In this document: in pieces, positions 1 to 64,000 of the stretch
How positions within the stretch are numbered: position 1 is the first letter of the stretch
Layout: every line of letters begins with the position of its first letter
Assembly (NCBI RefSeq): GCF_011038785.1
Contig: NZ_JAAKDT010000006.1
Location: forward strand, 1-64,000
Direction: 5' to 3'
Length of the DNA stretch: 64,000 nt
DNA from: Parabacteroides sp. ZJ-118
GTDB taxonomy: Bacteria > Bacteroidota > Bacteroidia > Bacteroidales > Tannerellaceae
Position numbers and translations under genes: made by a program
The notes under the pieces: generated by a model
Databases searched by the model: none
The model's input: only the letters and a program-made list of their open reading frames with translations
Told to the model about the DNA's origin: nothing

Positions 1-227
1 TTTAATGTGTGGTCGAATATCATTAAAGATACTGAAATTCAGCTACTTGACCTATTTTATTGAGCTAAACTTTGTTAACTAACTCATTTATTTTCAACGG
101 ATTGAATAAAAATTTAACGAAGTATTATTGATCAAGAGTCAAAAAAACAAACGATAGATTTCCGGTAAAATTAGAACATTTATCCAATTATATCTGTAAT
201 TTTAGCCCGATTAAATCAATAGCAATT

Positions 228-3200
228 ATGGAAAGAATCGTTAATCATCCTATTTTGACAATTCCACAAGAGGAAGAACACACTTTTTTATTCAATGGCA
301 AACCCGTAACGGGAATGAAGGGGTTTACCATTGCCGCCGCCTTACATCAGGCCGGCTATCCGGTACATAGTCATAGCGTAAATGGCCGCAATCGTTCGTT
401 GAATTGCGGTATCGGTAAATGTGGCGCTTGCGAAATGCTGGTAGACGGAGAAGTAAAACGTATCTGTATTACGAAAGTAGACCATGTAAAGGTGGTATCG
501 GAAATAACGACACAGCATTATATGACGGACTCCCGGGTAGAACCCGGAAAAGAACCGGTAGAGATCTATCGGACAGATGTAGCCATCATTGGTGCCGGTC
601 CCGCCGGATTAGCCTGTAGGGAAACCTTAAAAGAACTGGGCTTGAATAGCATCGTAATTGATAGCAATGATAAGATCGGCGGTCAATTCTTGATGCAGAC
701 CCATGCCTTTTTCTTTTTCGAGAAAGAGAGACGCTTTGGCGGTATGCGCGGTTTTGATATAGCGAAATCGTTAGCCGGAGACGATCACTCCGGTATTTTC
801 TTACATTCCACGGTTTGGGATATCCTAGAAAATAAGCGTATCGCCGTAAAAGACCTGCTTAGCCATAAGAATTTCTATGTGGAAGCTCAGGCTTTGGTAG
901 TCGCTACCGGCGCGGTTCCTTTTATGCCGACCTTCGAGAATGATGATGTGCCTGGAGTTTATACAGCGGCAGTCGTACAGAAAATGATGAACGCCGAGTT
1001 TACGTTACTTGGCAAAAACATATTGACAGTAGGCGCCGGTAATATAGGCTACCTGACGTCCTACCAATTGATGCAAGCCGGAGCGAAAGTCAAGGCTGTC
1101 TTAGAGGCGATGCCCCGCGAAGGGGGATTCCCGGTACAAGCGAACCGTATTCGCCGCCTTGGTATACCGATTTATACCTCTCATATGCTTTTGAAAGCCA
1201 TTCCAAACAAGGATCGGACAGGTATCACCGGTGCGGTTGTCTGCGAATGCGAGAACTTCAAGCCAATCCCGGGAACAGAGAAAGTGATCGATGGTATTGA
1301 TGTTATCAATATATGTACGGGATTGATTCCCGACAACCAATTGCTGACCAAAGGCCAATATGCATTTGGAAAGCGTTGTGCGGGCGTAGGCGACGCCGTA
1401 CGGATCGGAGAAGGTACTACCGCCGTACTAAGAGGAAAGCAAGCCGCCTATGAGATCGCCCAAGAGTTAGGTGTACGTATCAACTACAACGATTATTTGC
1501 AAGTATCTAAAGAATACATCGACTCCCAGCAACATCCGATTCGCGTCAAGGAAGAGGCCCCAAAGCCCACTCCCGAGCGTCAAGCCCAACGTCCCTTCGT
1601 TCGCTTGGATTGCCTATACGGTTTCGCTTGTAACCCTTGTTCTTTCGCTTGTCCCCAAAAGGCGATCACCAAAAGTTCCACCAGCGTAACCCCCGAGATC
1701 GATTACGAGAAATGTACCGGCTGCATGCAATGCGTGTCCCATTGTCCGGGACTGGCTATTTTCGGCTACGATATCCGGAAGCGAAACGTATTCTTACCGG
1801 TAGAATACGAGGTTGAAGAAGGCGCCGAAGTATGGCTCGTGGATGATAACGGGAAGAAACAGGGCGAAGGCATCATTGAGAAAGTATTAAAAAAACCGAC
1901 GAAAACAAATGTAGCCCGTGTGAAAGCGGCAGGGATGGAGGAGAACGATGCCTTATTGAATATCACAGGGTTCATCGTAAAAGAAAACGATCCGGAGGGG
2001 ATCGACTTCAAGCAAGAGCCGGTGTGTGAGTCGGAGACCTATGTTTGCCATTGCGAGGATGTATCTTTGGAAGAACTACTTTCCGCCATTGGTGATCGCA
2101 AATATATCTCCGTCGACGAGGTGAAACATATCACCCGCCTAGGAATGGGACCGTGCCGGGGAAAACGCTGCATACCCCGCTTACGTATGAAACTAAGGGA
2201 AAAAGGTATCGAATTGGTAGGCGACGCTACTCCCCGTGCACCTTTATCTAGCCGCTTCGTCCTTGGGGAAATGTATCCGCGGCGTCAACTGGCAGATAGC
2301 TATAAGGTTGATTCCGGAAAGCAGGTCCGTAAGACGGAAGTCTTGATCGCCGGCGGAGGCATCGGAGGTAGCGCATTGTTCCGTTATTTTGCGGAAGCCG
2401 GTAAAAAGAGCGTACTTATTAATGCGGATCGAGGATCATCATGGCGTAATATCGGTGGTGGCCGCCCGGCGTTCTCGATCCCTGAATTAGCGGAGATCGC
2501 CCGTAATAACCAAACGATATTCGAAGAGACACAAAAAGAATACGATATCCATTACCGCGAGACACGCTATATCACGTTCGCCCACGACGAGGCTACCTAC
2601 AATGATCTGGAACGTTCCTGCGGTTGGTCTAACGCTTATTTGATCGACAAGAAAGACTTTCAGAAAGAGGTATCCCCTTACTTCAATACGAACCAAAACA
2701 CCTATTTTGCCGCGCAAATCTCCCGGCATTGTTGGCAAGCCACCCCCGGGCGTGTGATAGATTTTATACGCAACAAAGGCAAGGAACGGCAATGTGAGGT
2801 TTTGGAAGACACACGTCTAGTGGAAGTCCACAAAAACGGTGGAAAATATCACGTCTTATTATACACGCATGATAAGCGATACATCGAATACGAATGCGAT
2901 CATTTCGTGAATGCCCTTGGTTATAGCGCCGAGCGTTTCGCCCGCATGCTGGGCCTTTACACCGGACTCTATCCGGTCAAGCACCAAGCGTTGATTACCC
3001 ATCGCCTGCCGAATCTGGGAAAAGACGGGGATATCCTCGACATGTTGATAGATCGCCGGAAACGTAACGATTTCTCCGCTGTCTACGGTCAGCAATTCGC
3101 CGAGACCGGACAGATTATCGCTTGCGCCTCTCCCGCTGTCGACGCCAAAGCGGAGATCAGCAACTTTGATGAGTTGAAGTTTAATACCCGTCGTTTCATG

Positions 3201-3467
3201 GAGATCATCTCCGAGGTATTTTGCGATTGGATTCCATCGTTAGCCACCGTACCTGTACAGGCCACATGGTCCGGTTATTATGTAGAGCCTCGCTACATCA
3301 TCGACCCGGATAACGGATTATTCGTTGGTTTGCAAGGTCACGGCTTCATGCTCTCTCAATACTTGGCTAAGCTATATGTGGACAAAGCATTGGGTCGCAC
3401 CGTTCCGGATTACATGGAGCGATTGAGACTCGATGGAGACGGAATTAGCGAGAAAGCTTTCAAATAA
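228..3467 (+). CDS. Five-module FAD/iron-sulfur oxidoreductase (HcnABC / dye-linked proline dehydrogenase-like fusion)
   Basis: This 1079-residue protein reads as several redox subunits joined end to end. Residues 25-85 form a [2Fe-2S] domain with Cys60, 65, 68 and 80. Residues 115-430 are a pyridine nucleotide-disulfide oxidoreductase-like flavoprotein with GAGPAG at 122-127 and GAGNIG at 269-274. Residues 460-510 hold two [4Fe-4S] motifs, the second a classical CTGCMQC...CP. Residues 605-650 are a BFD-like [2Fe-2S] domain (Cys607, 609, 643, 648). From about residue 703 there is a DAO-type FAD oxidase/dehydrogenase with GGGIGG at 709-714. In known families the HcnA, HcnB and HcnC modules (hydrogen cyanide synthase, opine oxidase, dye-linked proline dehydrogenase) are separate subunits that oxidise amino or imino acids. 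The substrate here is unknown and no neighbouring gene suggests one. There is no signal peptide, so it is probably cytoplasmic. I found no clear promoter box in the 227 bases upstream. Confidence 0.8.
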   Translation: MERIVNHPILTIPQEEEHTFLFNGKPVTGMKGFTIAAALHQAGYPVHSHSVNGRNRSLNCGIGKCGACEMLVDGEVKRICITKVDHVKVVSEITTQHYMTDSRVEPGKEPVEIYRTDVAIIGAGPAGLACRETLKELGLNSIVIDSNDKIGGQFLMQTHAFFFFEKERRFGGMRGFDIAKSLAGDDHSGIFLHSTVWDILENKRIAVKDLLSHKNFYVEAQALVVATGAVPFMPTFENDDVPGVYTAAVVQKMMNAEFTLLGKNILTVGAGNIGYLTSYQLMQAGAKVKAVLEAMPREGGFPVQANRIRRLGIPIYTSHMLLKAIPNKDRTGITGAVVCECENFKPIPGTEKVIDGIDVINICTGLIPDNQLLTKGQYAFGKRCAGVGDAVRIGEGTTAVLRGKQAAYEIAQELGVRINYNDYLQVSKEYIDSQQHPIRVKEEAPKPTPERQAQRPFVRLDCLYGFACNPCSFACPQKAITKSSTSVTPEIDYEKCTGCMQCVSHCPGLAIFGYDIRKRNVFLPVEYEVEEGAEVWLVDDNGKKQGEGIIEKVLKKPTKTNVARVKAAGMEENDALLNITGFIVKENDPEGIDFKQEPVCESETYVCHCEDVSLEELLSAIGDRKYISVDEVKHITRLGMGPCRGKRCIPRLRMKLREKGIELVGDATPRAPLSSRFVLGEMYPRRQLADSYKVDSGKQVRKTEVLIAGGGIGGSALFRYFAEAGKKSVLINADRGSSWRNIGGGRPAFSIPELAEIARNNQTIFEETQKEYDIHYRETRYITFAHDEATYNDLERSCGWSNAYLIDKKDFQKEVSPYFNTNQNTYFAAQISRHCWQATPGRVIDFIRNKGKERQCEVLEDTRLVEVHKNGGKYHVLLYTHDKRYIEYECDHFVNALGYSAERFARMLGLYTGLYPVKHQALITHRLPNLGKDGDILDMLIDRRKRNDFSAVYGQQFAETGQIIACASPAVDAKAEISNFDELKFNTRRFMEIISEVFCDWIPSLATVPVQATWSGYYVEPRYIIDPDNGLFVGLQGHGFMLSQYLAKLYVDKALGRTVPDYMERLRLDGDGISEKAFK

Positions 3468-3512
3468 ACCGAACCACGTCCCAAACAGTGAAATCAGGGA
3501 GAGACCATATGC

Positions 3513-3580
3513 CGGCTTCATCGACCAAGTAAGTTAACTTACTTCCACATTTAAGTTAACTTACTTGGCGAATGAAGCTG
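3513..3580. terminator. Long inverted repeat between convergent genes, built from a 22-base repeat
   Basis: Arms CCAAGTAAGTTAACTT (3525-3540) and AAGTTAACTTACTTGG (3553-3568) are perfect inverse complements. The pairing continues imperfectly outwards into GGCTTCAT and ATGAAGC. The site lies between two convergent genes, so it probably ends transcription from both sides, although there is no long T-run. The same bases also read as direct repeats of AAGTTAACTTACTT at 3531 and 3553, with a degenerate third copy near 3575 (period 22). Confidence 0.5.
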
Positions 3581-3642
3581 GTTTACTTCAAAAGAGTGGA
3601 CTTGAATGGGAAAAACATAACTATGAATGAAGAAAAACGCAG

Positions 3643-4656
3643 TTATGATTTTTCGGTATCAAAATAGGCAAGTAATTCTTCTATCGTTTGGGCGATATAG
3701 GTACCACCGGAAGTCTCATGGATGATAAAGTGGGTGGTCTTTAAGTCGTCAGTCTCAATCCACATGTTCGACTCCACTTCCCGGTTCGCCAAAATTCCGT
3801 TTCGCTGGAGTGCTTTATGCGCCATAGCATATTTCTGCCCATGTCCAACGAGGCGAATCTGTCGGGAGAATTGATTATCTATACGGAATAATCCGGTATC
3901 CTTATCAAAAACAATCCCTTTCCGGGCGAAGAAATTGCTTAGATGACCACTCAATGCCAAATCCTCGGGAGTACCGGTAGAGATGCCATTCGCTTTATCC
4001 ATTAGCCAGATCTTATCCGATATCTGGAGGGCCAGTTCTAGATCGTGAGTGGACATAAATATTGTCTTATTCATTTTTCGAGTCAGATGATGGAGTAATT
4101 GCATAATCTCTACCTTGCTAGGGAAATCAAGGAATGCGGTAGGTTCATCCAAATAAATAACCGGAGTCTCTTGGGCGAGCGCCTTAGCGATCATCACTTT
4201 CTGGCGTTCTCCATCCGATAAGGTATGGACCATGCGGGATGCTAGTTCCTCAATGCGGACAAGGGCGATGGATTCTTCCACGATCCGCTTATCATCCTTG
4301 CTCAACTTGCCCCAGAAGCCGGTATACGGGCTACGTCCCATTCCGACCAATTCTCGTACCGACATATTCCGGATCTCACATTTATCGGTCAGTACGACAC
4401 CGATCGCGGTACTCAACTCCTTATCGGAATAAGTATCTATATCTTTTCCTAGAACCAATATCTCTCCATTTAATTTCGGTTGGAAAGCCGATAATGTGCG
4501 CAATAAAGTGGACTTCCCGACCCCGTTAGCGCCCAACAAACACGTCAATTCGCCACTATAGATCGTAGCGTGTATGTCTTTAGCTACCAGCTTTGTACTA
4601 CTCTTGGAATGGTAACCGATCGAAAGTCCGTTAATATGAATCGTATCTTGTTTCAT
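3643..4656 (-). CDS. btuD: Cobalamin/corrinoid ABC importer ATPase, BtuD-like, with C-terminal extension
   Basis: This is the ATP-binding subunit of a FecCD/BtuCD-type importer. Walker A is GANGVGKST at residues 42-50, the signature LSDGE is at 146-150, and Walker B with the catalytic Glu (VIYLDEP) is near 166-172. The ATPase core ends near residue 250. About 85 further residues follow, which is longer than E. coli BtuD (about 250), and I cannot name that tail. It is the last gene of btuF-btuC-btuD, starting one base after btuC ends. The substrate is inferred from the cobalamin riboswitch at the head of the operon; from protein sequence alone it could equally be a haem or siderophore transporter. 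Confidence 0.8.
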   Translation of the reverse strand: MKQDTIHINGLSIGYHSKSSTKLVAKDIHATIYSGELTCLLGANGVGKSTLLRTLSAFQPKLNGEILVLGKDIDTYSDKELSTAIGVVLTDKCEIRNMSVRELVGMGRSPYTGFWGKLSKDDKRIVEESIALVRIEELASRMVHTLSDGERQKVMIAKALAQETPVIYLDEPTAFLDFPSKVEIMQLLHHLTRKMNKTIFMSTHDLELALQISDKIWLMDKANGISTGTPEDLALSGHLSNFFARKGIVFDKDTGLFRIDNQFSRQIRLVGHGQKYAMAHKALQRNGILANREVESNMWIETDDLKTTHFIIHETSGGTYIAQTIEELLAYFDTEKS

Positions 4657-4657
4657 C

Positions 4658-5695
4658 TTACTCGTTCAATTCATTCTTACGTTTTCTAAATAATACCGAG
4701 GCTACGACAGGAGCACCTACTAAAGCGGTTACCGAGTTGACAGGCAACGCGCCCTCGAATCCCGGCATACGGGCGATCAAATTGCAGATCAATGCCAACG
4801 CCGCGCCAGCGAATAAGACCGCGGGCATTAAAATCCGATGGTCGGAAGTTTGAAATATGGATCGGCATAAATGCGGAACAGCCAGCCCCAAGAAGATGAT
4901 AGGTCCGCAATAAGCCGTGACAATCGCCGTAAGCACCCCGGCCGAGGTGATAACCGACAGACGGGCCCGCTTGATATCAAGGCCCAAGTTACGTGCGTAA
5001 CTATCCCCTAAAAGCATCAAGTTCATGGTCTTGATAAGCAGGAACGAGAGCGGGATCAAGATTGTCATAAGAATCACGAATAACATCATCTGATTACCGG
5101 ATACACGGGCGAAACTCCCCAATCCCCAAATCACGTACGCACGGATATCCTCCTCGACACTAAAGAATTTAAGTACGCCGATCACGGCGTTCGCCACGTA
5201 ACCGATCATCACGCCGATAATCAACAACGTGACATTTCCTTTTACCTTTTGGGAAACATACACAATCAGCGCCATCACGGATAGGGAACCGGTTACGGCC
5301 GCTATCGATAAGGCGATCTCCCCCATAAAACCAAGCTTACTCAAGGCAACACCCCCTAAACTACCGCTTAACAACACCACGAAAGCGACCCCCATGCTCG
5401 CTCCCGAACTGATACCTAAAACCGAAGGTCCGGCCAATGGATTACGGAAAACGGTTTGCATCTGTAAGCCGCTGATAGATAAGCCGGCTCCCGCTACCAA
5501 CGCCGTCAATGCCTGCGGCAGCCGGGATTTCCAGATGATATTTTGCCAGGTTATAGGCTCATCTCCTGAATTCCAGATAATATGCCAAACCGATTGAAGT
5601 GGAATAGAGACTGACCCCAACACCAAATTCAAAAAGACCAGGACAAAAATAGCGGCGACAATCGCCAACATCCATAGGGTATTTGAATGTCTCAT
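4658..5695 (-). CDS. btuC: Cobalamin/corrinoid ABC importer permease, BtuC/FecCD family
   Basis: This 345-residue polytopic membrane protein has the typical FecCD length and about ten hydrophobic segments. Family-typical stretches include GAGLSISGLQMQTVFRNPLA and the cytoplasmic loop GPIIFLGLAVPHLCR, which contacts the ATPase. It should form the inner-membrane channel of the importer, receiving substrate from the lipoprotein encoded just upstream. Spacing is 9 bases to btuF and 1 base to btuD, consistent with one transcript and probable translational coupling. Specificity for corrinoids is inferred from the upstream riboswitch. Confidence 0.85.
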   Translation of the reverse strand: MRHSNTLWMLAIVAAIFVLVFLNLVLGSVSIPLQSVWHIIWNSGDEPITWQNIIWKSRLPQALTALVAGAGLSISGLQMQTVFRNPLAGPSVLGISSGASMGVAFVVLLSGSLGGVALSKLGFMGEIALSIAAVTGSLSVMALIVYVSQKVKGNVTLLIIGVMIGYVANAVIGVLKFFSVEEDIRAYVIWGLGSFARVSGNQMMLFVILMTILIPLSFLLIKTMNLMLLGDSYARNLGLDIKRARLSVITSAGVLTAIVTAYCGPIIFLGLAVPHLCRSIFQTSDHRILMPAVLFAGAALALICNLIARMPGFEGALPVNSVTALVGAPVVASVLFRKRKNELNE

Positions 5696-5704
5696 CAGCG
5701 TTCC

Positions 5705-6868
5705 CTATTTAAGTCGAGAATAATAGACTGGCTCATGATCCGGCAGTAAATCCGGATGAAAGATATGAAGCAAATCCGCTAGGACGATCTCCGGTTCTGT
5801 CGGCATACTCTCATAAAACGGCGTATTCTTCATGTTACAGTAGATAATCCCTTTCTCCCGGAACGCACGAAAATCCGCATAACGAGGATCTTGCGCTTTC
5901 AAGGCTTCATAGCTAAACGTTCCCGGGAAACTATTCACGATACGCCAGTAATCAGCGTCGTCCGCTTGATTATAGACCGTCTCGAAATCTAATGTGACAC
6001 CCCCGGATCGCTCATCGTCTTTCAAGAAATAATCAGCGCCGGCATCCTTGAAAAGTTGTGCCAAGAAGCTTTTCCCTCCTACGGCATACCAGTTCCCACC
6101 CCGTAACTCACCACTAAAAACGACCGGGCGTTTTTTTACCTTAGCATCCGACGTAAGTTCCTTTAATTCATTATACCTCTTCTCGATGGTAGCGAAACGC
6201 TCATTGCTTTCTTTCTCTATCCCCAACAACAAGCCGATGAACTTGATCCACTCTGCTTGTCCCAATGGCGTAGTCTCCTTATAGCCCAAATGGGGAATCA
6301 AGGGAATACCCACGTCTTTCAACGTCTCATAGCCTCCCCGCTTGAATGGCGATACAAGGATCAAATCAGGACTCATGCTCATGATAACCTCGTTATCGAA
6401 ATTTCCTTCGATACCGATCTTGGCAGTTTTACCTTCTTTCAGGCGTTCATTCATCTCTTTATTGAACAAATGCCGCGTACTGGTAATTCCAACGACCTTG
6501 TCCAAGGCTCCCAATTTAATAAAGTTCGATAGTTGCAGGGAAGTCATACAGATAACGCTTCGGATAGGAAGCTCTATCCTCGTATAATCAGCGGGAATCC
6601 CCGTAGGTTTCGCACCTCTTTTCACGAATGCGTAATGAAACGTGGCGCTTTCCTCATTTTGAGGATCTTGGATATCAACCAAGAGATATTGATCCGCATA
6701 GGTAAGCTTGAAACCTTGGGCGTACAAAGGCTTAACCCGCTCTTGTGAGAATGTGGATTGTTCTACGGAAACCGTCTTCCCTGTTTCTCCTTTTTCACGG
6801 GTACCTGAGGTACACGATAAAGTCAATACCGATAAAAGCAAGCATCCGCCCGCTATAAACTTATTCAT
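5705..6868 (-). CDS. btuF: Corrinoid-binding lipoprotein of ABC importer, BtuF/FecB-like
   Basis: The 387-residue product begins with a lipoprotein signal whose lipobox ends at Cys19 (LTLSC), so it should be tethered to the inner-membrane periplasmic face. The body is a periplasmic-binding fold of the TroA/FecB type: 'SVICMTSLQLSNFIKLGALDKVVGI' style first lobe, a central helix near residue 205-250 and a second lobe with GGNWYAVGGKSFLAQLFKDAG. It is the first gene of the importer operon, about 70 bases downstream of the cobalamin riboswitch B12 box. No outer-membrane btuB lies beside it. Homologous lipoproteins bind haem or ferric siderophores, so the ligand is inferred from regulation. Confidence 0.8.
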   Translation of the reverse strand: MNKFIAGGCLLLSVLTLSCTSGTREKGETGKTVSVEQSTFSQERVKPLYAQGFKLTYADQYLLVDIQDPQNEESATFHYAFVKRGAKPTGIPADYTRIELPIRSVICMTSLQLSNFIKLGALDKVVGITSTRHLFNKEMNERLKEGKTAKIGIEGNFDNEVIMSMSPDLILVSPFKRGGYETLKDVGIPLIPHLGYKETTPLGQAEWIKFIGLLLGIEKESNERFATIEKRYNELKELTSDAKVKKRPVVFSGELRGGNWYAVGGKSFLAQLFKDAGADYFLKDDERSGGVTLDFETVYNQADDADYWRIVNSFPGTFSYEALKAQDPRYADFRAFREKGIIYCNMKNTPFYESMPTEPEIVLADLLHIFHPDLLPDHEPVYYSRLK

Positions 6869-6939
6869 AATCCTTTTAATTGACCGTTGATCACTGACCG
6901 TTACTCTCGTCCTGCTCCACGGGACAGCAACATCTATTT

Positions 6940-7116
6940 ATGAACCGGCAGGTCTTCTGACTTACTTCCATCCTGAACGCCTTCCCGATTATGAAACCAG
7001 TGGCCAAGGTATTGTCCGAATGTTTAGAAGTTCACAGCAGCGTGGTCTGTCCGGGACTCTCACCCGGTTCCCTTTTAATCCGCCTCCCGGGAAAAGGGAT
7101 GCGCGGAGCCTGTTAC
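6940..7116 (-). promoter_or_regulatory. Cobalamin riboswitch controlling btuFCD
   Basis: Read on the minus strand, the leader holds the hallmark cobalamin riboswitch blocks in order: GGGAACCGGGTGAGAGTCCC (7053-7072), GCCACTG (6998-7004), GGGAAGGCG and the B12 box AAGTCAGAAGACCTGCC (about 6947-6963). The element lies directly upstream of btuF. Riboswitches of this class shut down expression when adenosyl- or other cobalamins bind. This makes corrinoid uptake the best assignment for the operon. Confidence 0.93.
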
Positions 7117-7121
7117 AGCGA

Positions 7122-7129
7122 CAAAAGTA
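7122..7129 (-). promoter_or_regulatory. Promoter -7 box for riboswitch-btuFCD transcript
   Basis: The minus strand reads TACTTTTG, matching the Bacteroidetes TAnnTTTG box. It lies a few bases before the first riboswitch bases. The -33 element is weak (a TTG 23 bases upstream). Confidence 0.5.
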
Positions 7130-7250
7130 GTAAGAATATTTGTATACATGCGCAATTTTAAGGACTTTTGCATCCCAAATAAAAACAGATACACAGGAAT
7201 CATCCAATCTTATTATTCCATAAAGGGGGGAGAACCTTGTTCCGTATCGT

Positions 7251-7281
7251 TTTGTTATTATGATAAATTAGATTTACTTTG
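7251..7281 (+). promoter_or_regulatory. Promoter of fhs
   Basis: TTTG at 7251-7254, exactly 19 bases, then TTACTTTG at 7274-7281 (one mismatch to TAnnTTTG). The likely start is about 20 bases upstream of the fhs ATG. Confidence 0.6.
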
Positions 7282-7310
7282 CTCGAACTATATAAACTTA
7301 CATAAAGCAC

Positions 7311-8978
7311 ATGAAATCGGACATTGAGATAGCAAGAGAAACAGGCTTGCGTAAAATTAAGGAAGTCGCGACAACGTTAGGTATCCCTCGCGAGGAAGTA
7401 CAAAATTATGGCAGGTATATTGCCAAGATTCCTATCCATCTGATCGATAAAAAGCAAATGGATCGGCATAATTTAATTCTAGTGACCGCGATCACTCCCA
7501 CTAAAGCGGGAATCGGAAAGACTACGGTTTCGATCGGTCTGGCTTTAGGACTGAATAAAATCGGAAAGAAAGCGGTAGTCGCTTTACGCGAGCCGTCTCT
7601 TGGCCCGTGTTTCGGTATGAAGGGTGGCGCTGCCGGGGGCGGATATGCTCAAGTGCTTCCTATGGAAAACATCAACTTGCATTTTACAGGAGATTTTCAC
7701 GCGGTCACTTCCGCCCACAATATGATTACCGCTTTATTGGATAACTATATTTATCAGACCCGCAATACCTGCGAAGGATTGAAAGAGATCAAATGGAAAC
7801 GGGTTCTTGACGTAAACGACCGTAGCTTACGTAACATCGTATCGGGTTTAGGCGGCTCAGCGAACGGTGTCCCTACCGAGACAGGATTTGACATCACTCC
7901 CGCTTCCGAAATCATGGCGATCCTTTGCTTGGCTACGGATATCGAGGATTTGAAACGGCGTATCGGAAATATCTTATTGGGTTATACAAACGAAGATAAG
8001 CCTTTCACGGTAAATGATCTTGGCATAGCCGGGGCTATCACCGTATTGCTAAAAGACGCGTTACTGCCGAACCTGGTACAAACAACGGAGAATACTCCCG
8101 CATTGGTACATGGAGGTCCTTTCGCTAATATCGCCCATGGATGTAATTCCATATTGGCTACCCAAATGGCGCTTACCTATGGGGATTATGTGATCACGGA
8201 GGCCGGTTTCGGCGCTGATCTAGGCGCGGAGAAATTCTTTAATATCAAATGTAGAAAAGCGGGACTCTCACCGAAACTGACAGTCATCGTAGCGACTGCC
8301 CAGAGCTTGAGACTTCACGGTGGCGTTCCCGAGAAAGCAATCAAGGAACCGAATATCGAGGGATTGAAGAACGGATTCGCCAACTTGGATAAGCACATCG
8401 AGAATATGAAGAGCTTCGGCCAGCAAGTAATCGTTACTTTCAACCGTTTCGCTACCGATACGGACGAGGAGATCGCTTTGGTGGCTGAGCATTGCAAGGA
8501 AAAGGAGGTTGGATTCGCCCTGAATAACGTTTTCGCCCAAGGAGGTGAAGGAGGAGTGGAACTCGCCCGCCTGGTGGTTGATACGATCGAGAATAATCCT
8601 TCCGCGCCTTTGCGATATACCTATGATTTGGATGATCCGATCCGTACGAAAGTGCAAAAAGTGGCCCGGAAGATTTACGGAGCCTCCTCGATCGTTTATA
8701 CGACTTTGGCCGATAAAAAATTGCGTCAGATCGAAAGCCTGGGTATTTCCCATTACCCGATTTGTATCGCCAAGACTCAGTATTCATTCTCTTCCGATCC
8801 GAAAGCTTACGGAGTCGCTAAAGATTTCGAGCTAAAAGTACGAGATGTGATCATCAATAACGGAGCTGAGATGATTGTTGTCGTCATGGGTGAGATCATG
8901 CGTATGCCGGGACTTCCGAAAGAGCCGCAAGCCCGAAAGATCGATATTGTGGATGGCCTGATCGAGGGGCTGAGTTGA
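7311..8978 (+). CDS. fhs: Formate-tetrahydrofolate ligase
   Basis: This enzyme joins formate to tetrahydrofolate using ATP, giving 10-formyl-THF for purine, formyl-methionine and one-carbon metabolism in the cytoplasm. The 555-residue length is normal for the family. The nucleotide-binding loop [11 protein letters not shown] is at residues 62-72. Family blocks follow, such as [37 protein letters not shown], and [19 protein letters not shown]. The gene stands alone, with its own promoter upstream and a strong bidirectional terminator just downstream. Confidence 0.96.
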
Positions 8979-9002
8979 AACAGGCCGTAAACGATTCAGA
9001 TA

Positions 9003-9043
9003 AAAAAGATACGCCTCACACATTCATAAGGCGTACCTTTTTT
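9003..9043. terminator. Bidirectional terminator between fhs and proS
   Basis: Stem TACGCCT (9010-9016) and AGGCGTA (9029-9035) is flanked by an A-run on the left and a T-run on the right, so both strands end in U-tracts. It serves the convergent genes fhs (+) and proS (-). Confidence 0.88.
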
Positions 9044-9075
9044 ATAACCACTATCGCCCCGAAACCGGGTGGACA

Positions 9076-10557
9076 TCAATACGCCCTGGCGAACAGTACC
9101 CGACAAGCCGACGGTCTACCTGTCACCATGCACTTGCCCGGGGTCTTATCCCCGGCTAAAGGAATACAGCGGATCGTAGCTTTCGTCTCGTTCTTGATCA
9201 ATTCCTCGGTCTCCGGGGTTCCATCCCAGTGAGCCAGGATAAAGACGCCATCCTCGATCTTCTCCTTAAATTCCTCATAGGTATCTACGTTTATGATGTT
9301 AGCCTCACGGTGATCGTACGCTTTCTTGAAGATATTCGCTTGGATCTCCTCCAACAGATTCTTCACATATTCCTCAATGCCATCACAAGTGATCGTCTCC
9401 TTCTCCAACGTATCGCGACGCATTACCTCGATCGTATTATCCTCCAGATCGCGCCCTCCCATGGCCAAACGTACAGGAACGCCTTTCAGCTCGTACTCCG
9501 CGAACTTCCAGCCCGGCTTCTTGTTGTCGGCATCATCATATTTCACGGAGATGCCTAACGCTTTCAACCCGGCCACGATACCAGCTACCTTCTCGCTGAT
9601 CTGTGCCAATTGCTCGGCGCTACGGTAGATCGGAACGATCACGACCTGTATCGGAGCCAGACGCGGAGGCAACACCAAACCGTTATCGTCGGAGTGAGAC
9701 ATAATCAACGCTCCGATCAAACGCGTGGAAACCCCCCAAGAAGTAGCCCAGGCATAGTCGCTCTTACCGTTCTTGTCGATGAAAGTAACATCGAAAGCCT
9801 TGCCGAAGTTCTGTCCCAAGAAATGGGAAGTCCCGGCCTGCAACGCTTTTCCATCCTGCATCATCGCCTCGATCGTATAAGTATCCAAAGCGCCGGCGAA
9901 ACGTTCGCTCTCAGACTTCACGCCCTTTATTACCGGCATCGCCATGTAATTCTCGGCGAAGTTCGCGTAAACCTCTTGCATCTTCTTCGCCTCGATCTCC
10001 GCTTCCTCGCGGGTAGCGTGAGCGGTATGGCCCTCCTGCCACAAGAACTCGGCCGTACGGAGGAACAAGCGAGTACGCATCTCCCAGCGCATCACGTTCG
10101 CCCATTGGTTGCACAAGATAGGCAGGTCGCGGTAAGACTGAATCCAGTTACGGTATGTATTCCATATAATGGTCTCCGAAGTCGGGCGAATGATCAATTC
10201 CTCTTCCAGTTTAGCCGCCGGATCTACGACGACCCCCGTACCGTCCTGATTTGTTTTCAAACGATAGTGCGTAACCACGGCACACTCCTTCGCAAATCCT
10301 TCCACGTGCTCAGCTTCTTTGCTTAAGAAAGACTTCGGGATCAACAAAGGGAAATAAGCGTTCACATGACCGGTTTCCTTGAACATATCGTCCAAGACAC
10401 GTTGCATCTTCTCCCAGATCGCGTATCCGTAGGGCTTGATCACCATACAACCACGCACGGCGGAATTCTCCGCTAAATCTGCCTTAATTACCAAATCCTG
10501 GTACCACTGCGAATAGTTTACACGTCTCGGTGTAAGTTCTTTCAGCTCTTTTGCCAT
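9076..10557 (-). CDS. proS: Prolyl-tRNA synthetase (archaeal/eukaryotic-like short type)
   Basis: This 493-residue class II synthetase charges tRNA-Pro. It lacks the large editing insertion of the bacterial-type enzyme and instead has the layout of the archaeal/eukaryotic form: catalytic core from residue 15, class II motifs with RPTSETIIW and [14 protein letters not shown], an anticodon-binding domain from about 295 ([10 protein letters not shown]), and a C-terminal zinc-binding-like tail ending in ARAY. Bacteroidetes usually carry this form. A TACCTTTG box lies about 60 bases upstream of the ATG. Confidence 0.95.
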
Positions 10558-10616
10558 TTCTTTATATTTCTAAATTAGACTGTTTCCTTAATCCGATCTG
10601 AATAAGTGACGGGTCG

Positions 10617-10624
10617 CAAAGGTA
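10617..10624 (-). promoter_or_regulatory. Promoter -7 box of proS
   Basis: The minus strand reads TACCTTTG, a perfect TAnnTTTG box, 60 bases before the proS ATG. No clear -33 partner was found. Confidence 0.55.
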
Positions 10625-10666
10625 AGAAATAATCGTATATGTTCGTAGCCAGTTTCCGCCGGAATT

Positions 10667-10699
10667 ATTGCCATACCCAGAATTTTATGCTTAGTTTTG
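10667..10699 (+). promoter_or_regulatory. Promoter of the beta-galactosidase gene
   Basis: ATTG at 10667-10670, 21 bases, then TAGTTTTG at 10692-10699. The predicted start is about 25 bases before the ATG at 10733. Confidence 0.55.
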
Positions 10700-10732
10700 T
10701 GACTTCATAAAGCAGATTAAAAACGAAATAGC

Positions 10733-13700
10733 ATGAAAAGACAACTGATGACCGGACTGTTTGCCGCTTTGGCTTTCGCAGCGGCAGCCCAGTCGAATGA
10801 GTGGCGAGACCCCGAGGTCAACGCCGTAAACCGTGCCCCGATGCACGCCCATTTCTTCGCCTACGAGAGCGCCGAGGCGGCGGCGAAGGGCGCCAAGGAA
10901 CAATCCCGGAACTTCATGACCTTGAACGGCTCTTGGAAATTCTTCTGGGTAAAGAACGCCGACGCTCGTCCTACCGATTTCTGGAGGAGCGATTACAACG
11001 ACAAAGGATGGAACGATATGCCCGTGCCCGGTGTATGGGAGCTGAACGGATATGGAGATCCGCTCTACGTGAACATCGGTTACGCTTGGCGCGAGCAATT
11101 CAAGAACAACCCGCCCGAGGTCCCTATCGTCGATAACCACGTGGGATCCTACCGTCGCGAGATCCTGGTCCCCGCCGACTGGAACGGAAAAGAGATCATC
11201 GCCCATTTCGGCTCCGTCACCTCCAACATGTATCTGTGGGTAAACGGGAAGTACGTAGGCTATAGCGAGGACAGCAAGCTGGAAGCGGAGTTCGACCTGA
11301 CGCCTTACCTGAGACCGGGACAAAAGAACCTGATCGCTTTCCAGGTGTTCCGCTGGTGTGACGGCACGTATCTGGAAGACCAGGACTTCTTCCGTTACAG
11401 TGGTGTCGGACGCGATTGTTATCTATACGCCCGGAATCCCAAGCGGCAGATCGCCGACATACGCGTGACCCCGGATCTGGACGCTCAATACCAAAACGGC
11501 TCGTTGGCCGTCGGCCTGACCCTGAAGGGTAAAGGTACGGTGGAGCTTGAGCTGTTGGATGCCCGGAACAAAGCCGTCGCCACCCGCTCCTTGGAGGCTT
11601 CCGGCAAGGTCAACGCGACGATAGAGGTCGCCTCCCCTCGCAAATGGACCGCAGAGACCCCCTATCTGTATACCTTGCGGGCTACGTTAAAGGAGGGAGA
11701 CAAGACCATCGAGGTAATCCCCGTGAAGGTAGGTTTCCGGAAGATCGAATTGAAGGACGCCCAGATACTCGTGAACGGGCAACCGGTCCTTTTCAAGGGC
11801 GCCGACCGTCATGAGTTGGATCCCGACGGCGGTTATGTCATCTCGTGCGAGCGCATGATACAGGACATACAGCTCCTGAAGAAATTCAATTTGAACGCCG
11901 TTCGTACCTGCCACTATCCGGATGATAACTTCTGGTACGATCTTTGCGATACATACGGTATCTATGTCGTGGCCGAGGCCAACGTGGAGTCTCACGGAAT
12001 GGGATACGGCAAGGAGACGTTGGCCAAGAACCCCTCCTTCAAGAAAGCGCACCTGGAACGCAACCAACGCAATGTCCAGCGCGGTTTCAACCATCCGAGC
12101 ATTATCTTCTGGTCCTTGGGGAACGAGGCGGGATACGGCCCGAACTTCGAGGCCGCTTACGACTGGATCAAAAACGAGGATCCCAGCCGGGCCGTGCAAT
12201 ACGAGCAGGCCGGGAAGGACGGGAAGAGCGATATCTTCTGCCCGATGTATTACACCTACGAGGATTGCGCCAAGTACTGCGAGGATAACACCATGCGGAA
12301 GCCTTTGATACAATGTGAGTACGCCCATGCCATGGGAAACTCGCAAGGAGGTTTCAAAGAGTATTGGGACTTAATCCGTAAATACCCGAAATTCCAAGGC
12401 GGCTTCATATGGGACTTCGTGGATCAATCCGTACGCTGGACCGGCAAGAACGGGAAGATGATTTACGCGTACGGCGGCGATTTCAACAAGTTCGACGCCA
12501 GCGACAATAACTTCTGCGATAACGGCCTGGTCAGCCCGGACCGCGTCCCGAACCCGCACATGTATGAGGTCGGGTATTATTACCAGGATATCTGGACCAC
12601 CCCCGGCGATCTGACGAAGGGCGAGATCAAGGTCTACAACGAGAAATTCTTCCGCGACCTCTCCGCTTATTACCTGGAATGGGAGGTACTGAAGGGTGGC
12701 AAGGTGGTCCGTAGCGGACGCATCGACGACTTGAACGTGGCGCCTCAGCAGACCGCGGCGATCCGTTTGGACCTGGGCGAGACTTGCGCGTGCGCGGAGT
12801 GGTTGCTGAACGTATCGTATAAATTGAAGAACCGCGAGGGCTTATTGCCTGCCGGGCATACCGTGGCCAAGGATCAGCTGACGCTGAACCCCTACAAGGC
12901 GCCATCGATGGAATTGAGGAACGTGGAGAGCGCCACTGTCGAGACCGAGGCACCGGCCGTACGGGCGAACGACGCGAATTACCTGATCGTGGAGGGTAGC
13001 GATTTCCGCGCCGAGTTCAACCGCGCGAATGGTTACCTGGTCAAATACGAGGTAGCGGGCCAAGACCTGATCCAGGAGGGAGCGGCCTTGACGCCCAACT
13101 TCTGGCGCGCCCCGACCGACAATGATTTCGGTGCCGGCCTACAGATCAAGTACGCCGCGTGGAAGCATCCGGAGATGAAGCTGGCCTCCCTGAGCCAACG
13201 GACGGAGAACAAGCTCGTGATCGTAGAGGCCGCTTACGACATGCCGACCGTATCCGCCCGGTTGCACCTGACGTACGTGATCAACAACAGGGGCGCGATC
13301 CAGGTCACCCAGCGGATGACGGCCGACAAGCACGCCAAGGTATCCCCCATGTTCCGCTTCGGTATGCAAATGCCGATGCCGCGATCTTTCGAGCATATCG
13401 AATACTACGGCCGCGGTCCCCAGGAGAATTACAGCGACCGTAAGGGCAACGCCAACCTGGCCATCTACCGCCAGACCGTAGACGAGCAGTTCTACGCGTA
13501 CATCCGTCCGCAAGAGACGGGGACGAAATCGGATATCCGCTGGTGGAAAATGCTGAACGAGGCCGGCAACGGCATCGAGATCGTAGCCTCCGCCCCATTC
13601 TCGGCCTCCGCCTTGCATTATACGATCGAGTCGTTGGACGACGGCGCGCGGAAGGATCAAAGACACACGCCCGAGGTAGAGGAGGCGGACCTGACCAACC

Positions 13701-13843
13701 TTTGTATCGACAAGGCGCAGATGGGATTGGGCTGTGTGAACAGCTGGGGAGCCGTCCCGCTTCCGGAATACCAGATCCCTTACGGCGACCAGGTGTTCAC
13801 GTTTACGCTCACTCCGGTAAAGCACAGCCTCAGGATCGAGTGA
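10733..13843 (+). CDS. Secreted GH2 beta-galactosidase, LacZ-like
   Basis: The 1036-residue protein has a Sec signal peptide (cleavage near residue 19-20, AAAAQ) and the LacZ domain order: sugar-binding jelly roll (about 40-220), immunoglobulin-like domain, TIM barrel (about 340-620), a second immunoglobulin-like domain, and the large beta-sandwich 'small chain' domain (about 760-1030). The acid/base is Glu465 in SLGNEAGYG and the nucleophile is Glu529 in QCEYAHAMGNS. It should release galactose from beta-galactosides in the periplasm. No SusC/SusD pair adjoins it, so the polysaccharide source is unknown. Codon use is much richer in GC than in fhs next door. Confidence 0.93.
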   Translation: MKRQLMTGLFAALAFAAAAQSNEWRDPEVNAVNRAPMHAHFFAYESAEAAAKGAKEQSRNFMTLNGSWKFFWVKNADARPTDFWRSDYNDKGWNDMPVPGVWELNGYGDPLYVNIGYAWREQFKNNPPEVPIVDNHVGSYRREILVPADWNGKEIIAHFGSVTSNMYLWVNGKYVGYSEDSKLEAEFDLTPYLRPGQKNLIAFQVFRWCDGTYLEDQDFFRYSGVGRDCYLYARNPKRQIADIRVTPDLDAQYQNGSLAVGLTLKGKGTVELELLDARNKAVATRSLEASGKVNATIEVASPRKWTAETPYLYTLRATLKEGDKTIEVIPVKVGFRKIELKDAQILVNGQPVLFKGADRHELDPDGGYVISCERMIQDIQLLKKFNLNAVRTCHYPDDNFWYDLCDTYGIYVVAEANVESHGMGYGKETLAKNPSFKKAHLERNQRNVQRGFNHPSIIFWSLGNEAGYGPNFEAAYDWIKNEDPSRAVQYEQAGKDGKSDIFCPMYYTYEDCAKYCEDNTMRKPLIQCEYAHAMGNSQGGFKEYWDLIRKYPKFQGGFIWDFVDQSVRWTGKNGKMIYAYGGDFNKFDASDNNFCDNGLVSPDRVPNPHMYEVGYYYQDIWTTPGDLTKGEIKVYNEKFFRDLSAYYLEWEVLKGGKVVRSGRIDDLNVAPQQTAAIRLDLGETCACAEWLLNVSYKLKNREGLLPAGHTVAKDQLTLNPYKAPSMELRNVESATVETEAPAVRANDANYLIVEGSDFRAEFNRANGYLVKYEVAGQDLIQEGAALTPNFWRAPTDNDFGAGLQIKYAAWKHPEMKLASLSQRTENKLVIVEAAYDMPTVSARLHLTYVINNRGAIQVTQRMTADKHAKVSPMFRFGMQMPMPRSFEHIEYYGRGPQENYSDRKGNANLAIYRQTVDEQFYAYIRPQETGTKSDIRWWKMLNEAGNGIEIVASAPFSASALHYTIESLDDGARKDQRHTPEVEEADLTNLCIDKAQMGLGCVNSWGAVPLPEYQIPYGDQVFTFTLTPVKHSLRIE

Positions 13844-13878
13844 GACGGATCGTTTATCCGGTAAGGGGTATCTCAGAG

Positions 13879-13916
13879 AAGAAGGGGAAAACAATCGCTG
13901 TTTTCCCCTTCTTTCA
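13879..13916. terminator. Terminator between convergent beta-galactosidase and SGNH genes
   Basis: Perfect 15-base arms AAGAAGGGGAAAACA (13879-13893) and TGTTTTCCCCTTCTT (13899-13913) surround a five-base loop. The T-rich right arm is followed by a short T-run. It lies between two convergent stop codons and probably serves both. Confidence 0.8.
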
Positions 13917-13962
13917 GATTCCTGTCCTCCCTATCCCTTGACAGGCACCGCCCGCACGAACC

Positions 13963-14658
13963 CTACCTCACGGTCTCGCGAATGGCCTTCAGCACGATCT
14001 CCTCCATGATCTTGTAGCCCTCCAGGGTCGGGTGCACGCCATCTTTCGACAGGTTGGCGGGCAGTCCGTCTCGCTCGTCTTTCAGGGCGGAATGATAATC
14101 TACGTAGGTCAGGCCGTTCGCGTCCGCGTACGCCTTGATCCACTTGTTGAGCTGGATCACCTTGCCGGCCGGCCGCATGCCCGGACGCCACGGGAAGTCG
14201 TAAGCCGGCAGTACCGAGCAGAAGATCACCTGGATATGATTCGCCTTCGCCAGCTCCGCCATGGAGACCAGGTTCCCGAAGACGTTCTCCAGGGCGATCG
14301 CGCCGTTGTTGTGGGCGATATCGTTGATTCCCGCCAGGATCACCACGGCTTTCGGCTTCAGGTTGATGACGTCTTGGCGGAAACGGACCAGCATCTCCGA
14401 GGTGGTCTGCCCGCTGATCCCCCGGTCCACGAAATCATTCCGGATGAAGAAGGCCGAGTCCGCCGGCCACCATCCGTCCGTGATGGAGTTTCCCATAAAT
14501 ACCACGTTCGAAGGGACTTTCACCGTCTTGTTAGCCTCGGCGTAACGGCCGAACTGCGCCCAGTCCCCCTTCTCGGTCTGGGCGAACGATGTAGCGGCAG
14601 CCCATAAACAGCCCGCTACCAGCAACGCTTGTTTTCTGTTTCTCATTTTACGCTTCAT
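13963..14658 (-). CDS. Secreted SGNH/GDSL-family esterase or lipase
   Basis: The 231-residue protein has a signal peptide (residues 1-26, ending TSFAQ) followed by an SGNH hydrolase fold. Block I is VVFMGNSITDGWW with the nucleophilic Ser, block III contains LAGINDIAHN, and block V is DGVHPTLEGY carrying the catalytic Asp and His. Such enzymes usually remove acetyl or acyl groups from glycans or lipids; the substrate cannot be told here. It faces the beta-galactosidase gene convergently. Start alternatives are 14658 and 14646; a TACCTTTG promoter box at 14696-14703 fits either. Confidence 0.85.
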   Translation of the reverse strand: MKRKMRNRKQALLVAGCLWAAATSFAQTEKGDWAQFGRYAEANKTVKVPSNVVFMGNSITDGWWPADSAFFIRNDFVDRGISGQTTSEMLVRFRQDVINLKPKAVVILAGINDIAHNNGAIALENVFGNLVSMAELAKANHIQVIFCSVLPAYDFPWRPGMRPAGKVIQLNKWIKAYADANGLTYVDYHSALKDERDGLPANLSKDGVHPTLEGYKIMEEIVLKAIRETVR

Positions 14659-14695
14659 TTAACCTACAAAAACCGACACGTTTGTCGTTGTCTGG

Positions 14696-14703
14696 CAAAG
14701 GTA
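14696..14703 (-). promoter_or_regulatory. Promoter -7 box of the SGNH hydrolase gene
   Basis: The minus strand reads TACCTTTG, a perfect TAnnTTTG box, 38 bases before the first ATG. The -33 region is not recognisable. Confidence 0.5.
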
Positions 14704-14812
14704 ATGAAAATAGCCCACCCACCCGCCCGCACGGGAAATTATCTTCTACTCGCGATCATTCCACCCGACCGCGCGGATCGCGGCGGTGTATGCGGCCGCG
14801 GAGCTGGGCAGA

Positions 14813-14832
14813 CCTCCCGAGGCCTCGGGAGG
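14813..14832. repeat. Perfect 20-base GC-rich palindrome beyond hisB
   Basis: CCTCCCGAGGCCTCGGGAGG is fully self-complementary. It begins 7 bases past the hisB stop codon. The T-run lies on the plus-strand side (14835-14840) and overlaps the hisB stop, so for the his transcript the run precedes the hairpin as A residues. It may still mark the 3' end of the his mRNA. Confidence 0.6.
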
Positions 14833-14838
14833 CCTTTT

Positions 14839-15978
14839 TTACAACATCCCCTTCGTGCTGGGCAGCTCGAAGCGGTAAATATCCCGCCGGATCGCCATCC
14901 GGATCGAGCGGGCCAGGGCCTTGAAGATGCCCTCTATCTTGTGATGCTCGTTCGTGCCCTCGGCGCGGATGTTCAGGTTCATGCGGGCCGCGTCGCTCAG
15001 GCTCTTGAAGAAATGGAGGAACATCTCCGTGGGCATATCCCCTATTTTCTCGCGGCGGAACTCCGCGTCCCAGACCAACCAAGGACGGCCGCCGAAATCC
15101 AGCGCCACGCCGCAGAGGCAGTCGTCCATCGGGAGGCAATAGCCGTAGCGCTCGATCCCCCGCTTATCGCCCAGCGCCTCCCGTATGGCCTCGCCGAGGG
15201 CGAGGGCCGTATCCTCGATCGTGTGATGTGCGTCGACGTTCAGGTCGCCCTTCATGCGCACCGTCAGGTCCGTGCCGGAATGCTTGCCGATCTGGTCCAG
15301 CATGTGGTCGAAGAAACCCAGCCCGGTGTCGATCGATGTCTTTCCAGTCCCGTCCAGGTTCCACTCCACGTAGATATCCGTCTCCCGCGTGGTTCGCCGT
15401 ACGACCGCGCGCCGCTCGCCGGCGAACAGGTACTCGGCGATCCGGTCCCAGTCGGTCGCGACGCAGACGGGCGACAAGGGGGTGGCGTAGGCCGCCAGCT
15501 CCGCCTCCGCGCCCTCCCACGCCGGGCGCAGCCAGATGCCCTTGGCGCCCAGGTTGCGGGCCAGCTCCATGTCCGTGAGGCGGTCTCCGATCACGTAGCT
15601 ACGCGCCAGGTCGTACGCGCCCGTCATGTACTTCGCGAGCATCCCCGTATGCGGCTTGCGGTTCGGGGAATTCTCCTCAGGAAGGGAGGGATCGATCAAT
15701 ATCTCGTCGAACACGATCCCCTCGCCCTCCAGTGTCTTCAGCAGCAGGTTGTGGGCCGGCCAGAAGGTCTCCTCAGGGAAGGCGGGCGTGCCCAGCCCGT
15801 CCTGGTTGGAGACCATCACGAGCTCGAAATCCATCCGCTCGCGGATGAAGCCCAGGTTGCGCATCACCTTCGGCACGAACGCCAGCTTCTCCAGGCTGTC
15901 CAGTTGATAATCCGCGGGCGGCTCCTCGACGAGCGTGCCGTCGCGGTCGATAAACAGGACTCTCTTCCGCGCGCTCAT
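14839..15978 (-). CDS. hisB: Bifunctional histidinol-phosphatase / imidazoleglycerol-phosphate dehydratase
   Basis: This 379-residue enzyme carries two histidine-pathway activities. The N-terminal HAD phosphatase has the DxDGT motif (FIDRDGTL near residues 9-16) and dephosphorylates histidinol-phosphate. The C-terminal dehydratase, from about residue 185, has the paired metal-binding segments [12 protein letters not shown] and DAHHTIED plus HHKIEG, and converts imidazoleglycerol-phosphate to imidazoleacetol-phosphate. It is the last gene of hisG-hisD-hisC-hisB and its ATG overlaps the hisC stop as ATGA (15975-15978). Other his genes (hisI, hisF, hisA, hisH) are not in this window. Confidence 0.96.
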
Positions 15979-17012
15979 AGCCTTATCCTCCTCATCGCAT
16001 CCAACAAGCGGTCATTCTCTCTCGGCGTACCGACCGTGACGCGAAGGCAGCCCCGGCACTCCTGCACGCTGTTGCGGTTGCGCACCACGATCCCCCGCCT
16101 CAGCAGCTCCTTGTAGATGGCCTCCGCCCTGCCGACGTTCACCAACACGAAATTCGCGTCCGAGGGATATACCCGGTAGGAGAACGGGGGCCGGGAGAGG
16201 ATCCTGGCCAGCCGGTCGCGCTCCTTGAGGATCTCGCCCACCCGGCGCCGCATGGTCGCCTCGTCGCCCAAGAGCTCCAGGGCCTTCTCCTGCGTGAGCC
16301 GGTTGACGTTGTAGGGATACTTGATCTTGTTCAATACGGCGATGATCTCCGGCGAGGCGAAGGCCATGCCCAGGCGGATGCCCGCCGCGCCCCAGGCCTT
16401 CGACAGGGTCTGGAGCACGACCAGATTCGGGAACCCGGACAATTCCCTGAGGAAAGAGGGATACGCGGAGAAGTCGATATACGCCTCGTCGATCACCACG
16501 ATCCCCTCGTAGTTCTTCAGGATCTTGTAGATCGAGCCGCGGTCCAAGCTGTTGCCGGTGGGGTTGTTGGGGGAGCAGAGGAAGATCACCTTGGTCCACT
16601 CATCCGCCGCCTCCAGCACGCGCCGGGCGTCCAAGTCGAAGCGGGCGTTGAGGGAGACCTTGCGACACTCCACGTTATTCACCTCCGCGGCCACCTCGTA
16701 CATGCCGTACGACGGCGAGATCGCCACCACGCCATCCTGCCCCGGCTCGCAAAAGGCGCGGATCACCAGGTCGATGGCCTCGTCGCTGCCGTTGCCCAGG
16801 AAGATCGAGTCGCGGCTCACGCCTCTCAGCGCGGCCAGGCGATCCTTCAGTTTCCACTGCGAGGGGTCGGGATAACGGTTATACGGCGCGTTCCACGGAT
16901 TCTCGTTCGCGTCCAGAAAAACGGAGGCGCTCCCATGAAACTCATCGCGCGCGGATGAGTAGGGCCTCAAATTCCAGACATTCGGTCTTACTAAATCTTT
17001 CAAATCTCTCAT
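15975..17012 (-). CDS. hisC: Histidinol-phosphate aminotransferase
   Basis: The 345-residue PLP-dependent enzyme transaminates imidazoleacetol-phosphate to histidinol-phosphate. Family marks include [34 protein letters not shown] and the PLP lysine in [11 protein letters not shown]. The frame stays open far upstream, but the start is at 17012 ([13 protein letters not shown]), because it forms an ATGA overlap with the hisD stop and gives the normal family length. It is GC-rich like hisD and hisB. Confidence 0.95.
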
Positions 17013-18289
17013 ATCGTGTTCAATCGAATGGTTACTGCCTCGCGATGGGCCTCCAGGCGCTCGCCCTCCGCCATCGTACGGATCGTGTCGCCCAGGGTGC
17101 GGATGCCGTCGGCGGTGATCTCCTGGAAGGTGATCTTCCGGATGAAGCTGTCCAGGTTCACGCCGCTGTAGGCTTTGGCATAGCCGTTGGTCGGCAAGGT
17201 ATGGTTCGTGCCGGAGGCGTAGTCGCCCGCGCTCTCGGGCGTATACGGCCCCATGAAGACACTGCCGGCGTTCTCGATCCGCTCCGCGACGGCGGCGTAA
17301 TCTGCGGTCTGGATGATCAAGTGCTCGGGGGCATACCGGTTCGTGAAGTCCACGACCTCCCGCCAGTCTCTCAACAGGATGATGCGGCTGTGCGCCAAGG
17401 CGCTCTCGGTGATCGCCTTCCGGGGCAGGCGGTCGAGCTGCTCCCGGATGGCGCGGGCCACGGGCGCCACGATCGCCTCCGAGGCGGTCACGAGGATCGC
17501 CTGGCTGTCCGCCCCGTGTTCGGCCTGCGAGAGGAAATCGGCGGCGATAAAGTCGGGATTCGCCGTCTCGTCCGCGATCACCGCCACCTCGGACGGCCCG
17601 GCGGGCATATCGATGGCGACCTCCTTGAGGCTTACCCATTGCTTCGCCGCCGTCACGTACTGGTTGCCGGGACCGAAGATCTTATGCACCTTGGGGACCG
17701 ACTCCGTCCCGTAGGCCATCGCCGCGATCGCCTGGATCCCCCCGGCCTTGAAGATCTTATCCACGCCCGCGACCCGTGCGGCGAACAGGATGGCGGGATG
17801 TACCCTCCCCTCCCGGTCCGGAGGCGTGCACAATACGATCTCCCGGCATCCGGCGATCCGCGCGGGTACCGCCAACATCAATACCGTGGAGAACAGGGGC
17901 GCCGTGCCGCCCGGGATGTAAAGACCGACCTTCTCGATCGCCACCGCCTTCTGCCAGCAGGTGACGCCCGGAGCGGTCTCCACCCGCTTTCCCTCGAAAC
18001 GCTGCGAGGCGTGGAACTTCTCGATGTTCGCCTTGGCCGCGCAGATCGCCCGTCTCAGCTCGTCGGCGACCTGGGCTTCCGCCTCCCGCATCTCCGCCTC
18101 CGAGACGCGCAGGGTGGCGAGGCGCACCTTGTCAAACCGCTCCTCATAGGCTTTCACGGCGGCGTCGCCCCGCTCGCGTACCTCGTCCAGTACCGCGCGG
18201 ACCGTGCCGAACAGGGTGGTCACATCCAACGCGGGACGCCGGGTCAGCGCATCCCATTCCGCGCGCCCGGGATATCTTACAATCTCCAT
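17009..18289 (-). CDS. hisD: Histidinol dehydrogenase
   Basis: This 426-residue zinc- and NAD-dependent enzyme performs the last two oxidations of histidine synthesis, from L-histidinol to L-histidine. Recognisable blocks are VGLYIPGGTAPLFSTVLM, KIFGPGNQYVTAAKQ, DMPAGPSEVAVIAD, SQAEHGADSQAILVT and YAPEHLIIQT with metal and catalytic histidines. It starts one base after hisG ends and overlaps hisC by four bases. Such close packing indicates one translationally coupled operon under the attenuator ahead of hisG. Confidence 0.96.
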   Translation of the reverse strand: MEIVRYPGRAEWDALTRRPALDVTTLFGTVRAVLDEVRERGDAAVKAYEERFDKVRLATLRVSEAEMREAEAQVADELRRAICAAKANIEKFHASQRFEGKRVETAPGVTCWQKAVAIEKVGLYIPGGTAPLFSTVLMLAVPARIAGCREIVLCTPPDREGRVHPAILFAARVAGVDKIFKAGGIQAIAAMAYGTESVPKVHKIFGPGNQYVTAAKQWVSLKEVAIDMPAGPSEVAVIADETANPDFIAADFLSQAEHGADSQAILVTASEAIVAPVARAIREQLDRLPRKAITESALAHSRIILLRDWREVVDFTNRYAPEHLIIQTADYAAVAERIENAGSVFMGPYTPESAGDYASGTNHTLPTNGYAKAYSGVNLDSFIRKITFQEITADGIRTLGDTIRTMAEGERLEAHREAVTIRLNTI

Positions 18290-18290
18290 A

Positions 18291-19142
18291 CTATATGATC
18301 ATTTTCTCTATCGGGAGCACCAGGATGCCCTCGGCTCCCAACGATTTCAGTTTACCGATAATTTCCCAAAAATGCTTCTCGGCGATCACGGATTGGACCG
18401 AGACCCACGCGTCGTCGGCCAGGGGCGTGACGGTCGGGCTCTTCATGCCGGGAAGCACCTCGATGATCGCGTCCAGCCTCTCTTTCGGCGCGTTCAGCAA
18501 CACGTACTTCTTGCCCTCGGCGACTTGGATCGCCTCGAAGCGGAACAGCAACTCGTCCAAGATCTCCCGCTTCTCCCCGGACAGGTTCTTGTTGGCGATC
18601 AATAAAGCCTCACAGGGAAGGACCACCTCCACCTCTTTCAGCTGATTGCTTACCAAGGTGCTGCCGGAGCTTACGATATCGCAGATCGCGTCCGCCAGGC
18701 CAATCCCTGGGGCGATCTCCACGGAGCCGCTGATCACGTGTATGTCCGCCCTCACGCCCCGCGCTTCCAGGAAAGCGCACAGGATCGCGGGATAGGAGGT
18801 GGCGATCGTCTTTCCCTCGAACCACCCGACCCCCCCGTACGCCTCGTCTCTCGGGATCGCCAGGGAGAGGCGGCACTTGCTGAAGCCCAAGCGCTTGATC
18901 AATTCCGCCGCTTGCCCTTTCTCTACATACTCGTTCTCTCCGACAATACCGATATCCGCCACGCCGTTGGCCACGGACTGGGGAATATCGTCGTCGCGCA
19001 GGAACAATACCTCTACCGGAAATCCCTTCGCCGACAGCAACAGGATGCGTTTGCCCCTGTTCAGTTTAATACCCGCTTCTTCAAGCAACATCATGGTCTC
19101 GTCGTACAGACGGCCTTTCGATTGTACAGCGATTCTCAACAT
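18291..19142 (-). CDS. hisG: ATP phosphoribosyltransferase, long form
   Basis: This enzyme catalyses the committed step of histidine synthesis, joining ATP and PRPP. At 283 residues it is the long, HisZ-independent form. The catalytic domains begin MLRIAVQSKGRL, and the PRPP-binding loop is DAICDIVSSGSTLVSN. An ACT-like C-terminal regulatory domain (from about residue 210, KKYVLLNAPKERL) normally binds histidine as feedback inhibitor. It is the first structural gene of the operon, 28 bases past the attenuator U-tract. Confidence 0.96.
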   Translation of the reverse strand: MLRIAVQSKGRLYDETMMLLEEAGIKLNRGKRILLLSAKGFPVEVLFLRDDDIPQSVANGVADIGIVGENEYVEKGQAAELIKRLGFSKCRLSLAIPRDEAYGGVGWFEGKTIATSYPAILCAFLEARGVRADIHVISGSVEIAPGIGLADAICDIVSSGSTLVSNQLKEVEVVLPCEALLIANKNLSGEKREILDELLFRFEAIQVAEGKKYVLLNAPKERLDAIIEVLPGMKSPTVTPLADDAWVSVQSVIAEKHFWEIIGKLKSLGAEGILVLPIEKMII

Positions 19143-19170
19143 AGCTATCTCTTGTTTTTATGTAACAACC

Positions 19171-19267
19171 AAAAAAGGCCTACCGCGAAACGGCAAGCCT
19201 TTGTCTTTTTACCAGGAGTACATACCATCCGGCTCACCGAACTATTGTCCGTTGTGGCAAGGATGGT
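19171..19267 (-). promoter_or_regulatory. his operon transcription attenuator (terminator and competing antiterminator)
   Basis: On the minus-strand RNA the terminator is GGCUUGCCG (19199-19191), loop UUUCG, CGGUAGGCC (19185-19177), then six U. All nine pairs form, two of them G-U. The upstream segment CGGUGAGCC (19239-19231) can pair with the same GGCUUGCCG over all nine bases, giving a mutually exclusive antiterminator. A third segment, ACCAUCC (19267-19261) inside the His codons, pairs with GGAUGGU (19230-19224) and encloses the antiterminator strand. A ribosome stalled on the His codons would free the antiterminator; without stalling, termination should win. Confidence 0.9.
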
Positions 19268-19292
19268 GATGTAACGCGGTCATTATTTTCAT
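19242..19292 (-). CDS. Histidine-rich leader peptide of the his operon (hisL-like)
   Basis: A 16-codon open frame reads MKIMTALHHHPCHNGQ and ends in TAG. Four of 16 residues are His, three of them consecutive (CAT CAC CAT). It lies about 12 bases downstream of the predicted transcription start and immediately before the attenuator stems. A second ATG at 19283 would give a 13-residue version. The peptide sequence is unlike enterobacterial hisL, but its position and His run make the same role very likely. Confidence 0.85.
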   Translation of the reverse strand: MKIMTALHHHPCHNGQ

Positions 19293-19312
19293 TTCTTTCG
19301 TTATTTACGTCG

Positions 19313-19341
19313 CGAAGTTACAATAATAATCGAAAGAACAA
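19313..19341 (-). promoter_or_regulatory. Promoter of the his operon
   Basis: Minus-strand TTG (19341-19339), 18 bases, then TAACTTCG (19320-19313, one mismatch to TAnnTTTG). The start would fall near 19305, just ahead of the leader peptide ATG. Confidence 0.55.
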
Positions 19342-19435
19342 CTATTCCTGACAAGATATGATCGCGATATCGCCGGGACCTCGCGCTCCCCTCTTACGGG
19401 GCGACGCTCTTGCCCGCGTATCTCCTTACGACGCG

Positions 19436-22285
19436 TCATCGATAAATCTCTTTCTTTGTTACCTTGACGATCTGCCCGAACCGGGAGAGTCTCTCCATAT
19501 CCATACGCTTTGAATCGCCGACTATCGCGTAGATCATCAAATGATCTTGTATGTTCTGCCTGTAGAAACGGAGGATATCCTCCAGCGTCATCCGGTCGAT
19601 CGCCTCCAGATAATCCCTGTTCGGATCGCTCTCGTATCCCTCGCGCCGGAAACCGGCGATCCGCAAAGAGAGCGATCGGCTGGTCGGATATTCATTGTTG
19701 ATCCCGTTGCGAATCGTCTGCCTCACCGACTCCACCCGTTCCGGACGCTCCGGCATGTCGCGCACCAGACGCTCCAGCACTTCCATCGCGTCGATCGCCT
19801 TATCCGCCTGTGTGGCCAATTTCATCACGAAACTGGCGGGCTTCTCCGAGCGATTCAAGGGCGGATGTCTCAAACGGGCGTTCACCTGGTAGGCGAACGA
19901 ACGAAACTCGCGGATCTCCTGAAACATCAAAGACGACATATCCCCTCCGAAATAGGCGCTGAACAACCGGGAGACCGAGCGATCCTCCCTGGTCTTTAAC
20001 GGATCGACGTACATATAGGCGTAGATTATGCTTTGCGCGACATTCTCCATGTCCATGAAAAAGACAGTCGGTTTATCATACCTCGCGAGATCGCGGATAT
20101 AGGGAACGTTCGACGGAAGGCTTACCTCCTCCAACGGTACATGCCGCTGGATCTGCCGGGCGACCTCCTCCGTCGGCAAGGTGCCGCAATAATGCAGGTC
20201 GCAAGCGACCGTGCGCACCTCGCGGAAAGTGTCCAGCAGCATCTTTCCTTTCAGTTTCTTGATCTCGGCGAACGACAATTTGGTCAGATAGCGGGACCGC
20301 TCCCCGAATAGGACCTTCTCTAACAGCATGTCGGCTACGCTCTCGCTGGAATTGAACAACGATTTCTCCGCTACCTTCGCCTCGTCCACGATCTGCCGTA
20401 GCTTCTTGTCATCCGGCTTGGCGTGCCGCAAGAAATCGCCGACCAAAGCCATGGTCCGGGTAAAATGCTCGTCGAAGCCATTCACCACCATCAGGAACGC
20501 GGAATCCGTGGAATCGAAAGTCAGGGTACTGCCCAGTTCCTGCAATTTACCCCGAAAGAGCTCGAAAGACATCGATTCCGTAGCCACGAAAGGCAGATAA
20601 GCGGACAACTTATCAAGGTCGCGAAGCTCCAACTGCCCCACGCCATAAGAGAATGTCAGCGAGAATATGTCGTTTACGGGATTAGGCGTCTTATACAACG
20701 TGACAAGCGGACGCAAGGATACGGCCTCGACGTCTTTCTCAAAATCGAGAAAACGCGGTTTCAGCTCTTGCACGGGTATCTTTTCCAGACGTTCCACGTA
20801 CGCGGAGGAGGCATTGGAGTTCTTCGGTATGATCGGTAAATAACCCGGCTTGGGTAAGATCGTTTTCGGATAGCGTCCGGTCTTCTTCGTGACGTACATG
20901 TAATTCTCCGTGAAATAGTTCTTGGCGACCTCGATCACGTCTTCTCTCGACAGGGCATCGATGCGGGCGACCTCCTCCAAATAGGCCTGCCAGCTTTTCC
21001 CTTGCGAGAAAATACGCATCATCACCTCGGCCCTCGAGTTTATATCTTCCAGCTTGGAGGCATATTCGCGCTTCTGTTCCAATTTCAGGCTTTGGAACAT
21101 CTCATCGCTGAAATCACCCTCCTGGATACGGTTGATTTGTTTCCATACCAATTTCTCGGCCGCCGCGTACGTCTGGAAAAAGAACTTCGGAAATACCAAC
21201 AAGCCTAATATTCCGGCCTCATTCATACTTTGGTTCACCGCCATCGCCCCCATTACCTTATGATCTACCGTCAGCTTATCCAAAAATCCCGTACCGTTGG
21301 AGTTGTTCAATAAAGAGACGGCCACATTGAGCGCTACTTGATCCGGATGATTCGCGGGAACTCCCCGAAATCCCAACGCCATGATTTTCACGAAAGGCAT
21401 CGGAATGCGCACACTCACTTTCTCCCGCCCCTCGAATGGTGGAAGCGCGACGATATCCCGGTGGGGCGGCGCTCCTTTTCGGATCCGGGAGAAAGTAGAC
21501 TCCAGGATGGGCAAGACCTCCTCCGTATCGAAATCCCCGCTCAAGATCAATCCCATATTGGAAGCGACATAGTATTTCTCGAAGAATCGGCGCATCTCCG
21601 AAAGACGGGGATTCTTCAGGTTCTCCGCGCTTCCGATAATCGGATACGCGTACGGATGCGGATAGAAATAACGCTCTGTCAATTTCTCGATGGCAACGCT
21701 GGCCATCGCATCTCCATACATGTTCTTTTCCTCATAGACCGTCTCCAGCTCATTCTGGAAAAGACGGAACACGGGATTCACCAAACGCTCGCTATTGATC
21801 TCGGCCCATTGGGCGATATATTGCGGAGAGAATGTATTGAAATATAAGGTATAGTCGTAAGAGGTCCCGGCATTCAACTTTGTTCCGCCGAAACGAGAGA
21901 TCAACCGGTCGAACTCATTCGGTATCACATATTCGGCGGCGCGTACGCTCAGGTCGTTGATGATTTGCTGCAAGTGGGCACGCGTATGGGGATCCTCGGT
22001 ATCCGCCAAAGCGTCATATTTCTCGGCGATAATGTCTAGCAAGACTTTCTCGGACGCATAGTCGATCGTCCCGATCTTATCCGTTCCTTTGAACATCATA
22101 TGCTCGAAATAATGCGCGATACCTGTGTTTGGGGAATCTTTAGCTCCGGCTTTTACGACTACGGCTCCGAATATCTTAGGTTGGCTATGGTCCTCATTCA
22201 ACCATACCGTCAAATCATTACTTAATTTATGCTCTCGTACCTGTAGAAAATCTGAGGTTGACAACAGAGATCTCATGGAATCCAT
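19436..22285 (-). CDS. M16 family zinc metallopeptidase (two-repeat, pitrilysin-like)
   Basis: The 949-residue protein contains two tandem M16 halves. The first carries the inverted zinc motif HYFEH (His58, Glu61, His62), with the third ligand expected in ETVYEEKNMYGDA near residue 160. The second half (from about 500) lacks the motif, as is usual for the inactive half. Such enzymes degrade peptides inside a closed chamber. No signal peptide is visible, which suggests a cytoplasmic peptidase, whereas many Bacteroidetes M16 relatives are exported. A TACCTTTG promoter box about 20 bases upstream fixes the start close to 22285. Confidence 0.9.
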   Translation of the reverse strand: MDSMRSLLSTSDFLQVREHKLSNDLTVWLNEDHSQPKIFGAVVVKAGAKDSPNTGIAHYFEHMMFKGTDKIGTIDYASEKVLLDIIAEKYDALADTEDPHTRAHLQQIINDLSVRAAEYVIPNEFDRLISRFGGTKLNAGTSYDYTLYFNTFSPQYIAQWAEINSERLVNPVFRLFQNELETVYEEKNMYGDAMASVAIEKLTERYFYPHPYAYPIIGSAENLKNPRLSEMRRFFEKYYVASNMGLILSGDFDTEEVLPILESTFSRIRKGAPPHRDIVALPPFEGREKVSVRIPMPFVKIMALGFRGVPANHPDQVALNVAVSLLNNSNGTGFLDKLTVDHKVMGAMAVNQSMNEAGILGLLVFPKFFFQTYAAAEKLVWKQINRIQEGDFSDEMFQSLKLEQKREYASKLEDINSRAEVMMRIFSQGKSWQAYLEEVARIDALSREDVIEVAKNYFTENYMYVTKKTGRYPKTILPKPGYLPIIPKNSNASSAYVERLEKIPVQELKPRFLDFEKDVEAVSLRPLVTLYKTPNPVNDIFSLTFSYGVGQLELRDLDKLSAYLPFVATESMSFELFRGKLQELGSTLTFDSTDSAFLMVVNGFDEHFTRTMALVGDFLRHAKPDDKKLRQIVDEAKVAEKSLFNSSESVADMLLEKVLFGERSRYLTKLSFAEIKKLKGKMLLDTFREVRTVACDLHYCGTLPTEEVARQIQRHVPLEEVSLPSNVPYIRDLARYDKPTVFFMDMENVAQSIIYAYMYVDPLKTREDRSVSRLFSAYFGGDMSSLMFQEIREFRSFAYQVNARLRHPPLNRSEKPASFVMKLATQADKAIDAMEVLERLVRDMPERPERVESVRQTIRNGINNEYPTSRSLSLRIAGFRREGYESDPNRDYLEAIDRMTLEDILRFYRQNIQDHLMIYAIVGDSKRMDMERLSRFGQIVKVTKKEIYR

Positions 22286-22304
22286 TTAAATTTATATTAT
22301 TTCA

Positions 22305-22312
22305 CAAAGGTA
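22305..22312 (-). promoter_or_regulatory. Promoter -7 box of the M16 peptidase gene
   Basis: The minus strand reads TACCTTTG. The transcript would begin about 12-15 bases before the ATG at 22285, giving a very short leader. Confidence 0.55.
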
Positions 22313-22458
22313 CATTTTTCAATTGGATTAATACGCTTACATCTGCAAGCAATCTTAACAAAAGGGGCATTTCGTATATGCCTTGCCCGCGATGGCGTTT
22401 GAATTATTTTTCCTATCTTCGTCTCCGGATTATCTACTTAAAGTTTAAAATCGTATTT

Positions 22459-23703
22459 ATGAACAAGATACAAGAATGGGTATATAACTTATTGGTTCAA
22501 ATGGGGTTGATAAGCGAAAATTCCAGTTACCTGGACAATATCGTGATCTTATTACTTATTGTAGCCGTCACCGTCGGGATCGATTACAGTTGCCGGTATA
22601 TTTTCCTGGGTATGTTCAAACGATTGGCGAGGAAGACGAAGAATCAACTGGACGACTTAATCGTGGATCGCAAGATCATCAATAAGATGATGCATATGAT
22701 CCCGGCCCTATTGATTTATCTCTTGTTACCATTCGCCTTCTCGGCCGAAGAGACGCCGAGGATTCTAATCGCGCTCCAAAAACTTTGCCAGATTTATATC
22801 ATAGCGGTCTCCTTAAGGTTTATAAACGCTTCCTTAAATCTGATCCACGAGATCTATAATCAAAAAGATTCCTTTAAGAACAAACCGTTAAAAGGCTTCA
22901 TACAGATCCTGCAGGTCACGGTTTTCTTTATTGGGGTGATATTGATTATCAGTATCCTGATCAACAAATCCCCGGTTTCTTTACTGGCCGGATTGGGTGC
23001 GTCCGCCGCTATCTTGATGTTGGTCTTTAAGGATACGATCTTAGGCTTCGTCGCCGGCATCCAGTTATCCGCCAATGATATGCTCCGGGCAGGGGATTGG
23101 ATCACGATGAGTAAACATGGTGCGGACGGCACGGTTGTCGAGGTGACATTGAACGCCGTGAAGGTAAGAAACTTTGACAATACCATTACGACCATCCCTC
23201 CTTACGCCTTGGTAAGCGACGCTTTCCAGAATTGGAGAGGGATGAGCGAATCCCCGGGTCGTCGTATCAAGCGCTCTATCAATATCGATATGAACAGCGT
23301 ACATTTTTGCACCCCGGAAATGCTAGAGAAATTCCGCAAGATCTCTCTTATCGCGGATTACATCGACAGTCCCACGGGAGTGAATGGACGTAGACTGACA
23401 AATCTGGGAGTCTTCCGCGCTTATCTCGTACGTTACCTAAGAAGCCTCCCGGAAGTAAGCGAGGAATTAGTCTGCATGGTAAGGCATTTACAACCGACTG
23501 AGACAGGTATCCCCATCGAGCTTTATTGCTTTTCATCCAATAAGGTATGGGTCGAATACGAAGGAATCCAAGCGGATATATTCGATCATGTACTCGCGGT
23601 AATACCAGAGTTCGGACTAAGGGTATTCCAAAATGTGTCCGGGGCGGATCTGAGGAATATTATCGTCAAACTTCCCGACCCCGGGGTAAGTGATAAGACT
23701 TAA
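22459..23703 (+). CDS. Mechanosensitive ion channel, MscS family
   Basis: From the ATG at 22459 the product has 414 residues. Four or so hydrophobic segments (residues 22-46, 80-100, 110-130, 150-170) precede the MscS pore helix and beta domain: SLLAGLGASAAILMLVFKD, then GFVAGIQLSANDMLRAGDWI and the cytoplasmic VRNFDNTITTIPPYALVS. The long N-terminal part resembles the YbdG/YnaI-type channels that open on hypo-osmotic shock. The frame is open further upstream to 22258, but that would overlap the start of the divergent peptidase gene and add residues unlike a membrane N-terminus. A TATCTTCG at 22414-22421 is a possible -7 box. Confidence 0.88.
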   Translation: MNKIQEWVYNLLVQMGLISENSSYLDNIVILLLIVAVTVGIDYSCRYIFLGMFKRLARKTKNQLDDLIVDRKIINKMMHMIPALLIYLLLPFAFSAEETPRILIALQKLCQIYIIAVSLRFINASLNLIHEIYNQKDSFKNKPLKGFIQILQVTVFFIGVILIISILINKSPVSLLAGLGASAAILMLVFKDTILGFVAGIQLSANDMLRAGDWITMSKHGADGTVVEVTLNAVKVRNFDNTITTIPPYALVSDAFQNWRGMSESPGRRIKRSINIDMNSVHFCTPEMLEKFRKISLIADYIDSPTGVNGRRLTNLGVFRAYLVRYLRSLPEVSEELVCMVRHLQPTETGIPIELYCFSSNKVWVEYEGIQADIFDHVLAVIPEFGLRVFQNVSGADLRNIIVKLPDPGVSDKT

Positions 23704-23823
23704 ATAGACTCTATAGAAAAGTTGTGGGGGTGGGGGCTATCTTTTGAGAAGGTCATGCTTACCAACACGCCCCAATGCGACGAAGGCTGAGCAAAAAAGT
23801 ATGTTAGGAGACTTGCGCCACTC

Positions 23824-23880
23824 ACCTAAGATACTTTGCCAACGCACCTAAGATACTTGAGGGATGGACCTAAGATGCTT
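23824..23880. repeat. Three-unit tandem array, 22-base period
   Basis: ACCTAAGATACTT at 23824-23836 and 23846-23858, and ACCTAAGATGCTT at 23868-23880, are separated by unrelated 9-base spacers. The array lies in the roughly 480-base gap between the MscS gene and the small gene at 24186. That gap has no convincing coding frame; besides this array it holds the palindromes at 24011 and the hairpin at 24126. Confidence 0.85.
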
Positions 23881-24010
23881 TTTATACGAAACAAAGCCTA
23901 ATCGCGTGACGGATATCGTTTCCTCCAATACATTTTTTATGATTCAAGAAGCAGAAACTTGGATTTTGTCTCAGCCTGATGTCTTGAAGAAAGAGGGCTA
24001 GAGGTCCTTT

Positions 24011-24073
24011 GTCCCAGGTGCTGGGACAGTACACTCCCAAGGCATGGGAGTTATCAGTCCCAATGCTTGGGAC
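24011..24073. repeat. Three short palindromes in tandem, 23-base period
   Basis: GTCCCAGGTGCTGGGAC (24011-24027), CTCCCAAGGCATGGGAG (24034-24050) and GTCCCAATGCTTGGGAC (24057-24073) each form a six-base stem with a five-base loop and are separated by six bases. In the middle unit the outer pair has changed together (G-C to C-G), and the loop bases vary. That is a pattern expected if the hairpin matters. Confidence 0.85.
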
Positions 24074-24125
24074 GGTACTCTTTCGCTGACTTAGCTGATA
24101 TTTATATTTTTAACGGACTATTGCT

Positions 24126-24168
24126 AAAGGACTTGCCATGTATTTCCCATGAATACTGGCAAGCCTTT
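24126..24168 (-). terminator. Hairpin downstream of the small 73-residue gene
   Basis: Arms AAAGGACTTGCCA (24126-24138) and TGGCAAGCCTTT (24157-24168) pair over 12 bases with one bulge. The hairpin lies 18 bases beyond the stop codon of the gene ending at 24186. It lacks a U-tract, so it may stabilise the 3' end rather than terminate by itself. Confidence 0.45.
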
Positions 24169-24185
24169 AAGAAATGCAGATGCGT

Positions 24186-24407
24186 TCATCCTATTTTCAC
24201 CACATCCAAATAAACGGTAGACAAAATGCCTGCTTTTTTAGCATCGATCCCATAGATGCGATAAAAGGCATCGACTACAGCCTGACCTCCGTTCGTTGTC
24301 AATGGATTACTCATGGTTAAAGTTACTACTTCTACACTCATTCCTTTTTCCACACGAATGCCGTTGGCATTCTTTGACTGTTTTACAGTTACTCTAAATA
24401 ATGGCAT
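24186..24407 (-). CDS. Small conserved-looking protein of unknown function
   Basis: A 73-residue product beginning MPLFRVTVKQSKNANGIRVE, followed by a Val-rich stretch (KGMSVEVVTLTM) and a C-terminal half FYRIYGIDAKKAGILSTVYL. It has no signal peptide, membrane segment or cysteine. It resembles small Bacteroidales proteins of unknown function, but I cannot name a family with certainty. It lies 98 bases downstream of the dynamin-like operon on the same strand, so read-through is possible, and it ends before a strong hairpin. Confidence 0.6.
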   Translation of the reverse strand: MPLFRVTVKQSKNANGIRVEKGMSVEVVTLTMSNPLTTNGGQAVVDAFYRIYGIDAKKAGILSTVYLDVVKIG

Positions 24408-24505
24408 ACTACTTTAATTTAAAAATTAGCACTATATTGTTTGATATTGTTGATAAATAACAGATTTATGCCGGTTGAAAATACTTGCTGCCTGCAAATC
24501 GAAAA

Positions 24506-26560
24506 TCAAATCCAATTAAGCGTTAACATTTCGTTCATTTCCGTCTCCATTTTACTTTTTTGCTTGCGTAGCATATCTGCTTTCGTTTTCGCATCTGCCA
24601 ATTTGGCTTCTTTGGAACCTGCTTGCGAACGAATGTCGTCTATTTGTTGTATCATAGGCTCAATCAACTCTGTAAAGAAACTGTCTTTAACCGAATCGAT
24701 GATTTTATCTTTGTTTTTGTAAATAGTCTCTAAAAAGGGAGTCGGATTAAATTCACCACTGATAGAATTTACATATTGATGAAGCTTGTTTACATTTTCA
24801 CTGTGATTCAACACGTTTCCTGCCAATCCTAAAGCTCCCCACATCGCTTTATTTAAGAGACGAAAGATGAATTCACTCCATCCATAGTTCTCATCTTCGG
24901 TGGAACTATCGAATGAAAACATATCTTCATTCTCTATATCCAAATTTATTTTGTGCTCCAGTTCTTTCATAAAATCACCGGGATCGAAATCAGGCACGTA
25001 TTTCATCAGCACGTCATCCACTTCTGCCATAAAATCGCGAACACATTTCTTTATTTCTGTTTTGGCCTTATCACTTAACCCTTCCACCTTCCTTTTCAAG
25101 GTACGGGTTAACAAAGTTTGTTTCACTCCATCCAGCTTTGGAGAAATCTTCTCTATATCCTCCAATCGTCCCCAATTGTCTATGATTTTCTGCATTTTCC
25201 TGCATGAATTATCCACTTCATCTTCCATTTCGTTTTTCCCTTTGCGGATAATTTGCTCGAAGCTATTATCAATGTCGCACCCAAGAAGATCTATTTTTTT
25301 ATTCAGCCTACGTTTTGCCTTTTCCAAGTTTTCTTTTTTTTCTTCCAATTCCTTGTCCGGCTTTCCCAAATTTATCATCATACCCTCGTATTCGCGAAGC
25401 GATTTCTCAACTTCCATCTTTTTGCCATTACCTGCTGCCATGATGGCATTCACCGGCTTTGCAAAAAGAATTTTTTCTTTTTCATTTTCTGCTAATTGTT
25501 TCACAGCTGAGGCTAACTTGCCCAAGTGGCTCTTTTCACGCATTTGGCTTTGGCTACTGATTTCAAAAATGCGGCAAGCACGTTTCCATGCGAACTGGAA
25601 ATCCTCATTGGCTGTGATTTTGCTCATCGGCAGCTCTGACAACAAAGCCATTTCGGCGGACAATGGTATAGGTTCCGCCTGTTTCAATATTTCAGACAAG
25701 GAATCATCCTCACACATTTTGCATGCCTTACGGATCTCCTGTTTCACATATTCTTTTATTTCATCTTCCGTCTCCTCGTTTTCGTATGGGATATCGTATT
25801 TATTGATTCCGATAATAACTTTCCCTATTCCACACTGCCGTACATTTTGAAACAATATTTCCCTGTCTGTCGCATCAAAAGGCCGGCCGGCATAAAGCAT
25901 CATCAACACCACATCCGCTTTTTTCAAAAACGCCTTGGTACGTTCCTCGCGAGAAACAATCGGATCGTTGAATCCCGGAGTATCAACAATCTCTACCCCC
26001 TTCAAGTATTCCTTCGGATAATAGATAGTTACAGATTTAGTAATGGAAATATATTTGCCGTCGGCTCCCACATAGTCTATCAGATTGCCAAATTCGTCTT
26101 CTTGCGTCTTACCCAAGTAAGAGTTAAGCGTAGGGCCTAGTTTGCCGGCCTTTTCCACCAATTCCTTCGCTGCCTTTACCTTCGATTCTTCCAATGCGTT
26201 TCCCTGTACGTCACTCCATGAACGGGAAGCTGTCAACTTCTGTTCCTCCCATTCATCTTTTGTATAAAACTCGGCTACTATTTTCTTACTTTCTCCATAA
26301 GTAATAACGGACAAGGCCGCTGTCATAGGAGTAGTTGCCGCCGGCAGCACATTGTCTTCAAAGACAAAAGAATTCAAGAATGTGGACTTCCCGCATTTCA
26401 TTTGTCCGATCACTCCAATAGTCAAGACATCGTTCTCCAGTTTGTTTACGATTCCTTGCCGGCTTTCCGCTGTTATCCAGCCATATTCGGCTGCTTTTGT
26501 CGCCAATGCTACAAGCCTTTGTTTCTTGTCTTGTAACTCTTCAAATAAATTCTGTTCCAT
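24506..26560 (-). CDS. Dynamin-like GTPase 1 (684 residues)
   Basis: This is a large GTPase of the bacterial dynamin-like class. G1 is GQMKCGKS (residues 53-60), the G2 threonine region is AATTPMTA (about 75-82), G3 is DTPGF (193-197) and G4 is NKYD (253-256). After the G domain come long charged helical stretches (about 370-560) typical of dynamin stalks, then a short hydrophobic patch near WGALGLAGNVLN, and another helical tail. Family members hydrolyse GTP to assemble on and reshape membranes. It is the last GTPase in a four-gene operon, 11 bases after the 619-residue one. The sequence is clearly different from the other two GTPases, so this is a hetero-set and not a recent duplication. 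Confidence 0.85.
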   Translation of the reverse strand: MEQNLFEELQDKKQRLVALATKAAEYGWITAESRQGIVNKLENDVLTIGVIGQMKCGKSTFLNSFVFEDNVLPAATTPMTAALSVITYGESKKIVAEFYTKDEWEEQKLTASRSWSDVQGNALEESKVKAAKELVEKAGKLGPTLNSYLGKTQEDEFGNLIDYVGADGKYISITKSVTIYYPKEYLKGVEIVDTPGFNDPIVSREERTKAFLKKADVVLMMLYAGRPFDATDREILFQNVRQCGIGKVIIGINKYDIPYENEETEDEIKEYVKQEIRKACKMCEDDSLSEILKQAEPIPLSAEMALLSELPMSKITANEDFQFAWKRACRIFEISSQSQMREKSHLGKLASAVKQLAENEKEKILFAKPVNAIMAAGNGKKMEVEKSLREYEGMMINLGKPDKELEEKKENLEKAKRRLNKKIDLLGCDIDNSFEQIIRKGKNEMEDEVDNSCRKMQKIIDNWGRLEDIEKISPKLDGVKQTLLTRTLKRKVEGLSDKAKTEIKKCVRDFMAEVDDVLMKYVPDFDPGDFMKELEHKINLDIENEDMFSFDSSTEDENYGWSEFIFRLLNKAMWGALGLAGNVLNHSENVNKLHQYVNSISGEFNPTPFLETIYKNKDKIIDSVKDSFFTELIEPMIQQIDDIRSQAGSKEAKLADAKTKADMLRKQKSKMETEMNEMLTLNWI

Positions 26561-26571
26561 AATTAGTTATC

Positions 26572-28431
26572 TTACTTCAATTCTTCGTATTCTCTGATGT
26601 ATTTATCCAATCGTTCTTTGCAATCTTTCATTTTCCACCATTCACGTCTCGTTTTAACTAAATCATCATTAGCCTTTCCGGCTTTTTCCCGAGCTTCTTC
26701 TTGCTCTTTATGTAGTCTACATAGCTTTTTTAGTTGAACGTTACGGATCTGATTAAGAAACTCAACAAACCTGTAGTACTCAACCTCATTCATTTCATAC
26801 CTGTCTTTACTGAAAAAATGTTCTTCCCAGCGAGGAATTTTTTCAGTGTCTTTACAATATTCCTTTAACTGATCTATGGTTCTTTTACTGGCAGCATCCA
26901 ATTCGTCACATTTATTGGAAAGTGAAGTCCAACTTTCATAGGCTTCTTTTACTTTTTTTTCTAACTCTTTGGCCTTGCCATCCACAAACGCTCTTAGCTT
27001 CTCGGTATATTGATCACTCAAACTTCTATGGGCAACACTTCTTATAGGATTCATCATATCTTCAAGTGGAGCCTTAGCAGAAAAACGGATAAACTTTTGA
27101 ACCTGCACATTGTTATCGAGCAAGGTCTTACGAATCAATTGTTCTACTTTGTTTACTTCCGTCTCTGCTTTCGTATCAACTTTGTTGACCACTACAAACA
27201 ATGGTTTTTTCAAGTTTTCTTTTATCAAACGGATAGAGCTTCGATTGACCGTACCGGCATTCACATCAAATACCCAAAACAAAGCATCGCATTCGTTGAT
27301 TACCCCGATGGTTCTTTCTGCATCTTCCTTGTCGTTCGAATTAAATCCCGGCGTATCCAGAATACTCAGATTATCCAAGTTCCGGTTCTTGTATGCCATT
27401 ACAAAATACTGAATCAATGAAGATACCCCCTTTACCTGGTCGAGTACTTCTTTATTCACCCGTTTAAACGTATCCTCGCTAAGATTCTTCTGAATATTAT
27501 CCGGCGTGACAAAACTGTAACGCGTATTGACACCTCCCGAAATATAAGTAGGAATGGCTGTGGTTGCTTTGGTACTTACAGGCAGAAGGGGCACGTCGGG
27601 ATTGTCTTGTGACAAGATGCGGTTTACAATCGAAGTTTTACCGGCCGAAAACTCACCCACAAAAGCAATACTGGTTTTCTTTCGAATCCATTGTTTCTTT
27701 GCGGTAACCGCCCATTCTTCCAATCCGCTTCCGAAATAGTCCTCTTCTCCATTTATGGATTCGCTTTTGATACAATCCCGCAACTCACTCCCTATAAAAT
27801 TATACAAGTTATCCACCTTGTTGTAAAGTGCCTTTATGTCAGTATCGCCTATACGAGAGGCTGAGAGTATTTCCTGCACAAAACAGAGAGACTCTACCTT
27901 CAAATTCAGTTCATTGACTTTATCCTCCAGTTTTGCTTTAACCTTTTCCAGTTCTTCATGCAGTAGCCTTGAACTTTCTGTTTCTTTATCCAATTGCTCT
28001 TGCAAAACGTCATTCTCTTCGTCTTTCTTCTTCAACTTTTTCTTGTAATTGTCAATATCATCTTCACAGTCTTCTATCTCGTCTTGCAAGTCCTTAATTT
28101 GTTTCTTCAATTTGTCAATCCCCGCCAATTGCTCTTTGACGTTTTCATCCACATGTCCTTCCAGGCAATTTTTCAATTGCCCGTCCAACCGGGCTATATT
28201 CGCTTTTGCCTCAGCGAGTAAAATCTCATAGCTACTTTTAATATTTTCAGTTTTCTTTTCTCTTTCAAGAATCTTTTGCTCGCACTCTTTTTCCAGCCGT
28301 TCTCTTTCGACCGACCACTCTTGTCCCTTGCCCGTATCAGTTTTCTTACGGCTAATCCAAAAGTAAGTCAGGGCAGCACCTGCGACAGCGGCAACCACTA
28401 TCCATATTATCGTCAGGACCTCCATTTTCAA
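26572..28431 (-). CDS. Membrane-anchored coiled-coil dynamin-like GTPase 2 (619 residues)
   Basis: An N-terminal membrane anchor (residues 5-26, IIWIVVAAVAGAALTYFW) is followed by a long coiled coil (about 40-185) rich in Glu, Lys and Leu heptads. The GTPase domain comes next: G1 GEFSAGKT (259-266), G2 in STKATTAIPT, G3 DTPGF (359-363) and G4 NKVD (416-419). A further helical region ends the protein. Having the coiled coil before the GTPase is unusual for bacterial dynamins and suggests pairing with the coiled-coil protein encoded just upstream, whose stop overlaps this start by four bases. A membrane location with the GTPase in the cytoplasm is inferred. Confidence 0.85.
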   Translation of the reverse strand: MKMEVLTIIWIVVAAVAGAALTYFWISRKKTDTGKGQEWSVERERLEKECEQKILEREKKTENIKSSYEILLAEAKANIARLDGQLKNCLEGHVDENVKEQLAGIDKLKKQIKDLQDEIEDCEDDIDNYKKKLKKKDEENDVLQEQLDKETESSRLLHEELEKVKAKLEDKVNELNLKVESLCFVQEILSASRIGDTDIKALYNKVDNLYNFIGSELRDCIKSESINGEEDYFGSGLEEWAVTAKKQWIRKKTSIAFVGEFSAGKTSIVNRILSQDNPDVPLLPVSTKATTAIPTYISGGVNTRYSFVTPDNIQKNLSEDTFKRVNKEVLDQVKGVSSLIQYFVMAYKNRNLDNLSILDTPGFNSNDKEDAERTIGVINECDALFWVFDVNAGTVNRSSIRLIKENLKKPLFVVVNKVDTKAETEVNKVEQLIRKTLLDNNVQVQKFIRFSAKAPLEDMMNPIRSVAHRSLSDQYTEKLRAFVDGKAKELEKKVKEAYESWTSLSNKCDELDAASKRTIDQLKEYCKDTEKIPRWEEHFFSKDRYEMNEVEYYRFVEFLNQIRNVQLKKLCRLHKEQEEAREKAGKANDDLVKTRREWWKMKDCKERLDKYIREYEELK

Positions 28432-28835
28432 TCTCTTATTTTATCTTTCAAACGTCCTATCTCCAGCTCATAATGTTCACATGCCGCTTTATACTCCTGT
28501 ATCTTTTGGCACAAATCATCATTCTGCATACGGAGTTTCTTTATTTCTTTCTTCGCATCCTGCAAATCATCTTCCAGATCATCGTGAGCGTCATCTTTTT
28601 TCTTATACTGTTTATTCAGTTTCCGGTTTTCCGCCAACAAATCTTCTATCTGCCGTTCCATTTCTTTGTTTCGCTTGTGGAACTTTTCATTTTCCGCATA
28701 CAACCGTTCCATCTCTTGTTGCAGAGTTTGCAGTTTTGAGGAACTGTTATCAAACAATTTATCTTTTGCATAAATGCCGGCGCCGGCACCGATCACTGTA
28801 CCTAATATAAATTCTACCATTTTAAGATTCTTCAT
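28428..28835 (-). CDS. Small glycine-rich membrane segment plus coiled-coil protein
   Basis: This 135-residue protein begins with a glycine-containing hydrophobic stretch (residues 8-22, FILGTVIGAGAGIYA) and continues as an almost unbroken charged coiled coil (about 30-133) dense in Lys, Glu, Asp and Gln. It looks like a membrane-tethered partner for the 619-residue GTPase, which has the same anchor plus coiled-coil layout. It starts directly after the stop of the 598-residue GTPase and overlaps the next gene as ATGA. I do not recognise a named family; YtxH-like proteins share the layout only. Confidence 0.75.
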   Translation of the reverse strand: MKNLKMVEFILGTVIGAGAGIYAKDKLFDNSSSKLQTLQQEMERLYAENEKFHKRNKEMERQIEDLLAENRKLNKQYKKKDDAHDDLEDDLQDAKKEIKKLRMQNDDLCQKIQEYKAACEHYELEIGRLKDKIRD

Positions 28836-30632
28836 TTATAGTGTTAATAACTGATTTTTGTAATCTCGCAACAACGTCATTCTTTTTTCATAATCGTCCT
28901 TTTGGGCTTTCCGTTCCTCTCTCAATTGTTCTAAGGACGCAGTCTTCTCTTGAATAGTTTCATAGGCTTCCCTATGCAACACTTCCTGTATGGAAGAGAC
29001 CAGTTGTTGTTCAATGCGACTCATGGCCTGTTTGAATTCAGGCATCAGTGTATCTTCCATATATTGGCGGATGGCTCTTTTCCGTTGAGGTTTTCCCCAT
29101 CCTTTGTCTGTAACGAACCCTACCAGGGATTCTACTATGCCTTTTTGACAACCCACCTGTTCTCCTATTCGTCGGTTGCACGCATCAATGCTACTCAATT
29201 TATCACCGGTCCTGCTTGCTATATCAATCGCTTTTTCTATTCTGTTGGCGGTCTTGTTGTTCGACATGATACTACCTACATCACTGACTGTATCAGCCAC
29301 GTCAACAGCACTTCCGACTGCCACGGCCGCTCCCCCTGTTCCGGCTGTCCCGACCACAACAGCCACAGCACCTATGGCTGCTGCGACAATCTTTACCCCG
29401 TCGGCTATCATACTGTCGTATGTATGTCCAATGGAATTCAAATCCAAGTTATAGCTGATGTCCGAAATGGAAAGTGAGGATAAATCCAGTTCCTCCAACG
29501 ATCGAAGCGGAATGGTGTTTTCCGTTTGCTGCTTTGCCTTTTTACGAAGGATGCCATGAATGTTGTTTCTGAAATCGTTCATCAACAGACTGCTGGTATT
29601 ATTAATGACCGAAATCGCATCGGAATCAAAATTTTGGCTTTTGCCAACCACCAAAACATCCAACTTCTCGGAAATAATGTCTTCAAACTGACGGGATAAC
29701 TGTACGCTATTTTCATTAATGTCTTCACGGGTAGATTCAACCAATGTATTAATACTCTGATTCAGACGTTTTAATTCATACTCTTGTCTTCTGATAGCCT
29801 CATCCAGTCCCTTGTCAGACGAAGAAGCCTGTAACAGTTCATTAATGTGTTGCAACAGCCTGTTGCTTATATTTTTAAGCCGTTGGGCATTCACTTGCTT
29901 CAGAATGTTCGCCTTATCTTTCTGTATCGAATCCAACAGATTGTACAGTTCATCCAAATTACCGGTAGCAACAGAAACACAAGCTATCTGTTTCAAAGGC
30001 AGTTGAATATTTTCACTGATATATTGCCGCACGGCATCCAATTCAGAGGAAGACTTGGTGTCACATTTTGTGATAACCAAAAAGATTGGACGCTTGACCA
30101 ATTTCATCGTTTCGATAAAATCCGTCAGCGATCGCGTTATTTGCTGATTGACATCCGTAACCAAAAGAACGCCATCCGCCTGCGGCAAGAAATCAACAAG
30201 GGTTTGTTTATGTTTTGGATCAGGAGAAGACAATCCCGGTGTGTCAACCAATACGGTTGTTGCAGGGATACGGGTGGACGTATCAAATACGTTTACCACT
30301 GTCGATCCGGTCAGCTTATCATTCTTCAAATCCGCTATATCTTCCACCTCTCGCATCTCTCCGTTCTCACCAACGACAGTAGCATGGCACCTGTCGCATC
30401 CAAAATGGATTTCATAGATTGTAGCAGTAGTAGGCTGTGTAGCTGTTTCCAGTTTTTTACTGTCTGTAAGGGCATTGACAAGCGTTGTTTTTCCCGCACT
30501 GAACTCTCCTACCAAAGGCAATACAAGCTCAGCATCATCGCTCAACGACTTTGCCTTTACTTGATTTAATTCTGCAATCAAACTTTTTAAGCTCAGAGTC
30601 TGAGCAATTGTAATTAAAGTGTCTTCCAGCAT
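28836..30632 (-). CDS. Dynamin-like GTPase 3 with Gly/Ala-rich membrane segment (598 residues)
   Basis: This is the first gene of the operon. G1 GEFSAGKT is at residues 42-49, G2 lies in ATQPTTATIYE (64-74), G3 DTPG is at 130-133 and G4 is TKCD (188-191). Helical stalk-like stretches follow (230-400). A hydrophobic Gly/Ala/Val-rich segment (about 414-447) may act as a membrane-inserting paddle like that of bacterial dynamins, and a charged coiled-coil C-terminus (about 540-598) ends the protein. A purine-rich AAAGGA sits five bases before the ATG, Shine-Dalgarno-like and unusual for this phylum. The nearest described layouts are LeoABC and the tandem Campylobacter dynamins, but I cannot show homology closer than the family. 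Confidence 0.85.
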   Translation of the reverse strand: MLEDTLITIAQTLSLKSLIAELNQVKAKSLSDDAELVLPLVGEFSAGKTTLVNALTDSKKLETATQPTTATIYEIHFGCDRCHATVVGENGEMREVEDIADLKNDKLTGSTVVNVFDTSTRIPATTVLVDTPGLSSPDPKHKQTLVDFLPQADGVLLVTDVNQQITRSLTDFIETMKLVKRPIFLVITKCDTKSSSELDAVRQYISENIQLPLKQIACVSVATGNLDELYNLLDSIQKDKANILKQVNAQRLKNISNRLLQHINELLQASSSDKGLDEAIRRQEYELKRLNQSINTLVESTREDINENSVQLSRQFEDIISEKLDVLVVGKSQNFDSDAISVINNTSSLLMNDFRNNIHGILRKKAKQQTENTIPLRSLEELDLSSLSISDISYNLDLNSIGHTYDSMIADGVKIVAAAIGAVAVVVGTAGTGGAAVAVGSAVDVADTVSDVGSIMSNNKTANRIEKAIDIASRTGDKLSSIDACNRRIGEQVGCQKGIVESLVGFVTDKGWGKPQRKRAIRQYMEDTLMPEFKQAMSRIEQQLVSSIQEVLHREAYETIQEKTASLEQLREERKAQKDDYEKRMTLLRDYKNQLLTL

Positions 30633-30677
30633 AGTTCCTTTCTTGCCTCCCTTGTTCCCAATCGTTCGGCATTCTTT

Positions 30678-30685
30678 TCTAAATT
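30678..30685 (-). promoter_or_regulatory. Weak candidate -7 box for the dynamin-like operon
   Basis: The minus strand reads TAATTTAG (one mismatch to TAnnTTTG), 46 bases before the first ATG and just after the U-tract of the proximal RNA unit. No convincing -33 box exists. The operon may instead depend on read-through of that RNA terminator. Confidence 0.3.
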
Positions 30686-30692
30686 ATCCCAA

Positions 30693-30966
30693 TAAAAAAA
30701 GCGCGGGAACTGTTACCTAATTATCCAATCCAGAGGTATCGCCAAACACCTTCAATCCGGATAATCAAACAACAACCCGCGCTCTATACTGTGATGTTTC
30801 TTGTCTGGGACATAGAAAGATACAGTAGAGCGCAAGCATTTGTTGCCTACTATTCCCGGATTGTTGAAAATTGGCGATTTTCTGGATTGGGAATAATATC
30901 GTAAACGCTTTTTCGCTTTTCAGTATGTCCTTCCGTTCGATTGCCTCGCTTGGCTTCTACTTGAAA
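30693..30966 (-). ncRNA. Structured RNA unit A (proximal to the dynamin operon)
   Basis: On the minus strand this unit folds as a closed 5' arm, a middle hairpin and a 3' arm. The 5' arm has AGCGUUU (30908-30902) with AAAUGCU (30840-30834) and AUUAUUCCC (30896-30888) with GGGAAUAGU (30856-30848). The 3' arm has AGCGCGGG (30782-30775) with CCCGCGCU (30706-30699), an inner AUUAUCC stem and an apical AGGU/ACCU hairpin, then seven U. The two apical loops contain AUCGCCAA and UUGGCGAU (8 complementary bases, 30877-30870 and 30744-30737), a predicted kissing interaction. It has its own promoter. I do not recognise the family. Confidence 0.7.
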
Positions 30967-30971
30967 TTACT

Positions 30972-31002
30972 GCAAATGTACCGAAAAGCTATTTGTAAAC
31001 AA
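30972..31002 (-). promoter_or_regulatory. Promoter of structured RNA unit A
   Basis: The minus strand has TTTG (31002-30999), exactly 19 bases, then TACATTTG (30979-30972), an ideal Bacteroidetes vegetative promoter. Its start near 30966 defines the 5' end of unit A. Confidence 0.75.
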
Positions 31003-31028
31003 AACATATATTCGTATAAAATCAGGCA

Positions 31029-31302
31029 AATAAAAAGCGCAAGCCTATCGCTCATTATCTGACTTAGAGGTATCGGCAAACACCCACTATCGAAGATAAT
31101 AGAGCAACAGCTCACGCCTATGTCGTATGTTGGGAAACCGGGCGGCTTCTCATTATATACAAACCAGCATGAGCGTTTGTTGCCTATTATTCCCCGATAG
31201 TAAAATTTTGCCGATTTCCTAAGTCGGGAATAATATCGTAAACGCTTTTTTGCTTCTTTTATGTCCTCCGCCGGGCTTTCTTCGCAGGGAAGCCGTCACG
31301 GA
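31029..31302 (-). ncRNA. Structured RNA unit B (distal tandem copy)
   Basis: The same layout as unit A, with diverged sequence. The 5' arm has AGCGUUU (31245-31239) with AAACGCU (31177-31171) and AUUAUUCCC (31233-31225) with GGGAAUAAU (31193-31185). The 3' arm has GCGUGAGC (31116-31109) with GCUUGCGC (31043-31036), all eight pairs forming only on the minus strand through two G-U pairs, followed by five U. The loop-loop pair is AUCGGCAA with UUGCCGAU (31214-31207 and 31078-31071), differing from unit A by one compensatory change. The middle hairpin is not conserved in sequence. Confidence 0.7.
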
Positions 31303-31307
31303 TTGTC

Positions 31308-31315
31308 GCAAATGT
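31308..31315 (-). promoter_or_regulatory. Promoter -7 box of structured RNA unit B
   Basis: The minus strand reads TACATTTG at the position equivalent to the unit A promoter. The -33 element seen in unit A is not obvious here. Confidence 0.55.
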
Positions 31316-31534
31316 AGCAATCTTATTTGATCTATCATCTTACTATCCTCGCTTTTTTGTGTTTTATCGGAAAACAATTTTTCCTTTTCCCCGCAAAGGA
31401 ATCGGTTGGGAGAGACAAAAAGTGTCCGAGGCAGGGATGAAAAATAGGGACTCCCTAAAGGTGGTCTTCCTGCGTTCCGGCAAACATCATCCGGTGTTCC
31501 GTAAAAACAGCCTACGACCGGTTGGTGAAAAGGA

Positions 31535-31578
31535 TATAGGCAGTGAGCAAAAAATGTATAGGCAGTGGGCAAAAAGTG
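31535..31578. repeat. Two 22-base direct repeats at the WYL gene promoter (possible operator)
   Basis: Copies at 31535-31556 and 31557-31578 share TATAGGCAGTG and GCAAAAA blocks and differ at only a few positions. They abut the -7 box at 31579 and cover the -35/-33 region. This is a natural place for an autoregulatory or activator site. About 190 further bases to the left (31330-31530) hold nothing I can assign. Confidence 0.7.
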
Positions 31579-31586
31579 TATCTTTG
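31579..31586 (+). promoter_or_regulatory. Promoter -7 box of the WYL regulator gene
   Basis: TATCTTTG is a perfect TAnnTTTG box, 83 bases before the ATG. No -33 TTTG is present at the right distance; the 22-base repeats occupy that place. Confidence 0.6.
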
Positions 31587-31669
31587 CCGGGAGATGCAGG
31601 TCGTGGGAAGATTGAAATGCAGAGATAGGGAATTATTAGCAGAAACATCAGTGGATATAATACAAGCGT

Positions 31670-32566
31670 ATGAATAAGTATGAGCGCTGTCTTTGGATTG
31701 TCAGCACATTTATGGATTATGGGAATGCTTCGCTGAAGGAGTTGAACGAGCGTTTCCTGCGTTATTCGCAAAATTATGAGGGCGAGGAGATACAGCCGCG
31801 GACGTTCGACCGCGACAGGCGCTATATCGCGTTGACCTTCCGGGTCGATATCGACTTCGATCCGCGCCTTAAGAAGTATTGCCTGGTGAATCCGGAGGAG
31901 ATACGGGACAATGCGGTCTTCAAATACCTGCTGGGAAGCCTGCATGTCAATAATCTTTCCGCATTGGCGTTGAAACATAGGGAGAAGATCCGGTTGCAGG
32001 AGATACCGACCGGAGTTGAATGGTTGCACCTATTGTTGGATGCCATTGATAAGGGGCGGACGGTCTGTTTCAACTATACCTCCTATTATGCCAAAGAGAA
32101 GGAGTTTACTTTTGAGCTGATTCCCTGTTTTGTCAGGATGTTCGAACAGCGGTGGTATCTGATCGGCGAATATCCGGACCGTAGCCAGACGCGGGTATTG
32201 GCGTTGGAACGGATGAGCCGGGTGCGGATAGGAGAGAAACAGCTGGCCCCTTCGCCCGACATGACGCCGGACCGGTTCTACCGAGATTGCTTCGGCATTA
32301 TCCGGGATGACAAACAGCCGGAAGAGGTGGTTTTGAAAGTCTACCGCAGCCAGGCCGATTATATGCGTTCCGTCCCGCTCCATCCTTCGCAAGAGGAGCT
32401 GGAAGCTGCGGATGATTATGTCGTGTTCCGGTACTATCTGCGACCGTCGTACGACCTTGTCCAGCGTTTGTTATGGCATAGGGAGGGAGTGGAGGTGTTA
32501 CGCCCGGCATCGCTTCGGGAGGAGATGCGCGACCTGCTCCGAAGGATGTCGGGGTTGTATGAATAG
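31670..32566 (+). CDS. WYL-domain transcriptional regulator
   Basis: The 298-residue protein has an N-terminal winged-helix DNA-binding region (about 1-75, with RTFDRDRRYIA as the likely recognition segment), a central WYL domain (about 125-200) whose name-giving Trp-Tyr-Leu is at residues 162-164 (RWYLIGEY), and a C-terminal WCX-like domain (about 220-298). WYL proteins sense ligands, often nucleic acids or nucleotides, and relatives such as BrxR and CapW repress phage-defence operons. This gene is divergent from the RNA units and the dynamin-like operon and is likely to regulate them, its own promoter, or both. It ends one base before the converging TonB receptor gene ends. Confidence 0.88.
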   Translation: MNKYERCLWIVSTFMDYGNASLKELNERFLRYSQNYEGEEIQPRTFDRDRRYIALTFRVDIDFDPRLKKYCLVNPEEIRDNAVFKYLLGSLHVNNLSALALKHREKIRLQEIPTGVEWLHLLLDAIDKGRTVCFNYTSYYAKEKEFTFELIPCFVRMFEQRWYLIGEYPDRSQTRVLALERMSRVRIGEKQLAPSPDMTPDRFYRDCFGIIRDDKQPEEVVLKVYRSQADYMRSVPLHPSQEELEAADDYVVFRYYLRPSYDLVQRLLWHREGVEVLRPASLREEMRDLLRRMSGLYE

Positions 32567-35434
32567 TTAGAATCCTATTTTGAAAGAGGCGCCGAACACA
32601 CTGGGAGTACCCGCCACGAATGTGGGGAAGCCGATCTGGTTGCCGCTGTTGCCGGCATCCACCAGGTACTTCTCGTTGAGGATGTTCTTGCCGAACAGAC
32701 CCACTTCATAATAGCACTTGGCAGCCTTCACCACTACCCCCGCATTGGCATTGAGCAATCCATATCCCTGCTGGGAGAGCAGCTCGCTGTTCTCATTCTC
32801 GAAATACACCTTTGACTTATAATTATACGCAGGGCGGAAGTAGACGGTAGCCTGCCGGCTTACCGGCAGGGTCACATCGATACCCACGGCTGCCGAATGT
32901 TTCGGTGTCAGGCGGAAACGGTTTCCCGCATATTCCTGTGCGTGCCCGTCGCTGTCCTCGTCGTTGAATTTCCCGTCGATGTAGGCATAGTTGCCAAACA
33001 GGCTGAACACAGGGCTGAAGGTGTAACGCAATCCCGTTTCCACTCCCAGGCTGTGCGCCTTGCCAGCATCGTCCGCCACATACTTTTTCGTACCGTTCTC
33101 GTCGGTTTCGAGGCGACTGCTCTGGAAGTGGCTCCAGTCGTAGTAGAAGAGCGAGAGGTCATAGTTCAACCGGTTATCGAACACTACACCCTTTACCCCC
33201 GCTTCGTAGCTCACGATGATTTCAGGTTTCAGGCGGGTGACCTCATCGGGACGGTTGTTGAAAGCGATGACAGCGGGACGCCTGCCGCGTGAAATGCCGG
33301 CATACACGTTGTTGCGCCCGATCATGTAGCTGAGTGCGGCGCGCCCTACCCAAGAGTAGTAGCCTCCGCTTTCCCATACACGCTTACCGTCCGAAGACTG
33401 ATAGAGCAAGGAAGAGCCAAGCAGCGGGGCACTCTCCGACGTGGAGGAGTAGCCGGTGCGCTGATGCTCGTAGGAGCCGCGCAGTCCCGCGGTGAAACTC
33501 AACCGCTTGGTGATGCGCCAGGTGAGGTCGGCAAACAGTTCGACCGCCTGGTTGGTGGCATAGTTGGTTGAATTTTCCTGATACGTGTCGGGAATCGCCA
33601 CGTTGCTGTAGGCAGGCAGACCGGCTTGTGTGAGCGAGGCGCTTACATCGCCGGTAATCTGCGCCGCCACCGCTTCGGGGGTCATTCCTAGCAGGCTCAG
33701 GTAGGGTTTCACTCCATCGCTGCCGAAGAGCTGTACCAACACGTTGTTTACCGTATGGTTGATGTCGTTGTAGAAGTCGGGCGTAGCACTCCAGGCAGAT
33801 GCGTTCATCTGCTCATCCCATTGGGCGGCCACTCCTGTCAACGCTGTGCTCAGATTGTTTTGGATGGCGGCTTGCAGCTGTCCTTTTAGTCCGGCCACGA
33901 TCGGCGCAAACGCCGGATAGGCTGCCGCGATCTGGTCGAGTTGCGCCCCCACACCCTGCACCACGCCGGTGGTGACGGTGGCAGGCAAGTTGAGCGATTG
34001 GATCGTCTTTTTGAAGCTCTCGCCCGCAACCAACGGCAACGTCTGTTGCAGGTTGCTATACAGTTGCACATTCTGTTGCGAATGTTCGTAGAAGTAACCG
34101 GTTCCGACAAAGCCTGCCCACTTGCCGCCGTTGTCCCAGTTGAGACGCAGCTCCTGCGAGAACTGATTGCCTTTGACATTCTCCTGGCAGTCGAGCAGGT
34201 TGAGGTAAGTACCATCGGCATCAAATTTCTCATTGCTCTTGTAGGCACGGAATCCGGTGATGCCGGTCAGTTTGAGCGTAGGCGAGAGGATGTGGTCGAC
34301 GGTAAAGGCCGCCCCTCCGGTATGGCGTTTGATGCCCAGTTCCTCCCCACCGTTCAGGTAGGCGGCAGTAAAGGGAGAGGTGTCGCCCCCCTGTGGCGCC
34401 AGCAGGTTGCTTTTGAAGGAGGTGCCGGGATAGTTGTCATGCTGGTAGTCGAGAACCAAGTTCAGGACTGTGTTTTCGCCGGCCAGGAGACGCGTGCTGT
34501 TGCGCATGGCGACGGCACTTTTGCCGTTGAGCCTCCCGCCCGCCAGGTTGTCGATATACCCGTCGTGTGCGTCGTAACTGAAAGCGAACCGGTTGGCGGC
34601 CTTTTCGCTCAGGGGCGTGTTGAGGTATCCCTCGGCTCCTCTCTGGTTGTGCGTGCCGTAATTCAGCTTGACCTCCCCGCCCAATTGGGACGCAGGTTTG
34701 TTGCGCAGCAGGTGCATGGCGCCAATCTCCGCGCCCCGCCCGAAAAGGGTCCCCTGCGGTCCCTTCACCACTTCAATCCGTTCCATGTCGTATAACTCCA
34801 CCACCGAAGCCTGCGAACGGGAGATGGAAACACCATCCATGAATACCGAAATGCGCGGTTGGGAATAGCTTTCACCCCCATCGCTCGTCACACCGCGGAT
34901 CACGTAACCCGGGTTGTTGGGACTCTGGATCTGCACCTGTAAACCGGGCGTGAAGGCAGCCATCTCATCCATTTGCTTGATGTTGAGGCGCGCCATGGCG
35001 GTACCACTCAATGCGCTGACGGCAGTCGGCACCTCGATGCTGGTCTGGCGTCGCTTTTGAGTAGTCACCACCACTTCGCCCAACGCTTGCGCGTCCTCTT
35101 CCAGTACCACCACCCATTCGTCACGGTTCTCTGCCGTCTGTTCCGACTCCCGGTAACCGATGTAGGAGAAGACCAGCTTCCCGTCTTGAGGCATCGAAAG
35201 GCTGAAATGGCCATTTATATCCGTGATGGTACCCGTATCGGCACCTTTGACACGCACGTTCACCCCGATAAGCGGTTCACCTCGCTCATTGATCACTTTT
35301 CCCTTTACGGGAACTACATTAGCATCCACCTTCATCGAAGCCGTTTCGGTCCTGCCCAAGGCGTGGATGCTGATAGGCATAGCCAGCGTCAAGGCGCCGA
35401 ATATGCATAGTTTGAAAACATTCTTTTGTACCAT
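32567..35434 (-). CDS. TonB-dependent outer-membrane receptor with carboxypeptidase-like N-terminal domain
   Basis: The 955-residue protein has a signal peptide (about 1-25), a CarboxypepD_reg-like domain (about 40-125, VKGKVINERGEPLIGVNVRVKG), a plug domain (about 140-260, with RISVFMDGV and IEVVKGPQGTLFGRGAEIG) and a 22-strand-type barrel ending in an aromatic residue (FKIGF). No SusD partner is adjacent. The plug resembles small-molecule or iron-complex receptors more than glycan SusC proteins. It follows ppx by 48 bases on the same strand with no clear promoter, so it may be the third gene of a ppk1-ppx-receptor transcript. The ligand is unknown. Confidence 0.88.
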   Translation of the reverse strand: MVQKNVFKLCIFGALTLAMPISIHALGRTETASMKVDANVVPVKGKVINERGEPLIGVNVRVKGADTGTITDINGHFSLSMPQDGKLVFSYIGYRESEQTAENRDEWVVVLEEDAQALGEVVVTTQKRRQTSIEVPTAVSALSGTAMARLNIKQMDEMAAFTPGLQVQIQSPNNPGYVIRGVTSDGGESYSQPRISVFMDGVSISRSQASVVELYDMERIEVVKGPQGTLFGRGAEIGAMHLLRNKPASQLGGEVKLNYGTHNQRGAEGYLNTPLSEKAANRFAFSYDAHDGYIDNLAGGRLNGKSAVAMRNSTRLLAGENTVLNLVLDYQHDNYPGTSFKSNLLAPQGGDTSPFTAAYLNGGEELGIKRHTGGAAFTVDHILSPTLKLTGITGFRAYKSNEKFDADGTYLNLLDCQENVKGNQFSQELRLNWDNGGKWAGFVGTGYFYEHSQQNVQLYSNLQQTLPLVAGESFKKTIQSLNLPATVTTGVVQGVGAQLDQIAAAYPAFAPIVAGLKGQLQAAIQNNLSTALTGVAAQWDEQMNASAWSATPDFYNDINHTVNNVLVQLFGSDGVKPYLSLLGMTPEAVAAQITGDVSASLTQAGLPAYSNVAIPDTYQENSTNYATNQAVELFADLTWRITKRLSFTAGLRGSYEHQRTGYSSTSESAPLLGSSLLYQSSDGKRVWESGGYYSWVGRAALSYMIGRNNVYAGISRGRRPAVIAFNNRPDEVTRLKPEIIVSYEAGVKGVVFDNRLNYDLSLFYYDWSHFQSSRLETDENGTKKYVADDAGKAHSLGVETGLRYTFSPVFSLFGNYAYIDGKFNDEDSDGHAQEYAGNRFRLTPKHSAAVGIDVTLPVSRQATVYFRPAYNYKSKVYFENENSELLSQQGYGLLNANAGVVVKAAKCYYEVGLFGKNILNEKYLVDAGNSGNQIGFPTFVAGTPSVFGASFKIGF

Positions 35435-35482
35435 AAATAGAATATATACCTGTTTTTCTTTTTTCCGGATGGATTGGAAACG

Positions 35483-36412
35483 TTATTTGGATGCAAAAGA
35501 ACGAGAAATAGCTTCCTGGTTCTTGATGTACAGGCTGTCGATGATACCGTCTGCCAGGCCGATGACCGGCACATGGATATACTCGGCTTTGACAATCTCG
35601 GCAATGGTCAGAAAGATCTTGGCCGCGGGAACGATCACGTCAGCACGGTCTGCTTTCAGATCAAACTCCTCCATGCGCTGTTCTGGCGTAAGAGGCTCCA
35701 GCACATCATACAGGCCCTGCAATGTCGGAACAGGCAAGCGCAGATTCTTCTTGTCTTTCAGGTCGGCAAGCCGGTACAGCTTGTTGATATTGCCACCCGA
35801 ACCGATGATATTGATGTTCCGGTGATCGGCGGTCAAGCGGACCAGGTCACTCTTCATCCGTTCCCAGCACCCCTCCTCCACGGCATTGCTCAGTATCCGG
35901 ACCGTGCCTATATTGTAAGAAAGAGACTGCGTCAGTTCGCCGTCGATCAACAGGTTTATCTCCGTGCTTCCGCCACCGACATCCACATAGATGTAGCTCC
36001 CGGTACGGTCTTCCGTGCATTCCACATGGTTGTTGTAGACGATGCGCGCCTCCTCCTCTCCGCCAATCACCTCGATATGGATGCCGGTATCCTTTAAAAT
36101 CTTCTTGATGACAGGCTTGCCGTTTTTGGCATCGCGCATGGCAGAGGTGGCACAAGCCCGGTAGTCCGTCACCTCATAAATTTTCATCAGTTGGCGGAAA
36201 GCCTTCATCAGCCGGAGTAATTTCATCGTCTTTCCGTCGGAAATCTCTCCCAAAGAGAACACATCGAACCCTAGACGCAACGGCACCCGCAAGAGCATCA
36301 CCTTGGAAAGGCGTCTGTTTACCGACTTCCCGTTGTCTTTCACTTTTTTAATCAACAGCCGCACGGCATTGGTGCCGATATCGATAGCGGCATAACATCT
36401 GTTATCAGCCAT
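35483..36412 (-). CDS. ppx: Exopolyphosphatase / guanosine pentaphosphatase family protein
   Basis: From the ATG at 36412 (MADNRCYAAIDIGTNAVRLL) the product has 309 residues and matches the N-terminal catalytic actin-like fold of Ppx/GppA. The phosphate-1 loop is AIDIGTNAVRLLI, VIGGEEEARIVYNN carries the catalytic Glu region, and YVDVGGGSTEI is the phosphate-2 loop. It lacks the C-terminal HD-like domain of the long E. coli form. It should trim polyphosphate or pppGpp. It overlaps the ppk1 stop by eight bases, so synthesis and breakdown of polyphosphate are encoded together. The frame is open upstream, but that extension would lie inside ppk1. Confidence 0.9.
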   Translation of the reverse strand: MADNRCYAAIDIGTNAVRLLIKKVKDNGKSVNRRLSKVMLLRVPLRLGFDVFSLGEISDGKTMKLLRLMKAFRQLMKIYEVTDYRACATSAMRDAKNGKPVIKKILKDTGIHIEVIGGEEEARIVYNNHVECTEDRTGSYIYVDVGGGSTEINLLIDGELTQSLSYNIGTVRILSNAVEEGCWERMKSDLVRLTADHRNINIIGSGGNINKLYRLADLKDKKNLRLPVPTLQGLYDVLEPLTPEQRMEEFDLKADRADVIVPAAKIFLTIAEIVKAEYIHVPVIGLADGIIDSLYIKNQEAISRSFASK

Positions 36413-38468
36413 TCGTAATTTGTGATTTGTAATCGTTATATAGTTCTTCCTGCGAGCGGAAATCTCCCTCTTCCTCCGTTGTCCAAGGGCGATTTTCTCC
36501 GGTTCCATCGACGATGTTTCCCTGGCAATTGTCTCGAAGCCCGAAGTCAATGACCTTCCATAGATCTTCTTTGACCTGAGGATCGTAAACCGGAGTGACG
36601 ACCTCCACCCGGTTATCCAGGTTGCGCGGCATCCAGTCCGCCGAACCGATGAAGGTCTTGTTCTCTCCACCCGCCGCGAAGATGAAGATCCGCGAATGCT
36701 CCAGATACCGGTCTATGATGCCGTTGATACGGATTCTGTCGCTCACCACGGGAATACCTGTCATCAGGGAGCAATTGCCGCGTACCAACAGGTCGACGGG
36801 AACCCCGTTTGCGGATGCCTCATAGAGCTTCTTCACCATGGCCACATCTGTAATGTGATTGATTTTGATACGGATATAAGCCGGTTTGCCCGCCTGCTTG
36901 TTCTTTATCTCCTCGTTGATCAGCCGGACAAACTTCTGCCGCATCTCATTGGGGGAGACCAGCAGCTCCTTGAAGCGGACCGGCGAATAGGGCTTCTCGA
37001 TGAAGGTGAACACGGCGTCCACATCCCGTACCACGTTGCGGGCGGCAGTCATCAGCATATAGTCCGTGTACACGCGGGCGTTGCCTTCATGGAAATTCCC
37101 GGTACTGATGCAGGCGATGTCATTCCCCGAACCCATACTGATATGCGTGATCTTGGAATGCACCTTCAGTCCCTCCACCCCAAAAATGACGTGGATGCCG
37201 GCATCCTGCATCTTCTTGGACCAATCGATGTTGGAGGCTTCGTCGAAGCGTGCCAGCAACTCAATGACCACGGTCACCTTTTTCCCGTTGCGGGCGGCGC
37301 AAATAAGGGCTTTAACCACCTTGGAATCCTTGGCCAGGCGGTAGAGTGTTGTCTTTACGCTTTTCACCTCCTTGCTGACAGCCGCCTCCTGCAAGACGCG
37401 GATGTAATATTCGAAGCTGTGATAAGGTACGTGAATGAAACGGTCTCCCTGCTGTATCCGCCTCAAAAGGCTTTCGCCACTGTTCAGCTCGGGTCTTATC
37501 AGAGGCTCCCACACCGGATACCTCAGATCCTCGCGCCCGCAGTCGGGAAAAGACATCAGATCCTTGTGGTTGTGGTAACGTCCGCCTGCCAGAACCGTAT
37601 CCAGCTTGTCCAGGTTCAACTTGTTCATGACGCGCTTCAACAGGTCCTTGGGCATCTCCGCATCATAAATCACCCGCAGGGCATCTCCCTTCTTGCGGCT
37701 TTTTATCCCCTTTGAAATCTTCTGCAACATGCCGTTGCGCAGGTCATTGTCGATCTCCATCTCGGCATCTTTGGTGAATTTGAACGCGTATGCCTTGAAG
37801 GAGACATAACTCAAACCGGAGAAAATCATGGGTAGGCAATAGCGGATGACATCGTCCAAATACATCAGGAAGCTTTTTCCTTCCTTGTCGGGCAAGCTTA
37901 TAAAACGTCCGCATTCAGCTACCGGAAGCGTGATCAAAGCATAGTCGCTCCCTTTCTTGTCCTTGGCCTGCATCTTGACGGCAAGGTAAATATTCTCATC
38001 CGCCTCGTCGGTCAGCTGTTTCACGGCCGACAGCCAGACCGGGCTGATAAAGCCACTCAGCCGCTGCCGATAAAACCGGCGTATAAACTTTTGCTGGTTT
38101 TCATCCAGTTCATCCTCTTTCAGCAAGAATATATTTTCCTCGCCCAACCGACGGGTTACCTCGTGGATGGCATGCTCATATTCCTTTGAATAATGGTTGT
38201 TCAATTTGTTGATCTGCTTGATAAGGGATCGTGCGTGCTCCCGTTCGGCACGCAGGCTTCTGTCCTCACACTCGGCGATACGGTTGAGCGTGGCCACGCG
38301 GACACGGAAGAATTCGTCCAGGTTGTTGGAATAGATCCCGAGAAAGCCCAATCTGTCCAACAAAGGGACCCGGCTTTTAGAGGCTTCTTGCAAAATGCGG
38401 CGGTTGAAGTACATCCAACTCAAATCGCGGTCGACGTATGCCTCCGATACAGTTTTCTTATTAATCAT
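36405..38468 (-). CDS. ppk1: Polyphosphate kinase 1
   Basis: This enzyme reversibly transfers the gamma-phosphate of ATP to polyphosphate. The 687-residue length is normal. N-terminal family text is DRDLSWMYFNRRILQEA, followed by NNLDEFFRVRVATLNR. The phosphorylated catalytic His is in GLKVHSKITH, and the second conserved His is in GNFHEGNARVYTDY. The C-terminal phospholipase D-like half carries NRSTGTP-equivalent and DNRVEVVTPV segments. It is the first gene of the ppk1-ppx pair. A TATTTTTG promoter box lies 26 bases before the ATG. Confidence 0.95.
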   Translation of the reverse strand: MINKKTVSEAYVDRDLSWMYFNRRILQEASKSRVPLLDRLGFLGIYSNNLDEFFRVRVATLNRIAECEDRSLRAEREHARSLIKQINKLNNHYSKEYEHAIHEVTRRLGEENIFLLKEDELDENQQKFIRRFYRQRLSGFISPVWLSAVKQLTDEADENIYLAVKMQAKDKKGSDYALITLPVAECGRFISLPDKEGKSFLMYLDDVIRYCLPMIFSGLSYVSFKAYAFKFTKDAEMEIDNDLRNGMLQKISKGIKSRKKGDALRVIYDAEMPKDLLKRVMNKLNLDKLDTVLAGGRYHNHKDLMSFPDCGREDLRYPVWEPLIRPELNSGESLLRRIQQGDRFIHVPYHSFEYYIRVLQEAAVSKEVKSVKTTLYRLAKDSKVVKALICAARNGKKVTVVIELLARFDEASNIDWSKKMQDAGIHVIFGVEGLKVHSKITHISMGSGNDIACISTGNFHEGNARVYTDYMLMTAARNVVRDVDAVFTFIEKPYSPVRFKELLVSPNEMRQKFVRLINEEIKNKQAGKPAYIRIKINHITDVAMVKKLYEASANGVPVDLLVRGNCSLMTGIPVVSDRIRINGIIDRYLEHSRIFIFAAGGENKTFIGSADWMPRNLDNRVEVVTPVYDPQVKEDLWKVIDFGLRDNCQGNIVDGTGENRPWTTEEEGDFRSQEELYNDYKSQITNG

Positions 38469-38493
38469 TTTTTACTTGTTAACGATTCCCGGC

Positions 38494-38501
38494 AAAAATA
38501 T
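38494..38501 (-). promoter_or_regulatory. Promoter -7 box of ppk1
   Basis: The minus strand reads TATTTTTG, a perfect TAnnTTTG box. The leader would be about 20 bases. Confidence 0.5.
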
Positions 38502-38769
38502 GCGGCGCATATTGCAAAAGCATGTTATTGGGATGAAAATTCAAAGAAGAAAACCTTTTAATCCCATCGCACCCCTGCAACGGTACCAACTCGTGCCCGC
38601 CGAACAGCCTCGCACCGATGCGTTTCAGTATACTTACATTGGCAAGGTGTTGAAAAAACAGGGTTTTCAGCTCACGAAATCGAAAGGGAAAACGCCTTTT
38701 TGAGATCACGGAAATCACGTTGGAACTGGGAAAAGCCCATTTCTCTGTGCCCAGCCCTCCCCGTTTTTT

Positions 38770-38845
38770 CCATTGAAACCCGATCGGAAAACCATTGAGA
38801 TACGGCGTTAAGTCAATGGAACGCGAGACGGATTCCATTGACTTA
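38770..38845. repeat. Tandem array of CCATTGA motifs with 22-base period, ending in a 13-base inverted repeat
   Basis: CCATTGA occurs at 38770 and 38792, in inverted form at 38813, and again at 38835, steps of 21-22 bases. The last two form perfect arms TAAGTCAATGGAA (38809-38821) and TTCCATTGACTTA (38833-38845). The 535-base gap between the ppk1 promoter and the MBOAT gene holds no convincing coding frame otherwise. Confidence 0.75.
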
Positions 38846-39036
38846 GCCGAGCAAATAGTTATTCTTCTTTGCCTCGATATCTATTTTCGTAAATTTATCG
38901 GCAGCTAAAACCTTGAGGTACGTGACCCGCATCCCTCCGGGAAGAAATTGCGAAGGCTTCTTCAAAAGATGCTGGAGCGCTACCTTTCTACGCCTGTACA
39001 GGCATCGACTCACGCCGATATACGTGTTTGCCTTCC

Positions 39037-40557
39037 TTAGAATTGAAAATAAATAAACGGCTGTACTCCCGCGCTCTTAAACTGGACAACAATGAAAATC
39101 GCTATCGCCAATATAGCGGCCTGTATCAATAATGGGGAACGTGTCACGACTCCTCTCAAGACATTCTCAGAGCGTTTCGGCATAAAATGCAGCGCGTAAC
39201 CGATCACCAGTAACGCGAATACCCCTTTATACCCTGAGACGAATTGCAGGAATACCTCCGGATGAAAATTTGTAAAGATCTGGCGAAGCATCTCTTCCGC
39301 TGCCTTCATCGAGTCAGCCCGGAACAAGATCCATCCGAAACAAGTCACATGAAACGTAATCAGGATACCCAACACCCGTCGCCAAGGCTTCATCTCGCCT
39401 CCCAAGGCCTTAAAGCCGCTGAAACGCGCCATAACGAACTTATGCGCGGCCAAAGCCATACCGTGCAAGGCTCCCCATAGGATGAAATTCATAGAAGCCC
39501 CATGCCACAACCCGCCCAGCAACATCGTTATCAGCAGATTCATATAGGTACGAACATTTCCTTTCCGATTTCCGCCCAAGGATATATACAGGTAATCTTT
39601 TAGCCAAGAGGAAAGGGAGATGTGCCAACGACGCCAGAACTCCGTAATCGTGGCCGATTGATAAGGAGAGTCGAAGTTAATATTGAAACGGAATCCCAAC
39701 CATAAGGCGATGCCGATCGCCATATCCGAATAGCCCGAGAAGTCGCAGTAAATCTGTAGCGCATACCCATAGACTCCCAATAGATTCTCTACGCCCGTAT
39801 AAAGCGACGGAGCATCAAAAACACGGTCCACGAAATTCATACTGATATAATCCGAGATCACCGTTTTCTTTAAAAGACCGCATAGGATAAGGAACAGCCC
39901 CTCTCCAAACTCAGATCGCGTCAGCGTAGGATTCTTATACATCTGGGGTATGAAATCCCGGGCACGGACAATCGGCCCAGCCACCAGCTGAGGAAAAAAC
40001 GACACATAGAAAACATAATCGATCCAACGACTGAGGGGCCGGATCCGTCCCCGATAAACGTCAATCACATAGCTGATGCTCTGGAAGGTAAAGAAAGAGA
40101 TTCCTACCGGAAGGAAGATGTTCATCTTTAGCCATTCTCCTCCAGCGGCTAGAGTAAACAACTCGCCTAGAAAGTTGAAATACTTGAAATACACTAACAT
40201 ACCTAGGTTAACGCAGAGGCTGAGCGTAACGAACAGCTTGCGTCTTGCCACCGATGTCGTATGCGAGATACGTTGCGCTATCAGGAAATCGGAAGTAGCC
40301 GTAAATACCAATAGCCCGAACCAAAGTCCACTACTTTTATAATAGAAATAGAGGGAAAACAGCGTCACGTAAATGATACGAGCCAACGTATGTTTCCTTA
40401 GCGACCTATAAATCACCAGGAAACCGATGAACAGGAAAAAGAATAACCCGCTGCTAAACAAGATCGGGGCATTCTGATGATACGTCAGGATATCTCCCAG
40501 TTTCTCCCACGCGAATTGATGATTACCAAGCCAATCTCTGAACATATTATATTCCAT
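39037..40557 (-). CDS. MBOAT family membrane O-acyltransferase (AlgI/DltB-like)
   Basis: This 506-residue polytopic membrane protein has about eleven hydrophobic segments. It carries the MBOAT marks YCDFSGYSDMAIGIALWLGF and the catalytic His region in WHGASMNFILWG, with LGGLWHG before it. Relatives AlgI, DltB and PatA move acetyl or D-alanyl groups across the inner membrane for attachment to extracellular glycans. It lies 9 bases after a secreted SGNH gene, itself overlapping another. This matches the AlgI/AlgJ or PatA/PatB arrangement, so the three proteins probably O-acetylate a surface or cell-wall polymer. Confidence 0.92.
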   Translation of the reverse strand: MEYNMFRDWLGNHQFAWEKLGDILTYHQNAPILFSSGLFFFLFIGFLVIYRSLRKHTLARIIYVTLFSLYFYYKSSGLWFGLLVFTATSDFLIAQRISHTTSVARRKLFVTLSLCVNLGMLVYFKYFNFLGELFTLAAGGEWLKMNIFLPVGISFFTFQSISYVIDVYRGRIRPLSRWIDYVFYVSFFPQLVAGPIVRARDFIPQMYKNPTLTRSEFGEGLFLILCGLLKKTVISDYISMNFVDRVFDAPSLYTGVENLLGVYGYALQIYCDFSGYSDMAIGIALWLGFRFNINFDSPYQSATITEFWRRWHISLSSWLKDYLYISLGGNRKGNVRTYMNLLITMLLGGLWHGASMNFILWGALHGMALAAHKFVMARFSGFKALGGEMKPWRRVLGILITFHVTCFGWILFRADSMKAAEEMLRQIFTNFHPEVFLQFVSGYKGVFALLVIGYALHFMPKRSENVLRGVVTRSPLLIQAAILAIAIFIVVQFKSAGVQPFIYFQF

Positions 40558-40566
40558 ATAAGATTC

Positions 40567-41898
40567 TTATCGGTTATTATATGATTCCATGAACGCCCTG
40601 AACAAAAGCGTTCCCTGTTCTTGATATCCTTCTTTCGTAAAATGAATCCGGTCCCGTCCCATCAAACGAGAACTATGCCATTTACGGCACGAGTTTTTCC
40701 CTCCTGTCGCGGTGAATAAATCCCAGCAGGCGACCTCTTCTTTCTTCGCTACGTTCCGGATGGCACGGGCGGCCCGCTCGGTATTATCATTGCGCACATA
40801 CGTTCGCTGCTTATTGACGCGTACCCTTTTGTAACATTCCGGTGGAGTCGTCAGCAAGATCGCCGTATTCGGTAGCTCCTTCTTGACGATCGCCAAGAAA
40901 ACCTCGATCTGGCCGGAAAACTCATCGATGTTAAAACGTCTGCCGAATGTCTCGTTGGTTCCCATGGAGATGATCAACAGGGAGGGCTTCAATAAAGCCA
41001 ACTGACGTACATAAGCCTCGTCCGTATAATTCGCGTACATCGCCCCGTTTACTCCGATGGAGTGATACAAGATACCGCTGCCGCCGTTCTTCAGCGTCAG
41101 GCCATAATACAAATTCGTAAAGGAAGAGGCCGGTCGCAATGTGTTTGTACCCTCTTTCCGCCTCGTACTCTGCAATTGCAAAGTATCGGTCAAGCAGGAG
41201 ATCCGGAAAGTATCGGCTAATACACCGGGGACACATACGGTATCCGCACGGAATGTCCGAACCGAGTCTTTCAAAACCCCAGCTGGAAGCATGGGCATCG
41301 CCCCCTCTCCCCTATATAAGATCGCTTCGTTAAACTCATAACCGGCACCATTATTCGGAGCTATCACGACATCAAAATTAATCGAAGGGGAAACAGACTT
41401 AATCCCGATCCCGCCGATCCCTATCGAGGTTTTCCGGACAGGCTGGACGCAACGCCCGGCGATCCAATCCTTAACGACGGATTTGATAAAGTAATCATCC
41501 GGCTCGTTGGTCTTGCTCAACTTGAAAGGAGCGATCCAGCCTCGTCCGGCATTCCCGAACGCCTGCTGGAAAAGGCGCATGACACGACCGCTTAAATGTC
41601 CGGCTTGGATATGCGAATCCCCCAATTGAACGATCGCGACAGCCGTATCTTTCCCCGCAAGCAACGAATCCAGTTCATTGAAGAAATCATTCCACGCCTT
41701 ACTTGAATCGGGTAAGATTAACGTATCTTCTCCCACCCTCATCGAATAAGATAAAGGAGGCAATGCTACCGTATCCCGAACCGCCACACGATCAAGAGAT
41801 ACATCCCCATTTGTCCAGGCTTTAGGTTTCGGAACCGAGAAGCCCAGGATCACTCCTAAAACGACCGGACTAATTAACCACTTCCTCCGCTTCATCAT
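40567..41898 (-). CDS. Secreted SGNH-hydrolase-fold protein A (partner of MBOAT)
   Basis: The 443-residue product has an N-terminal signal/anchor (residues 8-25) and an SGNH fold. The nucleophile Ser is in VQLGDSHIQAGHLSG, the oxyanion Asn in ISMGTNETFG, and the Asp/His pair in DRIHFTKEGY. In O-acetylation cassettes such proteins accept the acyl group exported by the MBOAT protein and transfer it to glycan. The start codon lies within the previous gene (29-base overlap). The Ser-Gly-Asn-His residues are all in place, so it should be active. Confidence 0.85.
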   Translation of the reverse strand: MMKRRKWLISPVVLGVILGFSVPKPKAWTNGDVSLDRVAVRDTVALPPLSYSMRVGEDTLILPDSSKAWNDFFNELDSLLAGKDTAVAIVQLGDSHIQAGHLSGRVMRLFQQAFGNAGRGWIAPFKLSKTNEPDDYFIKSVVKDWIAGRCVQPVRKTSIGIGGIGIKSVSPSINFDVVIAPNNGAGYEFNEAILYRGEGAMPMLPAGVLKDSVRTFRADTVCVPGVLADTFRISCLTDTLQLQSTRRKEGTNTLRPASSFTNLYYGLTLKNGGSGILYHSIGVNGAMYANYTDEAYVRQLALLKPSLLIISMGTNETFGRRFNIDEFSGQIEVFLAIVKKELPNTAILLTTPPECYKRVRVNKQRTYVRNDNTERAARAIRNVAKKEEVACWDLFTATGGKNSCRKWHSSRLMGRDRIHFTKEGYQEQGTLLFRAFMESYNNR

Positions 41899-43318
41899 AA
41901 AAATCTTTTTCTGATAACAACGCTTTCAGTAAGGCCCCGGCAATCTCCCGTCCACCCCTAAAACTTAAATGCGTATAATCCTTACTAGCCCAGTTTAATT
42001 CCACGAAACGGACCATACTGTTCTCTCCTCCCATGGCACCGAATATATTCCAGAAAGGAACCCCTGCCTTTTTAGCGGCTTGCCTTTGCGCATGCAACAA
42101 GGCTAATACGGCCGGCATCGTCTCGAACTCCCCATCGTCTTGATGGCTCCTGTCCGACACCCCCAACATCAATATATCGGCTTCCGGAAAACAAAGTTGT
42201 ATATGGTTAATGACCTTTACCATCCGGTTACTGTACCATCCATAATTCATCACGCTATCGCTCACGACATTCAATCCATACTGCAAGACGATCAAATCAT
42301 ACGGACGGATCTTATTCAATGCCTGGCAACGGGAGACATCCAATCGCTCCAATATCATACCTGAGTTTCCCCGCAGAGAGAAGTTATCGACCGAGACACC
42401 TGAATGATCCTCCATAGCGACCCCCAATGCCCGGAACTCCGGGGTATTCTTAAAAGTGAAATCCGCCTCGGTAAACGTCCCTTCCAACTCGTATTGGGTT
42501 ACGATCGATGTGGCGGGAAGCGTTTCTCGCAGGGTATCGGCGGAAGCGTCGCAAACCAAGCGCATCTCCGTATTCTTATTCTGCTCATAAATCAGTTTCA
42601 AGGAAGAGAACGCTTGAAGCTCCGGATAACGTTTAGTCGTCTTCACATGGATAGAGGCGTTCTCCTCGTTTGCCTCGAACATCATTCCAGATAAGGTATA
42701 TCCATGCTCTTGATCCGTCAGCATAGACCAAGTAGTCCATCCGGAGGCACGTTGCTCCACGGTCGGACGGAACTGTGCCGCTACGGATGTGACCGGCACA
42801 AAACCTACTCCCCGTCCCCCGAATTCCTTCTGCATCCCGGAACGGAAATCGGCCACCATGATATCTCCTTCGATAAAAGAATCTCCAAGGAAGGCCACAC
42901 GCACCGGACGATTCAATTCCCGCCTGTTTTTTAAGGCGGTGAAGAATCGTCGCAAACCGATATGTCCAAGAGAATAGTCCTCAATGTGAGCCCCCAGCGA
43001 ATCCGCCCCTTGAACAGCACAGACCGCTTTGTATAACGAATCGCGAAGAGCCAAAGCCGCCGAATCTATCCCGGCGGAACGCATGATGGAATCCCTTAAT
43101 GCCACCGAATCTACTTGAAGGGTGTCCGCTTGTTCCAATTGCTGTCTCAAAGAATTCAAGGAAAGCTTTTCCTCTCCCACCTTGAAATCCGATAAAAGAT
43201 CTACCCTTTTGATCTTATATCCGAATAACGTATCCGGAAGGCTATATAAACCAAAGCTCATCAACAACGCCAGCGACAGTAACGCTAACACTCTACCCAA
43301 ATCATTATCTTTGTTCAT
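41870..43318 (-). CDS. Secreted SGNH-hydrolase-fold protein B
   Basis: From the ATG at 43318 the product has 482 residues: an N-terminal membrane anchor (residues 8-27, RVLALLSLALLMSFGLYSLP), a charged linker with repeated DS-rich segments, and an SGNH domain with LGDSFIEGDIM (nucleophile), LQYGLNVVSD (Asn) and DYTHLSFRGG (Asp/His). Its organisation parallels protein A, suggesting a related pair working on one acyl transfer pathway. The frame is open to 43384, but the promoter box TATCTTTG at 43341-43348 places transcription start below that, fixing the start at 43318. Confidence 0.83.
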   Translation of the reverse strand: MNKDNDLGRVLALLSLALLMSFGLYSLPDTLFGYKIKRVDLLSDFKVGEEKLSLNSLRQQLEQADTLQVDSVALRDSIMRSAGIDSAALALRDSLYKAVCAVQGADSLGAHIEDYSLGHIGLRRFFTALKNRRELNRPVRVAFLGDSFIEGDIMVADFRSGMQKEFGGRGVGFVPVTSVAAQFRPTVEQRASGWTTWSMLTDQEHGYTLSGMMFEANEENASIHVKTTKRYPELQAFSSLKLIYEQNKNTEMRLVCDASADTLRETLPATSIVTQYELEGTFTEADFTFKNTPEFRALGVAMEDHSGVSVDNFSLRGNSGMILERLDVSRCQALNKIRPYDLIVLQYGLNVVSDSVMNYGWYSNRMVKVINHIQLCFPEADILMLGVSDRSHQDDGEFETMPAVLALLHAQRQAAKKAGVPFWNIFGAMGGENSMVRFVELNWASKDYTHLSFRGGREIAGALLKALLSEKDFYDEAEEVVN

Positions 43319-43340
43319 CTGACTTTTGCTTACAAGGGGA

Positions 43341-43348
43341 CAAAGATA
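43341..43348 (-). promoter_or_regulatory. Promoter -7 box of the SGNH-SGNH-MBOAT operon
   Basis: The minus strand reads TATCTTTG, a perfect TAnnTTTG box. The leader is about 17 bases to the ATG at 43318. Confidence 0.55.
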
Positions 43349-43395
43349 GACAAGTTTACCTACCCGGGAATAATCTTCGGACAAAAAAGATGAGA

Positions 43396-44514
43396 CTACT
43401 TCTTGCCACCGATTACCAATAAGGGTGTATCGGTGTGGAATAACATTTTTCTCGCGATCGAAGGATTGAACATTCGGGCTAGGATATTACGACGATATGT
43501 GCTTAAGGCTATCATATCAATTTGTTTATCACGAACAAATTTCTCGATGGCCAACAGCAAGTCACCATCGGCTAGAACCGTATGGGAGATAGGAGCATGC
43601 GGATATTGTTTCTTGAAATATTCACGGACGCCCGTCAAACGAATCTCATTCCATTCATCTTTACTGGTAGAGATATTGAATAGATGAATATTAAAATCAA
43701 AACCTTTGATGATCTCCATAAACTCGTCAAACGCAACCAGATCTCTCTGGTTAAACGATGTGGCGAAAGCGATATTCTTAGCGTCTCTCAAATCCGTAAA
43801 AGGGACATTCTCCGGTATCGCCAATACAGGAACCCGGTTCACCTCGATCACCTCCCCGGTCACGCTACCGATTAGATCCATATCTTTCTGGCTCTTGCCT
43901 CTTGTTCCCATCACGATCAATGTCGGGTGATATTCCTTACTGTAGGCGATGATCTCCTCTTCTGGCAAGCCTTCACGTAATATATAGTCGTATTTTACCT
44001 TTGGCAATTCGCCGGAGGACATCTTCCGGTTGATATGCGTACAAATATTCTCCATATCGATACGAACACGTTGTAAGATATGCTGTACGGATTCCTCCTC
44101 GTTTACTTGGTAGGCCCAAGTATCTCCCATCGGGATAGCGGATGGAAAATAGGGGCTGAAATAGGCGTGCATGATCATCACCTCCGCACCTACCGCATTC
44201 GCATAATTAATTCCCAACTCACATGCCTTAGCGGAATAATCCGAGAAATCAATCGGGATCAGAACTTTCTTGACCGCATTAATCTTCGATTCTTCCCCTT
44301 TCGGCTCCTCAAACCACTTACTGTCTTCAATGATGCGTAAAGCATGCGGTAAATCACTCTCCTTAATGCGCACACGCACTCCTGCCGAAACGATGGGCTG
44401 GATCTGATTTACATTATGTATATAGACCTCTATGCCTTCCGTTTCGAGGATTGTCTTAAGAATCTGGGCTTTCTCGAACGTGTGGATAGCCAATGTCACT
44501 AATTTATCTTCCAT
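43396..44514 (-). CDS. Tandem universal stress protein with N-terminal DUF2007-like domain
   Basis: From MEDKLVTLAIHTF the product has 372 residues. Residues 1-70 resemble the small DUF2007 'signal-transducing' fold (LAIHTFEKAQILKTILETEGIEVYI). Two universal stress protein domains follow: 80-235 (VLIPIDFSDYSAKACELG ... IVMGTRGKSQ) and 240-372 (IAFATSFNQRD ... LLVIGGKK). The first retains the GxRG nucleotide-binding signature, the second does not clearly. The role is probably stress-related and cytoplasmic. The frame extends to 44580, but that region contains the terminator of the upstream gene, so 44514 is the better start. Confidence 0.85.
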   Translation of the reverse strand: MEDKLVTLAIHTFEKAQILKTILETEGIEVYIHNVNQIQPIVSAGVRVRIKESDLPHALRIIEDSKWFEEPKGEESKINAVKKVLIPIDFSDYSAKACELGINYANAVGAEVMIMHAYFSPYFPSAIPMGDTWAYQVNEEESVQHILQRVRIDMENICTHINRKMSSGELPKVKYDYILREGLPEEEIIAYSKEYHPTLIVMGTRGKSQKDMDLIGSVTGEVIEVNRVPVLAIPENVPFTDLRDAKNIAFATSFNQRDLVAFDEFMEIIKGFDFNIHLFNISTSKDEWNEIRLTGVREYFKKQYPHAPISHTVLADGDLLLAIEKFVRDKQIDMIALSTYRRNILARMFNPSIARKMLFHTDTPLLVIGGKK

Positions 44515-44567
44515 ACTCAATGCGTCTTTATAGATGAAACAATAGGGATTTATGAATGGTTGAATAT

Positions 44568-44611
44568 AAAAAAATCCCAAAGCGTTCTTTCTTTTAGCTA
44601 TGGGATTTTTT
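44568..44611 (-). terminator. Terminator of the small DNA-binding protein gene
   Basis: Arms AATCCCA (44573-44579) and TGGGATT (44601-44607) are flanked by A-run and T-run, giving a U-tract on either strand. It lies 18 bases beyond the stop of the gene at 44629-44901. Confidence 0.8.
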
Positions 44612-44628
44612 ATACGAATGAATTTCTC

Positions 44629-44901
44629 TTACGCTTTCTGTGCTTCGACATCCCGACTCTCGGCCAGTATCTGCAAAGCACGTTCGAAAATAGTCATGTC
44701 ATCTAAAATGACCAATCCTCCGTCCGGACCGGGCTCGATATGGAAACCACAACTCCGTCCATCTTGAAAATTATGTCCACCGAAATAGTTGCGAACGGTC
44801 TCTACCTTTAATCCCAGCTCATCGGCGATGCGTTGTGTACTTCCGTCAGGTAACGAGTCTTTAATTCTTCTCAGTTCGTTAAATGTAATCGTCTTTGTCA
44901 T
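44629..44901 (-). CDS. Small helix-turn-helix DNA-binding protein
   Basis: A 90-residue cytoplasmic protein. Residues 5-40 read as a helix-turn-helix (FNELRRIKDSLPDGSTQRIA then DELGLKVETVRNYFGG), and the C-terminal half is a short acidic domain (GGLVILDDMTIFERALQILAE). Proteins of this size and layout are common in Bacteroidales and are annotated only as DNA-binding; targets are unknown. It stands alone with its own terminator. I found no clear promoter box in the 139 bases upstream. Confidence 0.7.
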   Translation of the reverse strand: MTKTITFNELRRIKDSLPDGSTQRIADELGLKVETVRNYFGGHNFQDGRSCGFHIEPGPDGGLVILDDMTIFERALQILAESRDVEAQKA

Positions 44902-45040
44902 GGCTTTCTTATTTTGAAGGTTAATACTCTTGTTTAATATGATGGCACTAACTTAGTCATTTAATAGTATTGAAACAAATTATTATCGAGAAAATAAACT
45001 GAAAACAAATATGCTTTACGACATACTTAACCGAACTCTC

Positions 45041-45733
45041 TTATCTTAAGCACGATACCAATTGCTTATTGAATAGGGCTATTAAAAGGATGGTCAACCA
45101 AATCGCATAGGTGATCCAACGTTTCCGGGTATCCGAGTAAATAGCCTCCGGATGTATCCAAGAATCCGCCGGAATCAGTTTAGACCTCATGTAGATGTAT
45201 AACAGATATACCAAATATCCGAATAGCAAACCGGATAAAGCTCCCGGAATAATATCCGTAATAAAATGCACTCCCAAATAAATACGAGTATAGGAGGTCA
45301 AGATCGCCCAAAAGAAAATAGTCCATCCGAATAGTTTATTCCTGAAGATCAGTGTCATCAAGGTTGCGAAGCCGAAAGCGTTCGCCGCATGGCTAGAGAT
45401 AAATCCATACATACCGCCCCGATAACCGAACACCACCCTTACCTGATCCATAAAGTCAGGGTGATGAGTCGGACGGAAACGGGTGAAGATGGGTTTACAA
45501 ACATGCGAAGCGAACTGGTCGCATAGCGTGATCGTCAAGACAATGGCCAATAAGATCAACGACCACTCCTTCCAGTTCTTCTTATAGCACAATACCACCA
45601 ACATAAAAAAGGCTAACGGTAGCCAAACCACCTTGCCTGAATAGATCCACATAAAGCGATCTAAAAAAGCGGAGTCGCTACCGTTAAGCAGAAAGAACGC
45701 ATCACGTTCCCAAACCAATAATTGTTCTAGCAT
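45041..45733 (-). CDS. PAP2-family membrane phosphatase
   Basis: The 230-residue inner-membrane protein has five or six hydrophobic segments and the three PAP2 motifs: KPIFTRFRP (about 79-87), SSHAANAFG (about 115-123) and TRIYLGVHFITD (about 155-166) with the catalytic His. It should dephosphorylate a lipid phosphate such as undecaprenyl pyrophosphate or phosphatidic acid. It starts three bases after the BatE stop, so it is apparently the last gene of the Bat transcript. Motif 2 reads SSHA in place of the usual PSGH. Confidence 0.88.
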   Translation of the reverse strand: MLEQLLVWERDAFFLLNGSDSAFLDRFMWIYSGKVVWLPLAFFMLVVLCYKKNWKEWSLILLAIVLTITLCDQFASHVCKPIFTRFRPTHHPDFMDQVRVVFGYRGGMYGFISSHAANAFGFATLMTLIFRNKLFGWTIFFWAILTSYTRIYLGVHFITDIIPGALSGLLFGYLVYLLYIYMRSKLIPADSWIHPEAIYSDTRKRWITYAIWLTILLIALFNKQLVSCLR

Positions 45734-45736
45734 GTA

Positions 45737-46504
45737 TCAGATTTTTTCCAGGTCTTTACTAGGCATCCATCCTACATTCCCATCCTCAAGCTCGATCTCA
45801 CTCCATTCACCGAGCGTACTCTTCACGGTCACGTTCGTCCCCTCGTGTAATACGAGAAGATCCGTGCCGCTAGCGTCGGGAGAGCTTTTCACCGTAACGG
45901 TCGGGGCGAATACGATGGCATGTTTACGGTTTATCATCTCATCCTTCTGGTCGCTGGCGAATATATTGGCAAAAACAACCACAACAATAAATAGAATACC
46001 CAAATAGAAACCGAACTTCTTCAAGCATACCCAACGGGAGAAAAAGAACAAGATCAAGCAACCGATAAACAACAGGAAGCACACGATACCTGTCTTCGCC
46101 CAAGAGTCAGCAGAACCTAGATCCTGCACGCTCTTAAACCATTTGACCAAGAAAAAATCACCCACCGGCTCAATCTTATCGATCGTCTTCTGATGCGCCA
46201 TCTGTAAATTGAAGCGAGCATCGCTATCACCCGGATCCAGCAGAAGGCAACGTTCGTAGTTCAATATAGCTGGAGCGATCTTACCCGCCTTATAATAGGC
46301 ATTCCCCAAATTATAATAAACGGCGGCAGACTCACCATTGCTCCTCAAGATTCTCTCATATAGTTCGATCGCCCTCGCGTAATCTTCTTTCGTGTAAGCG
46401 ACCTCGGCCTCCTTCAAGGCAGTATCTTGCGCATAAGCAGATCCTATCAGACATAGAATCAATAAGAGAAACAGCACCTTTCTTAAATTTATAGTCATCT
46501 TCAT
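45737..46504 (-). CDS. batE: Bat operon protein BatE: TPR and SH3 domains
   Basis: The 255-residue product has a signal peptide (about 1-22, ending AYAQ), a TPR array (about 25-120, KEDYARAIELYERIL and YYNLGNAYYKAGKIAPAILNYE), two hydrophobic segments (about 143-185), and a C-terminal SH3-like domain (about 195-255, HEGTNVTVKSTLGEWSEIELEDGNVGW). Bat proteins were linked to aerotolerance in B. fragilis; their mechanism is unresolved. The start is 46504, where the signal peptide begins (MKMTINLRK). It follows batD by 4 bases. Confidence 0.85.
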   Translation of the reverse strand: MKMTINLRKVLFLLLILCLIGSAYAQDTALKEAEVAYTKEDYARAIELYERILRSNGESAAVYYNLGNAYYKAGKIAPAILNYERCLLLDPGDSDARFNLQMAHQKTIDKIEPVGDFFLVKWFKSVQDLGSADSWAKTGIVCFLLFIGCLILFFFSRWVCLKKFGFYLGILFIVVVVFANIFASDQKDEMINRKHAIVFAPTVTVKSSPDASGTDLLVLHEGTNVTVKSTLGEWSEIELEDGNVGWMPSKDLEKI

Positions 46505-46508
46505 CTTC

Positions 46509-48335
46509 TTACTTTTTAATTGTATTCTCCATTTTACCAATAGCGTCTACCGTCAGCTCATACAGCTTATCCATAGCGTCTGGCGCTTGGGACGGAGCGT
46601 AGCGAGCGAACTCACAGGTATTCAAGATATCCATGAACTCATTCGTCAAGGATTCGTTTACACCGTATTTAGCCAATTCCGTCTCTACGTTATCCTTGGT
46701 CAGATCAGATTGCGGGATGCTCAGCTTATCGCTCAAATAACCCCATAACGTACGCAGTACCTCATCGTAGAATTCTTCCTTCTTGTTCTCTTTCATCAGC
46801 CTACCGGCATTCTTCAGACGTCTGACCGCCATCTTGTTCGCCTTCTTGGTGCGAACCAAGGCGATGTCAGCGTTTTCCTTCACCTGCTTACGATAGATGA
46901 AAAAGAATACGATAAACAAGATGGCTGGCACGATATAGCAAAGATAATACATAAAAGAACCGAAGAAAACACCCTCACCTCCCTCGATAAAGGAGAAACC
47001 TTTCGTCTTCAAGTAACGGATATCCTGGCCTAAGTATTTCACGCTCTCTTTATTACTAAAGTTCGATACGACCGGGGAAGAGCCGCTCCCCCCCTTGCCT
47101 TGCTCCACATGCAACAGATAAGGCTCAGACTTGACAGTTTTATAGGAACCGGACTTGATGTCGAAATAGGAGAAAGCGATCGCCGGGATCTCGAAATCAC
47201 CTGCGTAACGGGGTATCGCCATATATTCGATGGTCTTGCTACCACTGACACCGGAGGTCGTGGTCTTGACATCTATCTCTACTTTGGGGTCGTAGACATC
47301 GAAATCATTCGGGAAAACCACTTCCGGGTTCTTCACCAACTTCACGTTACCATTACCTGCGATTTTTACCTTTATGGTTACAGCCTCGTCTGTCTTGACT
47401 TGGTTCGAGCTGATATCAGCCGTCATGGAGAACGTACCTACAGCACCAGAGAAAGAAGCGGGTTTGCCGGATGGCAAAGGCTTCACGTCGATAGTAACCG
47501 GGGAAGTGGTCAGCACCTTGCTCACATCTCGATACGAGTCGAAAAAGCTATCGAAGATGCTACCGCCTCCTGCTTGTTGCATACGGACACGCACTACGGC
47601 ATCATACTTTCCACCTTCGATCGTAATCTTACCGAAACGTTGGGGATACAGGATTACTTGGCGCATTACAGCCGACTGATAGTTACGCCCGTTGTAGTTT
47701 TCCAAGGTCAGTTGTTTCTCTTGCGGCAACTCAATCTCTTGTACCAAGAAACCCTCGAACTCCGGATATTTCAATCCCGTAATCGAGAAATTCTCCAAGG
47801 AATAGACCTTGAAAGTCACCAAGAAACCTTCTTGCTCGAAGACGCTTCGTTTGGATACGTCCATCTTCACGAACAGCCGATCGTTAGAGATCGCCCCGCT
47901 CGCCGTCGTTGTCTCCGCCTCTTGCTTACCCGCCTTATCCGCCGGAAGCACCTTGATGGCCAAGCCATTCGATGTATAATTAGAGCCGTCCACCTTGATC
48001 GTTGCCGGAGCGATATTAAACGTGCCTTCCTTCTTCGGCATCAAGACATACGTATACGTAACGGTTGTCTCGCTGGTACTCTTCCCGTTCACTCCCCAGC
48101 TACTGCTATAAGAAGTGGATAGGGAAGGACCCATTAATACGTCAAAGTCTGGCATCTCCTGTACTCTCAAATCCTTGCCTTCGGCATTGACAGTGAAAGT
48201 CAAGCGAAACGGCTCTCCCATTACCACCGCTTGGGGCGCCGAGGCCTTGAAGGTCACATCCGCAGCCATTATCGTCCCCCTTACCGTTAACATCAGGATG
48301 AATAAGAAAATTAATTTCCTCATTGTGTATCTCAT
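46509..48335 (-). CDS. batD: Bat operon protein BatD (membrane-anchored 'protein BatD')
   Basis: The 608-residue protein has a signal peptide (residues 5-28), a large periplasmic part with repeated immunoglobulin-like beta domains (about 30-440; FKASAPQAVVMGEPFRLTFT is the typical N-terminal block), one transmembrane helix (about 462-482) and a charged cytoplasmic tail. The homologous family is found next to MoxR and VWA proteins in many Bacteroidetes. Possible starts are 48335 (chosen) and 48323; the frame is open to 48362, which would overlap the previous gene. It probably presents a periplasmic platform to the membrane VWA proteins. Confidence 0.86.
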   Translation of the reverse strand: MRYTMRKLIFLFILMLTVRGTIMAADVTFKASAPQAVVMGEPFRLTFTVNAEGKDLRVQEMPDFDVLMGPSLSTSYSSSWGVNGKSTSETTVTYTYVLMPKKEGTFNIAPATIKVDGSNYTSNGLAIKVLPADKAGKQEAETTTASGAISNDRLFVKMDVSKRSVFEQEGFLVTFKVYSLENFSITGLKYPEFEGFLVQEIELPQEKQLTLENYNGRNYQSAVMRQVILYPQRFGKITIEGGKYDAVVRVRMQQAGGGSIFDSFFDSYRDVSKVLTTSPVTIDVKPLPSGKPASFSGAVGTFSMTADISSNQVKTDEAVTIKVKIAGNGNVKLVKNPEVVFPNDFDVYDPKVEIDVKTTTSGVSGSKTIEYMAIPRYAGDFEIPAIAFSYFDIKSGSYKTVKSEPYLLHVEQGKGGSGSSPVVSNFSNKESVKYLGQDIRYLKTKGFSFIEGGEGVFFGSFMYYLCYIVPAILFIVFFFIYRKQVKENADIALVRTKKANKMAVRRLKNAGRLMKENKKEEFYDEVLRTLWGYLSDKLSIPQSDLTKDNVETELAKYGVNESLTNEFMDILNTCEFARYAPSQAPDAMDKLYELTVDAIGKMENTIKK

Positions 48336-48355
48336 TTTTTCGTTAATTATCCAGT

Positions 48356-50077
48356 TTACCACTCCTTTTCGGTCTTCCGGCGTTGTTGCTGCTGCATCTG
48401 TGCCTTCTTCACCTTCTCTTGAGTGTCTTTCTCGTCTTGCAGGAAGGCATCCAACATCTGCTGGGCATTATCCTTGCTCATTTGCTCGTTGGGTTGCTGT
48501 TGCTCTTGGGTCTTATTCTGTTTCTGGTCGTCTTGCGGCTGTTGTTGTTGCTGTTGCTGATCGTCCTTCTGATCCTTGTTTTCCTGCTTGTCGTCGTTCT
48601 GTTGCTCTTGGCTCTGATCCTGATTCTGCTGATCCGACAACAGTTTTTGGGCCAAGGCTAAGTTATAACGAGTCTCGTCATCTTTCGGGTTCAAGCGAAG
48701 CGATTGCTTATACATCTCCACGGCCTTGCCGTAATCCTTGTTCTGCATGAAAATATTCCCCATATTGTGATACACCTCCGACAAGCGTGCCTTCCCTTCC
48801 GGCGTAGCCACCATCTTCTCCCCTTGCCCGGCGATCAATTGATATTGCTCGGCGGCCTCGGGGAACTTGCCTTGCTTGTATAGGGAGTTCCCCAGATTAT
48901 AGATCCCCTCCGTAGAGCGGGGATTCACCTCCAAGCTCTTGCGATAAGCGATCTCAGACTCGGTGTATTTCTCACTCTCATAAAGTTTATTCCCCTCACG
49001 CACGTTCTTTCGTTCCGCTTTCTGGGCAGAGACTGTTCCTACGCAGAGAAAAAGAAGGAAGGAGAATAATTTTACTTTCTTGAATATACGGTTCTTACGA
49101 TCTAAGGTCATGAAATCGGCGATCAAGAGAAACAAGGCGATCCAAGCGAAAATCTGGAACTGCTCGTCATACTCGGAATAAACCTTACTATCCAACTCCG
49201 TCTTATTCATTTTCTCGATTTCTTTCTGAAGGGCTTTCAAGGCAGAATTCGTATGATCCGCACGTACGTACATACCATTTCCGGCGGCGGCGATCTCTTG
49301 CCCCATCTGCTCGTTCAGTTTCGTGATTACCACGTTCCCATCCTTATCCTTCATATAATTGTTGCTCCCTTGGATGGGGATCGGAGATCCTTTCGGATCC
49401 CCCATCCCCACGATGTTCACGTGGATGCTCTTCTCGGCGGCAGCTTTGGCGGCACCGACAGCGTCGTCTTCATGGTTCTCGCCGTCGGTGATCAAGATGA
49501 TCGCCTTATCAGTCGTATCGTCCGGGGTAAAGGAACGGGCGGCCAAATTGATGGCGGAACCGATCGCCGTACCTTGCGTAGAGACCATCGACGGGTTGAT
49601 AGAGGACAAGAACATCTTGGCAGAGATATAATCCGAGGTGATCGGCAACTGAGTGAAAGCGTCACCGGCGAACACGATCAGACCTACCTTATCATTCGTA
49701 AAGCCGTCCGTCAATCGGGATAACATCTGTTTGGCCTTATCCAAACGGTTGGGCGACACGTCCTCGGCCAACATGGAGTTGGATACGTCCAGACACACCA
49801 TGATCTCTACTCCCTGACGCTTTACCGTCTCCAGTTTTGAGCCGAATTGAGGTCCCGCTATAATAAAGATAACCAAGGTAATGGCTCCGAACAACAGCCA
49901 AAACTTCAGATGCCGGCGCTTGGTCGATGCCTCGGGCATCAACTCGGCCAACAACGTAGGGTTACCGTATTTCTTTATCGCTTTCTTCCTCGCAATCACG
50001 GCGTACACGCAGAACGCCACCAACGCAGGAAGGATGAAAAGCAAATATAAAAAGTCCGGATGTGCAAATCGAAACAT
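48356..50077 (-). CDS. BatB-BatC fusion: VWA domain, TPR repeats, Gln-rich tail
   Basis: The 573-residue product combines what are two genes in B. fragilis. Residues 8-30 and 58-76 are transmembrane. A VWA domain (about 90-285) has an intact MIDAS: D97-x-S99-x-S101 (LDVSNSM) with a later Thr and Asp. A transmembrane segment follows (about 307-322), then a signal-like hydrophobic segment (about 335-350) at the expected old BatC start. TPR repeats (about 360-480) come next, and the last ~90 residues are extremely rich in Gln, Asp and Lys. There is no stop codon or frameshift at the junction, so it is one polypeptide. Confidence 0.85.
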   Translation of the reverse strand: MFRFAHPDFLYLLFILPALVAFCVYAVIARKKAIKKYGNPTLLAELMPEASTKRRHLKFWLLFGAITLVIFIIAGPQFGSKLETVKRQGVEIMVCLDVSNSMLAEDVSPNRLDKAKQMLSRLTDGFTNDKVGLIVFAGDAFTQLPITSDYISAKMFLSSINPSMVSTQGTAIGSAINLAARSFTPDDTTDKAIILITDGENHEDDAVGAAKAAAEKSIHVNIVGMGDPKGSPIPIQGSNNYMKDKDGNVVITKLNEQMGQEIAAAGNGMYVRADHTNSALKALQKEIEKMNKTELDSKVYSEYDEQFQIFAWIALFLLIADFMTLDRKNRIFKKVKLFSFLLFLCVGTVSAQKAERKNVREGNKLYESEKYTESEIAYRKSLEVNPRSTEGIYNLGNSLYKQGKFPEAAEQYQLIAGQGEKMVATPEGKARLSEVYHNMGNIFMQNKDYGKAVEMYKQSLRLNPKDDETRYNLALAQKLLSDQQNQDQSQEQQNDDKQENKDQKDDQQQQQQQPQDDQKQNKTQEQQQPNEQMSKDNAQQMLDAFLQDEKDTQEKVKKAQMQQQQRRKTEKEW

Positions 50078-50090
50078 AAGCCTTTTAACT

Positions 50091-51077
50091 TTATGGTATA
50101 TTTCTCAACAACGTATTTCTCAATAAGATCTCCACCAGCAACAAGGCGAACACTAGCAAGGCCCAATTCTTATACTCCTCCTGCTTCTTGCTGTACTCCT
50201 GTACGCTGATCTTGGTCTTCTCCATCTGGTCGATCTCGGAATAGATCTCCTTCAGGCTGGCGTTATCCGTAGCACGAAAATACTGCCCGCCTGTGGTAGA
50301 GGCGATCTGCTTCAACGTAGCCTCGTCGATCTCTACCGGTATATTCTGGTACTGCACGCCGAAAGCGGTCTGGAATGGATACGGCGCCATGCCTTTCGTT
50401 CCGACTCCGATCGTATAGACACGCACACCGAACGTCTTGGCGATCTCGGCGGCGGTAACCGGAGCGATCTCGCCAGCGTTGTTCGATCCATCGGTCAGAA
50501 GGATAATCACCTTCGATTTAGCGTGGCTGTCCTTGATGCGGCTCACGGCATTTGCCAAACCCAATCCGATAGCCGTTCCGTCTTGGATCATACCGCTCTG
50601 GATATCCTTGAAGAGATTCAACAAGACCGTATGATCTGTTGTCAACGGGCATTGCGTAAAGCTCTCAGCAGAAAAGACCACGAGGCCGATGTTATCGTTC
50701 GGGCGGCCGTTAATGAACGACGCAGCCACATCCTTTGCCGCCTCCAAGCGGTTCGGTTTCAAGTCTTGCGCCAGCATACTACCCGAGATATCCATCGCCA
50801 ACATGATATCAATACCTTCCGTAGAAGAATCGGACCAACTGTTCGTGGATTGCGGACGAGCCAAAATCACGATCAGCAGTGCTACCGCTACCATACGCAA
50901 CACGAAAGGCATGTGACGCAAGTACACGATCCACGATGTTGCTTCCGGCGCCTCGAACGCCTCCGACGAGGAAACCTGCAAGCTGGCCTGACTCTTGCTC
51001 AGCTTGTAGACGTACCATCCGATCATCGGAATGAGCAACAATAATAAATATAAATAATTAGGATTCGCAAATACCAT
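50091..51077 (-). CDS. batA: BatA: membrane VWA-domain protein
   Basis: The 328-residue protein has two N-terminal transmembrane helices (about 8-24 and 55-73), a VWA domain (about 85-285) with an intact MIDAS (AMDISGS, DxSxS), and a C-terminal transmembrane helix (about 305-322). It is paralogous to the VWA half of the next gene. MoxR-family ATPases and VWA proteins commonly act together as metal-dependent chaperone-like pairs. The gene sits 5 bases after the preceding Bat gene and 13 bases before the BatB-BatC fusion. Confidence 0.88.
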   Translation of the reverse strand: MVFANPNYLYLLLLLIPMIGWYVYKLSKSQASLQVSSSEAFEAPEATSWIVYLRHMPFVLRMVAVALLIVILARPQSTNSWSDSSTEGIDIMLAMDISGSMLAQDLKPNRLEAAKDVAASFINGRPNDNIGLVVFSAESFTQCPLTTDHTVLLNLFKDIQSGMIQDGTAIGLGLANAVSRIKDSHAKSKVIILLTDGSNNAGEIAPVTAAEIAKTFGVRVYTIGVGTKGMAPYPFQTAFGVQYQNIPVEIDEATLKQIASTTGGQYFRATDNASLKEIYSEIDQMEKTKISVQEYSKKQEEYKNWALLVFALLLVEILLRNTLLRNIP

Positions 51078-51082
51078 CTCTC

Positions 51083-52057
51083 TTAGTCCTTTAAATTAGT
51101 TGTACCGTTCGTGGATTCGGACTCCTGCCTCTCCTCCACCTTCGTCTGGTTCACGAACAAATACGCGTTCACCATACTCAAATCATTCTCATCCGGCAAC
51201 GGGTTCATCTTAGCGAATTTTACAAAGTCAGCCAATCGCAGAATCTGCCTCAAGTTATCGTACACACTCTGTGCCTCGGAATTCTTGCGGATCAAGTCTA
51301 ATATCTCTCCGGAAGTCATCTCCATAGCACTGATACCGAAACGTTCCTCGATATACTTACGCAGTGTATCCGTGATCAAGGTGTAATACTCCTTGCTTCG
51401 TCCCTGCTGCCAAAGTTTCTGTCGCTTAATCTCGTCCAATTCCTTGATGGCCTGTTCGTGAGGCGAAAGCTTGGGTTCTTCTTTCTTGAAGGGTATCAAT
51501 GACTTGTTCGCACGGATCCGTTTCACGATATAGGCAATCACACAAATCAAGAACAGGGTCAGCAAGATCCCCAAAATGATCGGATAATAATCGGCCCATA
51601 CGAAAGGCGGTCTCCACACGGTCTTGATGTCGTTGAACTCCTCTGGCTTATCTGCGTTCACAGGAATTGTCGAGACTTTCAAGGCGACTTGGTTGGAATA
51701 TACGGTATCCACCCCATCTATCACCTTCAACGGAGGTAACAGATAGAGTGACGAGTCAAACGAGGTAATCAATACATTTTGCTTGATAACGAGCCGGCCG
51801 TTCTCAATCTCCGTAGAGTCCGCCTTGGAGAGATTCAATACCTCCACCCCCGTCATCAAAGTGTCGTTCGGGATCACGATCTGCACGGGGCGATCCTTAT
51901 CCGCCGTTACCGTAAGGTGCAAGGTAGTCTGCTCTCCGACCAAGATGGCGGCCGAGTCGATGGCAACATCGATCAACGGTCTCTGCGCATTTATTCTCCC
52001 CCCCTCGAGGAAAGCGGCGGCGATCAAAAACAGGATACTTTTCTTTATCAATTTCAT
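51083..52057 (-). CDS. Bat operon membrane protein of unknown function (between DUF58 and batA)
   Basis: The 324-residue protein starts with a signal peptide (about 1-25), then a periplasmic beta-rich domain (about 28-150, DVAIDSAAILVGEQTTLHLTV resembles the BatD N-terminal type), one transmembrane helix (about 160-180) and a cytoplasmic helical domain with EQAIKELDEIKRQKLWQQGR and the YYTLITDTLRKYIEERFG block seen in DUF4381-like proteins. It is a constant member of Bacteroidetes moxR-bat loci but has no assigned function. Confidence 0.75.
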   Translation of the reverse strand: MKLIKKSILFLIAAAFLEGGRINAQRPLIDVAIDSAAILVGEQTTLHLTVTADKDRPVQIVIPNDTLMTGVEVLNLSKADSTEIENGRLVIKQNVLITSFDSSLYLLPPLKVIDGVDTVYSNQVALKVSTIPVNADKPEEFNDIKTVWRPPFVWADYYPIILGILLTLFLICVIAYIVKRIRANKSLIPFKKEEPKLSPHEQAIKELDEIKRQKLWQQGRSKEYYTLITDTLRKYIEERFGISAMEMTSGEILDLIRKNSEAQSVYDNLRQILRLADFVKFAKMNPLPDENDLSMVNAYLFVNQTKVEERQESESTNGTTNLKD

Positions 52058-52066
52058 CTGTTTGCT

Positions 52067-52936
52067 TTAATTACGTTTGTCAAAAAGAGCGATCAATGCT
52101 TTCACATAATCATCTTCGGTACGGACAGAGACAGAGTCTACACGGCATTTCTTGAACGTGTCGTTCATCTTCGCCTGCCGTTTCTCCCACCATTCCTTAT
52201 ACGCCGCACGTACACGGGTGGAGGAACTGTCTATCCATTGCTCCTTCCCGGTCTCGGCATCCTTGATCTTCATCAAACCTACGGCGGGAAGCTCGGTCTC
52301 ACGACGGTCGTACACCTGAATGGCTACCAAGTCATGCTTACGGTTGGCCACCGTCAGGGCGTCTTTGAAACCCTCCTTATCGATAAAATCGGAGATAAGG
52401 AAAGCCGTGCAACGCTTCTTGATGGCGTTGGTCAAGTATTTCAATACTTGGCTGATATCCGTTTTCGTTTCCTCGGGATGGAAATCGATCAGCTCCCGGA
52501 TAACATATAAGATCTGTTTCTTCCCTTTCTGGGGCGGGATAAACTTCTCAATCTTGTCCGAGAAGAACACCACGCCGATCTTATCGTTGTTCTGTATTGC
52601 CGAGAAAGCCAAGGTGGCGGCGATCTCGGTGATTACCTCCTTCTTCATGACGTTGACGGAGCCAAAGTCACGGCTACCGGACACGTCGATCAGCAGCATC
52701 ACCGTCAGCTCACGCTCCTCCTCGAACACCTTGACGTAGGGACGGACGTAGCGGGCAGTCACGTTCCAGTCGATATCGCGGATGTCATCACCGTACTGAT
52801 ATTCCCTCACCTCGCTGAACGCCATACCACGACCCTTGAAAGCCGAATGATACTGGCCGGCGAAGATATTACGGGAAAGACCACGGGTCTTTATCTCGAT
52901 ACGGCGGACCTTCTTTAATAATTCGCTTGTCTCCAT
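52067..52936 (-). CDS. DUF58 domain protein of the Bat operon
   Basis: The 289-residue cytoplasmic protein carries the DUF58 signature YQYGDDIRDIDWNVTARYVRPYVKVFEEERELTV (first 20 residues of this block are diagnostic) followed by a VWA-like fold with LIDVSGSRDFG (DxSxS). DUF58 proteins are regularly encoded next to MoxR ATPases and probably hand substrates or metal to the partner VWA proteins. Its start codon directly follows the moxR stop with no gap, indicating translational coupling. Confidence 0.9.
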   Translation of the reverse strand: METSELLKKVRRIEIKTRGLSRNIFAGQYHSAFKGRGMAFSEVREYQYGDDIRDIDWNVTARYVRPYVKVFEEERELTVMLLIDVSGSRDFGSVNVMKKEVITEIAATLAFSAIQNNDKIGVVFFSDKIEKFIPPQKGKKQILYVIRELIDFHPEETKTDISQVLKYLTNAIKKRCTAFLISDFIDKEGFKDALTVANRKHDLVAIQVYDRRETELPAVGLMKIKDAETGKEQWIDSSSTRVRAAYKEWWEKRQAKMNDTFKKCRVDSVSVRTEDDYVKALIALFDKRN

Positions 52937-53932
52937 TTAAGGAACTTCTACTTTATTCAAGATCTCACTAATTACCTCCTCTGAAGTCAAGTTGTTCGCC
53001 TCGGCCTCATAACTCAAGCCGATACGATGGCGCATCACGTCGTGGCATACCGCACGGATATCCTCCGGGATCACATAGCCCCTGCGCTTGATGAAAGCGT
53101 ACGCACGGGCAGCCAATGCCAAATTGATAGACGCACGAGGGGAAGCGCCGAAAGAGATCATGCTCGCCAAGTTTGGCAAACCAGCCTCCGCCGGGAAACG
53201 GGTAGCGAAGATGATGTCTACGATGTAACGCTCGATCTTCTCGTCCAAGTAAACCTCACGAACCACGTTACGGGCGTCGAGAATCTCCTCTTTCGTCAAG
53301 ATCGGCTTGATCTCCGGACGCTCTCCGGATATATTCTGGCGTATGATTAATTTCTCATCCTCCTTCTTTGGGTAATTGATGATCACCTTCAACATGAAAC
53401 GGTCTACCTGCGCCTCTGGCAACGGGTACGTACCCTCCTGCTCGATCGGGTTCTGGGTAGCCATTACCAAGAAAGGCTTCGGCAATTCGTAGGTATGCTC
53501 GCTGATCGTGACCTGACGCTCCTGCATGGCCTCCAACAAGGCACTCTGCACTTTCGCCGGGGCACGGTTGATCTCGTCCGCTAACACAAAATTAGCGAAG
53601 ATCGGGCCCTGCTTTACCTGAAACTCTTCGCTTTTCTGACTGTAAATCATTGTACCGATCACGTCGGCCGGAAGTAAGTCCGGGGTGAACTGGATTCGGC
53701 TGTATTTAGCGTCGATCAACGATGACAGTGTTTTAATGGCAAGCGTCTTGGCCAAACCTGGTACACCTTCCAACAGGATATGTCCGTCCGAAAGCAAACC
53801 GATCAACAAAGATTCAACCAAATGCTTTTGTCCGACGATTACTTTGTCCATACCCATCGTAATCATGTTCACAAACGAACTTTTACTTTCAATTCGCTCA
53901 TTCAACTCACGAATGTCTACTGTCTGACTCAT
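52937..53932 (-). CDS. MoxR-family AAA+ ATPase of the Bat operon
   Basis: The 331-residue AAA+ protein has Walker A in LEGVPGLAKT (about residue 55-64), Walker B in FVLADEINRAP (about 113-123), sensor 1 in VMATQNPIEQEGTYPLPEAQ and sensor 2/C-terminal lid with GASPRASI. MoxR ATPases act as chaperones for maturation or activation of partner complexes, usually with VWA proteins. It is the promoter-proximal gene of the Bat operon, which runs moxR, DUF58, unknown, batA, batBC fusion, batD, batE, PAP2 without gaps above about 20 bases. Confidence 0.93.
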   Translation of the reverse strand: MSQTVDIRELNERIESKSSFVNMITMGMDKVIVGQKHLVESLLIGLLSDGHILLEGVPGLAKTLAIKTLSSLIDAKYSRIQFTPDLLPADVIGTMIYSQKSEEFQVKQGPIFANFVLADEINRAPAKVQSALLEAMQERQVTISEHTYELPKPFLVMATQNPIEQEGTYPLPEAQVDRFMLKVIINYPKKEDEKLIIRQNISGERPEIKPILTKEEILDARNVVREVYLDEKIERYIVDIIFATRFPAEAGLPNLASMISFGASPRASINLALAARAYAFIKRRGYVIPEDIRAVCHDVMRHRIGLSYEAEANNLTSEEVISEILNKVEVP

Positions 53933-53996
53933 AAGATTTATTTTATTGTATTGTTAGTATATTGTCCCAATTTTACATTGATTTTTTTAGGATGCA

Positions 53997-54004
53997 CAAA
54001 ATTA
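53997..54004 (-). promoter_or_regulatory. Promoter -7 box of the Bat operon
   Basis: The minus strand reads TAATTTTG, a perfect TAnnTTTG box, 64 bases before the moxR ATG. No good -33 TTTG was seen. Confidence 0.5.
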
Positions 54005-54097
54005 GAAATGTTAAATTCGTATCCTTCACTTTTGCAGTTAAATAATACTAACCAACACTTCCTTGTTTTGTTTTATTTTACTTAAAAAGGATTTCGC

Positions 54098-55156
54098 TTA
54101 CTCCCCGGCAAGTATCTCTGTTTGCAGGGCGGCGGCCTTCTCCCGTGACTTGCGGCTCTTGGCATCGATGCCATACGATTCCGGAGCGGGTATCTCGATC
54201 GCGGTACCGATCGGTATGTTGTTCGGGTCTCTTATAACAGCCTTATTATGTTGGTAAATATATACCCAGAATAATTTATTACCATAATACTCCAAGGCGA
54301 TCACAGTGAGTCGGTCGCCGTGCTTGATCTTCATCTGGCCCAATGGTTTGGGCACCGGGTCCGTATACGGGGTCTTCTCCGCTACCGAATCCGGCTGAAG
54401 CATCCAAGATGATTCTTGAGCCGTGTCCTTGGCTTCCGTTATCACTGCTTCTTGGGCAGGTGCCGATTTCCAATTATTCCTTCCTAGATAAAAGAATACA
54501 GAGATTACGATTATCAAAAAGGCAACGATCATCAATACTCCTTTCTCCTCCGGTTTTCTACGGGCTCGCCCTTCTGGTCTCTCTAGTATGGGAGATGACT
54601 CCGCAACCGGTTCCGGTTCAGATACCAATGGCAGCTCCGGATGGAGTACTGAAGAATCTAACGCTTGCTCTGACTCAGGCAATGGTTCTAGTTCAAGTAT
54701 CGGTTCAGACTTTTCTTTGGACGGGGTATTTGCCAAAAGGATCTCTTTGTCCGGCATCACCTCCTCCACAGACTCATCTTCCGTTTCTTTCTCCTCTATG
54801 GACTCATCCATGTCCGAGAAATCCACGTTCTCGTTAATCTCTGTCGTCTCAAAGATAGAGAAAGGCTTGTTTACCTGTTCTCGCAAGTCTTTATCCGGCA
54901 GGAAAGAGAATTTATAATGTCCGGGGATTAAGAAACGTTCGCCGGTATTCACGTGGATACTCTCCCGTTTCTCCACGGAGATAATCTTGAAAGTGCCCAA
55001 GCCCTTTACTTTTACAATCTTATCCGTATAAACCCCTTCGGATATCACCGAGATAAAATCTCTCAAGAAACGCTCTACTTCTCCTCTATTCTTACCAGTA
55101 TGCTCAGATAACAAACCGGCTAAATCTTGTATATTCAGCCGATTATTCATTATCAC
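54098..55156 (-). CDS. HU-type DNA-binding domain fused to a transmembrane helix and a periplasmic LysM-like domain
   Basis: The 352-residue protein has three parts. Residues 5-90 are an HU/IHF-like DNA-binding fold (LNIQDLAGLLSEHTGKNRGEV, then VKGLGTFKIISVEKRES). Residues 100-195 are an acidic Glu/Pro/Ser-rich linker. Residues 206-225 are a transmembrane helix preceded by GRARRK (positive-inside). Residues 276-324 are a LysM-like motif (IKHGDRLTVIALEYYGNKLFWVYIYQ... IPIGTAIEIP). The predicted topology places DNA binding in the cytoplasm and the LysM in the periplasm. It overlaps the preceding HU gene by 14 bases (or 8 from the second ATG) and must be co-transcribed with it. Confidence 0.85.
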   Translation of the reverse strand: MIMNNRLNIQDLAGLLSEHTGKNRGEVERFLRDFISVISEGVYTDKIVKVKGLGTFKIISVEKRESIHVNTGERFLIPGHYKFSFLPDKDLREQVNKPFSIFETTEINENVDFSDMDESIEEKETEDESVEEVMPDKEILLANTPSKEKSEPILELEPLPESEQALDSSVLHPELPLVSEPEPVAESSPILERPEGRARRKPEEKGVLMIVAFLIIVISVFFYLGRNNWKSAPAQEAVITEAKDTAQESSWMLQPDSVAEKTPYTDPVPKPLGQMKIKHGDRLTVIALEYYGNKLFWVYIYQHNKAVIRDPNNIPIGTAIEIPAPESYGIDAKSRKSREKAAALQTEILAGE

Positions 55157-55433
55157 TCAATTCTTTTAAACGGTTCTTCACTGCTGTTCCGGGCTTGAAC
55201 ACAGGAACTAACTTAGGGGGAACCAGATATCGCTTCCCGTTCGCTGGATTCACGGAAATACGTTCCGCTTTCTTTTTCACCTCGAACTGGCCAAAACCTT
55301 GCAAGTAGATCGTATCGTTATCCACTAATTTCGAACTTACAATGGAACTGAGCGCAGAAATCATGTCGGAAACTTCCTTCGAAGTCCAACCCATACGATT
55401 CGCCAATTCTGTTATAAGGTCCTTGTTTCTCAT
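55143..55433 (-). CDS. HU-family DNA-binding protein
   Basis: From MRNKDLITELANRMGW the product has 96 residues and the HU/IHF fold: N-terminal dimerisation helices, ISALSSIVSSKLVDNDTIYLQGFGQFEV, and the DNA-wrapping arm SVNPANGKRYLVPPKLVPVFKPG. The ATG at 55445 is an alternative; the frame is open to 55490, but the promoter box at 55488-55495 excludes a start there. It is transcribed with the HU-TM-LysM gene, and the two proteins may heterodimerise. The arm lacks the usual Pro-kink sequence of canonical HU, as in other Bacteroidetes HU-like proteins. Confidence 0.87.
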   Translation of the reverse strand: MRNKDLITELANRMGWTSKEVSDMISALSSIVSSKLVDNDTIYLQGFGQFEVKKKAERISVNPANGKRYLVPPKLVPVFKPGTAVKNRLKELSDNE

Positions 55434-55487
55434 ATCTAATTCCATAACAGTTCGGGCTGCTATATTAGTTATTTTTTCGTTAACCGA

Positions 55488-55519
55488 CAAATATATCGAC
55501 AGCTCTCACATCAATTCAA
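55488..55519 (-). promoter_or_regulatory. Promoter of the HU / HU-TM-LysM operon
   Basis: The minus strand has TTG (55519-55517), 21 bases, then TATATTTG (55495-55488). The start near 55481 rules out the longest reading of the HU gene. It overlaps the rimO stop region. Confidence 0.6.
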
Positions 55520-56809
55520 CACGTTTCCATACAGATCAAACGCTTGTGCACCAATCACCTTTACTAGATAAAAGCTACCCGGACTCAAGAGAGTCTCCTT
55601 GGAAATCAACAGTTCAGGATCCACCTCGGGCGAGTCGTATTGTGTACGTCCCACGTAGAAATCCTCCTCCTCACGGTCTATGACCACCCGGAAGACCTGC
55701 CCTACTTTCGAGGCATTCACGTCGGCAGAGATGCCTTCCTGCACACGCATCAGGTAATCCAGCCGCTCTTGCTTCACCTCCTGCGGAGTCTCGTCTTTAT
55801 AATGCTTATATGCGTAGGTACCCTCCTCGTGGCTATAGGCGAAAGCTCCCATGCGCTCGAAGCGGATCTCTTTCACGAAACGAATCAATTCCTCGAAATC
55901 CTGTTCCGTCTCGCCGGGATGTCCCACCATCAAGGTGGTACGCAGATGGATACCCGGCACTTCCCGGCGCATACGCTCCAGCAGCTCATACGTCTCGGCC
56001 TTTGTGATATTACGGCGCATCCTTTTCAATATCGGGTCGCTGATATGTTGCAGGGCAATGTCCATGTACTTGCAAACGTTGTCACGCTCGCGCATCACCG
56101 GCAACAGCTCATAAGGGAAATGAGACGGATACCCGTAATGCAAACGGATCCACTCGACGCCCGGAATGTCGGAGACCCGCTCTACCAGTTCCGGCAGGGT
56201 CATTCGCTTATAGCGATCAAGTCCATAAAACGTCAGGTCTTGGGCGATCATCTGGAATTCTTTCACGCCTTGCGCCACCAACCCACGAACCTCGTCGACA
56301 ATCTCGTCCATCGGACGAGATTGATAGGCCCCGGTTATGATCGGGATCGAACAGTAAGAGCAGGTACGACTGCATCCCTCCCCAATCTTCACGTAAGCGT
56401 AGTGCCTCGGGGTGGTGAGCACGCGCTCGGTAGCCAGCTCTTGATGATACGATTTGCCCAGATCGGAGATCAACTCTTTCCAATTGAATTTCCCGTAAAA
56501 ACGATCCACCTCGGGAAGTTCCTTCTCCAGATCTTTCAAGAAACGCTCCGACAAGCAGCCCATCACGAAAAGCTTCCCGATCCGTCCTTTTTGTTTTTGC
56601 TCACCCAACTCGAGGATCATATTGATAGATTCCTCTTGGGCATCACCGATGAAACCACAGGTATTCACAACCACGATCTCGCCACTGATCGTATGGGGAT
56701 CATGTTCTACCGTATAGCCATTGGCAACGAATTGACGCATAAGTTGCTCCGAGTCCACTAGGTTTTTCGAACACCCCAGCGTAATAATATCTACTTTGTT
56801 TTTTCTCAT
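55511..56809 (-). CDS. rimO: Ribosomal protein uS12 (Asp88) methylthiotransferase
   Basis: This 432-residue radical SAM enzyme methylthiolates Asp88 of ribosomal protein S12. The N-terminal MTTase domain has the three cluster cysteines Cys13, Cys51 and Cys85. The radical SAM motif is CxxxCxxC at Cys146, 150 and 153 (GCSRTCSYCSIP). The C-terminal TRAM domain begins about residue 365. Length and order fit RimO better than the tRNA enzyme MiaB. It overlaps the ftsY stop by four bases (ATGA), so ftsY-rimO form one unit. Confidence 0.95.
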   Translation of the reverse strand: MRKNKVDIITLGCSKNLVDSEQLMRQFVANGYTVEHDPHTISGEIVVVNTCGFIGDAQEESINMILELGEQKQKGRIGKLFVMGCLSERFLKDLEKELPEVDRFYGKFNWKELISDLGKSYHQELATERVLTTPRHYAYVKIGEGCSRTCSYCSIPIITGAYQSRPMDEIVDEVRGLVAQGVKEFQMIAQDLTFYGLDRYKRMTLPELVERVSDIPGVEWIRLHYGYPSHFPYELLPVMRERDNVCKYMDIALQHISDPILKRMRRNITKAETYELLERMRREVPGIHLRTTLMVGHPGETEQDFEELIRFVKEIRFERMGAFAYSHEEGTYAYKHYKDETPQEVKQERLDYLMRVQEGISADVNASKVGQVFRVVIDREEEDFYVGRTQYDSPEVDPELLISKETLLSPGSFYLVKVIGAQAFDLYGNVLN

Positions 56810-57759
56810 TCTCCAAATAACGAATTGACAAACTCTCGTTTGCGGAATACTTGCAAATCCTCCATTCCCTCGCCGAGTCCGATATATTTCACGGGGATAC
56901 GGAAATGGTCGGAGATACCGATCACGACACCTCCCTTGGCGGTACCGTCCAGCTTGGTCACTGCTAAGGCGTTCACCTCGGTGGCGGTGGTAAATTGTTT
57001 TGCTTGCTCGAAGGCGTTCTGCCCAGTAGAGCCATCCAATACCAACAAAATCTCGTGGGGAGCATCTGGGACCACCTTCTTCATCACGTTCTTGATCTTG
57101 GTAAGCTCGTTCATCAAGTTGATTTTGTTATGTAAACGTCCGGCGGTATCGATAATCACCGCGTCGGCATCATTCGCCTTAGCGGAGTTTAGGGTATCGA
57201 AAGCTACGGAAGCGGGGTCCGAGCCCATGTTCTGCTTCACGATAGGTACGCCTACCCGCTCGCTCCAGATCACTAACTGCTCCACGGCGGCGGCGCGGAA
57301 CGTATCAGCGGCGCCCAGATAGACCTTCTTGCCGGCTTTCTTGAACTGGTAGGCCAACTTACCGATCGTGGTCGTCTTACCGACCCCATTCACGCCTACT
57401 ACCATGATCACGTAGGGTTTCTTGCCCTCCGGGAGTGCGAATTCCTCGGCATCCTCCGTATTGTTTTCTGTTAGCAAGCTGGCGATCTCATCACGCAGCA
57501 ACGTGGTCAATTCTTGGGTGGTGACATACTTGTCACGGGCTACACGCTTCTCGATACGGTCGATGATTTTCAACGTGGTATCCACGCCGACATCCGAGGT
57601 AATCAGCACTTCCTCCAAATTATCCAACACATCGTCGTCCACCTTACTCTTACCGGCGATCGCCTTGGTAATCTTGGAGAAAACACTTTCTTTCGTCTTC
57701 GACAGACCTTTATCCAAGGTTTCCTTTTTTTCCTTATTGAAAAAGCTAAAAATACCCAT
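56806..57759 (-). CDS. ftsY: Signal recognition particle receptor FtsY
   Basis: This 317-residue SRP GTPase docks ribosome-SRP complexes at the inner membrane. It has an N-terminal NG-associated helical bundle, G1 GVNGVGKTT (about 119-127), the DTAGR motif (G3) in VIIDTAGRLHNK, and TKLDGTAKGG (G4 and closing loop). The acidic A domain of enterobacterial FtsY is nearly absent, normal for Bacteroidetes. It is translationally coupled to rimO downstream. The 128 bases upstream hold no gene I can recognise. Confidence 0.96.
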   Translation of the reverse strand: MGIFSFFNKEKKETLDKGLSKTKESVFSKITKAIAGKSKVDDDVLDNLEEVLITSDVGVDTTLKIIDRIEKRVARDKYVTTQELTTLLRDEIASLLTENNTEDAEEFALPEGKKPYVIMVVGVNGVGKTTTIGKLAYQFKKAGKKVYLGAADTFRAAAVEQLVIWSERVGVPIVKQNMGSDPASVAFDTLNSAKANDADAVIIDTAGRLHNKINLMNELTKIKNVMKKVVPDAPHEILLVLDGSTGQNAFEQAKQFTTATEVNALAVTKLDGTAKGGVVIGISDHFRIPVKYIGLGEGMEDLQVFRKREFVNSLFGE

Positions 57760-57887
57760 ATCTATTTTGTTTCTGTTTTTATTTGCTTCAAATCACACTC
57801 ATCAAGTAGTTTCCGGATCACCTTAACGAACAGGCTCCTCCTCGCTTGCCCCGTGATTTCGAGCAGTCACATCTTTCTTGTTTTTAG

Positions 57888-59027
57888 TTAATCCATCCTG
57901 TTCTTATAATCCTCATAGCCGAACATACGGTACATCACCAGCTGGTTGTCCTTGCTCCAAAGAGCCAAGGATGGATGCGGTATACCGTTGAACATATTCG
58001 TCTTCACGATCGTGTAGTGGATCATATCCTCGAAAATCAGTTTATCACCGATCTCCAGCGGTTTATCGAATGACCAATCTCCCATATAATCACCACTCAA
58101 GCAGCTGTTTCCCCCAATCCGATAGGTAGGTTTTCCTTCCTCGGCATCCGTGGCGAAACGGATAGCCGGTTTGTAGGGCATCTCCAGGCAATCCGGCATA
58201 TGGCAAGTAAAGGAGGCATCAATAATAGCCGTCTTGATACCACGGTTCTCCACGATATCCACTACGGTTGTCAGCAAAAATCCGGTTTGCCATGCGAAGG
58301 CGCTTCCCGGCTCCAGAATCAACTCCAAGTTCGGATATTTCTCCTTAAAGCCTTTCAGCAAAGCGATTAAATGCTCCACGTCGTAGTCCTTACGGGTCAT
58401 CAGATGACCGCCTCCCATATTCAGCCACTTAACGTGAGGAAGGAAACGACCGAAACGCTTCTCCACCTCGGCTAACGTCCGCTCCAGATCATGGGAAGTG
58501 GACTCGCACAAGGTATGGAAGTGCAGCCCCTCGATACCCTCCGGCAACGTATCTCCCAGCAGGTCACCAGTCACTCCCATCCGGGAACCCGGGGCGCAAG
58601 GATTATACAAGTCCGTCTCCACGTCGGAGTATTCCGGATTGATCCGCAATCCACAAGACACCCGGTTACCATCCGCCCGCACCATCGGATAAAAACGATG
58701 GAACTGAGAGAGAGAGTTGAATGTGACGTGACTACTGTATCTCAAGATCAATGGGAAATCGGCCTCCGTATAAGCCGGGGAATAGGTATGTGCCGGACTT
58801 CCCATTTCCTCGAAGGCCAGCTGAGCCTCGAATTTAGAACTCGCGGTCGAAAAATGGATGTACTCACGCACGATCGGAAACGCTTTCCATAAAGCGAAAG
58901 CCTTAAAAGCCAATAGGATGCTCACTCCCGCACGTTCCTTTACGCACCTGATCAAGGATAAGTTGTTTCTTAGTAATTTCTCCTCCATCACATAGCAAGG
59001 CGAGGGTATCTTGTTGATGTCTATCAT
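57888..59027 (-). CDS. nspC: Carboxynorspermidine / carboxyspermidine decarboxylase
   Basis: The 379-residue PLP enzyme of the alanine-racemase-like fold decarboxylates carboxy(nor)spermidine in the alternative polyamine pathway. It begins MIDINKIPSPCYVMEEKLL; the PLP lysine is in LLAFKAFALWKAF (Lys42). The family block NMGGGHLMTRKDYD and the second-subunit Cys/Asp segment GNSCLSGDYMGDW are present. The partner dehydrogenase gene is not in this window. The start at 59027 fits the promoter box TACATTTG (59065-59058); the open frame upstream to 59096 would lie beyond it. Confidence 0.93.
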   Translation of the reverse strand: MIDINKIPSPCYVMEEKLLRNNLSLIRCVKERAGVSILLAFKAFALWKAFPIVREYIHFSTASSKFEAQLAFEEMGSPAHTYSPAYTEADFPLILRYSSHVTFNSLSQFHRFYPMVRADGNRVSCGLRINPEYSDVETDLYNPCAPGSRMGVTGDLLGDTLPEGIEGLHFHTLCESTSHDLERTLAEVEKRFGRFLPHVKWLNMGGGHLMTRKDYDVEHLIALLKGFKEKYPNLELILEPGSAFAWQTGFLLTTVVDIVENRGIKTAIIDASFTCHMPDCLEMPYKPAIRFATDAEEGKPTYRIGGNSCLSGDYMGDWSFDKPLEIGDKLIFEDMIHYTIVKTNMFNGIPHPSLALWSKDNQLVMYRMFGYEDYKNRMD

Positions 59028-59057
59028 GCTGTATCTCAGTATTTCATAATAAATACG

Positions 59058-59088
59058 CAAATGTAGCGAAAACATTCTAGGAAAGCAA
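59058..59088 (-). promoter_or_regulatory. Promoter of nspC
   Basis: The minus strand has TTG (59088-59086), 20 bases, then TACATTTG (59065-59058). The leader is about 25 bases. Confidence 0.65.
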
Positions 59089-59141
59089 GGTTTCATTTCC
59101 GAAAAAGCAATAAAAAAACAACTCTATTTTTCATTTAAGGA

Positions 59142-59185
59142 CAATTGTGTTTCGTCTCGAACACTATTGTGTTTGGCGGCGAACA
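59142..59185. repeat. Two-unit 22-base tandem repeat between nspC and the helicase gene
   Basis: Units 59142-59163 and 59164-59185 share ATTGTGTTT near the start and CGAACA at the end. The bases after them (59200-59230) contain a shorter degenerate GCGAAAGT duplication. There is no coding frame in this 180-base gap. Confidence 0.75.
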
Positions 59186-59273
59186 CAGTATAGCGACGCG
59201 AAAGTAAGCGCGAAAGTGAGTGTGAATCGAACAGAAGTCTCGTCGCGAGGGCGAGGTATCCACAAGCCGACAT

Positions 59274-61610
59274 TCAATCATTCAGCACGGTAAGTTTAGC
59301 GAACTTCAGAAGCAATTGCTTTTGCCCGAAATGATCGAAGGCTACCGTAGCCTTCGCGTTACCACCTTCTCCTTCTATTGAAACAATCTCACCTTCCCCA
59401 AAACGATCATGGCGAACTTTGGATCCTGCCCGTAAACCCGATAGATCCGGAGCCACCGAAAAGCACGATTCCATCGTGCTTTTTAGCTTCGTAAGAGACC
59501 CTTGACGCTGTGCTGTTTGCCTCATTGGCGAAACGGAATCACCCTCAACCACCCTTGGTTGCCGGAATGGAGAGGCAAAAGCCGGGCGCCCGTAGCGTTC
59601 ACGAGCCGAGGCGAACGCATCTGAAGCGCCGACATCCGAAGTCATATCCAAATACTTAGCGTCTATGTCCCTCAAGAAACGACTGGCCGTACAGATATCC
59701 GTCTTTCCGTTACGATAGCGGCTCATCGCATAGCTCAATACGCAATTTTGCTCCGCACGGGTAATCGCCACGTAGAACAAACGACGCTCCTCCTCTACCG
59801 CTCTCGGGTTATCTTTCGATAGAGACGAGGGGAACAGGTCTTCCTCCAAGCCTACCACGAAAACATTCGTGAATTCCAACCCCTTGGCAGCATGCACGGT
59901 CATCATAGTGACCTTATCGGAGTTTTCCTCTTTATCGTTATCCTGATCCGTGAGTAAGGATACTTCCGCCAAGAAATCGGACATAGCGACTTGCTCCATA
60001 CCCTCCTCCCTCCGGATCTCGCTGAACTCGGCGATGCCTTTCAGCAACTCCTGCAAGTTCTCTTGTTTGCTCACGCCCTCTACGGAGCGATCTTGAAACA
60101 GGTCGGAAACGACTCCGCTACGCTTCACCACCAAGGTGGCCAATTCTTCTGCGGAGAGTCTTTTATTCTCTTCGATGAAAGCTTCGATCAAATTCCGGAA
60201 ATCGCTCAATTTCTTTGCTGTACCGTTGTTTATAGGCAGCGAATATTCCAAGGGGGATCGCAGCACGGTCCATAGACTTACCCCGTATTCGGTAGCGGCG
60301 CTGACCAGCTTACCTACTGTCGTATCTCCGATTCCCCGGGTGGGATAATTGATGATTCGCTTCAGGGCCTCCTCGTCGTGCGGGTTCACGATCAGGCGGA
60401 AGTAAGCGATCATGTCCTTGATCTCTTTCCGCTGGTAAAAAGACAAACCACCGTAAATCTTATAAGGGATACCCCGCTTTCGCAACGCCTCTTCCAAGAT
60501 ACGGGACTGGGCGTTGGTACGATACAGGATCGCGAAATCGGCATACGAGAACTTCCCCGATATCCCGCGCATCTCGTTGATCCGGGCGGCTACGGTGTAG
60601 CCCTCCTCATAGTCGGAGTAGGAGGTGAAGACCCTCACCTTGCTGCCCGCCTCCTTCTCGGAGTAGACCGTCTTGGGTATCTGACGGGTATTCTTGCCAA
60701 TCAGGCTATTGGCGGCGTTCACGATATTCTGGGTGGAACGGTAATTCCTCTCCAGCTTGAAGATACGGCAACCGGTATAAAGATTCTTGAATTGCAGGAT
60801 GTTATCTATATTAGCGCCTCGGAAGGAATAGATACTCTGGGCGTCATCCCCTACCACGCAGATACGGCCGTGTCTCTCGCAAAGCCGTTGTACGATCAGG
60901 TGTTGGGCGAAGTTCGTATCTTGATACTCGTCCACCAATACATACCGGAAGAAACTCCGGTATTTCTCCAATACGGCCGGATGATCCCGAAACAGGATAT
61001 TGGTTTGCAGCAACAGGTCGTCGAAGTCCATCGCCCCCGCTTGCAGGCAACGGTTCTGGTAACGTTTGTAGATTTCCCGGAGCAAGGGGACCTTGGCATT
61101 CATATCACTTTCCACGAGTTCTTTATTTTGCTCGTAGGCCGTATAGGTGATCAAGGAGTTCTTCGCGTTGGAGATCCGGCTCTGCACCATCCCGATGCGA
61201 TACACCTTATCATCCAATCGCATTTCCTTGAGGATGGATTTCAGTAAGCTTTTGGAGTCAGTGGCGTCATAGATCGTGAAATTGGAAGGGTAACCGATAT
61301 GCGCCGCCTCGTTTCGTAGAATACGGGAGAAGATGGAGTGGAAAGTTCCCATCCATAGCCGACGGGCCGTTTGCTCACCGGTGATGGCCGCGATACGCTC
61401 TTTCATCTCCCGGGCCGCCTTATTAGTAAAGGTCAGCGCCAAGATACTATAGGGAGGCAATCCCAATTGCAATAAATAGGCGATCTTATAGGTCAGTACC
61501 CTTGTCTTACCGGAGCCCGCCCCGGCTACGACCAAGGATGGCCCTTCGTTGTAAACCACCGCTTCCCGCTGGCTCTCATTCAGTTGATTCAAATATTCTT
61601 CCACATTCAT
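59274..61610 (-). CDS. UvrD/PcrA-type superfamily 1 DNA helicase
   Basis: From MNVEEYLNQLNESQREAVV the 778-residue protein has the SF1A helicase motifs in order: Q motif and Walker A GAGSGKT (30-36), motif Ia LALTFTNKAAREMKERI, motif II LVDEYQDTN, motif III VVGDDAQSIYSFRGA, motif IV FKLERNYRST, motif V TVHAAKGLEF and motif VI VAITRAEQNCVLSYA. A Tudor-like C-terminal domain (about 725-775, GSKVRHDRFGEGEIVSIEGE) is typical of PcrA. It should act in repair and replication-fork processing. The frame is open to 61667, but that would enter the terminator at 61657-61687, so the start is 61610. Confidence 0.95.
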   Translation of the reverse strand: MNVEEYLNQLNESQREAVVYNEGPSLVVAGAGSGKTRVLTYKIAYLLQLGLPPYSILALTFTNKAAREMKERIAAITGEQTARRLWMGTFHSIFSRILRNEAAHIGYPSNFTIYDATDSKSLLKSILKEMRLDDKVYRIGMVQSRISNAKNSLITYTAYEQNKELVESDMNAKVPLLREIYKRYQNRCLQAGAMDFDDLLLQTNILFRDHPAVLEKYRSFFRYVLVDEYQDTNFAQHLIVQRLCERHGRICVVGDDAQSIYSFRGANIDNILQFKNLYTGCRIFKLERNYRSTQNIVNAANSLIGKNTRQIPKTVYSEKEAGSKVRVFTSYSDYEEGYTVAARINEMRGISGKFSYADFAILYRTNAQSRILEEALRKRGIPYKIYGGLSFYQRKEIKDMIAYFRLIVNPHDEEALKRIINYPTRGIGDTTVGKLVSAATEYGVSLWTVLRSPLEYSLPINNGTAKKLSDFRNLIEAFIEENKRLSAEELATLVVKRSGVVSDLFQDRSVEGVSKQENLQELLKGIAEFSEIRREEGMEQVAMSDFLAEVSLLTDQDNDKEENSDKVTMMTVHAAKGLEFTNVFVVGLEEDLFPSSLSKDNPRAVEEERRLFYVAITRAEQNCVLSYAMSRYRNGKTDICTASRFLRDIDAKYLDMTSDVGASDAFASARERYGRPAFASPFRQPRVVEGDSVSPMRQTAQRQGSLTKLKSTMESCFSVAPDLSGLRAGSKVRHDRFGEGEIVSIEGEGGNAKATVAFDHFGQKQLLLKFAKLTVLND

Positions 61611-61624
61611 CCGTTTTAGGGGTA

Positions 61625-61655
61625 CAAAAGTAGGGAAAATAAGCGATTCCGCATA
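61625..61655 (-). promoter_or_regulatory. Promoter of the helicase gene
   Basis: The minus strand has TATG (61655-61652, one mismatch to TTTG), 19 bases, then TACTTTTG (61632-61625), a perfect -7 box. The leader is only about 10 bases. Confidence 0.65.
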
Positions 61656-61656
61656 A

Positions 61657-61687
61657 AAAAACGGCACCGATAAATCCCATTATCGGT
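61657..61687 (-). terminator. Terminator upstream of the helicase gene
   Basis: Arms ACCGATAA (61666-61673) and TTATCGGT (61680-61687) form a stem with a six-base loop. On the minus strand GCCG and seven T follow. It should stop read-through from the alpha-2-macroglobulin gene region into the helicase gene. Confidence 0.82.
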
Positions 61688-61798
61688 AAGATACCTAAAT
61701 CGCCCTATTTCTTTCTTTATGACTCTTTTTACAGGCAAATCGTGACAGCGACGTTTCTAAGATCGGCCAAACCAGAAGCCCAGAGGAGTCACAAAACG

Positions 61799-61972
61799 CG
61801 CTTTTGGGTGGAAATATACTCGTTTTCGGGCATGAAAGGAGACAAAAGCCTACATATTTAGTCGCGTTGGGCAACGCCAATCCTGTCGTTGGGCATTGTA
61901 AACCATCAAGAATAGGGTTGTCAACCGCCGTGAATAGGCATTGTAACCTCGTTAGAATCCCAGTCATAACCC
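61799..61972. repeat. Degenerate tandem array with 22-23-base period
   Basis: Related units start at 61799 (CGCTTTTGGG), 61821 (CGTTTTCGGG), 61864 (CGTTGGGCAACGCC), 61887 (CGTTGGGCATTGTAAACC), 61910 (GAATAGGGTTGTCAACC), 61932 (GAATAGGCATTGTAACC) and 61955 (GAATCCCAGTCATAACC). Steps between neighbours are 22, 43, 23, 23, 22 and 23. Several units contain small palindromes. The whole gap 61688-62169 shows no credible coding frame, although it is open on the minus strand for 100 codons. Confidence 0.75.
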
Positions 61973-62169
61973 TATGGAATCGCCCAAAGAGGTCCATGGA
62001 TATGCGTTCGGATGAATGATTTTCGCTAGAATGAAAGGAGGTTTTTCGGTATACAGCTAAAGATGAATTGATTAAATATATTTTAACGTGGATTTGAGGG
62101 CGTCTTATCCCTTGGCCCGGAAGAAGCGATTCTCCGGGGCTTCCGTTTACAAAATGTCAAACTGTCAAA

Positions 62170-62256
62170 TCACGTACGGAACATGCCTCTGCCGGAGCCG
62201 TAGCCACCACCTCTGTCGTTATTGAAGAAAGGGCGGGGTATACCCGTCCCTTTCAT
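62170..62256 (-). CDS. Possible 28-residue Arg/Gly-rich peptide after the alpha-2-macroglobulin gene
   Basis: An ATG two bases past the stop of the large gene opens a 28-codon frame with the segment RGGGYGSGRG near its C-terminus. The first codons also form a strong hairpin (AAAGGG-CGGG pairing with CCCG-CCCTTT, 62228-62256), so the site may simply be a weak terminator. Composition is unlike a random 3' region, but no homologue is known to me. Confidence 0.25.
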   Translation of the reverse strand: MKGTGIPRPFFNNDRGGGYGSGRGMFRT

Positions 62257-62258
62257 AA

Positions 62259-64000
62259 CTAGAATACGGTAACTTCCCGTCCCGCGGTATTCGCACGGAT
62301 TAAGGAGTCGTACATCGCCTCGCAATAGACCGGAGGCAGGTAAAAGCGACCCGGATAGACCGCGCAAAGATGGATCTTCACGGTCACCTGACGGCCTGCC
62401 GGCAGACGGTCTATATAACTATGGACACGATCGTCACGAATATCCTGATAATTCACTCCGGCGGTCAAGCTGTCCGTAGCGGACTCATGCAAGAAACGGG
62501 TATTCAGTATTTCCCAGCCGGCAGGGAAGATCTCCGATACTACCAAATTAGTATATCCCCGGGTCGAGGGGTTCTTTACCGTAACGACAGCGGAGAAGTT
62601 CGTACCTTGCTCCAATTTGGCGATATCGACTGGACGGCCGTTCAGATCCACATAGCGAACCGCCAACGAGATACCGTTCGCATACGCCTTCTCCTCGCCC
62701 TGCTCCGGTGTTCCTTCGGTTATGATACGGGCGAAGAGCGTAGATTTACCCGTGTTCTTCAACTCGATGCTCGCCGAGGTTCCCGCCTTATCCGATAAGG
62801 TCTCGGACCATATATGTTTATCCGTTCTCACCTGTCCATCCTTTCCGCCACAGGCATACGTGAAATACAGGGTCTCATCTACCTGGTATCTGGCGAGGTA
62901 GTCGGATAAGGCAACCAAGGCGAATGCCGTGGACTGTGTGCTCAACCAGTCATCCGAAGAAAGCTGCTTGGACAATTCTTCCACCAAAGTAGCGGCCTCC
63001 TTGCCCTTATTCAATAAGCAAAGCGTCATTAGCCGGAGGGATTGATCCCGGACCTCACTGCCGAACGTCTCGTCATACTCGGGAGAACCGGAAGGAAGAG
63101 CCGTCGTCTCACTGATCAAGTCTTGAGCGACATCTTCACGGCCGACCAATGCATAGGCGGAAGCTAGCAACCAGCGACTCATGGAGGTCAGGTCTTTCAT
63201 CTCTTTCAAGCGGTTCATGGCACCCATCTCCGGCGACCCTGCCAACGCCAATACATACAGGCGATAGGCTTGCGTAGTCTCTTCCGAATCCTTATAATAA
63301 GAGGTAACCGGCTTCCAATTACGGGCTACCCGGCGTAAGTTATTCCATACGCTTTGTTTCATAGCCTCGGGGACCAAGTAACCTTTCTTCGAAGCTTCCA
63401 GCAAGAAATGAGTCGCGTAAACCGTACCCCAGCCATTGCCGCTCGTTCCACCCGGCCAATAAGCGAAAGCCCCATCCACGGTCTGGTAAGAACGCAGACG
63501 ACGGATCACCTCTTTCACGGTCTCCTCCGCAGATTTCGCCTGTCGCGGGGTCAAATCCGCAAACGCAGAGATATAAAGCTGCGGGAATCCTTTCGAAGTG
63601 ATCTGTTCCAGACATCCGTGCGGATAACCCGACAAATAAGACAGACGTGAAGATACGTTCACGGGGGCGATATCCGACACTTCCAAGGTCAACTGATTCG
63701 TACCCGCGGCACCCGGCATCGCGATCGTCTCTTTCCAAGACTTGCCGGCCTCTAAGGTAGCGGCGGTAACTTTCACTTGCGGGCGACGTACCGTACGGAT
63801 CTCCAGTTCCGTCTCATAAACGGATGTATCTCCTTTACCCGTAGCGGTTATCGTTACCTTCCCGATACCCGGGTTCTTCTTTACCCGGATACGGAACGAA
63901 GCTTGCTGATCCCCTTTTCGCACGAAGCTTAAAGTTTTCGTCGCCTCGCCAACCACTTCCATATTCGAGCTGCAAGCGATAGATACATTCACGGCTCCTA
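62259..64000 (-). CDS. Bacterial alpha-2-macroglobulin-like protein, C-terminal part (runs off the window)
   Basis: About 580 residues of a much larger protein are visible; the frame continues past the window edge, so the true start is not here. The visible part contains the end of an MG domain, the thioester-region segment GCLEQ (HGCLEQITSKGFPQLYISA), the alpha/alpha toroid (thioester domain) with repeated helical hairpins such as DGAFAYWPGG and THFLLEASKKGYL, and a C-terminal receptor-binding-like beta domain. Full-length relatives (YfaS/MagD class, often near 1900 residues in Bacteroidetes) are periplasmic or surface lipoproteins that trap proteases. The Cys and Gln of the thioester motif are both present. 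Downstream partners such as a penicillin-binding protein are not in view. Confidence 0.88.
   Translation of the reverse strand, partial: GAVNVSIACSSNMEVVGEATKTLSFVRKGDQQASFRIRVKKNPGIGKVTITATGKGDTSVYETELEIRTVRRPQVKVTAATLEAGKSWKETIAMPGAAGTNQLTLEVSDIAPVNVSSRLSYLSGYPHGCLEQITSKGFPQLYISAFADLTPRQAKSAEETVKEVIRRLRSYQTVDGAFAYWPGGTSGNGWGTVYATHFLLEASKKGYLVPEAMKQSVWNNLRRVARNWKPVTSYYKDSEETTQAYRLYVLALAGSPEMGAMNRLKEMKDLTSMSRWLLASAYALVGREDVAQDLISETTALPSGSPEYDETFGSEVRDQSLRLMTLCLLNKGKEAATLVEELSKQLSSDDWLSTQSTAFALVALSDYLARYQVDETLYFTYACGGKDGQVRTDKHIWSETLSDKAGTSASIELKNTGKSTLFARIITEGTPEQGEEKAYANGISLAVRYVDLNGRPVDIAKLEQGTNFSAVVTVKNPSTRGYTNLVVSEIFPAGWEILNTRFLHESATDSLTAGVNYQDIRDDRVHSYIDRLPAGRQVTVKIHLCAVYPGRFYLPPVYCEAMYDSLIRANTAGREVTVF

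Follow-up and report, generated by a model that had tools for sequence, protein, structure and literature searches.

The locus described here is a compact minus-strand operon within a window of 64,000 nucleotides (the whole stretch of DNA that was analysed) from Parabacteroides sp. ZJ-118. It encodes three dynamin-like GTPases, A, B and C, together with a small coiled-coil protein, CC, and its features, with those of its head and of the surrounding island, are the following.

23882..39013, no strand assigned: the whole island, 15 kb, replaced by 75 bp in the sister genome G036
24186..24407, minus strand: DUF6140 protein, 73 aa (PF19637, 135 bits), tail of the module
24506..26560, minus strand: dynamin C, 684 aa, the most conserved GTPase of the trio (PF00350, 83 bits)
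26572..28431, minus strand: dynamin B, 619 aa, TTG start; predicted N-terminal TM helix, coiled coil 38-190, GTPase about 250-450, helical C-terminus
28428..28835, minus strand: CC, 135 aa, an ORF with an N-terminal hydrophobic segment and a predicted coiled coil
28836..30632, minus strand: dynamin A, 598 aa, an ORF with N-terminal GTPase, predicted helical stalk and a hydrophobic paddle-like segment near residue 415
30690..30935, minus strand: leader RNA copy 1, a long hairpin with a 3' T-run, 58 bp upstream of A (folding z -9.9)
30973..31003, minus strand: predicted Bacteroidales-type promoter, TTTG-N-TANNTTTG, just upstream of RNA copy 1
31028..31272, minus strand: leader RNA copy 2, in tandem and aligned with copy 1 (folding z -9.8)
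31528..31571, plus strand: two 22-nt direct repeats upstream of the WYL gene, a possible operator
31670..32566, plus strand: WYL/WCX transcription regulator (PF13280 and PF25583 above cut-off), divergent from the cassette

The tight packing of the three GTPase genes and the 135-residue coiled-coil gene, claimed in a sequence-only reading of this DNA, was recovered when the gaps were re-measured from the ORF list (0, -4 and 11 bases). So was the AT-richness of the locus, the cassette having 37-44% GC against 51-59% at about 31.5-38 kb and 51-62% at 18-22 kb, with the adjoining 22-24.5 kb itself at 40-47%, and so was the divergent orientation of the regulator, whose WYL and WCX domains both score above cut-off. 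To that description we add the DUF6140 gene, which is part of the cassette module as its tail; copies 88% identical close the modules of L022 and L117/L176.

All three GTPases exceed the 27-bit cut-off of Pfam Dynamin_N (PF00350) in a profile search, C with 83, A with 68 and B with 65 bits. The P-loop pattern is present in 54/54 homologues of each, and the [NT]KxD motif in 49/54 for A, 50/54 for B and 54/54 for C. The AF2 model of A (pLDDT 76) matches IniA (6j72) at 2.4e-14 and BDLP at 8.3e-14 by Foldseek and that of B (pLDDT 84) matches BDLP at 6.8e-14, while structural alignment gives a VIA Z of 18.7 for A (334 aligned, rmsd 8.9) and of 17.6 for B against 2j68 (322 aligned, rmsd 8.1); since whole-chain TM is about 0.3 for both models, the stalk pose is unreliable. 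Dynamin C, compared by sequence profile, matches BDLP at 2.3e-17 and 5owv, which we take to be Campylobacter DLP1, at 8.9e-15 over residues 35-623. Judged by the models for A and B and by profile for C, the three are members of the dynamin superfamily of the BDLP-like type, with a P-loop GTPase, a predicted helical stalk and a predicted BDLP/mitofusin-like fold. Dynamins of this fold remodel membranes.

How might such proteins reach the membrane? By hydrophobicity, an N-terminal 17-mer that could serve as an anchor is predicted in 48/57 homologues of B and 43/49 of CC, against 18/58 of C, in line with the suggestion that one GTPase and the small protein share an anchored layout. A paddle-like hydrophobic 17-mer starting at 396-445 is predicted by the same measure in 46/55 homologues of A, in a region where model pLDDT is <50. 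Matches of CC to coiled-coil-type profiles lie at or below cut-off.

The four genes travel together. We counted 60 loci, including the window and L026, after dropping L029, L031, L042 and L047, which lie on the same contigs as L022, L023, L025 and L024; the search used two short peptide patterns, so that this number is a lower bound, and 58 loci were found through C, whose presence there is by construction. HMM searches recover A, CC, B and C in 50/60 loci, among them L025 with its broken A scored as present, and the order is A-CC-B-C in 50/50. At three further loci (L049, L057, L070) an unscored ORF of 128-131 aa occupies the CC slot. The remaining exceptions include L043, L059 and L083, incomplete loci that reach contig ends, L063, where no C ORF was called, L081 and L086, where no CC was called, and L037, where A and CC are absent and B is short despite 9.4 kb of upstream sequence. 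With L025 excluded from both comparisons, A, B and C distances co-vary across 54 loci with r=0.85-0.91 (permutation maximum 0.35), and in a tree of 14 hand-picked loci each GTPase forms one clade with support of 100/99 or better. Tannerella groups with Prevotella jejuni in all three GTPase trees, and the cassette thus transfers between lineages; many records are MAGs, in which a host name (Treponema, for example) may reflect faulty binning. A strong B match occurs in only 6/123 genomes of the family, and the cassette in 4/393 of the order and 2/395 of the phylum, the genome studied being included in each count.

More distant A/B/C trios are plasmid-borne, occurring in Photobacterium, Calditerrivibrio, E. 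coli and P. aeruginosa; for E. coli, records H33-H35 have three genes annotated as dynamins. In each of these four operons, as in G810, the A, B and C types are represented by a single GTPase apiece, with plasmid profile scores of 67-93 bits for A, 82-134 for B and, where C is unbroken, 188-225 for C; CC is absent from the plasmid trios and from G810, where no profile match exceeds 8.4 bits. No match in the plasmid and phage collections covers 80% of C, and two short peptide patterns found no relative in viral contigs. Carriage by phages or prophages was rejected on these grounds, the one phage match having 36% coverage and 25% identity.

The flanks of the island are 77-94% identical in DNA between the window and G036, where the site is empty, and in a second sister species (G037) a different island lies at the same place, the RNA and the WYL gene being all that the two have in common. 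The island can therefore be missing or exchanged at one chromosomal site, where the window's cassette alternates with a JukA island. The island also carries genes that by eye resemble those for a TonB receptor, PPX and PPK. Rarity in family, order and phylum together with the empty site in G036 rules out a core envelope gene. The outcome that would have counted against the sequence-only reading, namely core, syntenic genes that do not occur together, was not what we found: A, CC, B and C are one co-inherited, horizontally moving unit, patchily distributed, conserved in order and exchanged with defence genes.

What, then, is the head of the island for? WYL orthologues adjoin the leader RNA and defence payloads in sister genomes, and all 8/8 sister loci with WYL gene, leader RNA and visible payload carry JukA or BnzB (two of the eight are assigned from scanned copies to which they are 100% and 83% identical), so that the proposed tie between this regulator and defence genes holds up; a further 4/13 sister WYL loci are without the RNA, and there neither JukA nor BnzB is present. 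Both are known anti-phage proteins, BnzB as part of the Bunzi system, and neither is related to the cassette proteins. JukA is described as sensing early phage vesicle proteins (PMC13282480). WYL heads the named families among 146 scanned neighbours of cassettes, with 7 members by Pfam and up to 9 by PADLOC; as a neighbour cluster it ranks only third, at 10/60 loci, behind two clusters of unassigned function. The other two Parabacteroides cassettes (L022, L023) have the RNA, with no close WYL gene in the 19 kb read, and the 22-nt repeats were not seen upstream of 11 WYL orthologues read. The leader RNA precedes large secreted-looking proteins as well, at about 20/40 loci read by eye, mostly L125-L149; it is thus not a defence-only element, and sharing it is by itself no proof of defence. 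We conclude that the idea of RNAs and a regulator specific to this cassette does not stand. They act as a socket from which other payloads are driven as well, and sister islands whose payloads hold known defence proteins share this head of WYL gene and leader RNA.

These observations strengthen the case for phage defence, because the sister payloads behind the same WYL gene and RNA carry JukA or BnzB, and because the slot itself holds known defence genes in sister species. We consider it likely that this operon serves as payload in an anti-phage island that can be exchanged, and the cassette probably represents a new type of anti-virus system acting at the membrane. WYL proteins beside defence genes have a precedent in BrxR and CapW; BrxR is a repressor and 48% of its homologues lie beside defence systems (PMC9122601). 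The WYL protein of the window differs in being paired with a leader RNA, and its role as a repressor is, by analogy, putative.

An unlikely alternative is an envelope-stress machine, in which the dynamins and CC mend the inner membrane or shed it as vesicles when the cell faces antibiotics, bacteriocins or osmotic stress, any protection from phage being incidental. It would suit the membrane-remodelling activity of BDLP-like dynamins and the secreted-looking proteins behind the same leader. Two papers point the same way, LeoABC affecting vesicles (PMC4159319) and DynA guarding the membrane against antibiotics (PMC8844932). The locus also adjoins a gene that by eye resembles a mechanosensitive channel. 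However, that gene is a conserved flank, present where the island is absent, and a housekeeping role predicts wider retention than is seen for a rare, patchy cassette swapped with a JukA island.

Quite unlikely, in our judgement, is a three-gene form of LeoA/LeoBC, that is, a divergent Eleos system. Both consist of adjacent dynamin-like GTPases, and by PADLOC LeoBC matches C with 73 bits and LeoA matches A and C with about 64, the Leo profiles covering much of A and C and only the GTPase part of B. However, a bona fide Eleos in a sister species of the same genus (G056) scores 286 bits to LeoA, against 62 for C. By blastp the two G056 proteins show weak matches to A, B and C, and with the A/B/C profiles they score no more than 15 bits, where the plasmid trios reach 67-225. 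In the tree the Leo proteins lie apart from the three GTPase clades, on branches long enough to make that position uncertain. Moreover, Eleos has two GTPases and no CC, and its LeoBC-LeoA layout is not the A-CC-B-C arrangement of 50/60 loci. We therefore reject membership in Eleos and uphold the original view of a distinct system. Of the Leo system itself, one paper reports that the second GTPase is split in ETEC and links LeoABC to vesicle release rather than defence (PMC4159319).

Other dynamins offer partial parallels. The pair represented by 5owv and 5oxf, structures presumably from Campylobacter, is alike in fold (A and B match by Foldseek) and in the idea of a hetero-oligomer, and is a pair where the cassette has a trio. 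Mycobacterial IniA (6j72), the best Foldseek match of modelled A, sits in a different operon, and in the discussion of the LeoA paper is tied to isoniazid (PMC4159319). Bacillus subtilis DynA, a fusion of two dynamins according to the same paper (PMC4159319), is described in another as delaying phage lysis at the membrane and as a membrane guard against antibiotics (PMC8844932); it is a single fused protein, and A, B and C score only 54-55 bits against the DynA-model cut-off of 1600. Among the literature matches listed, which come from open-licence papers and in which absence is weak evidence, no system of three dynamins plus a coiled-coil protein is named.

The two RNAs at the head, proposed from sequence, are borne out by folding and covariation. 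The copies are 78% alike over 99 nt, and each folds about 10 s.d. below shuffles. TTTG-N-TANNTTTG, which follows the Bacteroidales promoter consensus, is the only exact match in the window, where chance alone would give about 0.9; scans for sigma-70 promoters and for simple terminators yielded little above chance, and the latter called no terminator at the conserved 3' T-run. Could the leader instead be a MITE-like repeat that lies upstream of genes by chance? It is multi-copy, often tandem, palindromic and mainly found in one genus (27/31 of the genomes carrying it). However, TANNTTTG lies 15-60 nt upstream in 49/51 copies, and terminal copies have an ORF within 300 bp on the same strand in 35/42 cases and on the opposite strand in 2/42. 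In the alignment of 31 of the 51 copies in loci read, related copies of which are not independent, compensatory changes occur in 21/43 pairs, a number equalled in 4/500 shuffles, the other covariation measures being equalled in none. The gene-sense strand folds better in 31/31; on the reverse strand G-U cells still outnumber C-A (106 vs 27). These four lines of evidence disfavour a MITE, which we regard as improbable. We conclude that this is a structured leader RNA with covarying helices, strand-specific folding and its own predicted promoter. It matches no Rfam family at gathering score (two chance-level sub-threshold matches), was not found in plasmids or phages at E 1e-3, matched two viral contigs by the 17 letters of its search pattern and no wider, and resembles nothing named among the literature matches listed. 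Outside the genus most cassettes are without a comparable hairpin; the regions upstream at L085 and L072 are structured (z -7.1 and -5.6 against mononucleotide shuffles), with no significant blastn match to the leader. The order of promoter, tandem structured RNA, T-run and gene recalls ToxIN, yet direct neutralisation of the downstream proteins in the manner of a type III toxin-antitoxin is very improbable, since unrelated proteins, secreted-looking ones included, lie behind the same RNA.

Returning to the operon as an anti-phage payload, we envisage that the cassette would be kept silent or weakly expressed by the WYL protein together with the terminator-like leader, which would release it during infection. 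The N-terminal helices of B and CC would fix both proteins in the inner membrane, their coiled coils lying in the cytoplasm, and the two would recruit or cap A and C into a hetero-dynamin assembly, the paddle of A inserting in the membrane. GTP hydrolysis by the assembly may then remodel the inner membrane at sites of phage-induced damage. This could seal or tether the membrane, delaying lysis and blocking entry of phage DNA, or could collapse it, as abortive infection; given an anti-phage payload, we lean towards sealing or tethering over killing.

A bolder reading, which we offer tentatively and think doubtful as a whole, is that Parabacteroides possesses a plug-in immune socket, with the WYL protein as sensor and the tandem terminator-hairpin leader as infection switch, in which one whole defence system can take the place of another at a chromosomal site. 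In the present case the socket would hold an anchored form of an old A/B/C three-dynamin immune machine, also plasmid-borne in Pseudomonadota and Deferribacterota, and the mRNA of this payload would be made only when infection permits the polymerase to read through.

Bacterial dynamins have been described as single proteins, as fusions and in pairs, and little is understood of their part in immunity. A trio of separate-clade GTPases with a predicted anchored coiled-coil partner would offer a natural hetero-dynamin assembly, the first hetero-tri-dynamin defence complex if the immune-socket reading is true, and would provide a link to the eukaryotic antiviral dynamins Mx and GBP. More generally, the leader RNA could be a riboregulator of immunity, and the exchangeable head of WYL gene and leader RNA predicts that uncharacterised payloads behind it are defence systems.

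Our comparison of genomes shows that the three dynamin-like GTPases of the window, A, B and C, together with its small coiled-coil protein CC, constitute a real, rare and mobile unit, the cassette. The tight packing described in the sequence-only reading was recovered as four minus-strand ORFs spaced by 0, -4 and 11 bases:

28836-30632, minus strand: ORF of dynamin A, 598 aa
28428-28835, minus strand: ORF of CC, 135 aa
26572-28431, minus strand: ORF of dynamin B, 619 aa
24506-26560, minus strand: ORF of dynamin C, 684 aa

Scanning a collection of 84,980 species with an alignment of C gave 58 loci, which became 60 when five family loci and the window were added and four duplicate contigs removed. 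Profiles find A, CC, B and C in 50 of the 60, in identical order in all 50; another three have an ORF of 128-131 aa, unscored, in the CC slot, and the remaining seven are partial, broken or truncated at a contig end. Pairwise distances of the three GTPases are correlated at 0.85, 0.90 and 0.91 over 54 loci, compared with a maximum of 0.35 in permutations (500 per pair), and in a 46-row tree each of the three forms one clade with support of 100/99 or better. Tannerella forsythia (L024) and Prevotella jejuni (L046) pair in all three clades, which points to horizontal transfer, and the loci of two Treponema-titled MAGs (L062, L068) fall among Bacteroidota rows, at an exact position that is weakly supported. 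The cassette is also scarce: counting the window's genome each time, B is strongly matched in 6 of 123 family genomes, and C in 4 of 393 genomes of the order and 2 of 395 of the phylum. Moreover, the DNA of the comparison genome G036 matches the window as far as 23881 and resumes at 39014, with flanks 77-94% identical, and 75 bp replace the window's 15.1 kb; in G034, as in G036, the two flanking genes lie side by side. Given this empty site, the 6 of 123 genomes and the order kept in 50 of 60 loci, the cassette is mobile rather than core. Two integrase-like genes adjoin the cassette at L026 (by eye), and Phage_integrase matched 3 of 146 scanned cassette neighbours, unnamed in that count.

Several further features were seen, most of them at cassette loci. 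At L025 (5895-8827, T. forsythia ATCC 43037) a 322-aa ORF, perhaps a transposase, is inserted in A. A family of ~464 aa lies on the opposite strand near 12 of 60 loci (e.g. L023, 4457-5851), and the one copy scanned had no Pfam match. A protein of 131-135 aa, perhaps a fifth subunit, begins 8-15 bp past C at L040, L045, L048 and L051 and lies near seven loci overall. DUF1232 proteins recur at other loci, and 11 of 60 loci have a uracil-DNA glycosylase-like protein (weak, below the Pfam cut-off; e.g. L075, 13349-13975). Two further dynamin-like genes adjoin phosphatase-, kinase- and Hsp70-like genes at L027, on contig 7 of G067 (by eye).

Are the divergent WYL/WCX regulator gene and the two leader RNA copies parts of the cassette, as had been proposed? 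They are instead a shared socket, which in sister genomes heads payloads with the anti-phage proteins JukA or BnzB. G037 carries a 12.4-kb island at the window's site, whose only matches to window DNA (blastn, E 1e-10) are the RNA (77-86%) and the WYL gene (73%). In its payload a JukA homologue (220 bits) is accompanied by a non-specific endonuclease and an M48 peptidase. At E up to 1e-60, WYL orthologues occur in 14 of 123 family genomes, one being the window's own, and nine of the 13 others have the RNA within ~4 kb. One of these, G043, has its payload past a contig end; of the eight with a visible payload, G037, G048, G058, G059 and G061 have JukA and G052, G064 and G068 have BnzB, at PADLOC scores of 82-220 bits in the six loci scanned, G048 and G068 being assigned because they are 100% and 83% identical to copies that were scanned. 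At the WYL loci lacking the RNA (G038, G042, G050, G121; G042 is cut off), blastp with these copies found no JukA or BnzB; an AAA ATPase at G050 gives PtuA-type matches. The DUF6140 protein at the tail of the window's module also ends the L022 and L117/L176 modules (88% identity). The WYL protein BrxR represses a defence island, and defence systems adjoin 48% of BrxR homologues (PMC9122601).

The window's island further holds, at 32567-38468, genes resembling a TonB receptor, PPX and a polyphosphate kinase (names by eye); a second PPK in the genome is 36% identical to the island's. G049, a cassette carrier, has two more RNA-led loci (L126 and L127, contigs 11 and 102), one with JukA and BnzB, the other with a 553-aa protein ahead of a small toxin-antitoxin-like pair (by eye).

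Of the 123 family genomes, 31 have the leader RNA, and 27 of these belong to Parabacteroides; some matches are short. Base pairing holds in 95.9% of 1317 cells when 31 of the 51 copies are aligned; two-sided changes affect 21 of 43 pairs (17.2 in shuffles, with 21 reached by 4/500), and the covariation score is 0.499 vs 0.212 in shuffles (0/500 reach it) and at most 0.107 when slid. The gene-sense strand folds better in all 31 copies (consensus -53.9 vs -28.2 kcal/mol for the other strand), and G-U outnumber C-A cells by 199 to 15 on that strand, from which the structure used was derived, and by 106 to 27 on the reverse. Of 51 copies, 49 are preceded at 15-60 nt by a TANNTTTG box (2% in shuffles), and the window's sole complete TTTG...TANNTTTG match directly precedes RNA copy 1. 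Among 42 terminal copies with room, an ORF lies within 300 bp on the same strand in 35, on the opposite strand in two and on neither in five. Since a T-run is conserved at the 3' end, an attenuator is a natural guess; a simple scan made no terminator call at this run. Copies in several sister species precede large secreted-looking proteins, which counts against a defence-only role.

At L125 and L128-L149, in Parabacteroides relatives, the RNA lies ~10-160 bp before ~20 large proteins that look secreted or adhesin-like (by eye), and L132 has four tandem copies. Elsewhere in the window there is a cobalamin riboswitch (6930-7128, minus strand, 101 bits).

A, B and C all exceed the Pfam dynamin cut-off, and their P-loops are recognisable. 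Searched by sequence against solved structures, C matched BDLP and, over residues 35-623, 5owv (Campylobacter DLP1); A matched IniA best, and the matches of B were confined to an EHD GTPase and to coiled coils. Predicted models place A (pLDDT 76) and B (pLDDT 84) in the BDLP/IniA/mitofusin fold group with whole-chain TM-scores of only ~0.3, so the models are reliable for the GTPase fold but not for the pose of the stalk. The B model starts with a helix (3-26) hydrophobic enough for a predicted transmembrane segment, followed by a long coil (38-190). Judged by hydrophobicity, the membrane anchors proposed for B and CC recur, with such N-termini in 48 of 57 homologues of B and 43 of 49 of CC, and 46 of 55 A homologues have a paddle-like segment.

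By tblastn, distant dynamin operons lie on plasmids of Photobacterium, Calditerrivibrio, E. coli and P. aeruginosa, and a trio is also found in G810, of the window's phylum; each has one protein best matched by each of the A, B and C profiles, and unbroken C proteins score 188-232 bits. The CC profile found nothing above 8.4 bits in the four plasmid trios and G810, and B has no N-terminal anchor on any of the four plasmids. The trio therefore appears ancient; the form seen in Bacteroidota and in four loci of Spirochaetota-titled MAGs includes CC and, usually, an anchored B, which is present at two of those four MAG loci. In E. coli the trio occurs in 5 of 5426 complete genomes, on a plasmid in all five; C is divided into two ORFs in record L193, and A is short on the P. 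aeruginosa plasmid. The Photobacterium trio (L191) sits between traU and traN, in a conjugation region, and in another distant trio (L197, 5273-8373) a TerB protein and a 525-aa protein separate B from C.

Could the cassette simply be Eleos, as Leo-type dynamin defence is called? Both are dynamin systems, but PADLOC LeoA and LeoBC profiles give window proteins 26-73 bits, whereas LeoA of the genuine Eleos pair in the sister species G056 scores 286; that pair gives nothing above 15 bits with the A, B and C profiles and lies outside their clades, although on long branches. The cassette is thus distinct from Eleos. Precedents for hetero-partner dynamins are the 5owv/5oxf pair, by structure titles, and LeoABC (PMC4159319); DynA is one for dynamin-mediated delay of phage lysis (PMC8844932), and Leo-type defence already bears the name Eleos (PMC11811056), so that dynamin defence is a known kind and the A-CC-B-C variant is not.

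How might such a cassette act? WYL and the leader RNA would gate its expression, B and CC may nucleate a complex at the inner membrane, and A and C would complete a hetero-dynamin assembly that could seal, tether or collapse the membrane upon infection. Thus, behind a WYL/RNA head common to several payloads, the cassette is a candidate anti-phage payload, and its sequence context makes a role in defence probable.
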